From: Pseudomonas sp. B6002
GTDB taxonomy: Bacteria; Pseudomonadota; Gammaproteobacteria; Pseudomonadales; Pseudomonadaceae
Assembly (NCBI RefSeq): GCF_013385985.1
Contig: NZ_JACAOY010000006.1
Coordinates: 812,790-876,789 of the forward strand
DNA: 64,000 bases
Direction of reading: 5' to 3'
The notes beneath the pieces are model-generated. The model was not told the DNA's origin, ran no database searches, and worked only from the letters and a program-made list of their open reading frames with translations. Shown here one piece after another: positions 1-64,000 of the stretch. How positions within the stretch are numbered: position 1 is the first letter of the stretch; every line of letters starts with the position of its first letter. A program made the position numbers and the translations under genes.

Positions 1-239
1 GAGTCTATCGCGGCATGAAGTGCGTCGATATTAGTGCAACTGTGCTGGTATAAGCGCTCGCCGGCTGCCGTGCAGCGCAGGGCCCGGGTGGAACGAAACA
101 ACAGCGGCGTGCCCATCATTTGCTCCAGGCTGGCCAGGCGCCGGCCCAGGGTATTGGCGGGCATGTCCAGCTTTTTGCTGGCCAGCGCCAGGCTGCCGCT
201 GCGCACGATTTGAACAAAGATAGCCACATCATCCAGCAT
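1..239 (-). CDS. LysR-family transcriptional regulator, N-terminal part only
   Basis: The reverse strand encodes the start of a LysR-type regulator that runs off the left edge of the window. About 80 residues are visible, beginning MLDDVAIFVQIVRSGSLA and continuing through the winged helix-turn-helix (LASKKLDMPANTLGRRLASL, then GTPLLFRSTRAL). This matches the family's DNA-binding domain, in which a recognition helix is followed by a conserved Leu-Glu-rich turn. The effector-binding domain is outside the window. An in-frame ATG at 260 would add seven residues; the ATG at 239 fits the family's usual N-terminus better. LysR regulators often control a divergent gene, here possibly the chemoreceptor gene starting at 598, but nothing shows this directly. 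Confidence 0.8.
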   Translation of the reverse strand, partial: MLDDVAIFVQIVRSGSLALASKKLDMPANTLGRRLASLEQMMGTPLLFRSTRALRCTAAGERLYQHSCTNIDALHAAID

Positions 240-597
240 AACGACCCTAGGCGCCCTCATGAGCGAAATACGTATGACGCCAAGCAGTACGCTATAGCGG
301 AATTAGTTGTGATTAGTGCTGTTTCGAGCGGCGCGATAGTACGGTTTGAGTGACTAATAATAAATACCTAAATATGGATTTCAGTCCTCCATATTTGGAT
401 TTTTCATGTTTCGTTTATTCTTTGTTCAGCCAATGATATTGTGCGATGGCATTTTGACTCATCGCCAAGTAACAGCCTGGTTGTTTATCGAGCAAAGTGC
501 TCCATTAAATTTAATCTGCCCCCAGACGCTATCGCACACCTGCGAGGCGTCGGCGTTTCTGCGCGCCGAGCAAACGGGTGCAATGAGGTTGTTATAT
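240..597. other. Intergenic region upstream of the chemoreceptor
   Basis: No convincing gene is seen. The stretch is AT-richer than its flanks around 290-400. It contains a 9-bp perfect inverted repeat at 370-396 (AAATATGGA, 9-nt spacer, TCCATATTT), which could be an operator for the divergent LysR protein or part of a terminator. The chemoreceptor frame stays open back to 406, but that upstream part has no recognisable domain. Confidence 0.5.
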
Positions 598-2169
598 ATG
601 TCGCGTGGATTCGCCCTGGAACATCTGACTGTGCGCCGCAAGCTTGGCTTGGGGTTTGGTTTGCTTTTGGCATTCGCGGTGCTGCTGGCACTGACCGGGT
701 TGTACGCCTTGCGCAGCGACGGCCAATCGCTCAAGCGCATCAACCGGTTGGGCAACCTGTTCGACCAGACCGTGTTCTCCCGTGACGCCAACTTTGTGTA
801 CGCCCTGACTGCAGACGCCAGTCAATTGACCCGACACGATGCCAGCCTCGGGCAGATGGAAAAGTTGCTCGCCGGGATCGTCGCCGACGTGCACGCCGGG
901 CAGTGGCCCCAGGAAGACCTGGCCAAGATCCGGCGCCTGGATGACAAGCTGCGCGCCTACATGAAAGCCCATGACGCGGTGGAAGCCGGCGTCGACGTGG
1001 GCCCCACGGTGCTCAAATTGAACGCCGCCCTGGCCACGCTGCAAGATGAAATCAATGTGCTCTACGACGTTGAAGCCGTGCGCGCCAAGCGGCGTGTCGA
1101 AGCGGTGGTGATCGTCCTCGGTTCGCTGACGCTGTTGGCCCTGCTGTTCGGCGGGTTGCTTGCCTGGCGCATCGGCCGGCAGATTGTGGCGCCGCTGCAA
1201 CAGACCCTCGAGGCGGCCGAGCGCATCGCCAATGGCGACTTGACCGTGGAACTGCACAGCGAGCGTGCTGACGAACTCGGCCAGTTGCTGCGTTCGATCA
1301 ACCACATGAGCCACCGTCTGCGCGACGTGATGGCCCAGATCGGCAGCAGCTCCCATCGCCTGGCCGCATCCGCCAGCCAGTTTGCCGCGATCACCGTGCA
1401 AACCCGCGCCGGCATCCACAGCCAGAAAACCGAGACCGACCAGGTCGCCACCGCCATGACCGAAATGACCGCCACCGTGCTGGAAGTGGCGCGCAATTCC
1501 GAGCAGGCCGCCCAGGCTGCCAAGCAAGCCGACACCCAGGCCAGCAGCGCCTTGCAGGTGTCGCAGCAAGCGGTGGAGCAGATTGAAACCCTGGCCCGGG
1601 ACGTGGGCATGTCGGCCGAGTCGATGACCCGCTTGTATAAAGAGAGCGAACGTATCGGCGGCGTGCTCGATGTGATCAAGGCCGTGGCCGGGCAAACCAA
1701 CCTGCTGGCGCTGAACGCGGCCATCGAAGCGGCAAGGGCAGGGGAGGCGGGCCGTGGTTTTGCCGTGGTCGCCGACGAGGTACGCAGCCTGGCCAAGCGC
1801 ACCCAGCAATCCTCCGAAGAAATCGAGAGCCTGATTGCCGGGCTGCAACGCATTGCCGAAGAAAGCTCGCGACGCATGCAGGCCAGTGTGGTGCAGACCC
1901 AGTCCACGGTGATCGGCGTGCGCGACACCGGTGAGGCGCTGGCGACCATCACCCGGCAGGTGGCGGGTATCCAGCACATGAGCCTGTTGATCGCCACCGC
2001 AGCGGAAGAGCAGACCAGTGTGGCCGACACCATCCACCGCAGCGTCATGACCGTGCGCGAAGTGGCCGACCAATCGGCACAGGCCAGCGCGGAGATGGCC
2101 GACTCCAGCGTGGACTTGGCGCAGCTGGGCGGCGAACTGCAGAACCTGGTCAAGCGGTTCAAGGTGTAA
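598..2169 (+). CDS. Methyl-accepting chemotaxis protein
   Basis: Predicted inner-membrane chemoreceptor of about 523 residues that would pass a signal to CheA/CheW. Visible in order: a membrane helix (about 17-37), a short periplasmic region of about 130 residues that fits a four-helix-bundle sensor, a second membrane helix (about 168-190), a HAMP linker (about 191-245), and a long coiled-coil signalling domain. The conserved hairpin tip is at about 376-400 ([20 protein letters not shown]). Start: ATG 598 is chosen because a TGAGG ribosome-binding site lies about 9 nt upstream and the protein then begins just before its first membrane helix; the frame is open to 406. The gene is followed after 3 nt by a c-di-GMP phosphodiesterase-like gene, so the two are probably co-transcribed. 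The ligand cannot be deduced. Confidence 0.93.
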
Positions 2170-2172
2170 CCC

Positions 2173-4188
2173 ATGACAGAGGCGCTCGAACACCGCAGCT
2201 GGCTGTTGCCCGACGATGCACCCGTGCGCAGGCATCGGCTGCGTGCCTTGTCCCGGTTGGGCAAGGTGTCCCTCAGTTTTGTGCTGATTCACTTGCTGGT
2301 GACCCTGTTGTTTACCGTCAGCGGCTATCGCTTCAAGGCGGCGGCCGATGACGCGCTGCTGGGCACGCGTTTGAGCGCCATTGTGCAGGCGCTGCCAGTG
2401 GTGATCGGCGATGACTACCTGGGCGAACTGCTGGGTAACGGACCTTTCGATGAACCCCGCTACCAGGCGATGTTGCAGCGCCTGGACGGCTACGCCAAAA
2501 AAGCCGGGGTGGATTCGATCTATGTGCTCACCCAGCGCGAGGGCCACACGCTGTTCGTGATGGATTCGGCGAATGCCGCCGAGATCGCCAGCGGGCGCTA
2601 CGGCCAACACCTGAGCCGCTATGACAGCGCGCCGCCGGAACTTGACCAGGTGTTTGCACAGCGCCGCAGCCAGTTTGTGGAATACAGCGACCAGTTCGGC
2701 GATTTTCGCTCGCTGTTCCTGCCCATCAGAGGCCCACACGGCAGCCAGTTGGTGCTGGGCGCGGACGTCAGCCTTGAGGCAATCAAGGCCGAACGCCGGG
2801 CGTGCCTGCTGCTGTTCCTCGGCATTGGCCTGACCACCTTTGTGCTGGGTTTGCTGGTGATTGCCAGCCGCGAGTTGCGCATCTCCGAGCTGGCGTTTGA
2901 AGATCCGCTGACCGGGCTGCCCAACCGCACGCGGTTCATCATGGACGTCAATCGGGCCATCGCCGCTGGCCATCGGCCGTTGTCGGGGCTGACCGTGGCG
3001 ATCTTCGACATCTGCGACGTCAAGCGCATCAACGCGCTGTACGGCTACGGCGATGGCAACCTGCTGCTGCAAGGCGTGGCAAGAAGGCTGGCGGCGGTGC
3101 TGGGGGAGGGGGAGTTGCTGGCACGGCTGCCGTCGGACGGCTTTGCCTTGCTGCTGCGCTGCGACCAGGACATCTGCCTGGCGCGGCTGGCACGCACCTT
3201 GGACAAACCGTTCAGGCTTGGCGGCCAGCACGCGGTGATGGTCAAGGCGCGCCTGGGGTTGGCGCGCTACCCGATCCACGGTCGCAGTGTGCAGGACTTG
3301 TTGTGTTACGCCGAAGTGGCGCTGGATGCCGCCCGTAACCAGGCGGTGAGCCATGTGTTCTATGACCCGGAACTGGAACAACGGCGCTTGCAGTCGATGG
3401 CGTTGCTAGATGATTTCGACCAGGCCATCGAGGCCGGTGAATTGCGCGTGTTCCTGCAGCCCAAGGCGCGGTTGAGCGATGGCCATATCGGCGCAGCAGA
3501 AGCATTGGTGCGCTGGGAACACCCGCGCCTGGGCCTGATTACACCGGGGGTATTCCTGCCGATCATCGAGGACAACGGTCGGATCTGCGCCCTGAGCCTG
3601 TGGCTGCTGCGCGAGTGCATGCAGTTGAGCCGGGCGTGTGACCTGCGCATCAGCGTCAATTTGAGCGTGCAGGATTTGGAGTCTCCCACCTTCCCGACCC
3701 AAGTCGAGGCCTTACTGGCACAGACCGGCGCCGATGCGGCGCAGTTGTGCCTGGAGATCACCGAGTCCAGTGCCATGCGCAACCCTGAGCAAGCGCTGGT
3801 GACGCTGACCCAGTTGCGCCAGTTGGGGTTCTCGCTGGCGATTGACGACTTTGGCACCGGCTATTCATCGCTGGCCTACCTGTCGCGGCTACCGGTGGAC
3901 GAGTTGAAGATCGACCGCTCGTTCATCACCCAGTTGCACCAGCCCGAGCAACAGGAAATCGTGCGGGCCATTATTCAACTGGGCTTGATCATGAACCTGC
4001 GGCTGGTGGCCGAAGGGGTCGAAGACCGGCAGGTGTGCACGCTGTTGGCCAGCTTCGGTTGCCATGAAGTCCAGGGTTACGTAATCGCCCGGCCCATGCC
4101 GGCCCAGGTGTTTCTCACTTGGCTGGCGGTACGTGCGGGGCATTGGACGCCAGATGCGCTGGCAGACGGCGCAAGGTCCACAGCGTAA
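2173..4188 (+). CDS. Membrane GGDEF/EAL protein, probable c-di-GMP phosphodiesterase
   Basis: A 671-residue protein with membrane helices at about 31-51 and 210-231 enclosing a periplasmic sensor region, then a GGDEF domain (about 235-400) and an EAL domain (about 415-660). The GGDEF active site is degenerate: the signature position reads LPSDGF (about 319) instead of GGDEF, so diguanylate cyclase activity is unlikely. The EAL domain keeps the signature EALVRWEHP (about 443), LEITESSAM, DDFGTGYSSL, the lysine in ELKIDRSFI and the glutamate in AEGVED. It is therefore predicted to hydrolyse c-di-GMP, the degenerate domain perhaps serving as a GTP-binding regulator. It lies in an operon with the chemoreceptor. 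Its last 74 bp overlap the convergent exporter gene. Confidence 0.92.
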   Translation: MTEALEHRSWLLPDDAPVRRHRLRALSRLGKVSLSFVLIHLLVTLLFTVSGYRFKAAADDALLGTRLSAIVQALPVVIGDDYLGELLGNGPFDEPRYQAMLQRLDGYAKKAGVDSIYVLTQREGHTLFVMDSANAAEIASGRYGQHLSRYDSAPPELDQVFAQRRSQFVEYSDQFGDFRSLFLPIRGPHGSQLVLGADVSLEAIKAERRACLLLFLGIGLTTFVLGLLVIASRELRISELAFEDPLTGLPNRTRFIMDVNRAIAAGHRPLSGLTVAIFDICDVKRINALYGYGDGNLLLQGVARRLAAVLGEGELLARLPSDGFALLLRCDQDICLARLARTLDKPFRLGGQHAVMVKARLGLARYPIHGRSVQDLLCYAEVALDAARNQAVSHVFYDPELEQRRLQSMALLDDFDQAIEAGELRVFLQPKARLSDGHIGAAEALVRWEHPRLGLITPGVFLPIIEDNGRICALSLWLLRECMQLSRACDLRISVNLSVQDLESPTFPTQVEALLAQTGADAAQLCLEITESSAMRNPEQALVTLTQLRQLGFSLAIDDFGTGYSSLAYLSRLPVDELKIDRSFITQLHQPEQQEIVRAIIQLGLIMNLRLVAEGVEDRQVCTLLASFGCHEVQGYVIARPMPAQVFLTWLAVRAGHWTPDALADGARSTA

Positions 4189-5335
4189 CCAGCATCGCCG
4201 CGAGGGCACACAGCGCAATCCCCACCACCATCGGCGCCGGGGTGTGGTCGGCAAACACGCCGACCAGCGTCATGGACGCGGCCGCGGTGATCATCTGGAT
4301 CGCGCCCAGCAGGGCCGATGCCGAACCGGCCACGGCACCGTGATCTTCCAGGGACAACACACCGGCCGCCGGCAACAGCAGGCCGAGAAAACCGAAGCCG
4401 ATAAACAGCAGTGTCATCATCACGGCCAGGCTGTTGCCCCACACCAGGGTGACAGCCAACACCGCCATCACCGCCGCCACGGCCATCACCGAACTGCGGA
4501 TCACCCGCGCCAGGCCAAAGCGCGCACTCAGGCGCGCGGTGAGTTGGCTCATGGCAAAGAACGACGCGGCGTTGAGGGCGAAGCACAGGCTGAACTGGGT
4601 GGGCGTGAGGCCGTAGTATTCGATGTACACGAACGGCGCACTGCCGATGAACACGAAGAAGGTGGCCAGGCCAAACCCGCTGACCACTGCCAGCCCGATA
4701 AACACCGGGTCGCGCAGCAGCGCACCGTAACTGCCGATGGCCGTGCCGAGGGTCTTGCCCAGGCGCCGCTCGGCCGGATGGGTTTCGGGCAACTGCACGG
4801 CGGTCATGACCAAACACAGCACCGCCACCACAGCCAGTGCCACAAACACTTCACGCCAACTCCACAGCGAAATCACCACACTGCCGGCCAACGGCGCGAG
4901 GATCGGTGACACGCTCATCACCAGCATCAACAACGCCATCAGGCGCGCGGCCTCATGGCCGGTGTACAGGTCACGCACGATCGCGCGGGGAATCACCATC
5001 CCGGCACACGCGCCGAAGGCCTGCAGGGCGCGGAAACCGATCAGCACTTCAATGTTGGGAGCCAATGCGCAGCCGACACTGGCCACGGCAAAAATCACCA
5101 GCCCCGCATAAATCGGCAGCTTGCGCCCGAACACATCACTGATCGGCCCGTAGAACAATTGGCACACGCCAATGACCATGAAGAACACGGTAAGGCTCAT
5201 CTGCACGGCGGCCGGCGAAGCCTGCAGGCTGGCGCCCAGGGTGGGCAGGGCGGGGAGGTAACTGTCGATGGCAAAGGGGCCGATGGCGGTGATCAACCCC
5301 AGGAGCAGGGCGAGGTGGGCGATGCTTCGAGACAT
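4115..5335 (-). CDS. Bcr/CflA-family MFS multidrug exporter
   Basis: A 406-residue inner-membrane transporter with about 12 hydrophobic segments. The N-terminus (AIGPFAIDSYLPALPTL), the loop GPISDVFGRKLPIYAG between helices 2 and 3, and RALQAFGACAGMVIPRAIVRD in helix 4 are the hallmarks of the Bcr/CflA group of 12-TM drug:H+ antiporters (bicyclomycin, sulfonamide and related exporters). The substrate is not deducible. The stop codon lies inside the convergent EAL gene, giving a 74-bp tail-to-tail overlap. It follows the siderophore ABC ATPase gene on the same strand after 105 bp, so it may be read through from the iron operon, but it could equally have its own promoter. Confidence 0.9.
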   Translation of the reverse strand: MSRSIAHLALLLGLITAIGPFAIDSYLPALPTLGASLQASPAAVQMSLTVFFMVIGVCQLFYGPISDVFGRKLPIYAGLVIFAVASVGCALAPNIEVLIGFRALQAFGACAGMVIPRAIVRDLYTGHEAARLMALLMLVMSVSPILAPLAGSVVISLWSWREVFVALAVVAVLCLVMTAVQLPETHPAERRLGKTLGTAIGSYGALLRDPVFIGLAVVSGFGLATFFVFIGSAPFVYIEYYGLTPTQFSLCFALNAASFFAMSQLTARLSARFGLARVIRSSVMAVAAVMAVLAVTLVWGNSLAVMMTLLFIGFGFLGLLLPAAGVLSLEDHGAVAGSASALLGAIQMITAAASMTLVGVFADHTPAPMVVGIALCALAAMLVTLWTLRRLPAHLASNAPHVPPAK

Positions 5336-5440
5336 GGGATATCCGGGCGGAGCGAGGGTGGGTCAGCTTAAGGAATCGCTACCCGGCAAACAAGCGCGCC
5401 AGAGGTGTGTTGCGCCTCATCCTGAACAAACCCTCGCGGT

Positions 5441-6196
5441 TCAAACAATATCGTCGATCACGATATGGTGCTGCCCACGGCTGCACCGTTCGATCCGCGC
5501 CTCGACCTTGTACACCGCGCGCAGCATGGCTTCATTGATCACCTCATGGCTGGGCCCGCTGCCCTGGGCGGTGCCGTCAGCGATCACCAGCACCTGGTCG
5601 GCAAAACGCAGCGCCTGGTTGAGGTCGTGCAGGGCGATGAACACAATGACCTGACGCTTGCGGGCCAGGGCGCGCATGAAGTTCAGCACCTGGACCTGGC
5701 GGTGCATGTCGAGGGCGCTGGTGGGTTCGTCCATCAGCAGCACCTCGGGTTCGCGTATCAAGGTCTGGGCGATGGACACCAGTTGCTGTTGCCCGCCGCT
5801 GAGTTCACCCAGGTTGCGAAAAGACAGATCGCTGATACCCAGGGCCTGCAGGGTTTCATCCACCAACGCCAGCTCGTTATCGTGCACCCCCCAGCCGGGC
5901 GCCCGTTGCTTGCGTGCCAGCAGCACCGACTCATACACGGTAAGGCGCGCGCTGGCGTTGAGGCCCTGGGGCATGTAGCAGATGCCCCGGGTGCCCTTTG
6001 TCGAACCCTCCAGCAGCACGTGGCCGGGCCCGTCGATCAGCCCGGCGATGCGCTTGAACAGCGTGGACTTGCCCGCTGCATTGGGGCCGACCACCGCCAC
6101 CACCTGGCCACCCACCCAGCGGGCGGTGCTCACGCCGCTGATGATGGGGCGCTGGCCGTAGCTGGCGCCCAGGTTCTGCAGTTGAATACTTACCAT
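5441..6196 (-). CDS. Iron-siderophore ABC transporter, ATP-binding protein
   Basis: A 251-residue cytoplasmic ATPase of the FecE/FepC/FhuC type, powering import of an iron-chelate across the inner membrane. Motifs in order: Walker A GPNAAGKST (about 37-45), Q-loop (MPQGLN), ABC signature LSGGQQQ, Walker B VLLMDEPTSALD, and the switch histidine in ALHDLN. The length is normal for the family. It overlaps the preceding permease gene by 7 bp, showing translational coupling. It is the last gene of the receptor-binding protein-permease-ATPase operon read leftwards from 10754. Confidence 0.94.
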   Translation of the reverse strand: MVSIQLQNLGASYGQRPIISGVSTARWVGGQVVAVVGPNAAGKSTLFKRIAGLIDGPGHVLLEGSTKGTRGICYMPQGLNASARLTVYESVLLARKQRAPGWGVHDNELALVDETLQALGISDLSFRNLGELSGGQQQLVSIAQTLIREPEVLLMDEPTSALDMHRQVQVLNFMRALARKRQVIVFIALHDLNQALRFADQVLVIADGTAQGSGPSHEVINEAMLRAVYKVEARIERCSRGQHHIVIDDIV

Positions 6197-7224
6197 GGGT
6201 TTTTCTTCCCGCTCAGGATCAGGGAAATAAAGAATGGTACGCCGATCAGCGAGGTGACCACGCCGATGGGGAAAATCGCACCGGGGATCAGGGTCTTGCT
6301 GACCACCGAACTGGCCGACAGGATCAGTGCGCCGGTGAGCAGTGAGGCAGGCAGGAAGAAGCGCTGGTCTTCACCAATCAGCATCCGTGCAATGTGCGGC
6401 CCCACCAGCCCGATAAAGCCGATGGTGCCGACGAACGCGACCGGGAATGAAGCAAGCAGGCTGACCATGATCAACGTTTGAAAGCGCAGGCTGCGCACGT
6501 TGATGCCAAAGCTGGCGGCCTTGTCGTCACCCAGGCGCAGGGCTGTCAGGGCCCAGGCGCGTCGGGCGAAGATTGGTAACGTGACCAGGATCACCAGGCA
6601 AATCACGCCGAGCTTGGGCCAGGTGGCTTTGGTCAGGCTGCCCATGGTCCAGAACACCACGGCGGCCACGGCCTGCTCGGTGGCAAAAAACTGCACCAGG
6701 GCCAACAGCGCGTTGAACGTAAACACCAGCGCAATGCCCAGCAACACAATGGTTTCGGCGGTGACGCCACGGCGCAGACTGAGGAAGTGGATCAGCAGCG
6801 CGCACAACATGGCCATGATGAACGCATTGACCGGCACCATGTATTGCGCCGCCAAGGGAAACAGCGCCACGCCAAACGCCAGGCCCATGGCTGCGCCAAA
6901 ACTGGCAGCCGCCGAAAGCCCCAGGGTAAACGGGCTGGCGAGGGGGTTGTTGAGGATGGTCTGCATCTGCGCGCCGGCCAGTGACAGCGCCGCGCCCACG
7001 GCGACCGCCATCAAGGCAACGGGCAGGCGGATGTCCCACATCACCACACGCACCTGCGGTGCCGCGCTGTCGGGTGAAAACAGCGCGCCGAGCACCTCGT
7101 CAAGGCTGTAACGGGCCGGCCCCAGGGCGAGGTCGAGCAGCACACTGCACAGCAACAGCATGGCCAGGGCGCAGAGAACCAGGCGTTTGCGCAGTACCAG
7201 GCGGCGATAAGTGGTTGTGCTCAT
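6190..7224 (-). CDS. Iron-siderophore ABC transporter, FecCD-type permease
   Basis: A 344-residue integral membrane protein of the BtuC/FecCD family, which forms the homodimeric or heterodimeric channel for ferric-siderophore uptake. The family block around RLPVALMAVAVGAALSLAGA followed by QTILNNPLASPFTLG is present, as is the conserved GxIGFIGLVGPHIAR region near the C-terminus that contacts the ATPase. The start overlaps the end of the binding-protein gene by 4 bp and the end overlaps the ATPase gene by 7 bp. Only one permease gene is present, so the channel is expected to be a homodimer. Confidence 0.94.
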   Translation of the reverse strand: MSTTTYRRLVLRKRLVLCALAMLLLCSVLLDLALGPARYSLDEVLGALFSPDSAAPQVRVVMWDIRLPVALMAVAVGAALSLAGAQMQTILNNPLASPFTLGLSAAASFGAAMGLAFGVALFPLAAQYMVPVNAFIMAMLCALLIHFLSLRRGVTAETIVLLGIALVFTFNALLALVQFFATEQAVAAVVFWTMGSLTKATWPKLGVICLVILVTLPIFARRAWALTALRLGDDKAASFGINVRSLRFQTLIMVSLLASFPVAFVGTIGFIGLVGPHIARMLIGEDQRFFLPASLLTGALILSASSVVSKTLIPGAIFPIGVVTSLIGVPFFISLILSGKKNPW

Positions 7225-8360
7225 GGTTTGAGGCTCACGAAGTAGCCGGGCTCATAGGGCACCGGCAGGAAGCGCTCGTGCAGTTCTCGGAACGCGACTG
7301 CCGGGTCGAGGTCGGCGAACAGGTCCGGGTGAAACCACTTGGCCAATTGCTGGATCGCCACGAACTGATACGGGCTGTTGTAGAACTGGTGCCAGATGGC
7401 GTGAAAGGCTCTGGTGTCCTGGGCCTTGATACCGGCATAAGCCGGGCGCTGGGTGTACCACGCCAACTTGCGCCGGGCCTGGGCCATGTCGGCGCCCGGG
7501 CCCACGCCGACCCAATGGCCGCCGGGGGCAAACGCTTCCCAGTTGGCGCTGGTCACCACCACCTGGGCCGGGTTGGCGACGATCACCTGCTCGGGGTTCA
7601 ACTGGCCGAAGGTGGTGGGGATGATGCCCTTGGCGATGTTGTTGCCACCGGCCATCTCGACGAACAGGCCGAAGTTTTCATTGCCGAAACTCAGGCAGCA
7701 ATCGTCGGTGTAACCGCCAATGCGCTCGATAAATACGTCGGGGCGCGCCGGCTGTTGCGCGGCGATGACATCGGTGACGCGACGGATCTGCTGGTTGCGA
7801 AACGCAATGAAGGCCTCGGCCTGCTGCTCTTTGCCGAACAACTGACCAAACAGACGCATGGTCGGTTCGGTGTTGGTTATGGGCTGGTTGCGAAAGTCCA
7901 CGTACACCACCGGGATGCCCAGGGCGTCGAGTTTCTCGATGTAGCGCGCATCTTCAGTGGCGTGCTGCGCCTCGATGTTGAGGATGATCACGTCGGGGCG
8001 TTGGGCAATGGCTTGCTCGATGTCGAAGGTGCCGTCTTCAAACCCGCCAAAGGTCGGGATGTTCGCGATCGCCGGAAACTTGCGCAAGTAGGCGCCGTAG
8101 GTGTCCGGGTCAGACTGGATCAGGTCCTTGCGCCAACCGACGATGCGTTCAATCGGGTTTTGCGTGTCCAACGCCGCCACCAGGTACAACTGGCGCCCCT
8201 CGCCGAGAATTACCCGTTTGACCGGCAACTCGACCTGAACGTGGCGCCCGAGCAGGTCGGTAACCGTGGTGGGGGTTGCAAGGGCCGACGCCGAATACGT
8301 CAATAACCCGCTGAACAGCAGCGCTGCCAGGCGGTGGCCGCGTCGAACAATGGAATGCAT
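7221..8360 (-). CDS. Iron-siderophore ABC transporter, periplasmic binding protein
   Basis: A 379-residue FepB/BtuF-type solute-binding protein. It has a Sec signal peptide (MHSIVRRGHRLAALLFSGLL, likely cleaved after ASALA), then the typical start TTVTDLLGRHVQVELPVKRV and two lobes joined by one long helix. The motif IAQRPDVIILN is usual in this fold. It would collect the ferric-siderophore delivered by the outer-membrane receptor encoded 21 bp upstream and pass it to the FecCD permease. The C-terminal part, with several aromatic residues (WHQFYNSPYQFVAIQQLAKW), is also typical of iron-chelate binding proteins. The siderophore is not identifiable from sequence. Confidence 0.92.
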   Translation of the reverse strand: MHSIVRRGHRLAALLFSGLLTYSASALATPTTVTDLLGRHVQVELPVKRVILGEGRQLYLVAALDTQNPIERIVGWRKDLIQSDPDTYGAYLRKFPAIANIPTFGGFEDGTFDIEQAIAQRPDVIILNIEAQHATEDARYIEKLDALGIPVVYVDFRNQPITNTEPTMRLFGQLFGKEQQAEAFIAFRNQQIRRVTDVIAAQQPARPDVFIERIGGYTDDCCLSFGNENFGLFVEMAGGNNIAKGIIPTTFGQLNPEQVIVANPAQVVVTSANWEAFAPGGHWVGVGPGADMAQARRKLAWYTQRPAYAGIKAQDTRAFHAIWHQFYNSPYQFVAIQQLAKWFHPDLFADLDPAVAFRELHERFLPVPYEPGYFVSLKP

Positions 8361-8381
8361 GATGGTGTGCCCTTGCAGGTG

Positions 8382-10754
8382 TCAGAAGTCGACCGTGGCC
8401 GACAGGAGGAGGGTGCGCGGTGAACCTTGGGAAAACGCGCCGTAAGAGGCCACGCCGGACCAGTATTCGCGGTCGAACAGGTTCTGCACCGTGGCGCGGA
8501 ACGTGGTCGGCCGCTCGGCAATGCGTGTGGTGTAGCGCGCACCGATATCGAAGCGGGTCCAGGGTTTGAGCTGCTGGGTGTTGGCCTGGTCCACATACTG
8601 GCTGGCGGTGTAGATCGCCCCGCTGGTCAGCGTCAGCCCTTCGACCCATGGGGTGTCCCATTCGGCCCAGACGTTGGCTTGCGCCTTTGGTACGCCCACC
8701 GGTGTATTGCCGCGGTTGGCGGCAATGGCTGTTTTGGTCAACTGCGCATCCAGCAGGGTCACGCCGCCCAGCAGCCGCGTGCCCTGGGCGACCTCACCGA
8801 ACAGGCTCAATTCCAGGCCACGGTTGCGCTGTTCGCCCTGCACGGAAAACCGCCCGGCCGCCAGTTCACCGCTGGGTTTCTGGATCTGGAACAACGCCAG
8901 GGTCGACATGAAGGTGCCGTAGTCGAGCTTGATCCCGACTTCGTGCTGACGTGACACGTAAGGGGCGAACACCTCGCCGGCGTTCGCAGCATTGGAGGGC
9001 GCCACGTCGCCCTTGCTCAGGCCTTCAAGGTAGTTGTAATAGAACGTCACATGCTCCCAGGGCTTGAGCACGGCGCCGAACAGCGGCAGGGTCTTGCCAT
9101 CGTCGTAGGGGGTGGTGACTGCGCCTGCGGCGTTGTAGTTATGGGACTGGATGTTCTGTTTGCGCAGGCCGAGGGTGACCTGTACACGCTGGTCCAGCAT
9201 GGACAGCGTGTCGGCAACAGCCACACCGGACAGTTCGGTGGCAGACACTTTTGGCGCGTCTGGCTTGGCAATGGACGGCTTGGGACTGTCGATGGGGTGG
9301 TAGATATTGGACAGCACCGACGCGCCGGAAATGATCCCGCGCGACAGCTCATCGCGATAACGGCTGGCCTGCACGGTGGTGCTGTGGCTGATCGGCCCGG
9401 TGTCGAAACGCAGGCGTGCGCCGGCGTCGACCGTGTAGCGCTGCACTTCGAAGCGGTAATAACCCGGGGTTGAATCGGTGTCTCCGGCCGCATTGATGAT
9501 CCTCGGCGTCTGGTCGGACATTCGCGCTACCGCCGACCGGCCACCGCCGGCGTGGGCAAACAGCGTGAGGCTGTCGTTGAGGTCGTATTCGCCACTGAGC
9601 AAGGCAGATTTGTCGCGGGTTCTGGACCAGCCCCAGTCCTGGCTGACATTCGTACGGCCATTCGCAGCGTCTGGAATCTTGACCCCGGGAGCGATCAGGA
9701 ACGGTCGTGAAGCTGCATCAAATTCCTCTTCCTGGGAGATCAGGTCCAGGCTGGTGCGCAGGCGGTCGCCCTGATAGTCGAGGGACAATGCGCCGATGCC
9801 CACTTCGCGCGATTGGGCGTCGATTACCGTCTGGCCTTGCTGCACGCCGCCGTTGAAGCGCACGCCAAACCGACGCTCTTCGCCAAACCGGCGGCTGATA
9901 TCGATACGGTTGCCCAGATGTGCATTCTGGGCGTAGCTGGCGGTGTAGCGCCTGAGGTCTTCATCGAGGGAGCGCTTGGGCACCACATTGATCACGCCGC
10001 CCACCGCGCTGTTGGGTGACATCCCGTAGAGCAGGGCGCCTGGCCCCTTGACCACTTCGATACGCTCGGCGTACTCGGTGAACACCCGGTAGTTGGACGC
10101 CACTCCGTACAGGCCGTCAAAGGCCAGTTCGCCGAGGTTGCCTTCGCCGACCGGAAAGCCCCGGATGAAAAACGAGTCGACGATGCCACCGGTCTGCCCG
10201 GTAGAACGCACCGAGGAATCGCGCTCCAACACATCGCCCACGGTGGTGGCCTGCTGGTCCTTGATCAACGTGGCGGTGTAGGTGCTGACACTGAACGGCG
10301 CATCCATCGCGTCGGCATTGCCGAGCATGCCCAGGCGGCCACCCACCGCTACCTGGCCGCCGGGATACACCGGCAGCAGGCTGTCGGCAGGTTGAACAAC
10401 CCCGCTGACGGTGGTGTCTTTGAGAGTGACCCGGCGCGACACCAGGGTGTAGCTGCCGTCGCTGCGCAACACCATTTCCAGGCCACTGCCTTCGAGCAGG
10501 CGAGTGACGGCTTCAACGGTGGAATACGTACCGGACAAGCCCGGGCTGGTCATGCCCTCCGTAAGGGCGGGAAGGAATGACAGCGCGATACCTGCGTCCA
10601 CGGCAAAGCTCGACAGCGTTGCGCCGAGCGGGCCCGGGGCGATGTGGTAACTGCGGACCGAGACGGCGTCCAGCTGCGCCGGTGCGGCCGCCATGACGGC
10701 ACCGGCCCCGGTTATCGCCAGGCTGAGCAGCGCACTGCGAATCACAAGCATCAA
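8382..10754 (-). CDS. TonB-dependent ferric-siderophore receptor with signalling (STN) domain
   Basis: A 790-residue outer-membrane receptor. A signal peptide (to about residue 23) is followed by an STN/secretin-like signalling domain at about 35-108 (SYHIAPGPLGATLSSFAVDA), then the plug (from about 140, with RSTGQTGGIVDSFFIRGF) and a 22-strand barrel ending in aromatic FDREYWSGVASYGAFSQG...SATVDF. The STN domain is known to contact a FecR-type anti-sigma factor in the periplasm, and fecR/fecI homologues lie immediately upstream, so this receptor should report siderophore binding to them. It heads an operon with the ABC import genes. A much shorter-tailed but otherwise very similar paralogue is encoded at 13662-15821. 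The upstream element at 10796-10843 is shared with that paralogue. Confidence 0.94.
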   Translation of the reverse strand: MMLVIRSALLSLAITGAGAVMAAAPAQLDAVSVRSYHIAPGPLGATLSSFAVDAGIALSFLPALTEGMTSPGLSGTYSTVEAVTRLLEGSGLEMVLRSDGSYTLVSRRVTLKDTTVSGVVQPADSLLPVYPGGQVAVGGRLGMLGNADAMDAPFSVSTYTATLIKDQQATTVGDVLERDSSVRSTGQTGGIVDSFFIRGFPVGEGNLGELAFDGLYGVASNYRVFTEYAERIEVVKGPGALLYGMSPNSAVGGVINVVPKRSLDEDLRRYTASYAQNAHLGNRIDISRRFGEERRFGVRFNGGVQQGQTVIDAQSREVGIGALSLDYQGDRLRTSLDLISQEEEFDAASRPFLIAPGVKIPDAANGRTNVSQDWGWSRTRDKSALLSGEYDLNDSLTLFAHAGGGRSAVARMSDQTPRIINAAGDTDSTPGYYRFEVQRYTVDAGARLRFDTGPISHSTTVQASRYRDELSRGIISGASVLSNIYHPIDSPKPSIAKPDAPKVSATELSGVAVADTLSMLDQRVQVTLGLRKQNIQSHNYNAAGAVTTPYDDGKTLPLFGAVLKPWEHVTFYYNYLEGLSKGDVAPSNAANAGEVFAPYVSRQHEVGIKLDYGTFMSTLALFQIQKPSGELAAGRFSVQGEQRNRGLELSLFGEVAQGTRLLGGVTLLDAQLTKTAIAANRGNTPVGVPKAQANVWAEWDTPWVEGLTLTSGAIYTASQYVDQANTQQLKPWTRFDIGARYTTRIAERPTTFRATVQNLFDREYWSGVASYGAFSQGSPRTLLLSATVDF

Positions 10755-10795
10755 ACAGGCCCCGTGGACGAAAGGGAAAGGAGGTTCCAGTGTTT

Positions 10796-10843
10796 GCCAG
10801 CCGAGATCGAAAAAGGTATCAGCGCTTCGGCGCTTTATTTTTC
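10796..10843 (-). promoter_or_regulatory. Promoter-like element shared by the two TonB receptor genes (copy 1)
   Basis: Read on the reverse strand, the core GCTGATACCTTTTTCG is followed by TCTCGGCTGGC and preceded by an A-rich patch about 15 nt upstream. The same arrangement occurs at 13571-13615 ahead of the paralogous receptor, at practically the same distance from the start codon (42-89 bp here, 47-91 bp there). The inference is a promoter used by the co-encoded FecI-type sigma factor; this is not proven by sequence alone. Confidence 0.55.
10818..10838. terminator. UUCG tetraloop hairpin between fecR and the receptor gene
   Basis: AGCGC-TTCG-GCGCT is a perfect 5-bp stem with a very stable TTCG loop, followed on the plus strand by TTATTTTT. 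On the reverse strand, in the direction of fecR transcription, a T-run comes only 6 nt after the stem. It may be a weak terminator separating fecR from the receptor operon, and it overlaps the promoter-like element. Confidence 0.4.
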
Positions 10844-10850
10844 AGGCGGC

Positions 10851-11828
10851 TCAGGCCGGGGCCAGGGTGACCCAATAACCGCTCAAGTGGCCGGTGGCGA
10901 TGACCGGGTAGGTCTGCACCAGCATGTTCAAGGTGCGCTGGGTGTCGGCGATGGGAAACGCGCCGGAAATACGCAGGTTGGCAATGGCTGGATCGCAGCG
11001 CACGAAACCACGGCGGTAGCGCGCCAACTCGGCAACGAAATCGGCCAGGCGCATGTTGTCGGCCATCAGCATGCCTTGAATCCAGGCGCTGGCATTGCGG
11101 TCGATGGGGTTGAGAGAGCCAAAGTGCAGTGCGGAAAAATCCGTGCGTTGCCCGGCGTTGATGATCAGCGGTGCGGTCTGGCTGTTCTCGGCCAGCATCA
11201 CTTTGACCGCGCCGTCCAGCACCGCCAGGTGAGTGCGCGAGCTCACTTCACGCACGGTAAAACGAGTGCCCAGGGCTTGCATGCGCCCCTGTCGAGTGCT
11301 GACCAGGAACGGGCGGGGCAGGGCAGCGGTATCCGGCGCAGTCTGCACCAGTATTTCGCCTTCGCGCAGATGAACCCGGCGCTGCTGGCTGTCGAACAGC
11401 ACGTCGATGGCGGTTTCGGTGTTGAGGGTGATGCGTGAGCCATCGGCCAGGGTCAGTTCGCGGCGTTCGCCGACGCGGGTGCGGTAATCCGCCGTCCACT
11501 GTTGGGTGTGCGCCAGCTTCCAGCTGCCCCAACCAACCGGCATCGCCGCCAGCAACAGGGCCAGTTTGCCCAGAGCGGCACGACGTTGCGGATTGCTGGG
11601 CCGGTCCAGTGCCGACATCGCCAGGGACGGCGGCAGGCCGCCCAGCTTGCTCTGCAGCAATTGTGCACGGGCCCAGGCGCGATCCCGTTCCGGGCTGCTG
11701 ACTTTCCAGCGTTCCCACTCGGCGCGCTCGCTGTCGCTGAGGTCGTTTTCGCTCAAGCGCATCAACCATTCAGCGGCTTCTTCGAGCACTTCGGGGGTCA
11801 GGGGTGGTTCCTTGCGCAGGCTGAGCAT
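10851..11828 (-). CDS. FecR-family anti-sigma factor / sigma regulator
   Basis: A 325-residue inner-membrane regulator. The N-terminal cytoplasmic part (LTPEVLEEAAEWLMRLSENDL...ERWKVSSPERDRAWARAQ) is the DUF4880/FecR-N region that binds the sigma factor. A single membrane helix lies at about 89-110 (LGKLALLLAAMPVGW), then the periplasmic FecR domain (RVGERRELTLADGSRITLNTET) and a C-terminal STN-like segment that would touch the receptor's signalling domain. The start codon directly abuts the stop codon of the sigma gene. The gene order fecI-fecR-receptor is the classical cell-surface signalling arrangement. Confidence 0.94.
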   Translation of the reverse strand: MLSLRKEPPLTPEVLEEAAEWLMRLSENDLSDSERAEWERWKVSSPERDRAWARAQLLQSKLGGLPPSLAMSALDRPSNPQRRAALGKLALLLAAMPVGWGSWKLAHTQQWTADYRTRVGERRELTLADGSRITLNTETAIDVLFDSQQRRVHLREGEILVQTAPDTAALPRPFLVSTRQGRMQALGTRFTVREVSSRTHLAVLDGAVKVMLAENSQTAPLIINAGQRTDFSALHFGSLNPIDRNASAWIQGMLMADNMRLADFVAELARYRRGFVRCDPAIANLRISGAFPIADTQRTLNMLVQTYPVIATGHLSGYWVTLAPA

Positions 11829-12344
11829 TTATTCAACCAGCATCAGGCACTGCACGAACGCCTGCTTCATGTAGCGTTTGACGGTAATCAGCGAGACATC
11901 CAGTTGCTCGGCGATGGCCTGGTACTTGAGGCCGTTAAGCTGTGACAACAGGAACGCACGCTTGACCAGCGGCGGCAGCGAATCGAGCATCGCGTCGATT
12001 TCGTGCAGGGTTTCCAACACCAGGAAGTGGGCTTCGGGGGAGGGCGCTTCTTGTGCCGGCAGGGTCGCCAAGGCTTCCAGATAAGCGCGCTCAAGGGCTT
12101 TGCGCTGGTACCAGTTGACCAGAATGCCCTTGGCCACGCAGGTCAGGTAGGCACGCGGCTGGTCGATCACCGTGACCTGGGACGCCAGGATACGGGTGAA
12201 GGTGTCCTGGGCAAGGTCCGCCGCATCCATGGCGTTGCCGAGTTTTCGTTTCAGCGTGGCGTACAGCCAACCGTGATGCCCGCTGTACAGGGCCTCGATT
12301 GCCCGCAAGTGGTTGTTGTTATCGGCGGGAAGGGTTTGGCTCAT
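11829..12344 (-). CDS. FecI-like ECF sigma factor (iron starvation sigma)
   Basis: A 171-residue ECF sigma factor. Region 2 contains DAADLAQDTFTRILAS and region 4 contains KYQAIAEQLDVSLITVKRYM, which is the FecI pattern. It should direct transcription of the receptor operon when the receptor and FecR signal that the cognate siderophore is bound. Start: ATG 12344 (MSQTLPAD) gives a typical FecI N-terminus; ATG 12353 would add MRA and bring the start within 7 bp of the Fur-box-like palindrome. No strong ribosome-binding site is visible for either. The stop codon abuts the fecR start. Confidence 0.92.
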   Translation of the reverse strand: MSQTLPADNNNHLRAIEALYSGHHGWLYATLKRKLGNAMDAADLAQDTFTRILASQVTVIDQPRAYLTCVAKGILVNWYQRKALERAYLEALATLPAQEAPSPEAHFLVLETLHEIDAMLDSLPPLVKRAFLLSQLNGLKYQAIAEQLDVSLITVKRYMKQAFVQCLMLVE

Positions 12345-12360
12345 GGCGCGCATCTGTGCA

Positions 12361-12379
12361 ATTGAGAAGTATTCCCAAT
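12361..12379. promoter_or_regulatory. Candidate Fur box ahead of the fecI-like gene
   Basis: ATTGAGAAGTATTCCCAAT is an almost perfect 19-bp dyad (left half ATTGAGAA, right half TTCCCAAT, one mismatch) in the 36-bp space between the MFS stop codon and the sigma gene. It resembles the Pseudomonas Fur consensus with TTGAGAAT/ATTCTCAA half-sites. This implies iron repression of fecIR from a promoter close to or inside the end of the MFS gene. Confidence 0.6.
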
Positions 12380-12380
12380 G

Positions 12381-13553
12381 CTAAGTGACAACACGCCGGT
12401 AGCGCAACGCGAGAATCGCAATCACCGCCAGCCCGTAGGCAACGCACACGAAGAAGTAGGTAAGTGCAAGGCCATAGACATGGTTGAGTAAACCACCGAG
12501 GGCGATGCCGGCAATTGAAGCAAACTGCGCCGTGCCTTGGGCGATGCCGAGCACATGGCCCTGGTTCGAACTGTTGGCAGTGTTTGAAATCAGCGCCATC
12601 AGCACTGGTGTGGTCGCGCCCAGCAACATGCCCCACACGAAGTAGCACAGCACGAACACCATCGGGTTACGGGTGATACCGGCCAATGCGGTGAGGGCGA
12701 TGCAGCCGAGCGTCACGTAAGTGATACGCCGCAGTGAATCCATTTGCGTGCGGCCTTCGAAGTAACGCGCCCAGGCCGTCGCGGACACAATGAAACCCAG
12801 CGCCATCAAGCCATAGCAGAGGCCGACCACGGCGTTACTGACGTTGAATACCGCACTCACATACAGCGAAAACGACGTTTGCGGCAGCATCCGCGCCATT
12901 AGCAGCAGGCCCATCACCGCCAACAGTGGGAGCAGGGCAGAACCACGCCATGCGACGCCTGTGGAAGCAGCAACGGTTTTCTTCGCTGGCGGCACATCTG
13001 GCAAGGTCAAGGCTGCAATCACCGTGCACATCGCACAGAGTGCCGAGGCACTGAGGTTGATCCAGAAAAACGTTGCGTGATCGAGGATCAAGCCACCCAG
13101 CACCGCCCCTAAAAGAGAGCCGACATTGGTGGAAATCTGCAGCAGCGCAAACAGCCGTGCGCGCCGCGAAGGCACCTCGATACTGACCCCATACGCCTGG
13201 GCCGGCGCGATGTATCCGGCGCAGGCGCCTTGCAAAAAACGCAGGATCAGCACCGCCCAGATATCGCTGAAAAACGCCAGGCCCAGCTGGGTCAGGGTCA
13301 ACCCGGCCAGGGCGCGAATCATCATCAGCTTGTGACCGTAACGGTCGCCGATGCGGCCCCAGAATGCGCTGGTCAGCAGGATGCCCAGCATCGGCCCGAC
13401 ATACACCGCGATGCTGGCGACACTGAACAACGTATCGGACGTGGTCAGCCCGCGCAGGTACACAGGCCAGAACGGGCCACTCATTTCCATCGCGCCCATG
13501 GACACGAGCTGGATGGCGAACAACAGGGCAATCAGAACGCGGGTGGGCGGCAT
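12381..13553 (-). CDS. MFS transporter of the siderophore locus
   Basis: A 390-residue protein with about 12 membrane helices, start MPPTRVLIALLFAIQLVSMG. The family loop GRIGDRYGHKLMMIRALAG between helices 2 and 3 and the motif LQGACAGYIAPAQAYG in helix 4 place it among MFS drug/H+ antiporter-like proteins. It lies upstream of fecI on the same strand and is divergent from the second receptor gene, sharing a 108-bp promoter region with it. Its place in an iron cluster suggests movement of a siderophore or its products across the inner membrane; general drug efflux is the alternative. Direction of transport cannot be read from the sequence. Confidence 0.85.
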   Translation of the reverse strand: MPPTRVLIALLFAIQLVSMGAMEMSGPFWPVYLRGLTTSDTLFSVASIAVYVGPMLGILLTSAFWGRIGDRYGHKLMMIRALAGLTLTQLGLAFFSDIWAVLILRFLQGACAGYIAPAQAYGVSIEVPSRRARLFALLQISTNVGSLLGAVLGGLILDHATFFWINLSASALCAMCTVIAALTLPDVPPAKKTVAASTGVAWRGSALLPLLAVMGLLLMARMLPQTSFSLYVSAVFNVSNAVVGLCYGLMALGFIVSATAWARYFEGRTQMDSLRRITYVTLGCIALTALAGITRNPMVFVLCYFVWGMLLGATTPVLMALISNTANSSNQGHVLGIAQGTAQFASIAGIALGGLLNHVYGLALTYFFVCVAYGLAVIAILALRYRRVVT

Positions 13554-13570
13554 GCGTCAGTCTCGTTTTC

Positions 13571-13615
13571 TAAAAAAGGCTGTCAGGGCTGATACTTTTT
13601 CGCGCGTCGGCTGGC
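13571..13615 (+). promoter_or_regulatory. Promoter-like element shared by the two TonB receptor genes (copy 2)
   Basis: GGGCTGATACTTTTTCGCG is followed by CGTCGGCTGGC and preceded by TAAAAAAGG. It aligns with the reverse-strand element at 10796-10843 with one gap in the T-run and a few substitutions. It ends 46 bp before the ATG of the second receptor. The inference is that the same FecI-type sigma factor serves both receptors. Confidence 0.55.
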
Positions 13616-13661
13616 ATCAGGGGTAATTCCCATTTCATCTCACTGAAAGGTCCCTGACGTC

Positions 13662-15821
13662 ATGCCCGTTGCCAGCCGGTTAACATTCGCCATTCGTACT
13701 GCCTTGCTGTTGGCCGCCACCAACACCTGGGCCGCCACCACAGAGTCGAGCGACGACAGCGCGCAGAGCCTGACGCTTGAAGCGACGAACGTCAACGCCG
13801 TTTACAGCGGGCCCAGTGACCTGCCTGAAGCGTTTGCCGGCGACCAAGTGGCACGCGGCGCACGCTTGGGCATGCTGGGCAACAAGGACGTGATGGACAC
13901 GCCATTCAGCGTCACCAGCTACACCGCCAAGACCCTTGCCGACCTGCAAACCGTGACCGTGGCCGACGCGTTGGAGCGTGATCCGTCGGTGCGTTCCACC
14001 GGGCAAACCGGTGGCATCGTCGACTCGTTTTTCATCCGTGGCTTTGCGATTGGCGAAGGTAACCTGGGCGAGTTGGCCTATGACGGCGTGTACGGCGTAG
14101 CGCCAAACTACCGCGCGTTTACCGAGTACGCCGAGCGCATCGAAGTGCTCAAGGGACCGGGTGCGCTGATGTACGGCATCTCGCCCAACAGTGGCGTGGG
14201 TGGCGTGATCAACATCGTGCCCAAACGTCCGCTGGAGGAAGACCTGACCCGCTTTACCGGCAGTTATGCTTCGGACAGCCAAACCGGTGGCCATCTGGAT
14301 ATCAGCCGTCGTTTTGGTGAGGAAAACCAATTCGGTGTGCGCTTCAATGGCAGCCTGCAGGGCGGTGATACGGCGATCGACAACCAGCATCGCGACGTGG
14401 GCATTGGTGCCATCGCCCTGGATTATCGCGGGGAACGGCTGCGCCTGAACCTGGACTACATCAGCCAGAAGGAAAGCTGGGAGGGCGCCTCGCGGCCGTT
14501 CACGATCGCGCCAGGCGTAGAGGTGCCTTCTGCCGCCAATGGGCGCACCAGTTTGCCGCAAAAGTGGGGTTGGTCCGACACCAAGGAGCAATCTGCTTTG
14601 CTCGGCGGTGAATACGACCTGAACGATAACCTGACCGTATTCGCCCACGCCGGTGGCGGTAAGTCGGATGTGAAACGCATGTCTGACCAGGTGCCACGTA
14701 TTCTCAATGCGGCCGGCGATACCAGCAACATTCCGGGTTACTACAAGTTCAACGTCGACCGATCAACCGCGGATGTTGGCCTTCGCGGCCGTTTCGACAC
14801 CGGCCCGGTGACCCATATCACCACGCTGATGGCGACGCGTTACCAGGACGAACTGTCCCGGGGCATCACCAACGGCACGGAAATCCGTTCCAACATCTAC
14901 CACCCGGTGGACACGCCCAAGCAATACCTCAATACGCCCAAAGTGCTGCGCATTTCTGAATCGGATTTGTCCGGCGTAGCACTGACTGACACCCTCGGCA
15001 TCTTGGACGACCGCATCCAACTGACCCTTGGCGTGCGCCGGCAAGACATTGAATCGCGTAACTACAACGCGGCGGGTGCCGTCAGTTCGCGCTACAAAGA
15101 CAATGCCACCACGCCGTTGGTAGGCGTGGTGGTCAAGCCGTGGGATGACGTGTCGCTGTACTACAACTATGTAGAAGGGTTGAGCAAAGGTGACATCGCA
15201 CCGGGCACGGCCATCAATGCCGGGGAGACCTTTGCACCCTATACGTCCAAGCAGCATGAAGTGGGCGTCAAGTATGAGCACGGCACCTTCATGACCACCG
15301 TGGCGTTGTTCCAGATTGAAAAGCCCAGCGGCGAGATTGGCAGCAACAATGTGTACTCGGTGCAGGCCGAGCAACGTAACCGAGGTGTGGAATTGAGCAT
15401 GTTCGGCGAAGTTGCACCCGGCACGCGATTGATGGGGGGCGTGACGGTGCTGGATGGCGAGTTGACGAAATCGGCCACCGCCGCGAACAAGGGCAACAAA
15501 CCAGTCGGCGTACCCGACATTCAAGCCAACCTGTGGGCAGAGTGGGACACGCCGTGGCTGGAAGGTTTTACCCTCACGGGAGGGGCGATCTATACCGACA
15601 GCCAGTATGTGAACCAGGCCAATACTCAGGAGCTGGATTCATGGACACGCATCGATGCAGGTGCACGTTATGCAACGAAGATAGAAGGGCGACCGACTAC
15701 GTTCCGCGCGACAGTCCAGAACGTGTTTGATCGTGAGTATTGGTCGGGCGTGGCGTCATATGGCGCGTTTTCGCCGGGTTATCCGAGGACATTGCAATTG
15801 TCGGCGACGGTAGATTTCTGA
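13662..15821 (+). CDS. TonB-dependent ferric-siderophore receptor, paralogue without signalling domain
   Basis: A 719-residue outer-membrane receptor. A signal peptide (cleavage near NTWA) is followed directly by a TonB-interacting segment and the plug, so the STN signalling domain of the neighbour at 8382-10754 is missing. From the plug onwards the two proteins can be aligned almost without gaps (shared RSTGQTGGIVDSFFIRGF, GNLGELA, YAERIEV, KGPGAL, FDREYWSGVASYGAF). It would import the same or a related siderophore but cannot signal through FecR. It is transcribed divergently from the MFS gene. The most likely origin is a local duplication with loss of the signalling domain, or gain of that domain by the other copy. 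Confidence 0.93.
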   Translation: MPVASRLTFAIRTALLLAATNTWAATTESSDDSAQSLTLEATNVNAVYSGPSDLPEAFAGDQVARGARLGMLGNKDVMDTPFSVTSYTAKTLADLQTVTVADALERDPSVRSTGQTGGIVDSFFIRGFAIGEGNLGELAYDGVYGVAPNYRAFTEYAERIEVLKGPGALMYGISPNSGVGGVINIVPKRPLEEDLTRFTGSYASDSQTGGHLDISRRFGEENQFGVRFNGSLQGGDTAIDNQHRDVGIGAIALDYRGERLRLNLDYISQKESWEGASRPFTIAPGVEVPSAANGRTSLPQKWGWSDTKEQSALLGGEYDLNDNLTVFAHAGGGKSDVKRMSDQVPRILNAAGDTSNIPGYYKFNVDRSTADVGLRGRFDTGPVTHITTLMATRYQDELSRGITNGTEIRSNIYHPVDTPKQYLNTPKVLRISESDLSGVALTDTLGILDDRIQLTLGVRRQDIESRNYNAAGAVSSRYKDNATTPLVGVVVKPWDDVSLYYNYVEGLSKGDIAPGTAINAGETFAPYTSKQHEVGVKYEHGTFMTTVALFQIEKPSGEIGSNNVYSVQAEQRNRGVELSMFGEVAPGTRLMGGVTVLDGELTKSATAANKGNKPVGVPDIQANLWAEWDTPWLEGFTLTGGAIYTDSQYVNQANTQELDSWTRIDAGARYATKIEGRPTTFRATVQNVFDREYWSGVASYGAFSPGYPRTLQLSATVDF

Positions 15822-15845
15822 TCTTCAATCGAACCGAGTGCATAT

Positions 15846-15875
15846 AACTCAACTAAATAGTCATTTAGTTGAGTT
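15846..15875. repeat. 13-bp perfect inverted repeat between convergent genes
   Basis: AACTCAACTAAAT, a 4-nt spacer (AGTC), then ATTTAGTTGAGTT. It lies between the receptor stop (15821) and the HxlR stop (15895). The stem is AT-rich with no downstream T-run, so it is a poor classical terminator; it could still act as a bidirectional transcription stop or as a protein-binding site. Confidence 0.6.
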
Positions 15876-15894
15876 GGCTATCAGGGCAGGGGAT

Positions 15895-16254
15895 TCAAGA
15901 CTGGGAGAGGGTGGCAGTACGTCGCTCAGCGATACGCTCAACGGTTTGCATATGCTCAGTACCCCATTGGCACAAAGCCCCCAGCGCCGTAGCCAGGGAA
16001 TGCCCGAAAGGTGTCAGAGAATACTCGACCTTGGGCGGTATTTCCTGGAAATCCACGCGGGAGATGATCTCGTCGCGCTCCAATTCCTTGAGTTGCTGGA
16101 TCAGCACTTTATCGGTCACGCCGCCAATCGCGCGTCGTAATTCACCATATCGATGAACATTTTGCGCCAGGTTGAACAGCACCAAGGGCTTCCATTTGCC
16201 GCCAATCACCGCCAGGGCGGCCTCGAGCCCGCAGTTAAATGAGTTGTTGGCCAT
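15895..16254 (-). CDS. HxlR-family transcriptional regulator
   Basis: A 119-residue winged-helix protein with the HxlR signature: a Cys near the N-terminus (NCGLEAALAVIGGKWKPLVL), then RYGELRRAIGGVTDKVLIQQLKELERDEII and VEYSLTPFGHSL. HxlR proteins of this group often sense quinones, aldehydes or redox stress through that Cys (position 8 here) and repress a divergent oxidoreductase gene. That arrangement is present: the SDR gene starts 106 bp away in the opposite direction. An imperfect dyad at 16279-16300 in the shared promoter region may be its operator. Confidence 0.9.
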   Translation of the reverse strand: MANNSFNCGLEAALAVIGGKWKPLVLFNLAQNVHRYGELRRAIGGVTDKVLIQQLKELERDEIISRVDFQEIPPKVEYSLTPFGHSLATALGALCQWGTEHMQTVERIAERRTATLSQS

Positions 16255-16278
16255 GATCGAGAAGGCTCCACAGGGGGG

Positions 16279-16300
16279 GTACTTACTAAAAGGTGCATAC
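16279..16300. promoter_or_regulatory. Candidate HxlR operator in the divergent promoter
   Basis: GTACTTAC, a 6-nt spacer (TAAAAG), then GTGCATAC: an imperfect dyad (5 of 8 positions pair) in the 106-bp region between the HxlR and SDR genes. The call rests on position and partial symmetry only. Confidence 0.3.
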
Positions 16301-16360
16301 TATTCAAAAAAATAGCGCAGATCTACAGTTGGGCCTCAACCTTATTCTTCGGAGTTCACC

Positions 16361-17110
16361 ATGGGCAGGCTCAACGGAAAAATCGCAGTCATCACCGGTG
16401 GCAACAGCGGCATCGGCCTGGCAACCGCCATTCGTTTTGCGGCTGAAGGCGCCCAAGTCATCATTGTAGGGCGCCGGCAGGAAGAACTGGACAAAGCGCT
16501 GCAACTGATCGGTCCTGAAGCCATTGCCATACAAGGCGACATTTCAAAACTGGACGACCTTGATCGCGTGTTCACTCAAGTCAAAGCCGCCAAGGGCCGG
16601 GTTGACGTGTTGTTCGCCAACGCCGGCCTGGGGGATTTCCAACCGATCGGCGTGATCACGGAGGAATCGTTTGACCGTACCTTCGGCATCAACGTCAAGG
16701 GCACGCTGTTCACCGTACAAAAAGCCTTGCCACTGATGAGTGCCGGCAGCTCTGTGATCCTGACGGGATCGACCACCGGAACCATGGGCACACCGGCATT
16801 CAGCGTGTACAGCGCGACAAAAGCGGCGCTGCGGAATTTCGCCAGAAGCTGGGCATTGGACCTCAAAGGCACGGGCATTCGCGTCAACGTGCTGTCGCCA
16901 GGTCCGATCTCGACGCCAGGCCTGGACCTCGCGCTTTCAGGCACAGGTCAGAAGGAAGCGATCATTGACGACATGACCGCGCAGGTTCCGTTGAACCGCA
17001 TTGGCAAGCCGGAAGAAGTCGCAGCCGCCGCGTTGTTCCTGGCATCGGATGAGAGCAGCTTCATGACGGGCAGTGAAATGTTTGTTGATGGTGGGTTTGC
17101 TCAGGTTTGA
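16361..17110 (+). CDS. Short-chain dehydrogenase/reductase
   Basis: A 249-residue classical SDR. The cofactor motif TGGNSGIG is at about 12-19, the NAG motif appears as ANAGLGD, and the catalytic Ser (ILTGSTTG) and YSATKAA (Tyr and Lys four apart) are present. The C-terminal block [29 protein letters not shown] is typical. An Arg in GRR after the second strand suggests NADP(H) preference. It is divergent from an HxlR repressor gene, a pairing often linked to carbonyl or electrophile detoxification. The physiological substrate is unknown. Confidence 0.92.
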
Positions 17111-17805
17111 GGTAGATGGGGGTTTTGCCTGTTGAAATCTGACGGGCACTGCCTCTGATGACGCAATGCGATATTACGCATAATGTATATTATGTTAAAT
17201 AATGTGTTATGTCAGATATGTCCATGAGCTACGTAAGTCACTGATTCGACGAATTCATGTTTGATGTCTACTCTCTCAACGGGCCATGTCCATAGTGTTC
17301 ATGCTGCGACGCATCTACGCGCGATTGAGGCTTGCTACTTGAGCCGATTCTGGCTTTTCTGAAGTGGCCGCCAAGCCGGTAATCTGATCGCCCGAATTGG
17401 AGTAGTTCCAATTGCGCTTTTTCCTCAGATCGATGCACATACCCGTGACGAGTACCTACGGTTGCTTGAGTAATACCCGTCCTGGTGTGTCCCCGTTACA
17501 TTCTGCGAGTCCGTCATAACTCAATTGCTTTCGCCGTGACGATATCAGTTGATCAAGAACACGCGTCACCCGCCTCCTCTTTGCCAGCCTACATGTTCAA
17601 GGGGCTGGCTCAGGTATCGATTGGGCTGCGCTTCATCTGAACTCTAACATCATGCAAGATTCATCAATTGCGCCCCCCTAACCAGTAACCGGAATCAATT
17701 GGTCTAGGGTGGATTGGACGGCGGATAGGAATGTGAAAAAGGTAGATATATTGATTTTTCTTTGTAATATTTATGTTTATCAATATTTTCGAGTCATATG
17801 GTGCT
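17111..17805. other. AT-rich left border of the inserted catabolic island
   Basis: About 700 bp without a convincing gene, where base composition falls from that of the SDR gene to that of the following island. It holds a 6+6 bp dyad CATAATGTATATTATG at 17179-17194 and an open stretch at 17363-17473 (37 codons to a stop; reads ...NLIARIGVVPIALFPQIDAH...) that could be the tail of a decayed gene, with no family recognised. The inverted ATATTGAT/ATCAATAT boxes are at 17748-17786. No transposase or integrase was recognised. Confidence 0.5.
17748..17786. promoter_or_regulatory. Inverted ATATTGAT / ATCAATAT boxes ahead of the HTH-citrate synthase gene
   Basis: Two perfect inverse copies of an 8-bp box (17748-17755 and 17779-17786) lie 20-58 bp upstream of the chosen start codon. 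ATCAATAT recurs in the palindrome upstream of the amidase gene (19555-19574). This is consistent with autoregulation by the helix-turn-helix protein and control of the amidase operon. Confidence 0.4.
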
Positions 17806-18990
17806 ATGCCGGAATATCTCTCTACTAAAGAAACCGCAGCTCGACTTGGGATTTCTCGCCAGACGCTCTACGCCTATGTCAGCCGCGGCATGCTTCAATC
17901 CCTGCCAAGCGATATCCCTCGTGAAAGCCGTTATTTGGAAAGCGAGGTCGAACACCTCGCGCTTAAACGGCGTCGCGGAAGAAAATCAAAGGATGTGGCG
18001 AAGGCGACGCTCGATTGGGGCTTTCCGGTGCTTGAGTCATCGATTTCACTGATTCAAGATCAGCACTTGTATTATCGCGGGCTGGATGCGATTGCACTCG
18101 CGCAAACAATGACCCTTGAAGACGTTTCTGCCCATTTATGGCAAATGTCAAAGGCAACTGCCTTTAAGAATAATCATCCGGTTGAATCTACTGGTCAGGT
18201 AGCGCTTTCGAAACTGCCCCCCGAGAGATTCGAACAAAGTATTCTGCGCGACTTCACCCTCATTAGTGAGGATATTGGGACCGCTGCATGGCAACGTTCC
18301 CCTGAACAAATTGCTGGGGGCTGCGGAACACTCGTTCGATTATTGGCCGCTTGCTTGCTGAACTCTCAGCCGAGCGCGGAACCGATTCACATGCAATGTG
18401 CGAAGAAGTGGAATCTCGATGCTGAGGGAGCAGATTTAATCCGAATGGCACTCGTGCTCTGCGCAGACCATGAATTAAACACCTCGTCTTTCGTCGCTCG
18501 CTGCGTGGCATCCACGGGAGCAAGCCTACGTGCAGCTGTGATTGCCGGCCTTGCTGCGCTAACCGGCACTCGCCACGGTGGCACTACAGCACGTGGCGAA
18601 GCGCTTTGGGAGGAGCTGGGCGAAAGTCAGCCCATAGCTAAATTGCACGCGCGTCTTGCTCGAGGCGAAGACCTCCCTGGTTTCGGACACCATGTTTATC
18701 CGTCCGGAGATCCTCGCGCAGTTGCATTGCTCAGCCGTGTTTTGCCTCACCATCAGAAGTGGCAAGCTTTTATAGATGAAGGCGCCAAATTGGTAGGTGC
18801 TCGTCCTTCGGTAGATCTCGCGCTGGTTGCGCTAAGGCGACATCTAAATTTACCCGTTGGTGCCGCATTCGGTCTGTTCGCGCTAGGTCGTTCGGCTGGC
18901 TGGATCGCCCATGCTATTGAGCAGCGCACGATGAAGGATCTTATACGGCCTCGAGCCGCATATGTCGGCCCTACTCCCATACCTTCATAG
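17806..18990 (+). CDS. Helix-turn-helix / citrate-synthase fusion protein
   Basis: About 394 residues. The N-terminal 55 residues form a MerR/excisionase-type helix-turn-helix (YLSTKETAARLGISRQTLYA), followed by a citrate-synthase-family domain. The catalytic set of that family is preserved: His in ADHELN (about 222), His in TRHGG (about 257), His and Arg in GFGHHVYPSGDPR (His about 295), and Asp in PSVDL (about 337). It may therefore still bind or condense an acyl-CoA and a 2-oxoacid while sensing the pathway state, but no activity is proven. The start at 17806 places the HTH at the N-terminus; an upstream in-frame ATG at 17773 would overlap the inverted boxes and has no ribosome-binding site. 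It is the first gene of the AT-richer island and its likely regulator. Confidence 0.85.
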   Translation: MPEYLSTKETAARLGISRQTLYAYVSRGMLQSLPSDIPRESRYLESEVEHLALKRRRGRKSKDVAKATLDWGFPVLESSISLIQDQHLYYRGLDAIALAQTMTLEDVSAHLWQMSKATAFKNNHPVESTGQVALSKLPPERFEQSILRDFTLISEDIGTAAWQRSPEQIAGGCGTLVRLLAACLLNSQPSAEPIHMQCAKKWNLDAEGADLIRMALVLCADHELNTSSFVARCVASTGASLRAAVIAGLAALTGTRHGGTTARGEALWEELGESQPIAKLHARLARGEDLPGFGHHVYPSGDPRAVALLSRVLPHHQKWQAFIDEGAKLVGARPSVDLALVALRRHLNLPVGAAFGLFALGRSAGWIAHAIEQRTMKDLIRPRAAYVGPTPIPS

Positions 18991-18998
18991 GCGGACCC

Positions 18999-19020
18999 GC
19001 TTCCTTTATCCAAAGGAAGC
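18999..19020 (+). terminator. Hairpin after the HTH-citrate synthase gene
   Basis: GCTTCCTTT-ATCC-AAAGGAAGC is a perfect 9-bp stem with a 4-nt loop starting 8 bp after the stop codon. It lacks a following T-run, so it is either a weak intrinsic terminator or an mRNA 3'-end stabilising structure. Confidence 0.5.
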
Positions 19021-19049
19021 AGACGAGCAATCGAAGACGTCAAGACCTA

Positions 19050-19109
19050 TTGCACTGCTTTGTGTCGAAAGCCCTACGTGCCATCTTTTAGCGATATAAA
19101 GCAGTGCAA
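19050..19109. repeat. 12-bp perfect inverted repeat with 36-bp spacer
   Basis: TTGCACTGCTTT at 19050-19061 and AAAGCAGTGCAA at 19098-19109. The 60-bp span could be a remnant of a small inverted-repeat element or a regulatory fold. No flanking target duplication was recognised. Confidence 0.5.
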
Positions 19110-19554
19110 ACGTTGACAGTTATAACTGACATCCGCATGAGATCAGAGCGCTCTTCCCCCCCCAAAAAAAAATATAGACTTGACGCCTTCTTATAGCGTG
19201 GCCAATCGCTCTTGCGCGCTTGGTAAATCGCCGCTTTCACTAAGCATCTACGAATACCGCCTGCACAAAACACGCTGCGTTCTGCGATTGGCGTGACTGA
19301 GCCCTTTGATTACTGCAATCACCTAGCACTGGCAGTTGAGGCGCTCGTACTGCTCGCAAACTGTCAGGAGCCCCGTCAAGCAGACGTCGTAGTTTCATCG
19401 TACGAGTAACCGTAAGGCGGGCAACCGAAATACCCTCCCCCTCGTTAGCTGTCTGACCTTCACGATCTTACAGAACGCCGTCCCGTTAGAGATCGCGCCC
19501 AGAAGCTGGTCGTCTTTCTGGCCCGAATCGGAGAGTCGGTGAGCTCAACAAATG

Positions 19555-19571
19555 TTGATTATATTAATCAA
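19555..19571. promoter_or_regulatory. Palindrome upstream of the amidase gene
   Basis: TTGATTA-TAT-TAATCAA is a perfect 7+7 bp dyad 84-100 bp before the amidase start. Its right half continues as ATCAATATT, the box also found ahead of the HTH-citrate synthase gene. Confidence 0.4.
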
Positions 19572-19654
19572 TATTTACATATTATTCTGTAGGAATATTA
19601 TCAGATCAACATATATGTCGATCGTCGCTCAACGCTATTTCGAGGCTGGTCACT

Positions 19655-21205
19655 ATGCGTTTCTCCACTCTTTCAGTTCTTGGCGCTGTCGCCACACTGC
19701 TCTCGGGGCCTTCTATGTCATCTCCCGTTCTGCCCGCTCTCGCAAGAGAAAGCGATCCTTTGGTAACGATCTCGCAAACATTGGAGGTGCAGTCAAATGG
19801 CTCGATGACTTGTGTCGCTATTGCCCAGCAGTCGTTGGACGCAATCCGTCGTCTCAACCCTGCCCTGAACGCATTTATCACTGTGAATCCGAACTTGCTA
19901 TCTGATGCTGCAAGTCTAGATGCCCTTCGTGAGGCGGGAACGGTCTTACCGCTGCACTGCGTCACGGTTGCGGTAAAAGACAACATAGATGTCGCTGGCA
20001 TGCCGACAACCGGCGGATCCGTGCTGCTCCAGAACAATCAACCTGAACATGATGCCGACGTAATAAGCCGCCTCCGCGCCGCCGGCGCATTATTTGTCGG
20101 CAAGACCAATCTCGACGAGCTGGCTGTCGCAGGCAGCACGATTAGTTCGGTCGGCGGGCAAACGCTGAATCCGTACGACAAGACACGGTTTGCGGCTGGC
20201 TCCAGCGGTGGTTCCGCGGTATCGGCATCGATCGGGATTTCAGTATGTTCTATCGGTACCGAGACCGTGAACTCGCTGCGTAACGCGGCAAGTTCAGCCA
20301 GTGTTGTAGGGGTTCGTACAACACCTGGTCTCGTTAGTCGAAACGGCGTTATCCCTCTGTCCTCGTCAATGGATGTCGTGGGGCCGATCTGCCGTAACGT
20401 TGAAGATTCGGCGCGAATGCTTGAACAAATGACAGGGGTCGTACAGAGCAACTCAGCAATAGCGGCGGATGAAGCGGCGCACAAACAAATTGCCCTGGAA
20501 AACTTGCACCCTGCAGATCTAAAAGGCATGCGGCTCGGCGTGCTCAGAAATCTCTTTTCAACCGAAGCAGATGGTGCACCAACTAATAAAGTCCTCGACG
20601 CCGCGCTCGACAAATTACGCTCGGCCGGCGCCCAGATCGTTTTAATTGACGATACGGAGTTCGACTCTGCGACGTCGAATGAGCGCATGAACGTAAGTAA
20701 CTATGAGTTCCGCCCTTTGTTCGATAAGTATTTGTCGTCGATCAAAGGTGTTTCCGGTGTTGAAAACACCAAGGATTACTATGATGCACACCGGTTCCCA
20801 GCGTCGACGATGGAAAAGTTCCTAAAGAATGCGGTTAGTTGGGATGATCCTTTAGATATGCCTGAGTATCTCGCCGCACTTCGATACACCGCAACATTTA
20901 AGACGAAACTTCTTGACCTGATAAGTACGCATCAACTTGATGCACTTGTGTACCCATCACAGAAGCGCCCTCCGATTTTGCAAACAGACAAGCCACGTCC
21001 AGAACGTAACGGGGTATTTGCTTCTGCTATGGGGCTGCCAGCTATTGATCTACCGGCGGGCTTCACTGCACCGACTGAAAGCGCACCAGTAGGATTGCCG
21101 GTGGGTATGGATTTGCTTGCTCGGCCGCATGATGACATGAAACTACTCAATGTCGCCTTGGCCATTGAAAAAACGCTTAATGCGCGCCGCGCTCCCTTGC
21201 TTTAG
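19655..21205 (+). CDS. Exported amidase-signature family hydrolase
   Basis: A 516-residue amidase of the Ser-cisSer-Lys family. The catalytic Lys is about 108 (VAVKDNIDVAG), the cis-Ser pair about 183-184 (AGSSGGSA) and the nucleophile Ser about 207 (GTETVNSLRNAAS, against the family's GTDTGGSIRNPA). The N-terminus (MRFSTLSVLGAVATLLSG) looks like a Sec signal peptide, so the enzyme may act in the periplasm on an amide substrate. It is the first gene of a rightward set with an aldolase, transporter, enolase-family enzyme and dehydrogenase, suggesting that it releases the carbon skeleton they degrade. The start is supported by GAGG about 10 nt upstream. The Gly-Gly before the nucleophile is replaced by Val-Asn, an unusual variant. 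Confidence 0.88.
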   Translation: MRFSTLSVLGAVATLLSGPSMSSPVLPALARESDPLVTISQTLEVQSNGSMTCVAIAQQSLDAIRRLNPALNAFITVNPNLLSDAASLDALREAGTVLPLHCVTVAVKDNIDVAGMPTTGGSVLLQNNQPEHDADVISRLRAAGALFVGKTNLDELAVAGSTISSVGGQTLNPYDKTRFAAGSSGGSAVSASIGISVCSIGTETVNSLRNAASSASVVGVRTTPGLVSRNGVIPLSSSMDVVGPICRNVEDSARMLEQMTGVVQSNSAIAADEAAHKQIALENLHPADLKGMRLGVLRNLFSTEADGAPTNKVLDAALDKLRSAGAQIVLIDDTEFDSATSNERMNVSNYEFRPLFDKYLSSIKGVSGVENTKDYYDAHRFPASTMEKFLKNAVSWDDPLDMPEYLAALRYTATFKTKLLDLISTHQLDALVYPSQKRPPILQTDKPRPERNGVFASAMGLPAIDLPAGFTAPTESAPVGLPVGMDLLARPHDDMKLLNVALAIEKTLNARRAPLL

Positions 21206-21306
21206 CGCCCGTAATGTTCAGAGCAGCGTTGCGGAAAACACAACCGCCCGCATTGTTGACTGAATAAAGATCGCTGCCACTTCAACAACAATAAGGAGAC
21301 TCCCGT

Positions 21307-22017
21307 ATGACTAATCAGAGTTCTAATGACGACCGCGTTGGATGGCCGCCTGGTTTCTTTATCGGTTCGCGTGAGCGAGTCCCGACGGATACTCAAATCA
21401 CTGCCTATACCGGTAGGCCAGTCGCGACAATCGGAGATTGTCTCGGACGTAGTTTGGGAGCGATAGGTTTGAAGGCTTACCACGAGTCTTTGCGCCTGAC
21501 GATGTGCGGTCCTGCGCTCACCGTGCGCGTGCGCCCCGGCGACAATTTGATGATCCATAAGGCGTTGGAACTCGCGAGAGCCGGTGACGTGCTGGTCATC
21601 GATGGTGGCGGGGATCTGTCACAGGCGGTAATTGGAGGCCTGATACGAACCACTGCGCTGGCTGCAAGATTAAGCGGGATCGTTCTGGACGGGGCATTGC
21701 GCGATGTCGCTGAATGGAGTGATGGTTGCATGCCCATTTTCGCGAAGGGACACACTCATCGCGGACCGACGAAGAGTGGCCCTGGAGAGATCAATATTCC
21801 GATCGCATGCTCTGGTATGACGATAGCGCCAGGAGATCTGGTGATTGGGGATGCTGACGGTGTGATCTCTATTCCAGTCGACCAGTTGGATGAGTTGCTG
21901 CCACGGGTTCTTGAGCATGAGCGGCATGAAGCGGTCATTCGCGAGGCTAATGCCAGTCGCAGCTCCGATCCTGAGCGCTTCAACGCGATTCTTCGCGCTT
22001 GCGGATGCCCGGTCTGA
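21307..22017 (+). CDS. RraA-like family protein, probable 2-oxoacid aldolase
   Basis: A 236-residue member of the RraA/HMG-CHA aldolase family. The central block GDNLMIHKALELARAGDVLV with IDGGGDLSQAVIGGL, and IVLDGALRDVAE with the metal-site Arg-Asp pair, match 4-hydroxy-4-methyl-2-oxoglutarate / 4-carboxy-4-hydroxy-2-oxoadipate aldolases. Those enzymes cleave tertiary hydroxy-2-oxoacids to pyruvate using a divalent metal. The RNase E inhibitor RraA is a shorter relative without the C-terminal extension seen here (RVLEHERHEAVIREANAS). In this operon, aldol cleavage of a catabolic intermediate is the more likely role. AAGGAG lies about 10 nt before the start. Confidence 0.85.
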   Translation: MTNQSSNDDRVGWPPGFFIGSRERVPTDTQITAYTGRPVATIGDCLGRSLGAIGLKAYHESLRLTMCGPALTVRVRPGDNLMIHKALELARAGDVLVIDGGGDLSQAVIGGLIRTTALAARLSGIVLDGALRDVAEWSDGCMPIFAKGHTHRGPTKSGPGEINIPIACSGMTIAPGDLVIGDADGVISIPVDQLDELLPRVLEHERHEAVIREANASRSSDPERFNAILRACGCPV

Positions 22018-22045
22018 GTGTTGTTTGTATCAAGGAGCCAATGAA

Positions 22046-23419
22046 ATGAAATCTATTGCATTGCACTCGCCTGACGCTTCATGTCAGGTCACGAGTACCC
22101 CAATCAGCTTTTCCGGTCAGCAGAAATCGGTACTTGAGAAAGTCCGCCGTCGCATGTTGCCTATATTGATGCTGTGTTACTTCGCTGCTTTTCTTGATCG
22201 GGTTAATGTCGGTGTTGCTGCGCTTCAGATGAATACTGACCTTGGTCTAACCAATGCTCAATTCGGACTAGGTGCGGGGCTTTTTTTTGTGGGCTACGTC
22301 ATATTCGAAGTGCCGAGTAATCTTCTGCTGGTGCGTCTTGGTGCGCGCCGATGGATGCCACGAATTCTCATCAGCTGGGGGATCGTGTCGGCATGCATGG
22401 CTCTGGCTTGGGATCAAAGTAGCTTCTATGCTTTAAGAACGTTGCTTGGAATTGCAGAGGCTGGTTTTTTTCCCGGCATGCTCTTTTATTTGACACTTTG
22501 GTTTCCACGCAACTATCGGGCAGGTGTTTATTCCTTACTCTCGGTGGCGGTTCCACTCTCGTCGGTCGTTGGCGTACCTCTATCTAGCTGGATACTGAAT
22601 AACTTTCACGGTTTTGCGGGGCTAAAGAGCTGGCAATGGATGTTCATTATTGAAGGGATGCCTGCGATTATTATGGGGGGAGTGTTCTATTACTTTCTGC
22701 CAAGCCGCCCTGAGGAGGCAACATTCCTGAGTTCGGATGAACGGACTACTCTTGTCGACCTGATGCACGCTGATCGAGGGGCGCACCAGCTTGCTAATAA
22801 GCATGAAAATGGTCACTCTTCATTGATACGAATGTTCGGAGACAAACGAATATGGGCTATGTGCCTAATCGAGATGTGCCTGATCATCGGATCAAATAGC
22901 ACAGCAATTTGGATGCCGCAGTTTGTCAATACATCTCATGTTCAGATGTCGTTAATGCAAGTAGGATTTATCGCAGCGTTGCCACCTTTGGCTGCGTGCG
23001 CCGCAATTTTATTCAGCGGATGGAATGCTGACCGAACTGGCAGGCGTGTCGCGCATGTTGCAATCCCTTTTTTGATCGCCAGCGCAGGGTTTGCATTAAC
23101 TGCATGCTCGGATTCCGATTTGGTACGACTGATCGGGCTAGTGATCGGGAGCGCCGGAATTTCAGCGAGTATTCCGAACGTTTGGTATATCCCAACAGCA
23201 CTGCTTTCGGGCTCTGCAGGTGCTGCCGGGCTTGCTCTGATCAATTCGGTTGGAAGCTTCGGTGGTATTTTTGGCCCCTATGTAATTGGTGAAATACGAG
23301 ACTTAACCGGTTCCTTCAATGGTTCCTTGCTGTTTCTCGCCGGCGTGGTAGCACTCGCCTCAATCACTGTAACCATACTTGGGCATCGGATGCGGTTTAT
23401 ATTAAATCCTCCAGCATAA
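22046..23419 (+). CDS. MFS transporter, anion:cation symporter (ACS) type
   Basis: A 457-residue protein with about 12 membrane helices. The N-terminal signature LPILMLCYFAAFLDRVNVGVA and the conserved GYVIFEVPSNLLLVRLGARRWMPRILISWG are diagnostic of the ACS family, which takes up organic anions such as tartrate, phthalate, hexuronates and galactonate with protons. It presumably imports the substrate of the island's pathway, probably a carboxylate. Start: ATG 22046, preceded by CAAGGAG about 9 nt upstream; the frame is open further back into the aldolase gene, but no better start exists there. Spacing to the aldolase gene is 28 bp. Confidence 0.9.
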   Translation: MKSIALHSPDASCQVTSTPISFSGQQKSVLEKVRRRMLPILMLCYFAAFLDRVNVGVAALQMNTDLGLTNAQFGLGAGLFFVGYVIFEVPSNLLLVRLGARRWMPRILISWGIVSACMALAWDQSSFYALRTLLGIAEAGFFPGMLFYLTLWFPRNYRAGVYSLLSVAVPLSSVVGVPLSSWILNNFHGFAGLKSWQWMFIIEGMPAIIMGGVFYYFLPSRPEEATFLSSDERTTLVDLMHADRGAHQLANKHENGHSSLIRMFGDKRIWAMCLIEMCLIIGSNSTAIWMPQFVNTSHVQMSLMQVGFIAALPPLAACAAILFSGWNADRTGRRVAHVAIPFLIASAGFALTACSDSDLVRLIGLVIGSAGISASIPNVWYIPTALLSGSAGAAGLALINSVGSFGGIFGPYVIGEIRDLTGSFNGSLLFLAGVVALASITVTILGHRMRFILNPPA

Positions 23420-23488
23420 CACGACCTCAATTCACCCTATTACGACTTGGTCCCCGACGCGATATCGGGTTTCACGTAGGAAATAAAA

Positions 23489-24688
23489 ATGAATAATCAA
23501 GTAAGAAATTGTCTACTTTCGTCGAGCAACGCTCGGATCAAAGAAGTACGAATTATATCAGTCGCCGCTGCACCTCGATCGAATTGGTCATTTTTATCCA
23601 TCGACACAGATGATGGGCGAACTGGCTGGGGCGAACTTACATTGCGCTCGCATGAGCGCTTGCTCGACTTGGCACTCGAAGAATTGCGACCATCTTTAAT
23701 CGGCAAATCGCTTACACAAGTTTTTAGCGATTTCGCAGCGCGCCCATCCTTACCAAGTGGGCGAGTAGGCAATACACTGCTATCCGCGCTTGACCAGGCT
23801 GCAACTGACTTAGTTGCGCAAGTGAAGGGGCAGCCTATTTTTGAATTACTGGGCTGTCGACGTAAGCGGCCGTTGCGCGGTTACGCGACAGTCAATCGAA
23901 GCGTTCGTGAACGCACGCCGGAAGGATTTGCTCAAGCAAGCCTGCGTGCGGTCGAGGCAGGTTTTCGAGGTGTCAAGATTATGCCATTTGACGCATTGCT
24001 TCCCGCGACAGCTGCAACTCTTCAGGGCAAGCACGAAATCGAGCGAGCGCTTGAGCGAGTAGAGGCGGTGCGTGAGACGGTAGGCAGTGGAGTTCAGTTG
24101 ATGGTCGATTGCCACTGGCGACTTGATGAAGCTAGCGCATTAACATTTATCGAGCGTGCTGCGCAATCACACCTGCATTGGGTCGAATGCCCTGTGCCCG
24201 AAAGTGAATTATGGGATGCCGCTATCGCACGACTACGTCAGCATGCAAATGCCTGTGGGATACTGTTAGCGGGTGCCGAGAACGGAGTCTGCGCTAGTGG
24301 GTACACTCGCTTTATCCAAAAAGGGCTCTATGATGTAGTGATGCCTGATATCAAGTATTGCGGTGGTTATGGCGAGCTGGGGCATATCGTCCGCCTAGCG
24401 CGGGAAAATGGCGTTTCCGTGTCATTACATAATCCTAGTGGACCCGTCGCGCACATGCATTCGTTACATGCATGCTTAGCCCTAGGGCTCGACGAGCCGA
24501 TCGAGCATCAATTTTCGGAGTCGCCTCTTTTTCAATCCATAATAAACGGTGTTGGGCCGATTACTGCGAATGGCAGTTTCGAGATTGGTGAGGCTGCGGG
24601 CCTTGGAGTTTCGGTTGATACTGAGCGTGCTGCAAGTCACCCGCTTGCTTATGTTCCACTTTCGCTAGCCGATCCCAGCTTTGCGTAG
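23489..24688 (+). CDS. Enolase-superfamily enzyme (mandelate racemase/dehydratase-like)
   Basis: A 399-residue enolase-superfamily protein. The N-terminal capping domain (about 17-130) is followed by the barrel. Metal ligands Asp about 207 (MVDCHW), Glu about 233 (WVECP) and Glu about 264 (AGAENG) are visible, with candidate acid/base residues Lys about 163 (GVKIMPFD), Asp about 287 (MPDIKYCGG) and His about 314 (LHNPSGP). The usual second Lys of a KxK motif is Met here, so the enzyme is more likely a dehydratase-like member than a racemase. It would dehydrate or epimerise a hydroxy-acid intermediate. It follows the transporter gene by 69 bp. The exact reaction is unknown. Confidence 0.87.
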   Translation: MNNQVRNCLLSSSNARIKEVRIISVAAAPRSNWSFLSIDTDDGRTGWGELTLRSHERLLDLALEELRPSLIGKSLTQVFSDFAARPSLPSGRVGNTLLSALDQAATDLVAQVKGQPIFELLGCRRKRPLRGYATVNRSVRERTPEGFAQASLRAVEAGFRGVKIMPFDALLPATAATLQGKHEIERALERVEAVRETVGSGVQLMVDCHWRLDEASALTFIERAAQSHLHWVECPVPESELWDAAIARLRQHANACGILLAGAENGVCASGYTRFIQKGLYDVVMPDIKYCGGYGELGHIVRLARENGVSVSLHNPSGPVAHMHSLHACLALGLDEPIEHQFSESPLFQSIINGVGPITANGSFEIGEAAGLGVSVDTERAASHPLAYVPLSLADPSFA

Positions 24689-24839
24689 GGAATTACCGGA
24701 AGGCAAGAAAATCCCTTGATCATTTTTGATGTCGAAGCATTGAGTAGATTCGCATGCTAGGCTAACTACGCAGACTGCCGAACTTCGAACGGTAGTTACT
24801 TGATCCACCTAAGCCAGGCGTTCTGTTTCAGAGAGGTAC

Positions 24840-24872
24840 GGTGCATTCTCAGCAGTGGCAAGAGGATGCACC
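24840..24872 (+). other. Hairpin in the gap before the dehydrogenase gene
   Basis: GGTGCAT and ATGCACC form a 7-bp stem around a 19-nt loop in the 273-bp space between the enolase-family gene and the dehydrogenase gene. The gap holds no other gene. The hairpin may be an attenuating or mRNA-processing structure, since the last gene is further from its neighbours than the others. Confidence 0.3.
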
Positions 24873-24961
24873 TTGTGACGTGGTTGCAGCAGCAATCAAA
24901 CGATTCCAACAGACGTGTTTTTAAATCGCAAGCAACTGCTTTTAACTAAGCGGGAGGAAAT

Positions 24962-25831
24962 ATGACGTTAACAGTTGGCATTATCTCTGCTGGCGCTATG
25001 GGTAGCGCATTGGGCGCTCGTTTGAATAGCAAGGGATTGAGGGTTCTAACATCTCTGGAGGGACGCAGTAGCGCCAGTCGGTCTCGCGCAAAATCGGCGG
25101 GAATGGTAGAAGCGAGCGATGACCAGATTAGGGAAGAGGCTAGTGTTATTTTTTCGATAGTTCCTCCAGCGCAAGCGATTATAGTTGCCCAGAGGTTTTG
25201 TACGAGTTTTTCCAATAGTTCAACCACGAAACTGTATGTTGATTGCAACGCAATCAGCGTCTCTAAAGCTATAGAGATCGAACAGCTGTTTTCTAACGGG
25301 GGCGTATGTTTTGCGGATGGCGGCATTATTGGTCAGCCTCCAAAAAAAGATGAGGAGGGCCCGCGGATTTATATCTCAGGCAATATATCAAGTGAAGCGT
25401 CCGACTGGCTAAAACTTATCAAACAGTCTGGAGTTGATATTCGTTTTCTTGATGGCCCTGTTGGTGCTTCATCTGCTTTGAAGCTTTCTTATGCAGGCAT
25501 CACCAAAGGAATTACGGCGTTAGGTGCTTGTATGATTCTTGCCGCAGATCGGGCAGGAAGTGGTAGATCCCTGCGAGAGGAGCTAATAGCAAGTCAGCCA
25601 CAGATTATGACTAGACTTTCGAAAACATTACCAGAAATGTATTCCAAAGCCTATCGATGGGTAGATGAGATGGAGTCAATTTCTGATTTTATTGGGGATA
25701 CATTTCCCGAGAAACATATTTTTATTGGCGCCGCTGCGCTATTTGAACGCATCGCCAATGATTTTTCTGGAAATGGCGACGAATGTGCAACAATGGACAG
25801 CTTTCTAAAACAACCAGATGCGAACGCCTGA
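24962..25831 (+). CDS. NAD(P)-dependent 6PGDH-like dehydrogenase with DUF1932-type C-terminus
   Basis: A 289-residue beta-hydroxyacid-dehydrogenase-like protein. An N-terminal Rossmann fold carries GIISAGAMGSALGARL (about 6-21); a helical C-terminal domain of the DUF1932 type begins near 165. The family's catalytic Lys is probably about 174 (SALKLSYAGITKG). It should oxidise a hydroxy acid with NAD(P)+, or reduce the reverse. It closes the island's gene set. GGGAGG lies 5 nt before the start. Sampled base composition of this gene is about 42% G+C, far below the flanking chromosome, which supports horizontal origin. Confidence 0.85.
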   Translation: MTLTVGIISAGAMGSALGARLNSKGLRVLTSLEGRSSASRSRAKSAGMVEASDDQIREEASVIFSIVPPAQAIIVAQRFCTSFSNSSTTKLYVDCNAISVSKAIEIEQLFSNGGVCFADGGIIGQPPKKDEEGPRIYISGNISSEASDWLKLIKQSGVDIRFLDGPVGASSALKLSYAGITKGITALGACMILAADRAGSGRSLREELIASQPQIMTRLSKTLPEMYSKAYRWVDEMESISDFIGDTFPEKHIFIGAAALFERIANDFSGNGDECATMDSFLKQPDANA

Positions 25832-25895
25832 ATTCCATACTATATTCATTAGAACCGGGCCTGAACACAGTCGGCAATCAACGTTTTACAACATG

Positions 25896-25978
25896 CTACG
25901 CAGGTCCAGTAGCTCATCGGTAGAGAAAGCGTACGGCGAATACAGAGGTCACGGGGCAGTGAATCGCCCCGAACTCTC
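25896..25978 (+). other. tRNA-like relic at the right border of the island (uncertain)
   Basis: The stretch reads AGTAGCTCATCGGTAGAG, like a tRNA D-arm, followed 21 nt later by CAGAGGTCACGGGG and a stem CGGGGC/GCCCCG, like a T-arm. There is no matching acceptor stem, the anticodon stem is poor and position 33 is not T. It is not a working tRNA gene; it may be the remnant of an integration target or chance. Confidence 0.2.
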
Positions 25979-25997
25979 TAAAGCAGACTACAACCGA

Positions 25998-26561
25998 TCA
26001 CTCCGAAATATCAGTCACCCGAATCACCCGATCATCCCCCCCCTGCCCACTCCCCTTCCTCTCCCTACGATCATTAATCCACCCCCCAACCTGAGCAGCA
26101 AACTCCGCTGGCGACTTACGCCCAACCTTCCTCGCAAGATCAAGAATGGTCTGTTGAGCCAGCGCATCTTCCATACGCTTCTGCGCCGTCATCATGGCCG
26201 CATGGACTGAGCAGTGGCCGTCCAGCGCCCAGGCCGGTGGCGCGCCATCAAACAACGCGCAACGCCCGCGGATCTCGCGGCAATTGAAGATGAGTTTCTG
26301 GCCGTCGATCGCGTTGACGATATCGAGCAGGCTGATTTCGTCAGACGGCCTGGACAGCTTGAAGCCGCCGCGCACGCCTTCGGTGGCCACGACCAGTTTG
26401 GCCTTGGCCAGCTTGGTGAAAATCTTCCCGAGGTAATCCAGGGGCACACCTTGCAACTCAGCAAGGTCGCGCACGCTGGCCTCTCGGCTTTCGCCGCCAT
26501 CGCCCACCAGGAAAATCAGGCAATGAATGCCGTATTCAACGCCTGCGCTGTAAAGAGACAT
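25998..26561 (-). CDS. Rrf2-family transcriptional regulator
   Basis: About 187 residues. A winged-helix domain (ASVRDLAELQGVPLDYLGKI, then GVRGGFKLSRP) is followed by a cysteine-containing segment (NCREIRGRC and later GHCSVH), which in Rrf2 proteins such as IscR, NsrR or RsrR may bind an Fe-S cluster. It is therefore probably a redox or iron-sulfur sensor. Start: ATG 26561 (MSLYSAGVEYG), preceded by GGAG about 8 nt upstream. The divergent neighbour is a flavin NAD(P)H oxidoreductase starting 250 bp away, its likely target. The C-terminal tail is longer than in IscR and ends near the border of the AT-rich island. Confidence 0.9.
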   Translation of the reverse strand: MSLYSAGVEYGIHCLIFLVGDGGESREASVRDLAELQGVPLDYLGKIFTKLAKAKLVVATEGVRGGFKLSRPSDEISLLDIVNAIDGQKLIFNCREIRGRCALFDGAPPAWALDGHCSVHAAMMTAQKRMEDALAQQTILDLARKVGRKSPAEFAAQVGGWINDRRERKGSGQGGDDRVIRVTDISE

Positions 26562-26750
26562 GCCAATCTCCGACTTAATTAGTCGCATAACCTAACAGAA
26601 TACCGTGGGGCAAGCCAGCTCTCCACGCGCTAGACCACTGCCATCCAGGCACCAAATTCCTATAGCGAGAGCCCCATTTCGTAAGGCTTTCGAGACTTTT
26701 CCCACGCCGGTTAAAACGCAGCCTCGCAAAAAATAGCCTTGCGCCAATTA

Positions 26751-26773
26751 ACTACGACAAATATAGTCGCCGT
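26751..26773. promoter_or_regulatory. Candidate Rrf2 operator ahead of the flavoprotein gene
   Basis: ACTACGACAAATATAGTCGC holds two nested dyads (CGAC/GTCG and ACTA/TAGT) around an AT-rich centre, about 40 bp before the oxidoreductase start. The call is based on symmetry and position only. Confidence 0.25.
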
Positions 26774-26811
26774 TATCGATCCACCCATCACCTCACCCCC
26801 AAGGTAAAAAA

Positions 26812-28014
26812 ATGAAGCAGCACATTCTGATTATTGGCGCCGGTTTTGGCGGCCTGTGGACGGCATTGAGCGCGACGCGCCTGTTCGACATCCATGACCG
26901 CAATGACGTCGACGTAACCGTATTGGCCCCGCAAGCCGAGCTGCGCATCCGCCCGCGTTTTTACGAACCGGATGCTCACCAGCTGTTCGCGCCGATTGGC
27001 GAACTGTTCGAGGCAGTAGGTGTGACCTTCATCAAAGGCGCGGCCGAGACCATCGACGTCGAACAAAAACACGTCGCCTACCTCGATGCCTCCGGCAATC
27101 GGCAGGTGCTCAACTACGACAAGCTGGTACTGGCCACCGGCAGCCGGCTCGCCATGCCGGGCACGCCGGGTGTAGCGGAGCACGCCTTTGCCGTAGACCA
27201 GATCGAGCAAGCCGTACGCCTGGAGAACCACCTCAAAGCCCTGGCAGACCGTCCCTACAGCAAAGGCCGTAACACCGTAGTCGTGGCTGGCGGCGGCTTC
27301 ACCGGCATAGAAACAGCAACCGAAATGCCCGCACGTTTGCGTGCCATCCTGGGTGAAAACGCCGATATCGAGGTGATCATCGTGGATCGCAGCGAAGCAA
27401 TCGGCGCGTCGATGGGCGCAGAAATCGGCCGGTCGATTGCCGAAGCCAGCGAGGAACTGAGTGTGAAATGGCAGTTGAAATCCTCGGTGGTCGCCGTCGA
27501 TGAAAATGGCGTCACCCTGGACAATGGCCAGCATCTGGAAGCCCGTACCGTGATCTGGACCACCGGCGTGCGCGCCAGCTCGCTGACCGAACAGATCCCC
27601 GGTGAGCGTGATGCGCTTGGGCGCCTGCACGTGGATGCGAACCTCAAAGTCATCGGCCAACCCGATGTCTTCGCCACCGGCGATGTGGCTTACGCCGCCA
27701 CCGATGCGCTGGGCAACCACGCGTTGATGACCTGTCAGCATGCGATCATGCTGGGCCGTTACGCCGGCAACAATGTCGCCGCGCAGGTTCTGGGGGTGGA
27801 TCCGACACCTTACAGCCAGCCCAAGTACGTGACCTGCCTGGACCTGGGCGGCTGGGGCGCGGTGTACACCGAGGGTTGGGATCGCCAGGTCAAGTTGACT
27901 CGCCAGGAAGGCAAATCGCTCAAGACCCAAATCAATACGGTGTGGATCTACCCACCGGCTGCCAACCGTGAAGCGGCGTGGGCGGCGGCGGATCCATTGA
28001 TCCCGATTGCCTGA
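26812..28014 (+). CDS. FAD-dependent NAD(P)H oxidoreductase, NDH-2-like
   Basis: A 400-residue two-dinucleotide-binding-domain flavoprotein. FAD-binding IIGAGFGGLWTAL is at the N-terminus, the NAD(P)H-binding VVAGGGFTGIETA near 162, and the second FAD motif is VFATGDVAYA. Overall it resembles type II NADH dehydrogenases, which pass electrons from NADH to quinone without proton pumping, although the amphipathic C-terminal membrane anchor of true NDH-2 is not obvious. It is divergent from an Rrf2 regulator, suggesting induction by redox or nitrosative stress. Other flavoprotein reductases (for example ferredoxin or quinone reductases) cannot be excluded. Confidence 0.85.
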   Translation: MKQHILIIGAGFGGLWTALSATRLFDIHDRNDVDVTVLAPQAELRIRPRFYEPDAHQLFAPIGELFEAVGVTFIKGAAETIDVEQKHVAYLDASGNRQVLNYDKLVLATGSRLAMPGTPGVAEHAFAVDQIEQAVRLENHLKALADRPYSKGRNTVVVAGGGFTGIETATEMPARLRAILGENADIEVIIVDRSEAIGASMGAEIGRSIAEASEELSVKWQLKSSVVAVDENGVTLDNGQHLEARTVIWTTGVRASSLTEQIPGERDALGRLHVDANLKVIGQPDVFATGDVAYAATDALGNHALMTCQHAIMLGRYAGNNVAAQVLGVDPTPYSQPKYVTCLDLGGWGAVYTEGWDRQVKLTRQEGKSLKTQINTVWIYPPAANREAAWAAADPLIPIA

Positions 28015-28069
28015 CAGGCCTTTGACGAGCGTGGCCGGTACCCATCCCGGCTCACCTCTCAGCTGACAA

Positions 28070-28672
28070 TCAACGCAACACGCCATGGATCGCAGCAACC
28101 ACCTGCCTCGTCGCTTCCTCAATCGTCCCTTCATTACGGCATAAAACCCATCCATGCGCCGCAGCCGCCCGCTCGAATGCCTCGGTACACGCGGTATGTT
28201 CTTGCAGCGAATGGATCACGGTACTGCCCAGTCCACGCCCGCGTGCGGCAGCCCTCGCCCATGAGATCTCGGGTGCAGTGACCACCCCGACATGCAGATC
28301 CGGCACTCGCACGTTTCGCTCAATGTTCAACCGCAGGATCTCTTCCATCGGAACGCTGCGGCGAAAGGCGGCATCCGACGGATACCAGCGGTCAATCAAC
28401 ACGATACTGCCTGCTGGCTGCTTGGGCAGCACGTGTTGGGAGATCCACGCACGGCTATCCGCGAAACGCTCACACACCGCCCACTCCAAATCCCGCCCAG
28501 GGTGCCTGGCGAGCGTGTTCACGAGAGCCATTGTTTCACTTCTATCGGGATCGTTATTTCGCTCGCACAGCCGGATCACCTTGTTGTTGTCAGCCCTCAG
28601 GGCTTTGGTAACGGCTTCCAACAGCGTGGTTTTACCCGTGCCCTTGGGCCCATCCAGAGAAATAAACATCAT
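28070..28672 (-). CDS. dTMP-kinase-like P-loop nucleoside/nucleotide kinase
   Basis: A 200-residue P-loop protein. It has Walker A GPKGTGKTT (about 9-17) after the strand FISLDG, then DRWYPSDAAFRRS (about 93), comparable to the DR(Y/W) substrate motif of thymidylate kinases, and an Arg-rich LID-like segment ARAAARGRGLG. It is shorter and more divergent than housekeeping Tmk, so it is probably an accessory kinase with an unknown substrate. It stands alone, convergent with the flavoprotein gene. The first two codons are both ATG and either could be used. Confidence 0.7.
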   Translation of the reverse strand: MMFISLDGPKGTGKTTLLEAVTKALRADNNKVIRLCERNNDPDRSETMALVNTLARHPGRDLEWAVCERFADSRAWISQHVLPKQPAGSIVLIDRWYPSDAAFRRSVPMEEILRLNIERNVRVPDLHVGVVTAPEISWARAAARGRGLGSTVIHSLQEHTACTEAFERAAAAHGWVLCRNEGTIEEATRQVVAAIHGVLR

Positions 28673-28850
28673 TAACCAACGATTGATAAAGGCATTGACG
28701 GACTCTAACTGAATTTCTGGAAAAGGTACGGCACGCCCATTCCATCCCGGAATAAACGTTAGTCCGGTTTACGTACTACAGGCGGTTCATGGCGCCCTTT
28801 AGCTTGCCTGCTTCGACGCCCACCAACGCCCCGCCAGTAAGGAACCCTCG

Positions 28851-29762
28851 ATGCACAGACTATTCCGGACGATCCTCGTTTTCTCAGCGCTTTCCCTGTC
28901 TATAGGGTCTGCTTTTGCGCAGTCGGTCGACACCACCAAGCCGCATGCCAGCGAAGTCACCCTGGTTGATATTCCCGTCAGCCCGTCCCACAAAATCACC
29001 GTCGAGCGTCGCGGCAAGATCGTCCTGATTGGCATCAACCGCCCCCATATCCAGAACAGGCTTGATCCGGAAGCGTATCTGGCCCTCGCCAAGGCCTATT
29101 ACGATTACGACCATGACCCTTCGCTGCGTGCCGCGGTGTTGTTCGGATACGGCGATAACTTTTCCCAGGGCGTAGACGTTGAAGGCTTCAAAGCCGTCGC
29201 CAGCTCGGGTGGCGTCACACTCGGTGACGGGCTTATCGACCCGCTCGGCAAGAAGATGCCTTTGCTCACCAAACCCTTGATCGTGGCGGTGCACGGCGAC
29301 ACCTGGAACCTGGCGCATGAGTTGTTTCTGGTTGCCGATATACGGGTCGCCGCGAACAACACCGACTTCGGCCAGGACGAAAACACCCACGGTCGTTTCC
29401 CGGGCGGTGGTTCAACGGTGCGCTTCGTGCGCGAAGCCGGCTGGGGCAATGCGATGCGCTACATTTTGACGGGCGATCATTGGAGCGCTCGTGAGGCTTA
29501 TCGCATGGGCACGGTCCAGGAGATTCCCGATCCACAGTCGGCGCTCGACAAGGCGATCGAGATTGCGAACAAGATCGCCGCCAATGGGCCATTAGGGATC
29601 AAAGCATCGCTGGTCACTGCGCATCGCGTCATCGACCCGGTGCAAGCTGAGGCGCTGTCCGGGTTGGATACGCAGCGGGCAGCGCTGTATAAATCCGAGG
29701 ACTTTCAGGAAGGTCGCAAGGCAGAAGCTGAAGGCCGCCCACCGGTTTACCAAGGTAAATAG
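28851..29762 (+). CDS. Crotonase-fold (enoyl-CoA hydratase-like) protein with an export signal
   Basis: A 303-residue protein whose C-terminal 250 residues are of the enoyl-CoA hydratase/isomerase family (VLIGINRPHIQNRLDPEAY, GYGDNFSQGVDVEGF, PLIVAVHGDTWNLAHELFLVADIRVAA). The N-terminus is a clear Sec signal peptide (MHRLFRTILVFSALSLSIGS, probable cleavage after AFA). The canonical Gly-Gly-Gly before the catalytic Glu is replaced by WNLAHE. Crotonases act on CoA esters, which are cytoplasmic, so an exported member with an altered oxyanion region probably has another substrate or role. TAAGGAA lies just upstream of the start and a strong hairpin follows the gene. Confidence 0.82.
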   Translation: MHRLFRTILVFSALSLSIGSAFAQSVDTTKPHASEVTLVDIPVSPSHKITVERRGKIVLIGINRPHIQNRLDPEAYLALAKAYYDYDHDPSLRAAVLFGYGDNFSQGVDVEGFKAVASSGGVTLGDGLIDPLGKKMPLLTKPLIVAVHGDTWNLAHELFLVADIRVAANNTDFGQDENTHGRFPGGGSTVRFVREAGWGNAMRYILTGDHWSAREAYRMGTVQEIPDPQSALDKAIEIANKIAANGPLGIKASLVTAHRVIDPVQAEALSGLDTQRAALYKSEDFQEGRKAEAEGRPPVYQGK

Positions 29763-29778
29763 CGCTAAACGACAGAAC

Positions 29779-29811
29779 ACCACCAGGACCGCAGGCATCC
29801 TGGTGGTTACT
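29779..29811 (+). terminator. Intrinsic-terminator-like hairpin after the crotonase gene
   Basis: ACCACCAGGA and TCCTGGTGGT form a perfect 10-bp stem around a 9-nt loop, 16 bp after the stop codon. The following sequence TACTCGC lacks a T-run. Confidence 0.5.
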
Positions 29812-29970
29812 CGCACAGCAACTACCCGTGATATCCCATCCCTACATTCCTTCCAGTTTGACCAACGCCGCTGAAAATTAAGAACAGTCTTATTGGCCTT
29901 GTCCGGGGCGCAGTCTAAAAAGGCATCGCAGCCTTGACTGCGCCCCTTCCCCCCTAGTGAAGCCTTAACC

Positions 29971-30186
29971 ATGGACGCCTTGCATTGCATTCAACACCTT
30001 CAACTGCGGCTGGTGAAATCCGCAGCCATCACCGGTGACTGCGCCAGCGACCTTCTGGACGTCTTGTGCAAACTGCCCGACAACGAGGCCAGTCGCCTCG
30101 TTGACATCATTGGCTTGCTGCAACACGAGGCTGACGCGTTGAGAGCCTTGTCCAAAACAATATGGCTGGACAGCCCGTTGGAGTGA
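29971..30186 (+). CDS. Small hypothetical protein
   Basis: Seventy-one residues, mostly alpha-helical by eye (LRLVKSAAITGDCASDLLDV, LVDIIGLLQHEADALRAL), with acidic and hydrophobic residues in amphipathic spacing. No family is recognised. The ribosome-binding site is weak (GTGAAG about 12 nt upstream). It ends 9 bp before the convergent monooxygenase stop. Codon choice resembles its neighbours. A reverse-strand frame of similar length also exists here, so this call is tentative. Confidence 0.45.
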   Translation: MDALHCIQHLQLRLVKSAAITGDCASDLLDVLCKLPDNEASRLVDIIGLLQHEADALRALSKTIWLDSPLE

Positions 30187-30194
30187 GCGCGCGC

Positions 30195-31514
30195 TCAACG
30201 TCCAAACCGCGGAATCCCTACCCCCAGACTCTCGCGCAACGTCGTCCCTTCATACGCGGTGCGATACACCCCCCGCGCCTGCAACAACGGCACAACCTCC
30301 CGGGTAAACCGCGTGAACTGCTCCGGGTGCCCGATATAGATGTTGAACCCATCCACAGCCCGCGCTTCAAACCAGTCCGCCATTTTCTGCGCCACGGTGT
30401 CCGCGCTGCCCACAAACGCCCCCGGACGCAGTTGCCGACCAAATTCCACGGCCTGGCGCAAGGTGAAGCCCTTCTCCCGCGCTTGATCAGCAATGCGTTT
30501 GGCCGCTGTGAAGAAGCTGCTGCGTGCGGCTTCCAGGCTCTCCTGGGGAAACGGCGCCTCCAGGTCGTACTGCGTGAAATCGTGCCAGCCAAAATTACGC
30601 CCGAACTCCTTCAACGCCAGTTCAAAGCTATGGTCGGCTTGATGGTAGTGCTGCTCGATTTCCCGTGCGTGGGCGTCGGTGTCGCCCACGTAGACTTCAG
30701 CGCCGGGCATGACCAACAGTTGCTCGGGGTCACGACCGTGCTGCTCCGCCCTGCCCTTTACCTCTTTATAGAACGCCTGGCCCTGCTCGATGCTGGCGGC
30801 GTGGGTGAAAATCACGTCGGCGGTGGCGGCGCCCAGGTCGCGGCCTTGCTCGGAATCGCCCGCCTGAAAGATCACCGGCTGGCCTTGGGGTGAGCGTTGG
30901 ATGTTCAACGGGCCGACCACAGAAAAGTGCTCGCCCTTATGGTTCAGGCTGTGCAGTTTGCTCGGGTCGAGGAACTGGCCGGTGGCGCGGTCACGCACGA
31001 ACGCATCGTCCTCATAGGAGTGCCACAGCCCTTGCACGACTTGGACGTGTTCCGCCGCGCGGCCATAGCGAGTGTCGTAGTCATAATGTTCGTCACGGCT
31101 GTAGTTGCCGGCGGTACCGGCATCGCCGCTGGTGACCACGTTCCAGCCGGCGCGGCCTTTGCTGATCAGGTCCAGGGAGGCCAGGCGTCGGGCCACGTTA
31201 TACGGCGAGTTATAGGACGTGGTCAGGGTGCCGACCAACCCGATATGCCGCGTGCTTACGGCCAGCGCCGACAACAGCGTCAGCGGTTCCAGGCGGTTGA
31301 GGTAATGGGACGGCGAACCGGGTGTGATGAACTGGCTGTCGACGATGAACACCAGGTCGAACAGCGCCGCCTCGGCCTGGCGGGCAATGTCGATGTACCA
31401 GTCGACGTTGACGCTGGCGTCGGCCGGCAATTGCGGGTCAAGCCACAGGTTGTGGCGACCTGGCCCGCCGCAGCCCATGGTCAAGGCGCCGAGTTTCAGT
31501 TGTCGTTTGCTCAT
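30195..31514 (-). CDS. LLM-class flavin-dependent monooxygenase (NtaA/SnaA/DszA type)
   Basis: A 439-residue bacterial-luciferase-fold monooxygenase. The N-terminus KLGALTMGCGGPGRHNLW, the block AGWNVVTSGDAGTAGNYSRDEHYDYDTRYGRAAE and the later PVIFQAGDSEQGRDLGA are typical of the NtaA/SnaA/DszA subgroup, which uses FMNH2 from a separate reductase to oxidise aminopolycarboxylates, sulfones or related compounds. The gene follows an SsuA-like binding-protein gene by 23 bp on the same strand, pointing to desulfonation or other sulfur scavenging. No flavin reductase gene is nearby, so one must be supplied from elsewhere. Confidence 0.9.
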   Translation of the reverse strand: MSKRQLKLGALTMGCGGPGRHNLWLDPQLPADASVNVDWYIDIARQAEAALFDLVFIVDSQFITPGSPSHYLNRLEPLTLLSALAVSTRHIGLVGTLTTSYNSPYNVARRLASLDLISKGRAGWNVVTSGDAGTAGNYSRDEHYDYDTRYGRAAEHVQVVQGLWHSYEDDAFVRDRATGQFLDPSKLHSLNHKGEHFSVVGPLNIQRSPQGQPVIFQAGDSEQGRDLGAATADVIFTHAASIEQGQAFYKEVKGRAEQHGRDPEQLLVMPGAEVYVGDTDAHAREIEQHYHQADHSFELALKEFGRNFGWHDFTQYDLEAPFPQESLEAARSSFFTAAKRIADQAREKGFTLRQAVEFGRQLRPGAFVGSADTVAQKMADWFEARAVDGFNIYIGHPEQFTRFTREVVPLLQARGVYRTAYEGTTLRESLGVGIPRFGR

Positions 31515-31537
31515 GTCTGAAGGATTCCTTGAGGCGT

Positions 31538-32494
31538 TCAGGGCTGCTTTTGGGCGACGGCGGGTTGCAGGGACGCTGCGAAAGAGTCATCGAACAAGCT
31601 GGCTGCCGAGTACGACTTGACCAGGCCTTGGCCTGCGAAAAAGTCCACGGTCTTTTGCGCTTCAACAGGCGATTCGGCCGTCACGGGGTCGACCGTTGTG
31701 CGCGCTCGGGCAAACCAGGCGCGGGCAATATCGGCGTCCGCCCGGGTGCGTTTGGCCCACGCGTCGGCGTAAGCGTCAGTGTTGGCCGGATTCTGGCGAG
31801 TCCACTCGCGGGCTTTTTTCAGGCGCAGCAGAAAGTCGTTGATCGGCGCGCGCTTGGTGTCAACCGCCTTTGCGCTTGCGGCAATGTAGCTTTGCGCCGG
31901 GATCAACCCTTCAGCGGTTGCCAGCACGCGTGCGCCCTGCCGTTCCTGCTGTGTGACGTAGGGTTCCCACGTGGCAATCACGTCAACCGAACCGCCCTCC
32001 AGAGCATGGGAAGCATCCAGTGCGCTGAGGTAACGCAACTCCAGTGAATCCGTCGGTACGCCCGCCTTGGCCAGTGCCGTCAGCAGCAATTGCTGGCTCC
32101 AGGAACCTTTCCAGACGGCAGCGCGCTTGCCGGCGAGGTCCGCCAGGCTGTGAATTGATGAATCTTTCTTCACCAGAATGGCCACGCCATCAAGGTTCTG
32201 CCGGGTAATGCCAATCACCTTGATCGGTGCGCCCAGCGCGCCGAGGAACAGCACCGGCGCATCCCCCAGCAAGCCGATATCCAGGCTGTTGGCATTGAGC
32301 GCTTCGGCCACTGGCGAGCCGGCGGTGAACTGCTTCCACTCAAGGGTGTACGGCAAGTCATCCAGCACCCCCGCCGCTTCCATCACGGCCTGGGCGTTAT
32401 AACTTTGGTCACCCACCACCAGCGTTTGCGCGTTCGCGGCCAGGCACAGCAGTGCGGCGGTCAGCCCGGCCGCCAGTTTTGTCAGGTAACGCAC
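31538..32494 (-). CDS. Sulfonate/nitrate-type ABC transporter substrate-binding protein
   Basis: About 318 residues of the SsuA/TauA/NMT1 family: a signal peptide (RYLTKLAAGLTAALLCLAAN, cleavage near ANAQ), then LVVGDQSYNAQAVMEAAGVL, the conserved GSPVAEALNANSLDIGLLGD, and the helix-strand pair ending VDVIATWEPY. It would bind an alkanesulfonate or similar anion in the periplasm. Start: GTG 32494, chosen because GGAG lies 7 nt upstream and the signal peptide then begins correctly; an ATG at 32521 would add nine residues ahead of it. Permease and ATPase genes are absent here, so the protein must use a transporter encoded elsewhere. Confidence 0.88.
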   Translation of the reverse strand: MRYLTKLAAGLTAALLCLAANAQTLVVGDQSYNAQAVMEAAGVLDDLPYTLEWKQFTAGSPVAEALNANSLDIGLLGDAPVLFLGALGAPIKVIGITRQNLDGVAILVKKDSSIHSLADLAGKRAAVWKGSWSQQLLLTALAKAGVPTDSLELRYLSALDASHALEGGSVDVIATWEPYVTQQERQGARVLATAEGLIPAQSYIAASAKAVDTKRAPINDFLLRLKKAREWTRQNPANTDAYADAWAKRTRADADIARAWFARARTTVDPVTAESPVEAQKTVDFFAGQGLVKSYSAASLFDDSFAASLQPAVAQKQP

Positions 32495-32804
32495 GTTCGC
32501 TCCAGATGCCCCTTCGGGCACTTCAGGTCGATCCGCGTGCGCGGTCTCGGCATTGTTGTAGGGGGGTCACAATGACGGCCAAACCAGCGCCTGTAAAATA
32601 CCCATAGTGCATAACCTAATTCTTTATAAATGCACATAACGCATTTTATGGCTTTAAATCGCCATCCTGACGCAGGCCCTTACATTGCGCAGCGCCAAGC
32701 ACCACCTACACTGATTCAAACCCAGCGATTCCGGGCTCTTTTCACCGGGTCGACCTGATGCAGCTGCAAAGAAACAGTTAACCAACTGATCAATCAGAGC
32801 AACC
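32495..32804. promoter_or_regulatory. Divergent promoter region between the binding-protein and efflux genes
   Basis: No gene is seen. The centre (32600-32655) is AT-rich and holds an inverted GTGCAT (32607-32612) / ATGCAC (32630-32635) pair and two ATAAC repeats, a likely site of promoters for both directions. No match to a regulator known to me was recognised. Confidence 0.4.
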
Positions 32805-34400
32805 ATGAAAGAGCAGCCCCGGCAGCGTGCATCCAGCTCCAAACCGGTCGGTATTTCCCGACAGACACACCTTCTGGCGCCCTTGAGTCTGCTGTGCATC
32901 GCCCTGGCGGCGTGTACCGTCGGGCCGGATTTCACCCGACCGGATGTCCCTGCCGGTGCCGACTTCCAACGCGAAAAGCTCACCAGCACCGCCAAGGCCG
33001 ACATCAACACCGGCGGCGCTGCCCAGCGGCTGGTGGCCGGCATGGATATTCCCGGCCAATGGTGGACGCTGTTCCGTTCGCCCACGCTCAACACCTTGAT
33101 AGAAGAAGCCCTGCGCGCCAACCCGGATGTGAGCGCGGCCCAAGCGGCGTTGCGCCAGGCTAACGAACAGGTCTACGCCGACCAGGCATCGCTGTTCCCC
33201 TCCGTCACCGCAAATGCCTCGAAAACCCGCGAGAAAGTCTCCGGCGTCACGGCGGGCTTGCCAGAATCGCCCATCCTGACGGTCAGTTCTGCGTCACTAA
33301 ACGTGTCCTACGCCCCGGACGTATTCGGTGGCACTCGCCGGCAAATAGAAGGTACGACGGCGCAAGCCGAGTACGAGCGTTTCCAGTTGGAGGCGACCTA
33401 CCTGACGTTGACCGCAAACGTGGTCAACACCGCGATCAGCCTGGCCTCTCTACGCGATCAAGTCGCCGCCACCGAAGAAATCATCCGGCTGCAAGGCGGC
33501 CAGCTCGATCTATTGCAGGCGCAGCGGCGACTCGGCGCCATCGGTGACAGCGACGTGCTGACCCAGCAGACCGCCCTGGCCCAAACCCGTGCGACGCTGC
33601 CGCCCTTGCAGAAGCAACTGGCACAAACCCGCAACCAGTTGATGGCTTATCTGGGGCGGTTTCCGAACCAGGACCGTGGCGAGGCGTTCAACCTGGCGTC
33701 CCTGCGCTTGCCGGAAGAACTGCCGGTTAGCCTGCCCTCGGCCATCGTCGGCCAGCGGCCGGATGTGCGCTCTGCCGAAGCGCAACTGCATCAAGCCAGC
33801 GCCAACATCGGCGTAGCGGTGGCCAACCAGTTGCCCCAGTTCAGCATTACCGGGTCCATAGGGTCGACCGTGGCCAGCGGGACCAAACTGTTTTCTGCCG
33901 GCTCCGGTGTATGGAGCCTGGCCGGCGCCATCGCCCAGCCGATCTTCGACGCGGGCAAGCTGGAGCACCAGAAGCGCGCGGCCGTGGCCGCCTATGACGA
34001 GTCGGCAGCACGCTATCGCGGCACGGTGATCACGGCATTCCAGGACGTGGCCAACTCACTGCGCGCACTCGACGCCGACGCCGACGCGCTCAACCAGCAA
34101 GTGGTGGCCGAACGGTCAGCGCAAGCCAACCTCGATCTGGTGCAAGCCCAGTTCAAGCTCGGCGCCGTGGCTTACATCAACCTGCTCAACGCCCAGCAGA
34201 CCTACCAGAACACCGTGCTGGCTCGGGTCAAGGCCCAGGCTGCGCGCTACAGCGATACCACGGCGCTGTTCCAGGCCCTGGGCGGCGGCTGGTGGAACCG
34301 CACCGACGTGGACCCCGCCACGGCCGGCAAACCGGACCGTTTCGGCCTGCCCTCGTGGCAAGAAATCATGCCGGCCAAGAACGCGGCGCGACTGAACTGA
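32805..34400 (+). CDS. Outer-membrane efflux lipoprotein (OprM/NodT type)
   Basis: A 531-residue outer-membrane channel of a tripartite pump. A lipoprotein signal peptide has the lipobox LAAC (Cys about 37), followed by TVGPDFTRPDVP, the usual start of NodT-family proteins. Two repeated OEP domains contain the characteristic AQRRLGAIGDSDVLTQQTAL and AQFKLGAVAYINLLNAQQTY. It would form the trimeric duct joined to the periplasmic adaptor and RND pump encoded just downstream (26 bp and 10 bp gaps). The channel gene is first in the operon, whereas most Pseudomonas mex operons place it last. Confidence 0.93.
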   Translation: MKEQPRQRASSSKPVGISRQTHLLAPLSLLCIALAACTVGPDFTRPDVPAGADFQREKLTSTAKADINTGGAAQRLVAGMDIPGQWWTLFRSPTLNTLIEEALRANPDVSAAQAALRQANEQVYADQASLFPSVTANASKTREKVSGVTAGLPESPILTVSSASLNVSYAPDVFGGTRRQIEGTTAQAEYERFQLEATYLTLTANVVNTAISLASLRDQVAATEEIIRLQGGQLDLLQAQRRLGAIGDSDVLTQQTALAQTRATLPPLQKQLAQTRNQLMAYLGRFPNQDRGEAFNLASLRLPEELPVSLPSAIVGQRPDVRSAEAQLHQASANIGVAVANQLPQFSITGSIGSTVASGTKLFSAGSGVWSLAGAIAQPIFDAGKLEHQKRAAVAAYDESAARYRGTVITAFQDVANSLRALDADADALNQQVVAERSAQANLDLVQAQFKLGAVAYINLLNAQQTYQNTVLARVKAQAARYSDTTALFQALGGGWWNRTDVDPATAGKPDRFGLPSWQEIMPAKNAARLN

Positions 34401-34425
34401 ATCATTGAAACAGTGAGAACCTTCC

Positions 34426-35613
34426 ATGGCTGACGTCAACACCGCCCCTGCCCTGCCCCACGAACCGGGCGCGCCGCGCAAGCGCCGCTTGTGGCGGCCG
34501 ATGCTGCTGATGATCCTGGTGGTGCTGGTGATTGTCGCGATCATTGCCGGGGTAAAGTACGTGCAGATTTCGGCGCTGATCGCCCAGTCAAAAGTGCCGT
34601 TACCCGCCGCCGTTGTGACCGCTCTGCACGTGCCGTTAGAAGAGTGGCAGCCCAACGTCTCTGCCGTGGGCTCGATGAAAGCGGTACGCGGTGTGGACGT
34701 GACCACCGAAGTCGGCGGCATCGTGCGTACCCTCGGCTTCAAGCCCGGGCAGGAAGTGGCCGCCCAGGCATTGCTGGTGCAGCTAAATGCGGACTCGGAC
34801 ATTGCCCAGCTGCATTCCCTTGAAGCCACCGCCGACCTGGCCGTGATCGTGCTCAAGCGTGACAAGGCCCAACTGGCGGTCAACGCCATCTCCCAGGCCC
34901 AGGTCGACACCGACACCGCCGACTTGAAAGCCAAGCTCGCCGCCGCCGAACAACAACGGGCGCTGGTGGAGAAAAAATCCATCCGCGCACCCTTTGCCGG
35001 CCGCATCGGCATTACGGCAGTCAACCCCGGCCAGTACCTCAACCCCGGCGACAAGATCGCCACGTTGCAGACGTTCGATCCCATCTACATCGACTTCAGC
35101 GTGCCCCAGACCCAACTGGAAGCCATCGCCATCGGCCAAGCCGTGTCGGTGACGGCCGACGGGCTGTCCAACCAGACGTTCAGCGGCCGCGTCAGCACCA
35201 TCGACACCCAGTTCGACGCCACCACACGCAACGTCACCGTAGAAGCCACCGTCGACAACCCCAAGCAACGCCTGGTGCCTGGGATGTTCGCCCGCGCCGT
35301 GGTGAACGCGGGTAGCCCGCAGCGCTACCTCACCGTGCCGCAAACCTCGGTCACCTATAACCCTTACGGCACCACCGTGTTCATCGCCACGTCGAGCAAG
35401 AACGACAAAGGTGAAGAGGTGCTCACGGCGCAACAGACCTTTATCAAGACCGGGCCGACCCGGGGCGATCAGGTGGCGATTCTGTCGGGCGTGATGGAAG
35501 GCGACCTGTTGATCACCAGCGGCCAGATGAAGCTTAAAAATGGCTCGCCGGTGAAGATCGATAACAACGCCGCACCGTTGAACGACCCCGCGCCGACTCC
35601 GCAAGAACACTAA
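34426..35613 (+). CDS. RND efflux periplasmic adaptor (membrane fusion protein)
   Basis: A 395-residue HlyD/AcrA-family adaptor. It is anchored by an N-terminal membrane helix at about 24-44 (LLMILVVLVIVAIIAG), not by lipidation. The split lipoyl domain (VGGIVRTLGFKPGQEV ... KKSIRAPFAGRIGITAVNPG), a short alpha-hairpin and the beta-barrel domain (IYIDFSVPQTQLEAIAIGQA) follow. It bridges the inner-membrane pump and the outer-membrane channel. The AQVDTDTADLKAKLAAAEQQ segment is the coiled-coil hairpin, short compared with AcrA, as in the MexH/MexP-like group. Confidence 0.93.
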   Translation: MADVNTAPALPHEPGAPRKRRLWRPMLLMILVVLVIVAIIAGVKYVQISALIAQSKVPLPAAVVTALHVPLEEWQPNVSAVGSMKAVRGVDVTTEVGGIVRTLGFKPGQEVAAQALLVQLNADSDIAQLHSLEATADLAVIVLKRDKAQLAVNAISQAQVDTDTADLKAKLAAAEQQRALVEKKSIRAPFAGRIGITAVNPGQYLNPGDKIATLQTFDPIYIDFSVPQTQLEAIAIGQAVSVTADGLSNQTFSGRVSTIDTQFDATTRNVTVEATVDNPKQRLVPGMFARAVVNAGSPQRYLTVPQTSVTYNPYGTTVFIATSSKNDKGEEVLTAQQTFIKTGPTRGDQVAILSGVMEGDLLITSGQMKLKNGSPVKIDNNAAPLNDPAPTPQEH

Positions 35614-35622
35614 GGGTGTCCC

Positions 35623-38600
35623 ATGAAGCTTACCGATACCTTTATACATCGACCGGTCTGGGCGATTGTCGTCTCGCTGTTCATCCTGATCCTGGGGCTG
35701 CGCTCGATCTTCGAGCTACCGGTGAACCAGTGGCCGCGCACTGAAAACACCGTGGTCACCATCACCACCGCGTATTACGGTGCGGACGCGTCCACGGTCG
35801 CCGGCTTTATCACCCAACCGCTGGAATCGGCCATCGCCCAGGCCCAGGGCATTGATTATCTGTCGTCCACCAGTATCACCGGGGTCTCGACCATCACCGC
35901 CACCCTGCGACTGAACTACGAGGCCAGCAAGGCGCTCACCGAGATCAACACCCAGGTCAACTCGGTCAAGAACCAGTTGCCGGCCCAGTCCCAGGAACCG
36001 GTGCTCACCGTCGCCGTCGGGCAAACCACTGACGCCATGTACCTCGGCTTCTACAGCGACACCCTGCCCACCAATAACATCACCGACTACCTGGTGCGGG
36101 TGGTCAAGCCCAAGTTGGATTCCTTGCAAGGCGTGCAAACCGCCGAAATCCTCGGTGGGCGCCAGTTCGCCCTGCGCGCCTGGCTTGACCCGAACAAGCT
36201 GGCCGCGCACAACGTGTCGGCACAAGACGTCTCCACCGCCCTGGCCAACAACAACTACCTGTCGGCCGTCGGCTCCACCCGTGGGCAAACCGTCACGGTT
36301 GACCTCACCGCCGGCACCGATTTGCACACCGTGGATGAGTTCAAGCGCCTGGTCATCAAGCAGAAAGGCGACGCCCTGGTGTACCTGGAAGACGTCGCCA
36401 CCGTCACCCTCGGCGCCGAAAGCTACGACAGCAGCGTGGCGTTTTCCGGCAAGCGCTCGGTGTTTATCGGCATCAAGGCCGCGCCGAGCGCCAACATTCT
36501 CACCGTGGCGCAAAGCGTGCGCGAGGCCTTCCCGGAGCTGCAATCCCAACTGCCCAGCGGCGTGCGCGGCGAGATCGTGTATGACTCCACGGCCTTCATC
36601 AACACCTCTATCTATGAAGTGGTGAAAACCCTGGTCGAAGCCATGATCATCGTCTCGGTGGTCATCTACCTGTTTCTCGGCTCGTTCCGCGCGGTCATCG
36701 TGCCGTTGGTGGCGATTCCGCTGTCGCTGGTCGGCACCTTTTTTGTCATGTACCTGCTGGGGTATTCCATCAACCTGTTGACCCTGCTCGCCCTGGTGCT
36801 GGCCATCGGGCTGGTGGTGGATGACGCCATCATCGTGGTGGAGAACGTCGACCGGCATATCAAGGAAGAAGGCAAGAGCGTGCTGGAAGCGGCGCTGACG
36901 GCGGCGCGAGAACTGGGTGGGCCGATCCTGGCGATGACGGTGGTGCTGGTCGCCGCCTATGTACCCATCGGCTTGCGCAGTGGCCTGACGGGTGCGCTGT
37001 TCAAGGAGTTCTGCTTTTCGCTGGCCGGCGCGGTGACGGTCTCGGCCGTGGTTGCGTTGACGTTGTCGCCGATGATGACGTCCAGGCTGTTCAAGCCCGG
37101 GCAGGAAGAAGGCCGCTTCGCCCGCCGCCTCGACGGGTATTTCGACTGGCTGCGCAAGCGTTATCACCGCATCCTGTCGGGCGGCCTGGATATCTGGCCG
37201 GTGCTGGTGACCTTTGGTTTTGTACTGTTCCTGCTGGTGGCCGCCAGTGGCATGACCGCCAAGAGCGAACTGTCGCCTACCGAAGACCAGGGCCTGGTGT
37301 TCATGCAGATCAAAGGCCCGCCAACCGCCTCGCCGCAGCAGATGGAGCGCATTGCCGACCAGGCGTTCCTGATTGCCAACAAAGAGCCTGAATACGCGCA
37401 AATGTTCCAACTGACCGGGTTGCCGATTCTCAACCAAGGCCTTGGCGGCGTGCTGCTCAAGACTTGGGACGACCGCACGCGCTCCCAGGCTCAACTGATC
37501 CTCGAACTGCAGCAAAAATGGAACCAGGTGCCGGGCGCAACCATTGCGGCGTTCCCGCTGCCGTCACTGCCGGGTGCTCAAGGTTTGCCTGTGCAATTCG
37601 TGATCACCACCACCGACTCGATCGAGAACCTCAACGAAGTGGCCCAGGCGGTGGTGGCCGAGGCGCAGAAACAACAGCTGTTCTACTTCTCCGACATGGA
37701 CCTGAAACTGGACAAACCCCAGGCGCGCCTGGTGGTCGACCGTGAAAAAATCGCCGCCCTGGGCATGACCCAGGCCGACGTCGGTGCCGCGTTATCCGCC
37801 GCCTTGGGTGGCAACTACGTGAACTACTTCTCCACTGCCGGGCGCTCGTACAAAGTGATTCCCCAGGTGCTGCAATTCAACCGCCTGAACCCGGAGCAGA
37901 TCCTCGATTACTACATCCGCACGCCGTCGGGCAGCATGATCCCGGCGCGCACCGTGGCGCATATCGAAACCTCCACGCAGCCGGAGTCGATCAACCACTT
38001 CCAGCAGCTCAATTCGGCAACGCTTTCGGGCGTGAGTGGCGTGGCCCAGGGCGAACTGTTGGCGAAGCTCAACACCATCCTGAAAAACGTCGCACCCTCG
38101 GGCTACACCTCTGACTTTTCCGGCGAGTCGCGCCAGTTCATCCAGGAATCGGGCGGGTTTGTCGGGCTGCTGCTGTTCTCGATCCTGATCGTCTACCTGG
38201 CCCTGGCCTTCCAGTTCGAAAGCTTCCGCGACCCGGTGGTTATCCTGTTTTCGGTGCCCCCTGCCCTGTTTGGCGCGCTGGCCTTTATCACCATGGGCTA
38301 CGCCTCAATCAACGTGTACACCCAGGTGGGCCTGGTGACGTTGTTGGGCTTGATCACCAAGCACGGCATTTTGATCGTGCAATTTGCCAACGAATTGCAA
38401 CGCGCCGGACGCAGCAAGCGCGAGGCCATCGAAGAGGCTGCAGCGGTTCGGCTGCGGCCTATTTTGATGACCACGGCGGCAATGGTGCTGGGCGTGGTGC
38501 CGCTGGTGTGGGCCTCCGGCGCCGGCGCTGCGGGGCGGCACGACATGGGCCTGGTGATCTTCAGCGGGTTGTCGATCGGTACCCTGCTGACGCTGTTCAT

Positions 38601-38679
38601 GGTGCCGGCGATGTATATGTTCATTGGTGCGACGCACCATCAGGAAGCAGAGCAACCGGAGCCGGAATACCAGGTGTGA
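35623..38679 (+). CDS. RND multidrug efflux pump, inner-membrane transporter
   Basis: A 1018-residue HAE-1-like RND transporter with 12 membrane helices and two large periplasmic loops. Helix 4 keeps the proton-relay aspartates (LAIGLVVDDAIIVVENVDRH) and helix 10 the Lys (LLGLITKHGILIVQFANELQ). The sequence begins MKLTDTFIHRPVWAIVVSLF, a normal start. The closest Pseudomonas type is the MexQ/MexW-like group rather than MexB, judged by eye only. With the two upstream genes it makes a full proton-driven efflux system; substrates are not predictable. No repressor gene adjoins the operon; the AraC gene at 39328 is a possible regulator. Confidence 0.94.
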   Translation: MKLTDTFIHRPVWAIVVSLFILILGLRSIFELPVNQWPRTENTVVTITTAYYGADASTVAGFITQPLESAIAQAQGIDYLSSTSITGVSTITATLRLNYEASKALTEINTQVNSVKNQLPAQSQEPVLTVAVGQTTDAMYLGFYSDTLPTNNITDYLVRVVKPKLDSLQGVQTAEILGGRQFALRAWLDPNKLAAHNVSAQDVSTALANNNYLSAVGSTRGQTVTVDLTAGTDLHTVDEFKRLVIKQKGDALVYLEDVATVTLGAESYDSSVAFSGKRSVFIGIKAAPSANILTVAQSVREAFPELQSQLPSGVRGEIVYDSTAFINTSIYEVVKTLVEAMIIVSVVIYLFLGSFRAVIVPLVAIPLSLVGTFFVMYLLGYSINLLTLLALVLAIGLVVDDAIIVVENVDRHIKEEGKSVLEAALTAARELGGPILAMTVVLVAAYVPIGLRSGLTGALFKEFCFSLAGAVTVSAVVALTLSPMMTSRLFKPGQEEGRFARRLDGYFDWLRKRYHRILSGGLDIWPVLVTFGFVLFLLVAASGMTAKSELSPTEDQGLVFMQIKGPPTASPQQMERIADQAFLIANKEPEYAQMFQLTGLPILNQGLGGVLLKTWDDRTRSQAQLILELQQKWNQVPGATIAAFPLPSLPGAQGLPVQFVITTTDSIENLNEVAQAVVAEAQKQQLFYFSDMDLKLDKPQARLVVDREKIAALGMTQADVGAALSAALGGNYVNYFSTAGRSYKVIPQVLQFNRLNPEQILDYYIRTPSGSMIPARTVAHIETSTQPESINHFQQLNSATLSGVSGVAQGELLAKLNTILKNVAPSGYTSDFSGESRQFIQESGGFVGLLLFSILIVYLALAFQFESFRDPVVILFSVPPALFGALAFITMGYASINVYTQVGLVTLLGLITKHGILIVQFANELQRAGRSKREAIEEAAAVRLRPILMTTAAMVLGVVPLVWASGAGAAGRHDMGLVIFSGLSIGTLLTLFMVPAMYMFIGATHHQEAEQPEPEYQV

Positions 38680-38782
38680 GGTTGATTGAGCACTTCAGCA
38701 CAATCATCGAGCGCTTCAGCACAGCCCTCCATTCGGGGGCTGCCTAGAATCGACGCTCACCTCCCACCTGGACACCTCCCGG

Positions 38783-39322
38783 ATGAAACTCAACGCCTTA
38801 TTGCCCGCACTCACCATCGCCCTGTCAGCCAGCAGCCACGCCGCCAGCTTCAGCCTCAGCAGCCCGGACATCGCCGATCAGCGCCCGCTGACGAAGCAGC
38901 AAGAATTCAGTGGCTTCGGTTGCAACGGTGACAACATTTCCCCGGCGCTCGCCTGGAGCAACGCACCCCAGGGCACTAAAAGCTACGCAATCACCGTCTA
39001 TGACCCTGACGCCCCCACCGGCAGCGGCTGGTGGCACTGGACGCTGGTCAACCTCCCGGTTTCGGTAAACAGCCTGCCGCGCAATGCCGGCACGCACCTT
39101 CCAGCCGGCGCCGTCGAAGGCCGTACGGATTACGGCAAGCCTGGTTTTGGTGGTGCGTGCCCGCCCGTGGGTGACAAACCCCATCGTTATCAATTCACGG
39201 TATGGGCGTTGAAAGTCGATAAGCTGCCGATCGACAATCAGGCCAGCGGTGCCCTGGTGGGCTACATGCTCAACGCCAACAGCCTGGCCAAGGCCACCCT
39301 CACGTCGCCCTACGGACGCTAG
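38783..39322 (+). CDS. YbhB/YbcL-family (PEBP-like) exported protein
   Basis: A 179-residue protein with a signal peptide (MKLNALLPALTIALSASSHA, cleavage near HA-AS) and the bacterial phosphatidylethanolamine-binding-protein fold. FGCNGDNISPALAWSNAP, AITVYDPDAPTGSGWWHWTLVNL and GACPPVGDKPHRYQFTVWAL carry the conserved ligand-pocket residues (DPDAP and GxxPP...HRY). The cellular role of these proteins is unclear. It is followed after 5 bp by an AraC-type regulator, so the two are likely co-transcribed. Confidence 0.9.
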   Translation: MKLNALLPALTIALSASSHAASFSLSSPDIADQRPLTKQQEFSGFGCNGDNISPALAWSNAPQGTKSYAITVYDPDAPTGSGWWHWTLVNLPVSVNSLPRNAGTHLPAGAVEGRTDYGKPGFGGACPPVGDKPHRYQFTVWALKVDKLPIDNQASGALVGYMLNANSLAKATLTSPYGR

Positions 39323-39327
39323 CCACG

Positions 39328-40149
39328 ATGGATGCACACGACGCCCTGCAGCACCGCGAAAACATCATCGAAAGCTGTGTGATTCAGGCCCGGCAACTTC
39401 ACACCTTACGGCGGGTTCCGATCTTTATGACGGCGTTGTGTCGTGTGCGACAAGGGCAAAAGCGCTTGCAGTGGGATGATCGGGAAATGCTCGCAGGCCC
39501 ACAGCATCTGGTACTGATGCCGGCTGGACGTGAGCTGGGCGTGTCGAACTTCCCGGGGGCACAGGGTCACTACATCGCGGATGTAGTGTCGTTTCCGGTG
39601 TCGGTGTTGCGTCAGTTCATGGCCCGCTACGGCGAACAATTCGCCCGCTCCGTGCCGGGGCATATGAATACCGAGTTGTGTGTGCGCCTGGATAAACAGA
39701 CCCGGCAAGCCTGGGATCAACTGTTGATTGCACTGAATTCGGGCGCGCCCGCCGCGTTGTGCACGCACTATGGCGAAGCGGTCCTGCTGTGCCTGTGCTT
39801 GTCCGGCCAGGCGGGCCCGTTGTTAATGGGGCGTAATGATCCGCTGTCCGAGCGCGTGCAGCGGCTGATGATGAGCAATTTGTCCAAGGACTGGACGATT
39901 GCTGCCGCGGCCCATCAGTTGAATATGGGGGAGTCCACGCTGCGCCGCCAGTTGGCCAACGAAGATGCGAGTTTTCGCTCGATCCTCGAAAATGTGCGGC
40001 TGGCAGCGGCGTTGCAGCGCCTGCAGACCTCCAGCGACCCGATTGGCGAGATCGCCAGCGCCTGTGGCTACGCCTCGCCTTCACGCTTTGCCGTGCGGTT
40101 CAAAACCCACTACGGGCTCTCGCCAAGGGCACTGCGCGCCGCGATTTGA
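39328..40149 (+). CDS. AraC-family transcriptional regulator
   Basis: A 273-residue regulator with a divergent N-terminal sensor domain and a C-terminal pair of helix-turn-helix motifs: WTIAAAAHQLNMGESTLRRQL and DPIGEIASACGYASPSRFAVRFKTHYGLSPRALR. The helper domain keeps the family's final PxxxR pattern. It lies 5 bp after the PEBP-family gene and probably controls it or the neighbouring efflux operon; nothing in the sequence identifies the effector. Confidence 0.9.
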   Translation: MDAHDALQHRENIIESCVIQARQLHTLRRVPIFMTALCRVRQGQKRLQWDDREMLAGPQHLVLMPAGRELGVSNFPGAQGHYIADVVSFPVSVLRQFMARYGEQFARSVPGHMNTELCVRLDKQTRQAWDQLLIALNSGAPAALCTHYGEAVLLCLCLSGQAGPLLMGRNDPLSERVQRLMMSNLSKDWTIAAAAHQLNMGESTLRRQLANEDASFRSILENVRLAAALQRLQTSSDPIGEIASACGYASPSRFAVRFKTHYGLSPRALRAAI

Positions 40150-40315
40150 CGGCGTTTCGTCTTGTCCATCGACTAACTGTGAACCCTGGATCCATGTGTT
40201 TGGCACATGCCTCATGCTCAAACGTCATAATCCCTTGTTCACCTGCATGGTAATCTCGCGCCACCACGAATAGACATTGATCGTCACAAGACGATGACCA
40301 GAGCCAGGAAACAAC

Positions 40316-41185
40316 ATGCCGAAAATCTCTCACTCAGCACTGCGCCGTAATTTCCGTGAACTGCTTGCAAAGCCGATCTGCGTAGAAACCGCCTCCGTTT
40401 TCGACCCCATGTCCGCCCGTATCGCGGCCGACCTGGGCTTTGAAGTCGGTATCCTCGGCGGTTCGGTAGCATCGTTGCAGGTACTGGCGGCACCCGATTT
40501 TGCGCTGATCACCCTGAGTGAGTTCGTCGAGCAAGCCACGCGGATCGGCCGTGTGGCCCAACTGCCGTTCATTGCCGACGCCGATCACGGCTACGGTAAC
40601 GCGCTGAACGTGATGCGCACCGTCGAAGAGCTCGAACGTGCCGGCGTCGCCGCGCTGACCATCGAAGACACCCTGCTGCCCGCGCAATTCGGGCGCAAAT
40701 CCACCGACCTGATCTCCATCGATGAAGGCATCGGCAAGGTCAAGGCCGCGCTGGAAGCCCGCGTCGACCCGGCGCTGTCCATCATCGCGCGTACCAATGC
40801 CGGCGTGCTGCCGACCGAAGATGTCATCGAACGTACCAAGGCCTACGAAAAAGCCGGCGCCGACGGGATCTGCATGGTCGGCGTCAAAGACTTCGATCAC
40901 CTGGAGCAGATTGCACAGAACCTCACGGTGCCGTTGATGCTGGTGACCTACGCCAACCCCAAGCTCAACGACAGCGAGCGCCTGGCCAAGCTGGGCGTGC
41001 GCATTGTGGTGGCCGGCCACGGCGCCTACTTTGCCTCGATCAAAGCCACCTACGACAGCCTGCGTGCCCAGCGCAACATCACGTCCAGCACGTCGAACCT
41101 CAGCGCTACCGAACTGACCCACACCTACACGCTGCCTGAAAGCTACGTGGCATGGGCCGAAGAATTCATGGATGTGAAAGAGTAA
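40316..41185 (+). CDS. Oxaloacetate decarboxylase, isocitrate lyase/PEP mutase superfamily
   Basis: A 289-residue barrel protein closely resembling Pseudomonas PA4872, a characterised oxaloacetate decarboxylase of the PEPM/ICL superfamily. Shared blocks by eye: [19 protein letters not shown]-like start (here [20 protein letters not shown]), [58 protein letters not shown] and the metal-binding Asp/Glu residues within them. It would convert oxaloacetate to pyruvate and CO2 with Mg2+. AGGAAACAAC precedes the start. A strong hairpin terminator follows. The product fits functionally with the mqo and fumC genes 7 kb away, which make oxaloacetate. Confidence 0.9.
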
Positions 41186-41190
41186 CAACC

Positions 41191-41232
41191 CGCCCCCGGC
41201 AACGCGCTCATCTGCCGGGGGCGTCTTGCTTT
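41191..41232. terminator. Bidirectional intrinsic terminator
   Basis: CGCCCCCGGCA (41191-41201) and TGCCGGGGGCG (41213-41223) form an 11-bp perfect stem around an 11-nt loop, followed by TCTTGCTTT. It lies between the oxaloacetate decarboxylase stop and the convergent dehydrogenase stop. Confidence 0.8.
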
Positions 41233-42094
41233 ACCGGGTAAACAACTGGGCCACGCTCGTAATGTTCGACTGGCCCAGCCCTTCGATGATGCCGTGCTGG
41301 AACACACTGCGCGCCGCCGCAATGGTCGGCGCGTCGTCGACAGAACCCGCCGCGTCGATGGCGTAGCCGAAGTCCTTCTCCATCAGTTCCACCGGGAACC
41401 TGGGTGCGTTGTCACCCGCCAGCATCAACCCGACCATCTGCCGCGCCGCCGCGCTCGACACCGGGGTGCCGCCGATCACTTCAAACACGCGCTGCGCGTC
41501 GGCGCCGGCACGCTGGAGAATGCCCATCAGCTCCGCCAACACGGCCACCTGCACACCGAGCAAGGCATTGGTGCCCAGCTTGGTCAGTGCACCGGCGCCG
41601 AGCGGGCCGACCAGGTGCAGGGACGAACCCAGCACATTCAACAGCGGCCGGGTACGTTCAAAGGTTTCGGCGTCGCCACCCAACAAGTAGACCAACTGCG
41701 CTGACTCGGCCTGTGGCCGCGAGCCCGAGACCGGCGCCTCCAGCAACGACACGCCATAGTGAGCCGCCTCGTGACCCAGCTCACGCACCCAGTTGGGCGA
41801 CAGCGTCGAGCTTTCAATCGCCACCGAACCCTTGGCCATCCCGGCCAGGGCGCCTTTTACCGGATCGAGCCAGACCTGACGTGAAGCGCCGTCATCACGC
41901 ACCATCGAGAACACGAACTCGGCACCTTTCACCGCGTCCTTCGGGCTGCTGCCAAGCTTGGCGCCCTTGGCCACCAGCTCGGCGGCGGCCTCGGGCTCAC
42001 GGTTCCACACGGTCACCTGGTGGCCGGCGTTGAGCAGGTTCAGCGCCATGCGCGAACCCATCGCGCCGATGCCTAGAAATGCAATATCTGACAT
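41231..42094 (-). CDS. NAD(P)-dependent beta-hydroxyacid dehydrogenase
   Basis: A 287-residue protein of the 3-hydroxyisobutyrate dehydrogenase/6PGDH family. The N-terminal cofactor motif is FLGIGAMGSRMALNLL, followed by VWNREPEAA. The substrate loop LEAPVSGSRPQAESAQLVYL and the catalytic Lys motif GALTKLGTNALLGVQ are intact. The succinic-semialdehyde or glyoxylate reductase subgroup has the same architecture, so an aldehyde acid may be the real substrate. It is the last gene of a leftward set with SDR, aldehyde dehydrogenase and DJ-1 family genes; the gap to the SDR gene is 36 bp. Confidence 0.9.
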   Translation of the reverse strand: MSDIAFLGIGAMGSRMALNLLNAGHQVTVWNREPEAAAELVAKGAKLGSSPKDAVKGAEFVFSMVRDDGASRQVWLDPVKGALAGMAKGSVAIESSTLSPNWVRELGHEAAHYGVSLLEAPVSGSRPQAESAQLVYLLGGDAETFERTRPLLNVLGSSLHLVGPLGAGALTKLGTNALLGVQVAVLAELMGILQRAGADAQRVFEVIGGTPVSSAAARQMVGLMLAGDNAPRFPVELMEKDFGYAIDAAGSVDDAPTIAAARSVFQHGIIEGLGQSNITSVAQLFTR

Positions 42095-42130
42095 GGGTAA
42101 AGCCTCATCAGGAATAGGAACGTGCGTGCG

Positions 42131-42886
42131 TCAGATGCCTTGGCCGCCCGATACTTCGATACGCTGGGCATTGACCCAGCGGTTGTTCTCGGACAACAGG
42201 CTGGCGATCATCGGGCCGATGTCGTCGGGTACACCGGCACGGCCGAGGGCGGTCATGTCGGCGAAGACCTTGTTCACTTCGGGGTTGTCGCGCACGGCAC
42301 CGCCGCCAAAATCCGTCTCGATGGCACCCGGTGCCACGGTATTCACCGCAATCCCGCGCCCGCCGAATTCCTTGGCCATGTACACCGACAGCACTTCCAC
42401 CGCCGCCTTCACTGCCGCATAGGCAGCGTAGCCGGGGAACGACACGCGGGTGAGCCCGCTGGACAGGTTGACGATACGCCCGCCGTCGGCGATCAGCGGC
42501 AGCAGCGCCTGGGTGAGGAAGTAAACACCCTTGAAGTGCACGTTGACCAAGCCGTCGAACTGCGCCTCGCGGGTGTGTTCGATCAGCGCGTAGTCGCCGT
42601 GGCCGGCGTTGTTCACCAGGTGATCGAAACTGTCGCGCTGCCAGTGATGGCGCAGCACGTCAGCCAACTCGCTGGCGAACCCGGCAAAACCGCTGACGTT
42701 GCCAGTGTCCAAAGGCAGCGCCACGGCTTTGCAGCCGAGGGCCTGGATCTCGGCGACCACCGCCAGCGCATCGTCTGCACGACGCTGATAGGTGACGATG
42801 ACATCGCCGCCCTGGCGCGCAATGCTCAGGGCAGTGTTACGGCCAAGACCGCGGCTGGCGCCGGTGACAATAGAGATAGTGGTCAT
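42131..42886 (-). CDS. Short-chain dehydrogenase/reductase
   Basis: About 251 residues. TGASRGLGRNTAL binds the cofactor, with QRR after the second strand suggesting NADP(H). NNAGHGD, the catalytic Ser in VNLSSG and YAAVKAAVEVL (Tyr-x3-Lys) follow. Start: ATG 42886, preceded by GAGGAG; an upstream ATG at 42919 would add MMASHLLRSFA without a better ribosome-binding site. The 108 bp upstream contain one of the four copies of the 19-bp motif (42960-42978), so this gene has its own promoter besides possible read-through from the aldehyde dehydrogenase gene. Confidence 0.9.
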   Translation of the reverse strand: MTTISIVTGASRGLGRNTALSIARQGGDVIVTYQRRADDALAVVAEIQALGCKAVALPLDTGNVSGFAGFASELADVLRHHWQRDSFDHLVNNAGHGDYALIEHTREAQFDGLVNVHFKGVYFLTQALLPLIADGGRIVNLSSGLTRVSFPGYAAYAAVKAAVEVLSVYMAKEFGGRGIAVNTVAPGAIETDFGGGAVRDNPEVNKVFADMTALGRAGVPDDIGPMIASLLSENNRWVNAQRIEVSGGQGI

Positions 42887-42959
42887 AGCAAAACTCCTCA
42901 GTAGGTGTGAGGCCATCATAGGAAGTGGCCTGCCGGATGGCGTTGCCGGAAACTGGGGG

Positions 42960-42978
42960 TTGTTTGCCCAATCCTCCC
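42960..42978 (+). promoter_or_regulatory. 19-bp motif copy C, upstream of the SDR gene
   Basis: TTGTTTGCCCAATCCTCCC, 74-92 bp before the SDR start. It matches copy D (46253-46271, reverse strand) at 17 of 19 positions. Candidate binding site of the neighbouring AraC-type regulators. Confidence 0.6.
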
Positions 42979-42994
42979 AGTTTCACGGCGTGCA

Positions 42995-44422
42995 TCAACG
43001 GATGCTCAGCAACTTGGTGGTCTGGTACGGTGCCAGGATCTCGCTGCCGCCTTCGGCGCCGATGCCGCTCTCTTTCCAGCCGCCCAGGGGCACTTCCGGG
43101 TGATGGGTGACGACGTCGTTCAACCCGATGACGCCAAACTGCAACCCATCGGCCAGGCGCCGTTGGCGCGCCAGGTCCTTGCAGAAAATGTAGGCAGACA
43201 GGCCGAACTCCAGGCCATTGGCGCGGGTGAGCATGTCCTCTTCGTCGGTAAAGGACTGGATCGGTGCCAGCGGTCCGAAGGGTTCCTCATGCAGGATCTT
43301 CGCGTCCTGCGGCACCTGCGTCAGCACGGTGGGCGCGTAGAAAAAGCCTTGAGTGCCCAACCGTTCGCCACCGGCAAGCACCGTGGCGCCGCGTGCGCGG
43401 GCGTCATCCACCAGCTCGGCGACCGCCTGCAAGCGACGTTCACTCACCAGCGGGCCCATCTGCGTTTGCGCATCCAGGCCATCGCCCACGCGCCACTGGG
43501 TGGCGTGTTCCGCCATGCGTGTGGCAAATCGGTCGTGCAGGTTGGCCTCGACAAAAAAACGGGTGGGCGACAGGCAGATCTGCCCGGCGTTCTTGAACTT
43601 GGCCTTGGCCAGGAAATCAGCGGTGGCCTCCGGGTCGACATCCCCGCAGACAATCACCGGGGCATGGCCGCCCAGCTCCATGGTCACCGGTTTCATCGCC
43701 CTACCCGCTGCGGTGGCGAGCAACTTGCCGATGGGGATGGAACCGGTGAACGTCACTTTCGCCACAATCGGTGAAGTGATCAGGTGATCGGACACCTGAT
43801 TGGGGTTGCCAAACACCACGGCAATCGCCGCCTTCGGTACGCCCGCTGCCAGCAGCGCCCTGGCCATGATCAACACCGACGCGGGCGTTTCCTGCGACGG
43901 TTTGCAGATGATCGAGCACCCTGCCCCCAAGGCGCCGGCAAACTTTTTCGCGGCTTGTGCCATGGGAAAGTTCCACGGGGTAAAGGCTGCGATCACCCCG
44001 ATCGGGTGGGTTTGCACTTCGAAGCGCTGCGCGCTGTCACGCCCACTCAGCACACGGTCACTGATCCGCCGTGCCTCTTCACCGCCCCATTCGAGGAAGT
44101 CCGCCGAACGCTCGACTTCATCTTTCGCCTCGGCCAACGGCTTACCTTGCTCCAGGGTAATTGCCTGGGCCGCGCGCTCGACGTCGGCCCGCAGCAGTGC
44201 GGCGGCCCGCTTCATGATGCGGCCGCGCTCCCACGGCATCACCGCCTGCCATTCCAGCAAGCCTCTGGCGGCCACGTCGAGGATTTCGTCGAGGTCTGCC
44301 GGCGAGGCGTGGGCGACGCGACCGATCACCTCACCGGTGGCCGGGTTGACCACCGCCTCGCTCACACCGTCTGAACCGTCGCGTTCGACGCCGTCGATCA
44401 ACAGCTGAAAAGTATTGGCCAT
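42995..44422 (-). CDS. NAD(P)-dependent aldehyde dehydrogenase (succinate-semialdehyde type)
   Basis: About 475 residues. The ALDH catalytic Cys lies in NAGQICLSPTR and the general base Glu in MELGGHAPVIV. FTPWNFPMAQAAKKFAGALGAGCS is the family's cofactor-tunnel signature, and EEPFGPLAPI is near the C-terminus. GABD-like enzymes share the QFEVQTHPIGVIAA-type stretch. Start: ATG 44422, just 2 bp after the DJ-1 family stop codon; the frame is open far upstream inside that gene, which is a shadow. The setting suggests removal of a reactive aldehyde. Confidence 0.92.
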   Translation of the reverse strand: MANTFQLLIDGVERDGSDGVSEAVVNPATGEVIGRVAHASPADLDEILDVAARGLLEWQAVMPWERGRIMKRAAALLRADVERAAQAITLEQGKPLAEAKDEVERSADFLEWGGEEARRISDRVLSGRDSAQRFEVQTHPIGVIAAFTPWNFPMAQAAKKFAGALGAGCSIICKPSQETPASVLIMARALLAAGVPKAAIAVVFGNPNQVSDHLITSPIVAKVTFTGSIPIGKLLATAAGRAMKPVTMELGGHAPVIVCGDVDPEATADFLAKAKFKNAGQICLSPTRFFVEANLHDRFATRMAEHATQWRVGDGLDAQTQMGPLVSERRLQAVAELVDDARARGATVLAGGERLGTQGFFYAPTVLTQVPQDAKILHEEPFGPLAPIQSFTDEEDMLTRANGLEFGLSAYIFCKDLARQRRLADGLQFGVIGLNDVVTHHPEVPLGGWKESGIGAEGGSEILAPYQTTKLLSIR

Positions 44423-44424
44423 GA

Positions 44425-45129
44425 TTACACCCGCCCGGCCAGCGCCTGCAGGACCGCAGCGGCCATGGGCGCACTGGACGCCGGGTTCTGGCCGCTGATC
44501 AAATGGCCGTCGCTCACCACGAACGGCGCCCAGTTTTCCGCGCCGCGCACGTAGTTCGCGCCCCGTTCGCGCAAGGTGGTCGCCAGCAGCCAAGGAGCGT
44601 TGTCAGCGGTGCCGAAGTCGACTTCTTCTTCATCACTGAACGCGGTCAGCTTGCGCCCGGCAAACAGCCAACTGCCGTCCGGCTTGACTGCACTGAGCAA
44701 CGCCGCCTGGCCGTGACACACCGAACCAATCAAGGTGCCGGCCTTGTCGGCATCTAACAGCACGCGGGCCATGTCGGCGTCCTTGTACAGGTCCTCGACC
44801 GGGCCGTGCCCACCTGGCACCACCACGGCGGCGTAATCGGCGGTGTTCACCTCCGCGAGTTTCAGCGGGTGCTGCAAGTCCTGGGCAATGCTGGCGAGGT
44901 AGTCGACAAAGTGCTGGACCTGCGACCCGGCAAATGCCGGATCAAGGCTTTTCGGGTCGGCGGTGGGTGTTACGCCGCCGGGCGTGGCGAGCACCACGGT
45001 ATGGCCGGCCTGGGCAAACATCTCGTGAATCACCACGAATTCTTCGGCCCAGTAGCCAGTGGGATAATGGCTGCCATCGGCGCGGGTCCAGTGGTCTGCT
45101 GCGGAAAGAACAATCAGCACGGTGCTCAT
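44425..45129 (-). CDS. DJ-1/PfpI-family protein
   Basis: About 234 residues of the DJ-1/Hsp31-like superfamily. The nucleophile Cys sits in the elbow GSVCHGQAALL, with VVPGGHGPVEDLYKD before it and AFSDEEEVDFGTADNAPWLL after it. This is the pattern of Hsp31-like glyoxalase III (glutathione-independent methylglyoxal removal) or protein deglycase proteins. Start: ATG 45129 with AGGTTACC upstream. It is the first gene of the leftward aldehyde-related operon; a copy of the 19-bp motif lies 103-121 bp upstream. Confidence 0.88.
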   Translation of the reverse strand: MSTVLIVLSAADHWTRADGSHYPTGYWAEEFVVIHEMFAQAGHTVVLATPGGVTPTADPKSLDPAFAGSQVQHFVDYLASIAQDLQHPLKLAEVNTADYAAVVVPGGHGPVEDLYKDADMARVLLDADKAGTLIGSVCHGQAALLSAVKPDGSWLFAGRKLTAFSDEEEVDFGTADNAPWLLATTLRERGANYVRGAENWAPFVVSDGHLISGQNPASSAPMAAAVLQALAGRV

Positions 45130-45231
45130 CAGGGGTAACCTTTCTGGGTGAGTGGAAGTGCCGCACTGCTTGAGTGTCGACACCCCCAGTATCCCGTCCG
45201 CTGTTTTGCACGAGCAGTTCAAAACTCGACG

Positions 45232-45250
45232 TTGTTTGCCTATTGCTACA
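45232..45250 (+). promoter_or_regulatory. 19-bp motif copy A, upstream of the DJ-1 family operon
   Basis: TTGTTTGCCTATTGCTACA, in the space between the AraC stop and the DJ-1 family start. It matches copy D at 15 of 19 positions. The orientation relative to the target gene is the same as in copy C. Confidence 0.55.
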
Positions 45251-45275
45251 CATCTGCGGCGTGAGCCCAGAACGC

Positions 45276-45301
45276 AAAACACCTCCATCAGGAGGTGTTT
45301 T
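45276..45301. terminator. Bidirectional intrinsic terminator after the araC gene
   Basis: AAAACACCTCC-ATCA-GGAGGTGTTTT: a perfect 11-bp stem with a 4-nt loop and A/T runs on both sides. It lies 25 bp after the stop of the leftward AraC gene and separates it from the DJ-1 family operon. Confidence 0.85.
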
Positions 45302-45325
45302 CAATCGCCCGCAGCCGCACGTGGA

Positions 45326-46222
45326 TCAGGCGGACGCCATGGCCCAGCCCTTGACGGCTTCGACGTCCTTGATCGGTGGCAAGCCGAACATTCGCGCGTA
45401 TTCACGGTTGAACTGCGACACGCTTTCGTAGCCGACATTGAACGCGGCGCTGCTGGCCGAAGAACCTTCGGCCATCATCATCCGGCGCGCTTCGATCAGC
45501 CGCAGGTTCTTCTGGAACTGCAGGGGCGACAACGAGGTGACCGCCCGAAAATGCCGGTGGAACGAAGACGGGCTCATCCCCGCCGTGGCCGCCAGTTGAT
45601 CAACCGGCAATGGTTGCTTGAAGTCGGCGCGAAGCACAGCGACCGCACGCGCCACGCGGTGGGCCTGGCCCTCTGTCCAGCCGAGCCGGCGAATCGCCGC
45701 ACCGTGACGTCCGGCCAACAGCCAGTAATGCAGTTCGCGCACGCGCTGCGCATACAGCACGGGGGCGCAATCGGGGAAGTCCAGGGTGCGCATCAAGCGC
45801 AACGCCGCATCCACCACTTCAGCATCAGTGCGCTCGGCGGCTTTGACCGGCATGCCCTCAGCGACCTGTTGCGGTTTCATCTGCAACGACAGTTCGGCGA
45901 TCACGGCCGGGTCCAGGTCAAGCACGATGGACAGGTAAGGCTCCTCCACACTGGCCTTGGTGATCTGGCTGACGGTGGGTACGTCGGCGGTGATCAGCAA
46001 GGAATCGCCGGCCTGGAACGTATAGGTCTGTGTGCCCATGGTCACCTCCTTGGTGCCCTGCAGGATCAGGCATATCAAGGGGTTGGGCATGGAATGGATC
46101 AGGCCGCTGGGCGTGGTCGAACGGATGGTCGTCAGGCCGGGAACCGGGGTCTGGGCCACGCCGGTCGCGTTGGCGTTGGCCTCGACGTAATGGCGCACAG
46201 CGTCGAGCAGTGTGTAGGTCAT
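45326..46222 (-). CDS. AraC-family regulator with AraC_N sensor (YqhC-like), copy 1
   Basis: About 298 residues. An N-terminal AraC_N-type sensor (NPLICLILQGTKEVTMGTQT, AGDSLLITADVPTVSQITKA) is followed by two helix-turn-helix motifs (LPVDQLAATAGMSPSSFHRHF; SASSAAFNVGYESVSQFNREYARMFG). E. coli YqhC, a glyoxal/aldehyde-responsive activator, has the same architecture, which suits the adjacent DJ-1, aldehyde dehydrogenase and reductase genes. Start: ATG 46222 or 46243; neither has a clear ribosome-binding site. It is divergent from, and closely similar to, the AraC gene at 46513. Copy D of the 19-bp motif lies 31-49 bp upstream. Confidence 0.9.
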   Translation of the reverse strand: MTYTLLDAVRHYVEANANATGVAQTPVPGLTTIRSTTPSGLIHSMPNPLICLILQGTKEVTMGTQTYTFQAGDSLLITADVPTVSQITKASVEEPYLSIVLDLDPAVIAELSLQMKPQQVAEGMPVKAAERTDAEVVDAALRLMRTLDFPDCAPVLYAQRVRELHYWLLAGRHGAAIRRLGWTEGQAHRVARAVAVLRADFKQPLPVDQLAATAGMSPSSFHRHFRAVTSLSPLQFQKNLRLIEARRMMMAEGSSASSAAFNVGYESVSQFNREYARMFGLPPIKDVEAVKGWAMASA

Positions 46223-46252
46223 GGGGGGTTCATCCGTTCGCATGAGACGACT

Positions 46253-46271
46253 GGAAGGAATGGGCAAACAA
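46253..46271 (-). promoter_or_regulatory. 19-bp motif copy D, upstream of AraC copy 1
   Basis: Reverse-strand TTGTTTGCCCATTCCTTCC, in the divergent region between the two paralogous AraC genes. Its position suits autoregulation. Confidence 0.6.
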
Positions 46272-46442
46272 GGTCGAGGTTTCGGCAACGCCAGGACCGC
46301 GGCGCAGGCCTAGCATTCGTCCAAGCACAGGTTAAAGCCTTAAACACAGTGAAGAAAGCCGTGGGCCCGCCGCTTCGTCGGCCAGTGCCTGGACAGGACA
46401 CTACGGCAAACACCTGCGGGATCGCTTGCCGAAAAATCGATG

Positions 46443-46461
46443 TTTTTTGCCTGATACTCCT
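46443..46461 (+). promoter_or_regulatory. 19-bp motif copy B, upstream of AraC copy 2
   Basis: TTTTTTGCCTGATACTCCT, 52-70 bp before the start of the rightward AraC gene. It matches copy C at 14 of 19 positions, the weakest of the four. Confidence 0.5.
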
Positions 46462-46512
46462 CGTGCGAATCGCGTTCACACGCCTGAAATCCGCTTTTAT
46501 GCAGTACGCCCT

Positions 46513-47436
46513 ATGAATGACGCCTTGCTCAATGCCGTGTCCCGCTACGCCCAGACCCATGCCGACGCCGCTGGAATCGCTCATACGCCCATTCCCGGGA
46601 TGTCTATCGTCAGCGCCCACCTGCCCGGTGGCCTGATACACGAGGTTGCCCAGCCCCTGGTCTGCCTGGTGATGCAAGGCAGCAAGCGCGTGGCCGTGGG
46701 CAAGCAGTCGTTCACCCTGAACGCGGGCGATTCGCTGCTGATCACCGCCGACGCGCCGACCATCAGCCAGATCACTTCAGCCTGCGAGCAGCAGCCTTAC
46801 CTCTCGCTGATTCTAGACCTGGATTCGCGGGTCATCGCTGACCTGACGGCCGAAATCAGTACTGCCGAGCTGCGCGCGACGGGCATGACGCCTGCAACAC
46901 CGGTGCTGACCGATCACACCGACGCCGAAGTCGCCGACGTGGCCCTGCGCCTGATGCGCCTGATTGAACGCCCTGCCTCGGTGCGCTTGCTACAGGCACC
47001 ACTGGTGCGTGAGTTGCACTACTGGTTGCTGACCGGTTGCCACGGCGCAGCGATCCGACGCCTGGGCTGGCGTGAAGGCCGCGCCCAGCGTGTAGCGCGC
47101 GCCGTGGCGCTGCTGCGCCGGGAATTCACCCGCCCGCTGCCAATCAGCCGTCTTGCGCAAGCGGCAGGCATGAGCCCGTCGTCATTCTTCATCCACTTTC
47201 GCGCGGCAACATCGCTGTCGCCCCTGCAATTTCAGAAGCAATTGCGCCTGATCGAAGCGCGCCGGTTGATGTTGTCGGTGGGCGTGTCCGCAAGCAGCGC
47301 GGCCTTTGCCGTGGGCTATGAAAGCGTCTCGCAATTCACCCGCGAATACGGGCGCATGTTCGGCCTGCCACCGGCCAAAGACATGGAAGCCCTGGAGCGG
47401 CTACCGCCTGCGGACGGAAAACCCACCGCTGAATAA
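46513..47436 (+). CDS. AraC-family regulator with AraC_N sensor (YqhC-like), copy 2
   Basis: About 307 residues, similar over its whole length to the divergent AraC gene (shared LRLMR, VRELHYWLL, GAAIRRLGW, LSPLQFQK, RLIEARR, SASSAAF, VGYESVSQF). The sensor domain reads QPLVCLVMQGSKRVAVGKQS; the DNA-binding domain contains LPISRLAQAAGMSPSSFFIHF. Start: ATG 46513, where the alignment with the paralogue begins; the frame is open to 46426 without support. The pair probably arose by inverted duplication and may bind the same motif with different effectors. Confidence 0.9.
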   Translation: MNDALLNAVSRYAQTHADAAGIAHTPIPGMSIVSAHLPGGLIHEVAQPLVCLVMQGSKRVAVGKQSFTLNAGDSLLITADAPTISQITSACEQQPYLSLILDLDSRVIADLTAEISTAELRATGMTPATPVLTDHTDAEVADVALRLMRLIERPASVRLLQAPLVRELHYWLLTGCHGAAIRRLGWREGRAQRVARAVALLRREFTRPLPISRLAQAAGMSPSSFFIHFRAATSLSPLQFQKQLRLIEARRLMLSVGVSASSAAFAVGYESVSQFTREYGRMFGLPPAKDMEALERLPPADGKPTAE

Positions 47437-47925
47437 ATTCGTGGGCGCCTGGAATAAGCCAAGAAGTCGACCGTCTTACCTGGCAGACAGGTTCATCTTT
47501 ATGAAACTTCGTTTAACTTCCATAGTTACCTGAAGCTATAAGATGTCTAGATACCCTGCACTTTCAAGACGCGGACAACTGAACATCGACTGAACACTGG
47601 GAAAAATAGTTTGACCATCAATCAATAGTCACTTGACGAGACTTTCAACCGCCCTTTATTGTCGTCGAAAGCGTTACATAGTTTCACTTGAATTCACGGA
47701 AAACGGGCGCTCCAGCCCGATCATCACGGATCACGACTATTTATTCAGCCTCAACTTAGGCTGCCTATTTATTCGCATCGACATCACCAAAAAGTCTTTA
47801 CCACTCAAAGACGCCTGCCCTGCCTTACACACTAACCGCTCGCAGTAGCGGAACTCTTTCGTGCCTGTGCTTTTGAACTAACAACGCTTTCAACGCTGTT
47901 CAATCCCTACTGAAGGTGAATGCCC
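47437..47925. other. Leader region of the mqo operon
   Basis: About 490 bp with no convincing gene, AT-richer than the flanks. A small open frame at 47633-47848 has no ribosome-binding site or recognisable domain. TTGACC (47611) and TTGACG (47633) are possible -35 hexamers. A short hairpin GGGC-GCTCCA-GCCC lies at 47705-47718. No Fur-box-like dyad was found. Confidence 0.4.
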
Positions 47926-49425
47926 ATGCCCAACGCAACAGTGTCTAGAACCGTCGACGTGGTCCTGATCGGCGCCGGCATCATGAGTGCCACGGTCGGT
48001 TCAATGCTCAAGGAGCTGGAACCTGGCCTTGAGGTGGCGATGTACGAAGCGCTGCACGATTGCGCCCAGGAAAGCTCCGATGGCTGGAACAACGCCGGCA
48101 CCGGCCACGCGGCCAATTGCGAGCTGAACTACACCCCGCTCAAACCCGATGGCAGCGTGGACATCAGCAATGCCCTGGAGGTGAACGTCGAGTTCGATGT
48201 TTCCCGCCAACTCTGGACGTACCTGGTGCGCAAGGGCGCGATTGCCGACCCCGCCGCGTTTATCCATGCCTGCCCGCACATGAGTTTTGTCACCGGCGAA
48301 GAGAACCGCGACTTCTTGCGCAAACGCTACGCAACGATGTCGGCCCATCACTGCTACCACGGCATGGAGTACAGCGAAGACCCGAGCGTGATTGCGGGCT
48401 GGGCGCCGCTGGTGATGGAGGGGCGTGACCCCAAGACTGTCGTGGCCGCCACCCGCATGGCCACAGGCTCGGACGTCGACTATGGCGCCCTCACCCACCT
48501 GCTGGTTGGGCAACTGGCGGAGCAACCTGGCTTCAGCGTGCACTACCAGCACCAGGTCGTTGACCTGAGCCGAGGCGATGACGGCCACTGGCGGGTCAAG
48601 GTCAAGGACCTGAGCACCGGCAACACCGAGATCACCCAGGCCAAGTTCGTGTTTATCGGCGCCGGTGGCGCTTCGATCGAGCTGTTGCAGAACGCCGGCA
48701 TTCCCGAGGGCCATGGCTATGCCGGCTTCCCCGTAAGCGGTATCTGGCTGCGCTGCGATGTGCCGGAAGTTGCTGCCTGCCACCAAGCCAAAGTCTATGG
48801 CAAGGCGCCCCACGGGTCGCCACCGATGTCGGTGCCGCACCTGGACACGCGCATTATTGGCGGCAAGCGCTCAATGCTGTTCGGACCCTATGCCGGGTTC
48901 TCCAGCAAATTCCTCAAGTCCGGCTCCTTCCTGGACCTGTTCAAGTCGATCCGCCCGGCCAACCTCGGGCCGATGCTGGACGTGGCCGTGCACAGTTGGG
49001 ACCTGGAAAAGTACCTGATCAGCCAGGTGACCCAGACCGCCGATGAACGCTTCGCCTCGCTCCAGGAGTTTTTCCCCCACGCCCGCCAGGCCGACTGGAA
49101 AGAAGCCGTGGCCGGCCAGCGCGTGCAGATCATCAAGCCGACTGGGCACGGCGGTGGCCAACTGGTGTTCGGCACCGAGCTGATCGCCGCTGAGGACAAA
49201 TCCATCGTGGCCTTGCTCGGCGCCTCCCCCGGGGCCTCTACCGCCGCGCACATTGCCCTGCAAGTGCTGCAAAAATGCTTTGCCGACAAACTCACGGCGC
49301 AAGCCTGGCTGCCGCGCCTGAAAGAAATCATTCCTACCTACGGCGTCGACCTCAAGACCGACGGCGACGCCCTCCGTGCCTCCCGCGCCGACACCGCGCA
49401 GGTGCTGGGCCTGCAGAATGTCTGA
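47926..49425 (+). CDS. mqo: Malate:quinone oxidoreductase
   Basis: About 499 residues. This FAD-dependent peripheral membrane enzyme oxidises malate to oxaloacetate and passes electrons to quinone, replacing or supplementing NAD malate dehydrogenase in Pseudomonas. The N-terminal FAD motif VVLIGAGIMSATVGSML, the diagnostic ESSDGWNNAGTGHAANCELN, and the C-terminal IIKPTGHGGGQLVFGTELIA followed by LLGASPGASTAAHIAL identify it. Start: ATG 47926 gives GAAGG a 9-nt spacing; ATG 47920 leaves only 3 nt. The stop overlaps the next gene's start by 8 bp. Confidence 0.95.
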   Translation: MPNATVSRTVDVVLIGAGIMSATVGSMLKELEPGLEVAMYEALHDCAQESSDGWNNAGTGHAANCELNYTPLKPDGSVDISNALEVNVEFDVSRQLWTYLVRKGAIADPAAFIHACPHMSFVTGEENRDFLRKRYATMSAHHCYHGMEYSEDPSVIAGWAPLVMEGRDPKTVVAATRMATGSDVDYGALTHLLVGQLAEQPGFSVHYQHQVVDLSRGDDGHWRVKVKDLSTGNTEITQAKFVFIGAGGASIELLQNAGIPEGHGYAGFPVSGIWLRCDVPEVAACHQAKVYGKAPHGSPPMSVPHLDTRIIGGKRSMLFGPYAGFSSKFLKSGSFLDLFKSIRPANLGPMLDVAVHSWDLEKYLISQVTQTADERFASLQEFFPHARQADWKEAVAGQRVQIIKPTGHGGGQLVFGTELIAAEDKSIVALLGASPGASTAAHIALQVLQKCFADKLTAQAWLPRLKEIIPTYGVDLKTDGDALRASRADTAQVLGLQNV

Positions 49426-50680
49426 GGTGTCACTGGCGCGTGCGGCGCACCTCACGGCGCGTCTCGGGCGGATCCTGCTGACCCACGGCGCCGACACCGC
49501 GCATACCCAGCGCATGCTCACGGACGTGGGCCGTGCCTTGGGCCATACGGTGCAGGTGCTGGTCACGGCGGATGCGCTGCTGATCACGGTGGGGACCGAG
49601 GCGCAGTTCCAGACCAAGGTCGGGCATGCGTTGGTCGGCATGAGTGTGGACATGGGCACGCTCATGGCGTTGCAACAGCTGGTCGACAGCATTTGCCTGG
49701 GCACGCTGAAAGCCCAGGCGATTGATGCGCAACTGGACGCCGTGGAGCATGCCCCTCAAGAGCACGGCGCCATGACCATGGCCTTGGGCATTGGCGTCAC
49801 CGCCGCCTCGCTCGCCCGCCTGTTTGGTGGGGAATGGTCGGTGGTGGCCGCCGCGTTTGTGGCCGGCGTGCTGAGCGCGCTGCTGCGTCGCGCCTTGGGG
49901 CGTCATGCGGTGAATGGCGTGGCGGTGGTGTTCATCACCGCACTGCTCAGCGGCCTGTGCAGCATCCTGGTGTTGCGTGCCTTCTCGGGTGCATCGCCGG
50001 TGCTGTGCCTGACGGCGGCCGGCATGATCCTGGTGCCCGGCGTGCCGTTGATCAATGGCGTGCGTGACCTGGTCAGCGGTCATCCCGGCAATGGCCTGGC
50101 GCGCATCGCCATGGGAGCGATGACGGTACTGGTGATCGGCTTCGCCTTGTTTATCGCCGCCGCCCTGCTGGGTGACAGCCTGCCGGTGGGCAGCGGCCCG
50201 GGATCGCTGCCGCTGGGCCAGGACATGCTGTTTGCGGCCACCGCTGCGGCTGGCTACGCGCTGTTCTTCAATGTGCCCTGGCGTGTGCTGTGGGTGTGCG
50301 TGCTGTGCGGCATCGCCAGCCATGGCCTGCGCACGCTGTTGCAACAGCATGGGCTGGACCTGGCCTGCGCCTCGCTGGTCGGGGCGTTTGCCGCAGGCCT
50401 GGTGGCACTGCTCGCCGGGGCACGTTTGCGGGTGCCACCCGTGGTGTTCGCCTTCCCTGGCATCGTCGCGCTGGTGCCGGGTTCCTATGGGTTCCGCGCC
50501 GGGGTCGGCGGTTTGCAATGGATGTCCCTGGGGGCCGATTCACCGCTGGTGTTGATCGCCGACACCACTTCACTGGCGATCACCACCGTGATCGTCAGCG
50601 CTGCCATTGCCGTGGGCCTGCTGCTGGCCCTGGCGGTTCGACCTGAACGCTCAATTTCCGAACCTTTATCCAAGGGGTAA
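49418..50680 (+). CDS. ThrE-type threonine/serine exporter family protein
   Basis: About 420 residues. An N-terminal DUF1212-type cytoplasmic domain (LARAAHLTARLGRILLTHGADTAHTQRML) is followed by about ten membrane helices, including the ThrE/YjjB-like C-terminal half (PPVVFAFPGIVALVPGSYGFRAG). This fused form is that of the Corynebacterium threonine/serine exporter ThrE; in enterics the halves are separate (YjjP/YjjB), and that pair exports succinate. The location between mqo and fumC makes export of a C4 dicarboxylate a real alternative. Start: ATG 49418 overlaps the mqo stop by 8 bp. Confidence 0.87.
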   Translation: MSEVSLARAAHLTARLGRILLTHGADTAHTQRMLTDVGRALGHTVQVLVTADALLITVGTEAQFQTKVGHALVGMSVDMGTLMALQQLVDSICLGTLKAQAIDAQLDAVEHAPQEHGAMTMALGIGVTAASLARLFGGEWSVVAAAFVAGVLSALLRRALGRHAVNGVAVVFITALLSGLCSILVLRAFSGASPVLCLTAAGMILVPGVPLINGVRDLVSGHPGNGLARIAMGAMTVLVIGFALFIAAALLGDSLPVGSGPGSLPLGQDMLFAATAAAGYALFFNVPWRVLWVCVLCGIASHGLRTLLQQHGLDLACASLVGAFAAGLVALLAGARLRVPPVVFAFPGIVALVPGSYGFRAGVGGLQWMSLGADSPLVLIADTTSLAITTVIVSAAIAVGLLLALAVRPERSISEPLSKG

Positions 50681-50683
50681 GCC

Positions 50684-52129
50684 ATGACAGACACCACATT
50701 GCGCGACATCGCCATCGGCCTTGACGCCATCGGACACCGCAGCGAATTCGACAGCATGGGCACGGTGCCGGTGCCCGCCGACAAATACTGGGGGGCGCAG
50801 ACCCAGCGTTCCCTGCAGCATTTTTCCATCGGCGATGACCGCATGCCCAAGGCGGTGTATCACGCCTACGGCGTGGTGAAAAAAGCCTGCGCCCTGGTCA
50901 ATGCGGACGCCGGGCGCCTGCCGCAATGGAAGAGCAACGCCATTGTGCAGGCCGCCGATGAAGCCATTGCCGGCGCGCTCGATGAGCATTTCCCGCTGTA
51001 TGTGTGGCAGACCGGCTCGGGCACCCAGTCGAACATGAACGTCAATGAAGTGCTGTCCAACCGCGCGATCCAATTGCTCGGCGGCACCCTTGGCACCCAG
51101 CACCCAGTTGGCCCCAACGACGACGTGAACATGGGCCAGTCGTCCAACGACAGCTTTCCCACCGCCATGCACATTGCCGCCGTGACCGTGATCGATGAGC
51201 GCCTGGTGCCGGAACTCAACCGTCTCGCCGAGACGATTGAACGAAAAGCCCAGGGCTGGATGGACGTGATCAAGGTGGGCCGTACGCACTTGCAGGACGC
51301 CACGCCCCTGTCGGTCGGCCAGGAATGGAGTGGCTGGGCCGCGCAGATCCGCTGCTGCAGCGCCGAGATCGAGCGCAGCCGTGAGGGGCTCTACGAACTG
51401 GCACTGGGCGGCACTGCCGTGGGCACCGGGCTGAACGCACCCAGCGGTTTCTCGGCAACCATCGCGGCCAAGATCGCCGAACTCACCGGCAAACCCTTTG
51501 TGACGGCGCCCAACAAGTTCATGGCGCAGGGCTCGCTCGACGCCATGGTCCGCGCCAGTGCCGCCTTGCGGGGCGCGGCGGTGGCATTGATGAAAATCGC
51601 CAATGACATGCGCTGGCTTGCCTCTGGCCCACGTTGCGGCCTGGGTGAATTGCAACTGCCGGCCAATGAACCGGGTTCCTCGATCATGCCTGGCAAGGTC
51701 AACCCGACCCAGTGCGAAGCCATGTTGATGATCTCGATCCAGGTGATCGGCGATGACACTGCCATCGCCTTTGCCGGCAGCCAGGGCAATTTCGAGCTGA
51801 ACGCGATGCGCCCGATCATCATCAACAACTTCCTGCATTCGGCGACGATCCTGGCCGACGGCTGCGCAAAGTTCCGCACCTATTCGGTGGAGGGCACCGA
51901 GCTGGACCGCGAGAAAATTCAGGGTTACCTGGACAACAACCTGATGCTGGTGACGGCGTTGTCACCGGTGATCGGCTATCAGAATGCCGCGCACATTGCC
52001 GAAGACGCCCAGGCCACAGGTTCGACCCTGAAGGCGGCGGCGTTGAAATCCGGCAAGGTCAGCGAGCAGGACTATGACCGGATCATCGTGCCTGGGGACA
52101 TGGTGGGCACGGGGGTCGCTGGCGCGTAA
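50684..52129 (+). CDS. fumC: Fumarate hydratase, class II
   Basis: A 481-residue iron-independent fumarase of the aspartase/fumarase superfamily, converting fumarate to malate. Motifs: TGSGTQSNMNVNEV (about residues 110-123), GRTHLQDATPLSVGQE with the catalytic His, and the signature GSSIMPGKVNPTQCEAM with the active-site Ser loop. It is a few residues longer at the N-terminus than E. coli FumC. It starts 3 bp after the exporter gene; AAGGGG at the end of that gene is the ribosome-binding site. Together with mqo it makes a two-step fumarate-malate-oxaloacetate route that needs neither an iron-sulfur fumarase nor NAD. Confidence 0.95.
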   Translation: MTDTTLRDIAIGLDAIGHRSEFDSMGTVPVPADKYWGAQTQRSLQHFSIGDDRMPKAVYHAYGVVKKACALVNADAGRLPQWKSNAIVQAADEAIAGALDEHFPLYVWQTGSGTQSNMNVNEVLSNRAIQLLGGTLGTQHPVGPNDDVNMGQSSNDSFPTAMHIAAVTVIDERLVPELNRLAETIERKAQGWMDVIKVGRTHLQDATPLSVGQEWSGWAAQIRCCSAEIERSREGLYELALGGTAVGTGLNAPSGFSATIAAKIAELTGKPFVTAPNKFMAQGSLDAMVRASAALRGAAVALMKIANDMRWLASGPRCGLGELQLPANEPGSSIMPGKVNPTQCEAMLMISIQVIGDDTAIAFAGSQGNFELNAMRPIIINNFLHSATILADGCAKFRTYSVEGTELDREKIQGYLDNNLMLVTALSPVIGYQNAAHIAEDAQATGSTLKAAALKSGKVSEQDYDRIIVPGDMVGTGVAGA

Positions 52130-52141
52130 CGAAGCCCATGC

Positions 52142-52167
52142 ACCTGTGCCGGGTGACCGGCACAGGT
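52142..52167. terminator. Hairpin between fumC and the translocator-like gene
   Basis: ACCTGTGCCGG-GTGA-CCGGCACAGGT: a perfect 11-bp stem with a 4-nt loop in the 47-bp space between two convergent stop codons. T-runs are absent, but stability and position suit a bidirectional terminator. Confidence 0.6.
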
Positions 52168-52176
52168 CATCCACGG

Positions 52177-54786
52177 TCAATAATTGGCGTTGGGATTACC
52201 CACGTCCACATAGCCATTTTTCGGTGCGATGATCACATCCAGTGGCGGCGGCGTCACGCCGAACCCCTTGAACTGGTCCGACAGCCCCTTGTACCAATCC
52301 TCCTGTTGTTTCTTGCGTGCATTGTCAGCCTTGATGTCGGCAATGATCGCGTAGATCAGCCCACCCACCGCCGCAATCCCGCCGACTGCGCCCGCCAGTG
52401 CACCGGCTGCGCCGCCGATGGCGCCTGCCGCTTCTGCCACGCCGGCGGCCACGGTGGTGATGCGCGGCACCACATAGGTGGCGACCTCCACCGCGCCAGC
52501 GACTGCCGACAAGCCATTGAGGCCAGCGAACGTACCCTGAAAACCCGCCGCCACCTTGTCACCGCTTTGCGCCGAGTTCTTCGCCGAAATCGCCCCAGTG
52601 ACCAACCCCAGCACGTTGCCCGCGACACCGCCCAGGCTCTTGCCGACGTTCTCCACGTCTTTCACGAATTTGGGCGCATCAAACTTGTAGGTGCCCTGTT
52701 TGGTGCGATCAAACTGGTCCTGGACGAACTTGGCGCCGCCCTCCATGAACAAGCCCGCCGCCTGGAACGACTGGCCCACAGTCTGCGCGGTACTGCCGCC
52801 TTTGCCGCTGGCGATCCGGGTGCCGATGGCGCCGGCCAGCAACACCCCGGAAACCCCGTGCATCACGCCGGCCTTGTAGGTCGCGCTGACCCCGGCCGGC
52901 AGTTTTCCGCCCCAGGTGCTCTGGACCTTCTTGATAGCGTCGTCGAACTTGGCGCCGCCGCGCATGGCGTCTTCCACCGCGCGAATGCCGCTTATGATAT
53001 CGGCGGTCTTGGGCGGCGCCTCGCCGGGCGGGGTGAAGGCGGCGATGTTGTCGTTGATGACTTGTTCGAGGCGCGGGTCATTGGCGCCGGTCACGCCCAG
53101 GCCACGGTAGAAATCATCGATGGACTGGCCCTTGAGCAAGTCCTCACGACCCATTTTGGCGGCCGCGTCGTTGAAGCTCGACGTGCCCGCCTGCACGGTC
53201 TTGTCATCGAGCACGGCGTCGAAGATCGCCTTGTTCACGCCGGACTGGATCACCGCCTTGTCCGCCGGCACGCCGCTGGCGATCAGGTCGTTCATCTCTT
53301 TGCCGGAGGTGATGTTGGCGTAGTCAGCCTTGACCCTGTCCTTGATCGCCTGCGGGGCATTCTCGAAGGCTTTCTTGTAGTCCGGCTGCTTGCCCAACGC
53401 CTGGGCGTAGAAGTCGGGGTATTTGATAAAGCTCGACAGCGCGTCGGTGGTGCTCACGCCTTTGGGGGCAAACGCATTTTCCAGGGCGTCGGTGCTGGAT
53501 GACGCTTCCAGGCGGCGCTCCATTTCGGCTTTCAATGCCGGGTCGGCGGCGACCATTTTCTGCAACTGCTCGGTGCCCTGGGTGTTGAGGAACTGCTGGA
53601 CGTCCGGGTCCTTGCTGAGCTTGTCGATACGGCTTTGTACATCGTTGATGAAGTCTTCGCGCTGCTGGCCCGGCGACTTGCCTTCGCCGGACCATTCATT
53701 GGCGCCATCCGGACCCTGATGCGCAAAGGCGTCGGCGCCAGCCTTGTAGTTGGCCAGGCCGGTGGACAGCTCGATGATCGCTGCCGTTTTATCCGCACCG
53801 CTGGCGCTGGTGTTGCCCGTGGTGAAGTAATCGGCGCCGACTTTGGACGCATCACCCCCGGCAGCCTTCACGGCGTCTTCGGTGGCCTTGGCGTTGAGGT
53901 CCTTGATCTGGTCGTCGGCGCTGTTGCCGTCCAGGCCCTTGAGGTTGTCGTAGCCGTACTTGCCAAAGTCCTGCAGGCGCCCGGCCTCGGTACCGTGGCG
54001 GGCTTCGCCGTCCTTGGTGAAGCCGTCGATCTTGCCGTTGCCCACATCGCCGCCGTCGATGTGCTTGCCGGTCTCGTCGTAGTTTTCGACGTAGTTGAGC
54101 ACTTGCGCGGCGCGCCACGCGGCGTCCGGGTCGTGTTCGAAGTCACCGACACGTTCGCGCAATTTGTCTTTTACGCCGCTCTGATTGCCTAAGTTCTTGA
54201 GCAGCGGGTTGTCGTCAATGATCTGCTGGGCGCTGCGGGTGTCGCCCACCGGCCGTCCTTCACCCGGCAAGGGCAAGTGGTTGGAAGGCGCGTCGCCCTT
54301 GGGTGGGGTCTTGGGTTTGCTGACAGGCAGCTCACCCTTGAGGGTGTCCCAGCCGTATTTACCAAAGTCCTGCAGTCGCCCGGCCTCGGTGCCGTGGCGC
54401 GCATCGCCGCCTTTGGTGAAGCCGTCGATCCTACCGTTGCCGGCGTCATTGAGTTCGGCCCGCTTGATGGTGGGCTTGCCGTTTTCGTCGAGTTTCTCGA
54501 TGTGTTCCAGCACGCGGCTGGCTCGGTAGGCGGCGTCCGGGTCATGTTCGAAGTCCCCCACGCGCTCGCGCAGCTTGTCTTTCACGCCGCTCTGATTGCC
54601 GAGGTTCTTGAGCAGCGGGTTGTCATCGATGATCTGCTGGGCGCTGCGGAAGTCACCCTGGGGGCGCTTTGTATCGGGACCGAGACCGTTGTCGCCCGGC
54701 TGATTGTCTACCGCCCTGGACACTGCTTTGTTCCAGTTCGCGTTATCGCCTGCGGCGGGTTTGCTATCGACCGGATTGACCTGCAT
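52177..54786 (-). CDS. HrpF/NolX/HrpK-like type III translocator with duplicated N-terminal module
   Basis: About 869 residues. The N-terminus has no Sec signal and is rich in Asn, Asp, Gly and Ser, as in type III secreted proteins. Two near-identical modules of about 100 residues follow, at about 47-151 and 184-284 (each with SAQQIIDDNPLLKNLGNQSG, VGDFEHDPDAA, GRIDGFTK or GKIDGFTK, HGTEAGRLQDFGKYG). Each ends in an EF-hand-like DxGNGxIDG loop. Then comes a polar central region and, near the C-terminus, hydrophobic stretches that could insert in a host membrane (about 670-685 and 780-830, Ala/Gly-rich). Xanthomonas HrpF and rhizobial NolX share this plan. AGGAG lies 7 nt before ATG 54786. No secretion genes or chaperone are nearby. 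Confidence 0.8.
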   Translation of the reverse strand: MQVNPVDSKPAAGDNANWNKAVSRAVDNQPGDNGLGPDTKRPQGDFRSAQQIIDDNPLLKNLGNQSGVKDKLRERVGDFEHDPDAAYRASRVLEHIEKLDENGKPTIKRAELNDAGNGRIDGFTKGGDARHGTEAGRLQDFGKYGWDTLKGELPVSKPKTPPKGDAPSNHLPLPGEGRPVGDTRSAQQIIDDNPLLKNLGNQSGVKDKLRERVGDFEHDPDAAWRAAQVLNYVENYDETGKHIDGGDVGNGKIDGFTKDGEARHGTEAGRLQDFGKYGYDNLKGLDGNSADDQIKDLNAKATEDAVKAAGGDASKVGADYFTTGNTSASGADKTAAIIELSTGLANYKAGADAFAHQGPDGANEWSGEGKSPGQQREDFINDVQSRIDKLSKDPDVQQFLNTQGTEQLQKMVAADPALKAEMERRLEASSSTDALENAFAPKGVSTTDALSSFIKYPDFYAQALGKQPDYKKAFENAPQAIKDRVKADYANITSGKEMNDLIASGVPADKAVIQSGVNKAIFDAVLDDKTVQAGTSSFNDAAAKMGREDLLKGQSIDDFYRGLGVTGANDPRLEQVINDNIAAFTPPGEAPPKTADIISGIRAVEDAMRGGAKFDDAIKKVQSTWGGKLPAGVSATYKAGVMHGVSGVLLAGAIGTRIASGKGGSTAQTVGQSFQAAGLFMEGGAKFVQDQFDRTKQGTYKFDAPKFVKDVENVGKSLGGVAGNVLGLVTGAISAKNSAQSGDKVAAGFQGTFAGLNGLSAVAGAVEVATYVVPRITTVAAGVAEAAGAIGGAAGALAGAVGGIAAVGGLIYAIIADIKADNARKKQQEDWYKGLSDQFKGFGVTPPPLDVIIAPKNGYVDVGNPNANY
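53935..54648 (-). repeat. Two direct ~100-codon repeats in the translocator-like gene
   Basis: Repeat 1 covers 54334-54648 and repeat 2 covers 53935-54237, separated by a Pro/Lys-rich linker of about 32 codons. The first 40 residues of the two modules are practically identical; the second halves differ more (IEKLDENGKPTIKRAELND against VENYDETGKHIDGGDV). Confidence 0.85.
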
Positions 54787-54937
54787 CACCTATCTCCTGG
54801 TACGGCGTGGGAGACGGGATTATTGAGGGTTAAGTGCAACAGTCTTGTTACACAGACAGCATTATCGGCGCAATCATACTGCCATCACCGGGTAACGGTT
54901 ATAGATGAATATTTATATAGATTAGTTTAACTAAGCA

Positions 54938-54966
54938 TAAAAAATCCGCCGCAGAGCCTGCGGCGG
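54938..54966 (-). terminator. Strong intrinsic terminator on the reverse strand
   Basis: Read on the reverse strand, CCGCCGCAG-GCT-CTGCGGCGG is followed by ATTTTTT: a 9-bp perfect GC-rich stem, 3-nt loop and six T. No reverse-strand protein gene ends here, because the next reverse-strand gene upstream ends at 56565 beyond the forward porin gene. It therefore probably ends a small RNA or an antisense/leader transcript. Confidence 0.75.
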
Positions 54967-55028
54967 CAAACCAAAGGTTTTTGTCGAAGCAGAGCGGCTA
55001 AGACCTGTTCAACGCTACACCTGTGGCC

Positions 55029-55066
55029 GATTAAACATAGTGAAGTTTAATTAATCGAGTTTAATC
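55029..55066. promoter_or_regulatory. Three GATTAAAC/GTTTAAT boxes upstream of the porin gene
   Basis: GATTAAAC at 55029, its inverse GTTTAAT at 55045 and GTTTAATC at 55059, about 14-16 bp apart. The spacing suggests half-sites of a regulator of the porin gene and/or of the reverse-strand transcript. Confidence 0.4.
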
Positions 55067-55241
55067 ATCCACAGGGCTGCAGGCCGCGCAGTCTGTGCTT
55101 AGAATCAGCTTCGGCACTCACGCCGAACACAATAAAAACGGCAACGCCTCACTTCAAACCCTGCCCATAAAACCTATGCATTAACCAAATAAAGTGCGGT
55201 GTTTCTGTGCGCGCGTTAATTATTCCGGGGAAGTAAACAAC

Positions 55242-56564
55242 ATGATCAAACAGTGGAGCCTGTTAACACTGGCCGTGTGCGCCAGTATCAGCCAAGCGGC
55301 CTTCGCCGAGTCCGTCAGTGACCAGGCCGATTCCAAGGGGTTTATCGACGGCAGCAGCATCACCGGCCTGTTGCGCAACTACTACTTCGACCGCGACCGA
55401 CAAAGCGGCAAGGCCGACAACCGCGACTGGACCCAGGGCGCAATGCTCAACTACGCCTCGGGCTTCACCCAGGGCACCATCGGGTTTGGCGTGGATGCCT
55501 ATGCCTATGGCGCCATGAAACTCGATGCCACTCACGCCGACGCCGGCACCGGCGAATTGCCGACCGACCGCAATGGCGACCCCAAGGACGGCTACGGCTC
55601 AGTGGGCGCAGCGGTGAAGATCAAGATTTCCAAGACCCAGCTCAAGTACGGTGACATGCAGCCCACCGCACCGGTCTTCGCCACGGGGGGCACGCGGATT
55701 CTGCCGCAGACCGCCACCGGCTTTGACCTGACCAGCAGTGAAATCGCCGGCCTGGACCTGGAAGCGGGTCACTTCACCCGCACCAACAGCGGCATGACCA
55801 GTGACCATGAGCACGACATCTACGCCACCTACGCCAACGTTGCGGCCAAGAGTGCGAGTTTCGTCGGCGGCAAATACACCTTCACGCCGTCCTTGAGTGC
55901 GACGGTGTACGCCGGTGAGCTGGAAGACATCTGGCGCCAGTACTACACCAACCTCAACTATGTGTTGCCGTTGGGTCATGACCAGTCGCTGGCACTGGAC
56001 GGCAACCTGTACCGCACCCTCGACACCGGCAGCGCCAAGGCCGGTGCGATCAACAACACCACGTATTCGTTGGCGGCGGCCTATTCGTTCCTGCAGGCCC
56101 ATACCCTGACGCTGTCGTTCCAGAAAGTGCACGGCGACACGCCTTTCGACTACATCGGCACCGGCAACAATGGCGCTGGCGAAGGCGGCGACTCGGTGTT
56201 CTTGGCCAACTCGATCCAATGGGGTGACTTCAACGGCCCGGGCGAACAGTCCTGGGGCATTCGCTATGACCTGAACATGGCGAGCTACGGCGTGCCGGGC
56301 CTGAGCTTCATGACCCGCTACGTCAACGGTACCGACATCAACGGCACCCACACCCCGGCCAACAGCGCCTATGTGGGCGACTACGGTGCCGACGGCGACC
56401 ATCACGAGACCGATGTGGAAGCCAAGTACGTGCTGCAAAGCGGCCCCGCGAAAAACCTGTCGCTGCGCGTGCGCGATGCGATGGTTTCATCCAACGCCGA
56501 TCAGCGTGACGGCAAGCTCAATGAGCTGCGCCTGATCGTCGACTACCCGTTCACCCTGCTGTAA
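55242..56564 (+). CDS. OprD-family outer-membrane porin
   Basis: About 440 residues. A signal peptide (MIKQWSLLTLAVCASISQAA, cleavage after AFA) precedes an 18-strand barrel of the OprD family. Typical blocks: SKGFIDGSSITGLLRNYYFD near the N-terminus, RDWTQGAMLNYASGFTQGTI, and the C-terminal LNELRLIVDYPFTLL. OprD porins take up amino acids, short carboxylates or aromatic acids; the specific solute cannot be told. Start: ATG 55242 with GGGGAAG about 8 nt upstream. The stop codon directly abuts the stop of the convergent HxlR gene. Confidence 0.93.
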   Translation: MIKQWSLLTLAVCASISQAAFAESVSDQADSKGFIDGSSITGLLRNYYFDRDRQSGKADNRDWTQGAMLNYASGFTQGTIGFGVDAYAYGAMKLDATHADAGTGELPTDRNGDPKDGYGSVGAAVKIKISKTQLKYGDMQPTAPVFATGGTRILPQTATGFDLTSSEIAGLDLEAGHFTRTNSGMTSDHEHDIYATYANVAAKSASFVGGKYTFTPSLSATVYAGELEDIWRQYYTNLNYVLPLGHDQSLALDGNLYRTLDTGSAKAGAINNTTYSLAAAYSFLQAHTLTLSFQKVHGDTPFDYIGTGNNGAGEGGDSVFLANSIQWGDFNGPGEQSWGIRYDLNMASYGVPGLSFMTRYVNGTDINGTHTPANSAYVGDYGADGDHHETDVEAKYVLQSGPAKNLSLRVRDAMVSSNADQRDGKLNELRLIVDYPFTLL

Positions 56565-57041
56565 TCACGCCGGGCTCAGCCGTTGGCGCATGCCTGCGCT
56601 GGCGGCTGGACCGGCCTGCACCACGCACTGCTCAAACGGCACCAGCGCACCTTCGGCGGTGGCCATCATCGGCTGCACCGGCAGGCCTGTGTCACGCTGC
56701 ACCACCTCGACACTCCTGCCCTCCTCGGCAAAATGCCGATTACCCCACGCCACCAGCGACATCAGCACCATGCCGAAGTCCTCACCCCTGGCGGTGGGCA
56801 CGTATTCGTAACGCGGTGGCCGCTCGCTGTAGGCCCGACGCTCCAGCATGCCCGCCTCCACCAAGCCATTGAGACGACGGGTCAACATGTTCGGCGCGAT
56901 GCCCAGGCTGCGCGAGAACTCATCAAAACGCCGCAAGCCATGCAACGCATCGCGCATGATCAACATGCTCCACCACTCCCCTACCCGTTCAAGGCTGCGG
57001 GCAATCGGGCATTCTTCACTGACAAGGGATTTGCGTTGCAT
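56565..57041 (-). CDS. HxlR-family transcriptional regulator
   Basis: About 158 residues. The winged-helix core shows EECPIARSLERVGEWWSMLI, RRFDEFSRSLGIAPNMLTRRLNGL and a wing (SERPPRYEYVPTARG). A conserved Cys near the N-terminus (about 11) is present. The C-terminal extension of about 50 residues is longer than in minimal HxlR proteins. Start: ATG 57041, preceded by CAGGAA 6 nt upstream. It is divergent from the FabF-like gene, which it probably controls. Its stop codon touches the porin stop codon with no base between. Confidence 0.9.
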   Translation of the reverse strand: MQRKSLVSEECPIARSLERVGEWWSMLIMRDALHGLRRFDEFSRSLGIAPNMLTRRLNGLVEAGMLERRAYSERPPRYEYVPTARGEDFGMVLMSLVAWGNRHFAEEGRSVEVVQRDTGLPVQPMMATAEGALVPFEQCVVQAGPAASAGMRQRLSPA

Positions 57042-57148
57042 CGGCGTTCCTGTGTGCGAGTACAAACTTGTGTGACGCCATGTTACTTTCATGATGATAG
57101 TGACGTCCATAGGGTCTGTACCCTCAACGCAACCGGAGTCGATTGATC

Positions 57149-58417
57149 ATGAGTAAACGTATCGTGGTGACAGGCATGGGCGCACTGACGCCGTTGGGTG
57201 CCAGTGTTGAATCCACCTGGCAACGCTTGCTGAACGGGCAATCGGGCATTCGTCGCCTGCCGGAAGAACTGATCGGCGACCTGGCCGTCAGCATCGGCGG
57301 CCAGGTGCAGAGCGTGGAGCAGGATCCCCAAGCCGGTTTTGACCCGGACCGACTGCTGGCCGCCAAGGAGCAACGCAAGATGGACCGCTTCATCCTGTTC
57401 GCCCTGGCGGCGGCGGATGAGGCGTTGAAGCAAGCCGGCTGGGCACCGAAGACGGTCGAGGAACAGGAGCGCACCGCCACCATCATTGCCTCGGGCGTGG
57501 GCGGCTTCCCGGCGATTGCCGATGCCGTGCGCACCACCGACAGCAAGGGCCCGCGTCGCCTGTCGCCGTTCACCATTCCGTCGTTTTTGAGCAACATGGC
57601 GGCCGGGCACGTGTCGATCAATTATGGTTTGAAAGGCCCATTGGGCGCGCCTGTGACCGCCTGTGCGGCGGGCGTGCAAGCCATCGGTGACGCCGCGCGA
57701 ATGATCCGTGCCGGCGAGGTGGATGTGGCCGTGTGTGGCGGTGCCGAAGCGGCGATCCACCGGGTCAGCCTGGCGGGTTTCGCGGCGGCGCGGGCGCTGT
57801 CCAGCGACTTTAACGACAGCCCCGAGCGCGCCTCCCGCCCGTTTGACCAGGCGCGCGACGGCTTCGTCATGGGCGAAGGCGCCGGCATCCTGGTGATCGA
57901 AGAACTGGAACACGCCCTGGCCCGTGGCGCCCAGCCGATTGCCGAGCTGGTGGGTTACGGCACCAGTGCCGATGCGTATCACATGACCGCCGGCCCGGAA
58001 GATGGGGACGGTGCACGCCGGGCGATGACCCAGGCGCTGCGCCAGGCCGGTATCGAACCTGCGCAAGTGCAATATTTGAATGCTCACGCCACGTCCACAC
58101 CGGTCGGCGACAAAGGCGAACTGGCAGCAATCAAAACCGTATTCGGTGCAAACGGCAGCCCGGCGATCAGTTCGACCAAATCCGCCACCGGCCACCTGTT
58201 GGGTGCTGCGGGCGGTATTGAAGCGATTTTCACCGTGCTCGCCCTGCGTGATCAGATCGCCCCGGTCACTCTCAACCTGGAGAACCCCGACGCGCTTGCG
58301 GACGGCCTCGACATGGTGCGCGGTGCAGCGCGGACGATGCCAATTGAATACGCGCTATCCAACGGCTTCGGCTTTGGCGGCGTGAATGCCAGTGTGCTGT
58401 TCCGCCGCTGGGCGTAG
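57149..58417 (+). CDS. Beta-ketoacyl-ACP synthase II (FabF-like), accessory copy
   Basis: About 422 residues of the thiolase-fold condensing enzymes. The active-site Cys is in VTACAAGVQAIGDA (about 172), with His in NAHATSTPVGD (about 312) and His in KSATGHLLGAAG (about 349). It would elongate acyl-ACP with malonyl-ACP. It is not in the usual plsX-fabD-fabG-acpP-fabF cluster and is divergent from an HxlR regulator, so it is more likely a secondary, inducible FabF. Start: ATG 57149 with CCGGAG upstream; the preceding in-frame TTG at 57143 is unlikely. Confidence 0.92.
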   Translation: MSKRIVVTGMGALTPLGASVESTWQRLLNGQSGIRRLPEELIGDLAVSIGGQVQSVEQDPQAGFDPDRLLAAKEQRKMDRFILFALAAADEALKQAGWAPKTVEEQERTATIIASGVGGFPAIADAVRTTDSKGPRRLSPFTIPSFLSNMAAGHVSINYGLKGPLGAPVTACAAGVQAIGDAARMIRAGEVDVAVCGGAEAAIHRVSLAGFAAARALSSDFNDSPERASRPFDQARDGFVMGEGAGILVIEELEHALARGAQPIAELVGYGTSADAYHMTAGPEDGDGARRAMTQALRQAGIEPAQVQYLNAHATSTPVGDKGELAAIKTVFGANGSPAISSTKSATGHLLGAAGGIEAIFTVLALRDQIAPVTLNLENPDALADGLDMVRGAARTMPIEYALSNGFGFGGVNASVLFRRWA

Positions 58418-58443
58418 TTTGCCCCTGCGGTCATTTTCGGGGA

Positions 58444-58485
58444 CCATGGCGCCTTTCTGAACCTGCCAACGAGAGGCGCCCATGG
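58444..58485 (+). promoter_or_regulatory. Start-codon-sequestering hairpin ahead of ridA
   Basis: CCATGGCGCCT (58444-58454) pairs with AGGCGCCCATGG (58474-58485) with one bulged C. The right arm holds the end of the GAGAGG ribosome-binding site and the ATG of the RidA gene, so the fold would block translation initiation. Confidence 0.5.
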
Positions 58486-58862
58486 CCAACCACGACCTGC
58501 ACTACACCCCGGACCCCGACGCCGATTCGATTTCTTCCGATGTGATTGGCTTCAACGGCATCCTGGTCTCCACTCAGATCCCGACCCGCGCCGACGGCAG
58601 CCTGGAGCTGGGCGATATCACCCTGCAAAGCGAATGCACCCTGCAAGCCCTGAAAGTCGCCCTGGAAAAGGCCGGCAGTTCCATGGACCGGGTGATGCAC
58701 CTGACCATCTACCTCACCGACATGGCCGATCGCGCCGCGTTCAACGAAGTCTACAAGCGCTTCTTCGCCAAACCATGGCCGGTTCGCGCCGCCGTGGGCA
58801 TAGCCGCCTTGGCGGTACAAGGCATGCGCGTGGAAGTCACCGCGATGGCGGCCAAGGCCTGA
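58482..58862 (+). CDS. RidA-family protein (YjgF/YER057c/UK114)
   Basis: A 126-residue trimeric RidA-fold protein. RidA proteins hydrolyse reactive enamine/imine intermediates from PLP enzymes such as threonine dehydratase. The conserved C-terminal ligand region is here VRAAVGIAALAVQGMRVEVTAMA, with the Arg and the final Glu present; the preceding FAKPWP is close to the family's FxxxxP. Because Ala-Leu-Ala replaces the usual Leu-Pro, this may be one of the Rid subfamilies rather than archetypal RidA. It lies 64 bp after the FabF-like gene, within reach of the same promoter. Confidence 0.88.
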   Translation: MANHDLHYTPDPDADSISSDVIGFNGILVSTQIPTRADGSLELGDITLQSECTLQALKVALEKAGSSMDRVMHLTIYLTDMADRAAFNEVYKRFFAKPWPVRAAVGIAALAVQGMRVEVTAMAAKA

Positions 58863-59299
58863 CGCCAATCCACTGTGGGAGCTGGCTTGCCTGCGAAAGC
58901 GGTGAAACAGCCAATAGAGATATCGTCTGAACCACCGCCTTCGCAGCCTCGCTAAAGCTCGACAGCTCCCACAGGTGACCGCGTCCCCCCTTTGAAATGC
59001 GCTCACAATGTGGGAGCTGGCTTGCCTGCGAAGGCGGTGGTTCAGCCAATACAGATAGCGCCTGATCCACCGCCTTCGCAGCCTCGCTAAAGCTCGACAG
59101 CTCCCACAGGGGACCGCGTTCACCCTTTGAAATGCGCTCGACTGTGGGAGCTGGCTTGCCTGCGATGGCGGCCGCACGGCCAATACAGATATCCCCTGAC
59201 CCACCTCGCCAAAGCCCGACAGCCCTGCGGTAGATGCTGCCCAGGCATTTCGCGGCTACAATGCGCGCCTCAACCGTGACAAGCCTGACTAAAAAAACT
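58863..59299. repeat. Tandem array of REPINs (about 134-bp period)
   Basis: Two complete REP doublets and one degenerate: 58874-58973, 59008-59108 and 59143-59222. Each starts with GTGGGAGCTGGCTTGCCTGC and, in the first two, ends with the inverse arm AGCTCGACAGCTCCCACA. The linkers (GACCGCGT...CCCTTTGAAATGCGCTC) are also repeated, so whole units of about 134-135 bp were duplicated. No protein gene lies in this stretch; the RlhA start follows. Confidence 0.85.
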
Positions 59300-61279
59300 A
59301 TGTCCTTGCCCAAGCATCACCTTGAATTGCTCAGCCCTGCCCGCGATGTCGCCATCGCGCGGGAGGCTATCTTGCATGGCGCCGACGCCATCTACATCGG
59401 CGGCCCAAGCTTCGGCGCCCGCCATAACGCCTGTAACGACGTCAGCGATATCGCCGGGCTGGTCGAGTTCGCCCGCCGTTACCACGCGCGCGTGTTCACC
59501 ACCATCAACACCATCTTGCATGACAACGAACTGGAACCGGCGCGCAAGCTGATCCATCAGCTCTACGACGCCGGCGTTGACGCCTTGATCGTGCAGGACA
59601 TGGGCGTGATGGAGCTGGATATTCCGCCTATCGAGCTGCATGCCAGCACCCAGACCGACATCCGCACCCTGGGGCGCGCCAAGTTCCTCGACCAGGCCGG
59701 TTTCTCCCAGTTGGTCCTGGCCCGTGAGCTGAACCTGCAGGAAATCCGCGCCATCGCCGACGAAACCGATGCCGCCATCGAATTCTTCATCCACGGCGCG
59801 CTGTGTGTGGCGTTCTCCGGGCAGTGCAACATCTCCCACGCGCAGAATGGCCGCAGCGCCAACCGTGGCGACTGCTCCCAGGCTTGCCGCCTGCCGTACA
59901 CCTTGAAAGATGACCAGGGCCGCGTCGTGGCCTTTGAAAAACACCTGCTGTCGATGAAAGACAACAACCAGAGCGCCAACATTCGCGCCCTGGTCGAAGC
60001 CGGTGTGCGTTCGTTCAAGATCGAAGGCCGCTACAAGGACATGGGCTATGTGAAGAACATCACCGCCTACTACCGCCAGCGCCTCGATGACGTGCTCGAA
60101 GATCGCCCGGACCTGGCCCGCGCATCCAGCGGCCGTACCGCGCATTTCTTCCTGCCCGACCCGGAAAAAACCTTCCACCGTGGCAGCACCGACTATTTCG
60201 TCACCGACCGCAAGGTCGACATCGGCGCCTTCGACACCCCGACCTTCACCGGCTTGCCGGTGGGTGTGGTGGAAAAAGCCGGCAAGCGTGATCTGCAAGT
60301 GGTGACCCATGAGCCACTGTCCAACGGCGACGGCCTCAACGTGCTGATCAAGCGCGAAGTGGTGGGTTTCCGCGCCAACATCGCCGAGCCGAAAGGCGAG
60401 TTCGAGGAAGACGGCGAGAAGCGCTATCGCTACCGCGTCGAGCCGAATGAAATGCCAGCCGGCCTGCACCAGTTGCGCCCGAACCACCCGCTGAACCGCA
60501 ACCTGGACCACAACTGGCAACAGGCGCTGCTCAAGACCTCATCCGAGCGCCGCATCGGCCTGACCTGGGCTGCTCGTCTGCGCGAAGAACAGCTGGAAGT
60601 GACCGCCACCAGCGAAGAAGGCATCAGTGCCAGCGTGACCCTGCCCGGCCCGTTTGGCGTGGCCAACAAGCCGGAACAGGCGCTGGACACCCTGCGTGAC
60701 CTGCTTGGCCAGTTGGGCACCACCGAATACCACGCCACGAACATCCAGCTGGATGCACCGCAAGCGTTCTTCATCCCCAATTCGCAGCTCAAGGCCTTGC
60801 GTCGCGAAGTGATCGAGGCGTTGACAGCTGCCCGTGTGGCCGCTCACCCTCGTGGCGGACGTAAAGCCGAGACCACACCACCACCGGTGTACCCGGAGGC
60901 GCACCTGTCGTTCCTGGCCAACGTCTACAACCAGAAAGCCCGCGACTTCTACCACCGTCATGGGGTGAAGCTGATCGACGCGGCCTTCGAAGCCCACGAA
61001 GAAACGGGCGAAGTGCCGGTGATGATCACCAAGCATTGCCTGCGGTTTTCGTTCAACCTGTGCCCTAAACAGGCCAAGGGTGTGACGGGGGTGAAAACCA
61101 AGGTCGCGCCGATGCAGTTGATTCATGGCGACGAAGTGCTGACCCTCAAGTTCGACTGCAAGCCGTGCGAAATGCATGTGGTCGGCAAGATCAAGGGGCA
61201 CATCCTCGGCCTGCCACAACCCGGCAGTTCGGTAGAGCATTTCAACCCCGAAAACATCATCTTCCAAGGCACCCACTAA
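59300..61279 (+). CDS. rlhA: U32-family 23S rRNA cytidine hydroxylase RlhA-like protein
   Basis: About 659 residues, the length of E. coli RlhA (YdcP) rather than the shorter TrhP/YegQ. The U32 'peptidase' core begins HLELLSPARDVAIAREAILH and contains the signature EFFIHGALCVAFSGQCNIS plus GDCSQACRLPY; the clustered Cys residues are thought to hold an Fe-S or metal centre. A DUF3656-like C-terminal part follows. RlhA introduces 5-hydroxycytidine at C2501 of 23S rRNA using prephenate. Start: ATG 59300 (MSLPKHHLELL); the frame is open to 59234. A REPIN follows the stop codon by 0 bp. Confidence 0.88.
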   Translation: MSLPKHHLELLSPARDVAIAREAILHGADAIYIGGPSFGARHNACNDVSDIAGLVEFARRYHARVFTTINTILHDNELEPARKLIHQLYDAGVDALIVQDMGVMELDIPPIELHASTQTDIRTLGRAKFLDQAGFSQLVLARELNLQEIRAIADETDAAIEFFIHGALCVAFSGQCNISHAQNGRSANRGDCSQACRLPYTLKDDQGRVVAFEKHLLSMKDNNQSANIRALVEAGVRSFKIEGRYKDMGYVKNITAYYRQRLDDVLEDRPDLARASSGRTAHFFLPDPEKTFHRGSTDYFVTDRKVDIGAFDTPTFTGLPVGVVEKAGKRDLQVVTHEPLSNGDGLNVLIKREVVGFRANIAEPKGEFEEDGEKRYRYRVEPNEMPAGLHQLRPNHPLNRNLDHNWQQALLKTSSERRIGLTWAARLREEQLEVTATSEEGISASVTLPGPFGVANKPEQALDTLRDLLGQLGTTEYHATNIQLDAPQAFFIPNSQLKALRREVIEALTAARVAAHPRGGRKAETTPPPVYPEAHLSFLANVYNQKARDFYHRHGVKLIDAAFEAHEETGEVPVMITKHCLRFSFNLCPKQAKGVTGVKTKVAPMQLIHGDEVLTLKFDCKPCEMHVVGKIKGHILGLPQPGSSVEHFNPENIIFQGTH

Positions 61280-61372
61280 CTGTAGTGAGCGGGCTTGCCC
61301 CGCGCGGCGGTGTGTCAGACGTAAAAGAGGCGCCTGGCACACCGCTGCGCGGGGCAAGCCCGCTCACTACAG
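61280..61372. repeat. REPIN between rlhA and the EamA gene
   Basis: CTGTAGTGAGCGGGCTTGCC opens the left arm and its inverse GGCAAGCCCGCTCACTACAG closes the right arm; each arm is about 35 nt, separated by about 23 nt. It belongs to a REP family different from the array at 58874. Located between convergent stop codons, it could also end transcription. Confidence 0.85.
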
Positions 61373-61375
61373 AGG

Positions 61376-62281
61376 TTATTGGGGTTTGTGGGGGGTTAGA
61401 CTTTTTACCGCAAGGTTCCAGGTCCAACCACGTTGCAGGCCAGCGGCGGCGAAGAGAATCGCCACCACGCCCAGCCATTGCAGCCAGCCCAGGCGGTGCC
61501 CGAAGGCAAACCAATCGACGAAGATCGCCGCTATCGGGTAGATAAACGACAGGGCGCCGGTCAGTGCCGTCGGCAGTTTCTGGATCGCGCCGTACAGCAA
61601 CACGTACATCAAACCGGTATGCACCATCCCAAGGGTCACGAGCGCCGCCCAGGCATTCGGCGCAGCAGGCAAGCTATGCCAAGGCACCAGCGGCGCCAGC
61701 AACACGGCACCGGTTGCGACCTGAATCAACGCCATCAAATGCGGCGGCACCTCCTTCAAACGCTTGATGATCAACGCGGCAATCGCATACAAGAACGCCG
61801 CCCCCAACGCCAGCGCGATCCCCGCCAGATAATCCCCTCCACTCTGCTGCTCGCCATGGGCGGTCACGATCGCCAGCATGCCGAGGAACGCCACGCTCAA
61901 CCACGCCAGCTTCAACACGGTGATCTTCTCACCGAGAAACACCGCCGCCAGCAGCACCAACATGAACGGCTGCACGTTGTACACCGCTGTGCTGATGGCG
62001 ATGGACGCATGGGAATAGGACTCGAACAACAGCAACCAATTGCCCACGATAGCCACGCCACTGAGCACCGCCAGCCCGACCTTGGCCCAACTGAGCAGGT
62101 CCAGGCGCAGGTAACCGAGCACGGCGCACACCAGCAGCAGCGTCAGTCCGCCGATCACACAGCGCCAGAACACCACTTCGATCACCGACACGCCCGATAC
62201 CAGCACAAACCAACCAATGGTGCCGGAGATCAGCATGGCGGCGATCATTTCCCACGAACCGCGACGGATAGATGTGTCCAC
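61376..62281 (-). CDS. EamA-family (DMT) transporter
   Basis: A 301-residue inner-membrane protein with ten predicted helices arranged as two EamA repeats; the second ends in GALSFIYPIAAIFVDWFAFG and RLGWLQWLGVVAILFAAAGL, typical of the RhaT/YdcZ-like DMT exporters. These proteins usually export amino acids or metabolites. It is divergent from an Lrp/AsnC regulator gene 109 bp away, a pairing common for amino-acid exporters controlled by their substrate. Confidence 0.9.
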   Translation of the reverse strand: MDTSIRRGSWEMIAAMLISGTIGWFVLVSGVSVIEVVFWRCVIGGLTLLLVCAVLGYLRLDLLSWAKVGLAVLSGVAIVGNWLLLFESYSHASIAISTAVYNVQPFMLVLLAAVFLGEKITVLKLAWLSVAFLGMLAIVTAHGEQQSGGDYLAGIALALGAAFLYAIAALIIKRLKEVPPHLMALIQVATGAVLLAPLVPWHSLPAAPNAWAALVTLGMVHTGLMYVLLYGAIQKLPTALTGALSFIYPIAAIFVDWFAFGHRLGWLQWLGVVAILFAAAGLQRGWTWNLAVKSLTPHKPQ

Positions 62282-62390
62282 GATGGAAGCTCCTCAAGTG
62301 AGGCTCAATTATGGCAATCTGCTCGGCAGCGCCTCCAGCGACTAAAAAAGGCAAACCCTTCGATTCACCTTTTCTTATTAGGCGGGCACC

Positions 62391-62831
62391 ATGCTTGACA
62401 CCATCGACCAGCAACTGATCGCCGCCCTGATGGACGATTCGCGATTATCCCTCAAGGCCTTGGCCGGCATTACCGGGCTGTCTTCGCCCAGCGTCGGGGA
62501 ACGCCTGCGCCGCCTTGAAGAACGCGGCGTACTGACCCACTACACGGTCGACATCGACCCCAAGCACTTCGGCTATTTGCTACAGGCCATCGTGCGCATC
62601 CGCCCACTGCCCGGCCAATTGCAGGAGGTGGAACGCCAGATCCAGGCGATCCCGGAGTTCACCGAGTGCGACAAGGTCACCGGCGACGACTGCTTCATCG
62701 CGCGCCTGCACGTGCGCACCATGGAGCAACTGGACACCCTGCTCGACCGCCTCAATCACTACGCCGAAACCAATACCGCCATCGTCAAGAAGACCCCGGT
62801 GAAACGACGTTTGCCCCCGCTGGCGCATTGA
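62391..62831 (+). CDS. Lrp/AsnC-family transcriptional regulator
   Basis: A 146-residue regulator. The N-terminal helix-turn-helix (LSLKALAGITGLSSPSVGERLRRLEERGVL) is followed by a RAM/AsnC ligand domain (GYLLQAIVRIRPLPGQLQEV, FTECDKVTGDDCFIARLHV) that binds amino acids and sets oligomer state. It is probably an amino-acid-responsive regulator of the divergent EamA exporter. The start MLDTIDQQLIAALMDDSR is typical. Confidence 0.92.
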   Translation: MLDTIDQQLIAALMDDSRLSLKALAGITGLSSPSVGERLRRLEERGVLTHYTVDIDPKHFGYLLQAIVRIRPLPGQLQEVERQIQAIPEFTECDKVTGDDCFIARLHVRTMEQLDTLLDRLNHYAETNTAIVKKTPVKRRLPPLAH

Positions 62832-62839
62832 TGATTTTG

Positions 62840-62858
62840 AGTCACTTGCGCAGTGACT
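62840..62858. promoter_or_regulatory. Palindromic operator candidate ahead of the NmrA-family gene
   Basis: AGTCACT-TGCGC-AGTGACT: a perfect 7+7 bp dyad with a 5-bp centre, 74-92 bp before the start of the NmrA-family reductase and just after the Lrp stop codon. Probable site of a dimeric repressor (HxlR- or TetR-like); its gene is not adjacent. Confidence 0.5.
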
Positions 62859-62931
62859 TGATCGCTATTCTGTCAACAGTCGACGGTCTTTATGCTGGGC
62901 TCCACTCATTGGAACCACAGGTGTAAAGCTC

Positions 62932-63780
62932 ATGTACGTGATTACCGGTATTACAGGCAAAGTCGGCGGCGCCCTGGCACGCAATCTCCTCAAGGCGGGC
63001 CAGCCCGTTCGCGCCGTGATTCGCGATGAGGCCAAGGCGGCCTATTGGGCGGACCTGGGCTGTGAAGTGGCGTTTGCCCGGATGGAAGATGCCCAGGCAC
63101 TGACCGCTGCCTTCAAAGGCGCGACCGGTGTGTTCATCCTGCCGCCACCAGGGTTTGACCCACTGCCCGGCTTCCCGGAGGCCCGTGCAGTGATCACCGC
63201 CGTGAGCCAGGCCTTGCAGGCGGCTGCGCCGAAGAAGGTGTTGTGCTTGTCGACCATTGGCGCCCAGGCCGAGCAGGTCAACCTGCTGACCCAGCGCACC
63301 CTGATGGAACAGGCCCTCGGCGCCCTCGATCTGCCGGTGACCTTCCTGCGTCCGGGCTGGTTCATGGAAAACGCCGCCTACGACCTGGTCACGGCCCGTG
63401 AAACCGGGGTGATCCACAGTTTCCTGCAACCCTTGGACAAGGCCGTGCCGATGATTGCCACGGCAGATATCGGTGTACTCGCGGCGCAACTGCTGCAGCA
63501 GGACTGGTCCGGGAAGCGAGTGGTGGAATTGGAGGGGCAATGGGTCAGCCCCAACGATATTGCCCAAACGCTGGCGCAGATACTCGGCCGTGAGGTATGG
63601 GCCAAGGTGGTTGAGCGTGATACCTGGGAAACCCTGCTGCGCTCGCAAGGCGCGCAAAACCCGTTGCCACGCATGCGCATGGTGGACGGTTTCAACGAAG
63701 GCTGGATCTGTTTCGAGCATGAACATGTGATCAAAGGCAGCACACCGCTGCTGACGGTATTGCGTGAGCTGGCCCGCTAA
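62932..63780 (+). CDS. NmrA-family NAD(P)-binding oxidoreductase
   Basis: A 282-residue atypical SDR of the NmrA/QorB/HSCARG type. GITGKVGGALARNLL binds the dinucleotide, VRAVIRDEAKA follows the second strand, and there is LPVTFLRPGWFMENAAY. The Tyr-x3-Lys catalytic pair of classical SDRs is not obvious, so it could be a quinone reductase or a redox-sensing protein. It probably has its own promoter with the palindrome at 62840. REP sequences follow. Confidence 0.88.
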   Translation: MYVITGITGKVGGALARNLLKAGQPVRAVIRDEAKAAYWADLGCEVAFARMEDAQALTAAFKGATGVFILPPPGFDPLPGFPEARAVITAVSQALQAAAPKKVLCLSTIGAQAEQVNLLTQRTLMEQALGALDLPVTFLRPGWFMENAAYDLVTARETGVIHSFLQPLDKAVPMIATADIGVLAAQLLQQDWSGKRVVELEGQWVSPNDIAQTLAQILGREVWAKVVERDTWETLLRSQGAQNPLPRMRMVDGFNEGWICFEHEHVIKGSTPLLTVLRELAR

Positions 63781-63788
63781 AACCACCA

Positions 63789-63993
63789 CCGGTTTGCCGG
63801 CGATTGCGGGGGTTCAGTTGGCATCTTCGCTGACAGACATTCCGCCATCGCTGGCAAGCCAGCTCCTACCGTTCGATATGTGAACGGCTCAATTAAAACC
63901 ACCATCGCCACCTGTAGGAGCCGGCTTGCCGGCGATGGCGTCAGGTCAGCCACCAAATGAGTCGGCCGGGCCACCGCAATCGCCGGCAAGCTG
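63789..63993. repeat. Nested REP sequences at the right edge
   Basis: Inner pair: GCCATCGCTGGCAAGCCAGC... (63844-63869) and its inverse TGTAGGAGCCGGCTTGCCGG... (63913-63940). Outer arms of related sequence: CCGGTTTGCCGGCGATTGCG (63789-63809) and CGCAATCGCCGGCAAGC (63975-63991). No gene is seen in the last 220 bp. Confidence 0.75.
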
Positions 63994-64000
63994 AACTGGT

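Follow-up and report, generated by a model that had tools for sequence, protein, structure and literature searches.

Enzyme-derived one-component regulators and trigger enzymes, such as PutA and BirA, combine an enzyme fold with a DNA-binding helix-turn-helix (HTH) that is joined to it or borne by it. The HTH-citrate synthases considered here show the same kind of combination, but differ in that a citrate-synthase fold makes up the sensory or enzymatic part. They are currently annotated as 'citrate synthase family protein', and no DNA-binding citrate synthase is described in the titles and abstract openings of the open-access PMC papers listed. On the metabolic side, known systems of comparable logic are the gar/gud galactarate-glucarate catabolism of enteric bacteria and galactonate catabolism. 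A possible counterpart in gene arrangement is found in Caulobacter, whose extra citrate-synthase-like genes citB and citC hold the consecutive tags CCNA_03757 and CCNA_03758; in E. coli gltA complementation one extra citrate synthase was active and CitC inactive, and neither 'helix-turn-helix' nor 'HTH' occurs in that text (PMC7083601). This pair may represent the same paired arrangement as an HTH-citrate synthase and a second citrate synthase. The CCNA_03757 promoter has served, according to an excerpt of PMC11475020, as negative gel-shift control for IscR. As for the enzymes, FlDet from Flavobacterium sp. UMI-01, which takes part in the oxidation of DEHU, belongs to the RraA family and has 2-keto-3-deoxy-D-glucarate as a substrate (PMC8563752).

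The window (the whole stretch of DNA analysed, 64,000 nucleotides from Pseudomonas sp. B6002) contains a gene for an HTH-citrate synthase at the head of a six-gene block (17806-25831). With a probability of roughly 0.68, such proteins are widespread and unrecognised one-component transcription factors or trigger enzymes, in which an intact citrate-synthase domain would sense a 2-oxo acid or acyl-CoA and whose target would be one operator in each genome, RTCAATNTTGATY-N5-RATCAAYAT, the window's protein having been put over an acquired operon for an amide or a sugar acid. The block was previously described as AT-richer and set apart by composition, and this is confirmed by three measures. Its G+C content is 47-55% against about 62% in the surroundings (per kb, 0.466-0.553 over 17001-26000 versus 0.552-0.665 in the remaining 55 kb). 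GC3 of the six genes is 0.390-0.565, versus a mean of 0.738 (sd 0.084), and their codon-adaptation index 0.355-0.428, versus 0.633 (sd 0.085), in 38 other long open reading frames of the window, chosen greedily by length and including some shadow frames. The block is foreign by codon usage and is read as a recent horizontal acquisition. All six genes are intact with open frames, and each family named in the preliminary description passes its Pfam cut-off (HTH_17 and Citrate_synt, Amidase, RraA-like, MFS_1, MR_MLE N and C, NAD_binding_2 and DUF1932). The start at 17806 first given for gene 1 fits the family alignment better than the longer frame from 17773. Features are collected in the table.

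Table. Features of the acquired stretch, in window positions
Feature	Position	Strand	Basis
Proposed regulator of 394 aa, HTH_17 fused to citrate synthase	17806..18990	+	Pfam, family alignment
Possible weaker second operator core, one mismatch	19306..19322	no strand	core scan
Candidate operator ACAAATGTTGATTATATTAATCAATAT, 19/21 informative positions	19548..19574	no strand	motif scan
Promoter-like TTTACA-16-TATTAT directly 3' of operator, weak	19574..19601	+	motif search
Amidase-signature hydrolase, peptide-amidase-like, hydrophobic N-terminus	19655..21205	+	Pfam, residues
RraA-like class II aldolase/decarboxylase	21307..22017	+	Pfam, motif
MFS transporter, HpaX/galactonate-transporter-like (ACS family)	22040..23419	+	Pfam, NCBIfam; ORF open from 21890
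Enolase-superfamily acid-sugar-dehydratase-like protein	23489..24688	+	Pfam, residues
6PGDH-like/DUF1932 dehydrogenase	24962..25831	+	Pfam
Rrf2 regulator, outside AT-rich block	25998..26588	-	Pfam, empty-site alignment
NADH dehydrogenase-like protein, outside AT-rich block	26812..28014	+	Pfam, empty-site alignment
Inserted stretch as a whole (island and Rrf2/NDH pair)	17210..28088	no strand	alignment to same-genus genome G017

The limits of the insertion are given by an empty site. The same-genus genome G017 (locus L060) aligns to window positions 15824-17209 and 28089-28666 with 30 bases in between, and the left-flank alignments of two further genomes (G035 and G004) likewise end at 17207. 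Since only 30 bases separate the left flank from the gene at 28.09 kb in G017, about 10.9 kb has been inserted, and the Rrf2 and NADH dehydrogenase-like genes, of normal base composition, are inside the inserted stretch, which therefore extends to about 28.09 kb. The enolase-superfamily gene occurs in one of 399 genus genomes, the window's own, and relatives of it outside that genome are found neither in the genus (399) and phylum (398) samples at E<=1e-40 nor in the class sample (369 genomes) at 1e-45; the three samples share genomes, and scoring was confined to the few best first-look candidates of each genome. Presence of the locus in close relatives, which would speak against an acquired island, is not seen by either test, that of the enolase-superfamily gene or that of the empty site. 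The best plasmid relatives of the enolase-superfamily protein are 35% identical, and the island as a whole has no match in plasmid DNA. A search for traces of integration gave neither a tRNA nor an Rfam family, a lncRNA match at E=3 being put down to chance, nor any convincing direct repeats flanking the insertion; a tRNA-D-arm-like stretch seen by eye near 25.92 kb is unsupported by ARAGORN or Rfam. The DUF1932 gene was dropped as a marker of the island, as its relatives are common, with 13 of 398 phylum genomes carrying one at 1e-40 when the window's own is counted, and the neighbourhoods inspected look unrelated.

The residues of the encoded enzymes fit an amidase, an acid-sugar dehydratase and an RraA-type pyruvate aldolase. 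The amidase, aligned with peptide amidase 1m21, holds Lys108, Ser183/184 and Ser207, presumably its Lys-Ser-Ser triad; the export first ascribed to it is a prediction from the hydrophobic N-terminus. The enolase-superfamily protein has the residues of a galactonate/mannonate-dehydratase-like member, with Lys163, Asp207-x-His209, Glu233, Glu264 and His314; we take Asp207, Glu233 and Glu264 to be metal ligands and the histidines to belong to a DxH/HxP pair. All of these except Lys163 align with 3rr1, and the Asp, His and Glu have counterparts in mannonate dehydratases as well. RraA-type class II pyruvate aldolases are recognised by the motif D-X20-R-D or G-X20-R-D-X2-E/D, and the second form is present here as Gly111-X20-Arg132-Asp133-X2-Glu136, as in all four relatives L015-L018. 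NCBIfam cut-offs of named enzymes are missed by the amidase (290 vs 534), the transporter (317 vs 615), the enolase-superfamily protein (galactonate dehydratase DgoD, 135.4 vs 311) and the DUF1932 protein (tartronate semialdehyde reductase GarR, 26.6 vs 397), and the only one passed by the RraA-like protein, at 236 against 231, is for a subfamily called 'hypothetical protein'.

The block probably serves to break down an amide or sugar acid, and a plausible route, judged from the families, runs through amide hydrolysis, import, dehydration and retro-aldol cleavage. The amidase, exported in this scheme, would hydrolyse an amide, and the acid so formed would enter the cell through the MFS symporter. 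Dehydration by the enolase-superfamily enzyme would give a 2-keto-3-deoxy acid for the RraA-like enzyme to cleave or decarboxylate, and the DUF1932 enzyme would reduce the aldehyde or oxidise an intermediate. The claim that no named pathway has such a set has to be softened, as the logic recalls gar/gud and galactonate catabolism, with two steps performed by other protein families. An ACS-family transporter, an enolase-superfamily acid-sugar dehydratase, a pyruvate-forming aldolase and a beta-hydroxyacid-dehydrogenase-like reductase are common to both; in contrast to gar/gud, the island uses an RraA-type aldolase and a DUF1932-type reductase, adds the probably exported amidase, lacks a glycerate kinase among its six genes, and misses the NCBIfam cut-offs.

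Relatives of the HTH-citrate synthase have a conserved site upstream: of 29 loci, which include alphaproteobacteria and Comamonas, 25 match the operator at no fewer than 18 of its 21 positions. Its core, TTGATY-N5-RATCAA, was derived from the amidase promoter together with those of five HTH-citrate synthase genes, and recurs at 11-12 of 12 positions within 75 nt of the gene start in 18 of the 23 loci outside that set (L071-L093), the starts being extrapolated from the family alignment. In the 21 loci left after removal of near-duplicates, the site holds 1.42 bits per position, versus 0.32 and 0.21 in the flanks, and none of 24 control loci (422,125 bases) contains the long form with a score of 17/21 or better. 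On the general reading given above, the operator would usually have the HTH-citrate synthase gene on one side and, on the other, a divergent gene for a second citrate synthase or a CoA-transferase. In eight genomes picked for carrying the site the sole copy with 0-2 mismatches adjoins the HTH-citrate synthase gene. The recognition region TLYAYVSRG, present in the window protein, is strongly conserved among relatives; one or two changes occur in L067 and L088-L091, and L071 and L092, which have VGRK in this region, are without the site. L081 keeps the helix and is also without the site, even across its 19-kb locus (L104), and the operator was not found in L093.

In the window's genome (6.7 Mb), the long form (A first, up to three mismatches) occurs at one place, the candidate operator within the 664 nt that separate gene 1 from the amidase operon, with a score reached by none of 2000 shuffles of its 155-nt stretch. 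The core with at most one mismatch occurs twice in the window, against 0.28 expected, which 2 of 100 shuffles equalled. Promoter-like sites in the region show no excess over shuffled sequence. The acquired operon would carry its own one-component switch, a mechanism given slightly less confidence than the general reading: the HTH-citrate synthase would bind the operator, probably as a dimer, next to the promoter-like -35 box, and control the amidase-RraA-MFS-enolase genes, while its citrate-synthase domain would sense a 2-oxo acid and/or acyl-CoA. The DUF1932 gene, 273 nt after the preceding gene, possibly forms its own unit and is perhaps controlled separately. A point against this mechanism is that the window's HTH-citrate synthase gene, unlike its relatives, has no clear operator ahead of itself: the best match in its own promoter is 8/12, equalled by 472 of 500 shuffles. 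Self-control through ATATTGAT-N23-ATCAATAT was dropped because its spacing differs from that of the family site.

An unlikely alternative is that the HTH-citrate synthase is a metabolic enzyme only, the site belonging to another protein such as a host regulator or the bending protein IHF. Gene 1 scores 31.3 for HTH_17 and 183.8 for Citrate_synt (cut-off 27 each) and keeps His257, His295 and Asp337, which we take to be catalytic, and Arg304, Arg362 and Arg381, presumably oxaloacetate-binding; the catalytic residues are retained in 26, 25 and 26 of 29 relatives, which also fits a plain enzyme. NCBIfam citrate synthase cut-offs are missed, the best model giving 133 where 332 is required. The eight places of the core alone in the genome also count against a regulator, and ATCAA within the site is part of the IHF consensus. 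IHF, however, has many sites per genome, whereas this one, with 0-2 mismatches allowed, occurs once in each of the nine genomes scanned and tracks the HTH-citrate synthase gene across distant genera; the simplest binder is the helix-turn-helix protein beside the conserved palindrome. The conserved operator makes a regulatory role more likely than the pathway step assumed earlier, and the protein is probably a switch.

A further, rather improbable reading makes the block a patchwork of unrelated cargo genes, in which regulator and amidase are linked and the enzymes share no pathway. In its favour, the six families are not seen together elsewhere: of 125 loci, most spanning only 4-20 kb, none outside the own genome has more than two of them, an outcome named beforehand as one that would count against the preliminary interpretation; the gap before the DUF1932 gene and the composite nature of the inserted stretch point the same way. 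Against this stand the single strand and short spacings (101, 22 and 69 nt) of the first four operon genes, the base composition common to the island genes, and Caballeronia insecticola (L015), where RraA and a 39%-identical MFS gene are separated by one amidohydrolase gene. A similarly low weight is given to an RraA-like enzyme acting, as reported for FlDet (PMC8563752), as 2-keto-3-deoxyaldarate dehydratase/decarboxylase, with 2-oxoglutarate semialdehyde instead of pyruvate as end product of the route. The shared family and a 2-keto-3-deoxy acid sugar substrate, which the preceding enolase-superfamily enzyme could supply, favour it. The FlDet system differs in that its substrate comes from alginate and a semialdehyde dehydrogenase follows. 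Against this reading, Pfam finds no aldehyde dehydrogenase among the six genes, and the motif of the RraA-like protein is that of an aldolase/decarboxylase. This form, G-X20-R-D-X2-E, is one of two motifs given in PMC5065237.

If HTH-citrate synthases are switches, what is now annotated as a spare citrate synthase would in fact regulate metabolism locally and have a defined DNA target, and the second citrate-synthase gene divergent beside many of them would be accounted for. The operator would then offer a way to find the targets of each such protein, pointing here to a catabolic operon. The gene is present in 23 of 214 sampled phylum genomes, the window's own included. Two exact operator matches in IMG/VR viral contigs lie inside open frames with no HTH-citrate synthase nearby and are counted as background. 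In L066, with its annotated start, the operator falls inside the gene and is therefore overlooked.

Across bacterial genomes, genes for citrate synthases fused to a helix-turn-helix (HTH) domain are mostly accompanied by a conserved palindrome, and this operator, together with the predicted regulatory role of the proteins, constitutes a stronger and more general result than the catabolic route described below. The core TTGATY-N5-RATCAA emerged from reading five HTH-citrate synthase promoters and two promoters of the window side by side. The five belong to plasmid loci of alphaproteobacteria (two Azospirillum, Pseudoroseomonas, Chelatococcus) and one Comamonas, while the rest of the 29 loci studied comprises L066 (Agrobacterium) and other genomes, some in the window's own class. 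The core recurs at 11-12 of 12 positions, at most 75 nt from the start, in 18 of 23 further loci (L071-L093). A long form, RTCAATNTTGATY-N5-RATCAAYAT, matches at least 18 of 21 positions in 25 of the 29 loci and begins 24-80 nt upstream of the HTH-citrate synthase start, as extrapolated from the family alignment; the start annotated in L066 lies further upstream and would place the site within the gene. Across 21 dereplicated loci, information reaches 1.42 bits per position inside the long site, compared with 0.32 and 0.21 in its 30-nt flanks.

In the window, ACAAATGTTGATTATATTAATCAATAT agrees with the family site at 19 of 21 positions; it lies 80 nt ahead of the amidase gene's start and is overlapped by one base by a promoter-like TTTACA-16-TATTAT (weak match). 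Searching both strands of the 6,678,559-base genome with ATCAATNTTGATYNNNNNRATCAAYAT and up to 3 mismatches returns this site only, and the same pattern read backwards gives no matches there; the short core alone has 8 matches. Eight other genomes, chosen as carriers of the site, hold one copy each with 0-2 mismatches, adjoining an HTH-citrate synthase gene in every case, together with 3-mismatch copies at three more places in two genomes and a reverse reading of one site. In 24 loci retrieved for other genes and used as controls, 422,125 bases in all, no site reached 17 of 21 positions, and the two exact matches in IMG/VR are both without an HTH-citrate synthase. Judged from sequence, the operator probably marks HTH-citrate synthases as DNA-binding regulators, and probably ties that of the window to the amidase operon. 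Among the papers listed by open-access literature searches, none describes a DNA-binding HTH-citrate synthase or its operator. The promoter of the window's own HTH-citrate synthase gene has no clear operator, and self-control, if any, therefore differs here.

The operator is missing in 4 of the 29 loci (L071, L081, L092 and L093). The HTH of L071 and L092 reads VGRK where others read VSRG, a change that fits an altered specificity, while L081, with its helix kept, is a true exception. Near-identical copies of GTAAATCTGTACT(A/C)AAAACGTCCACA lie at -49 in L071 (genome G013) and L108/L092 (genome G028) of the same genus, a candidate changed operator of the VGRK group seen in two closely related loci. 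Genes resembling a D-2-hydroxyacid dehydrogenase and a symporter, named by eye, adjoin the VGRK-type genes.

The HTH-citrate synthase gene often has a divergent partner. Among the 29 loci, 17 have a second citrate synthase that lacks an HTH in this place, four a family III CoA-transferase (three of them the closest relatives, 53-60% identical) and one a DUF2332 gene; none of these is directly adjacent in the remaining seven. Of the residues assigned to the citrate-synthase site, His257, His295 and Asp337 are present in the window protein and kept in 26, 25 and 26 of 29 relatives, and Arg304, Arg362 and Arg381 in all 29. The motif found in all 17 second citrate synthases has Glu in place of the Asp equivalent to Asp337. 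Because the site residues are kept, the HTH-citrate synthase may be a sensor in which binding of acyl-CoA and a 2-oxo acid persists, or it may be a genuine trigger enzyme. Two additional citrate-synthase genes of Caulobacter, numbered consecutively, were studied in PMC7083601, where complementation of an E. coli gltA mutant succeeded with CitB but not with CitC; they may be such a pair of HTH-citrate synthase and divergent partner.

The island carrying the window's gene is real and was acquired by insertion. The preliminary description had set six genes of named families apart from their flanks as a low-G+C block, and both points are borne out: G+C per kb is 0.466-0.553 at 17-26 kb versus 0.552-0.665 in the remaining 55 kb, GC3 is 0.390-0.565 versus 0.738 (sd 0.084) and the codon index 0.355-0.428 versus 0.633 (sd 0.085) in 38 other long ORFs, all six reading frames are open, and Pfam agrees with every assignment. 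Co-occurrence of the six families elsewhere, suggested there as a check, did not appear: among 125 loci, mostly spanning 4-20 kb, none outside this genome held more than two families and only three outside it held two at E<=1e-8. These loci came from protein searches of plasmids and genomes for relatives of single genes, the surroundings of some being read. Caballeronia insecticola has RraA (63%) and the MFS transporter (39%) with one amidohydrolase gene between; in the other two, one of the matches is a weak amidase match.

Coordinates of features in the window
Feature	Position	Remark
Stretch with FecI-like sigma factor, FecR, TonB-dependent receptor and the ORF of the next row	8382-15821	left of insertion
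Second TonB-receptor-like ORF	13662-15821	left of insertion; named by eye
Left flank aligned in G017	15824-17209	86% identity
Inserted stretch	17210-28088
Operator-like half-sites ATATTGAT-N23-ATCAATAT	17740-17788	before HTH-citrate synthase; spacing wrong
Six island genes	17806-25831
Core with one mismatch	19306-19322
Operator	19548-19574	before amidase operon
Amidase start	19655
tRNA D-arm look-alike (by eye)	25900-25990	just past island
Rrf2 and divergent NADH dehydrogenase-like gene	25998-28014
Right flank aligned in G017	28089-28666	75% identity

The island is predicted to encode a plausible acid-sugar or hydroxy-acid route, whose order of steps would follow the galactarate-glucarate (gar/gud) catabolism of enteric bacteria, used as a model. 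Aligned against peptide amidase 1m21, the amidase keeps Lys108, Ser183/184 and Ser207. In the enolase-superfamily enzyme, which can be aligned with both galactonate and mannonate dehydratases, the metal ligands Asp207, Glu233 and Glu264 are retained, as are the DxH (His209) and HNP (His314) residues. A profile search gives the DUF1932 protein only a remote likeness to tartronate semialdehyde reductase. The RraA-like enzyme shares with four relatives G-X20-R-D-X2-E, which corresponds to the second of the two sequence motifs described in catalytically active members of the RraA family. According to PMC5065237, the majority of RraA homologues have either of two motifs and are probably pyruvate aldolases of class II; a known enzyme of the family acts on 2-keto-3-deoxy-D-glucarate (PMC8563752). 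Among the matches listed are 25 relatives of this protein (56-63% identity), and in all four plasmid loci opened a gene annotated as hydroxyacid dehydrogenase adjoins RraA. It directly precedes the island-subfamily RraA gene in L015-L018 (Caballeronia, two Pantoea and Comamonadaceae), apparently a conserved two-gene unit; oxidation, not dehydration, may therefore supply the 2-oxo acid in those four loci.

Conservation of the island at this locus in relatives, which would have spoken against acquisition, was not seen. In G017, a genome of the same genus (locus L060), the site is empty and the two flanks align 30 bases apart, so that about 10.9 kb was inserted. The left-flank alignment likewise ends at 17207 in genomes G035 and G004, with no right-flank match seen in these two. 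A counterpart of the enolase-superfamily gene is absent at E<=1e-40 from 398 other genomes of 399 in the genus sample and 397 of 398 in that of the phylum, and at 1e-45 from 368 of 369 in that of the class, these samples overlapping, with scoring in each genome limited to the few top candidates from a first look. The tRNA-like stretch could be a candidate decayed attachment site; ARAGORN and Rfam give no tRNA or family match to it. The last 2 kb of the insertion hold the Rrf2 regulator and NADH dehydrogenase-like genes, which stand together in all four relative loci fetched for the latter (L058, L059, L063 and L064), and the end of the AT-rich block proper thus falls between 25831 and roughly 26043. 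The pair is kept in these four relatives, yet it lies inside the insertion here.
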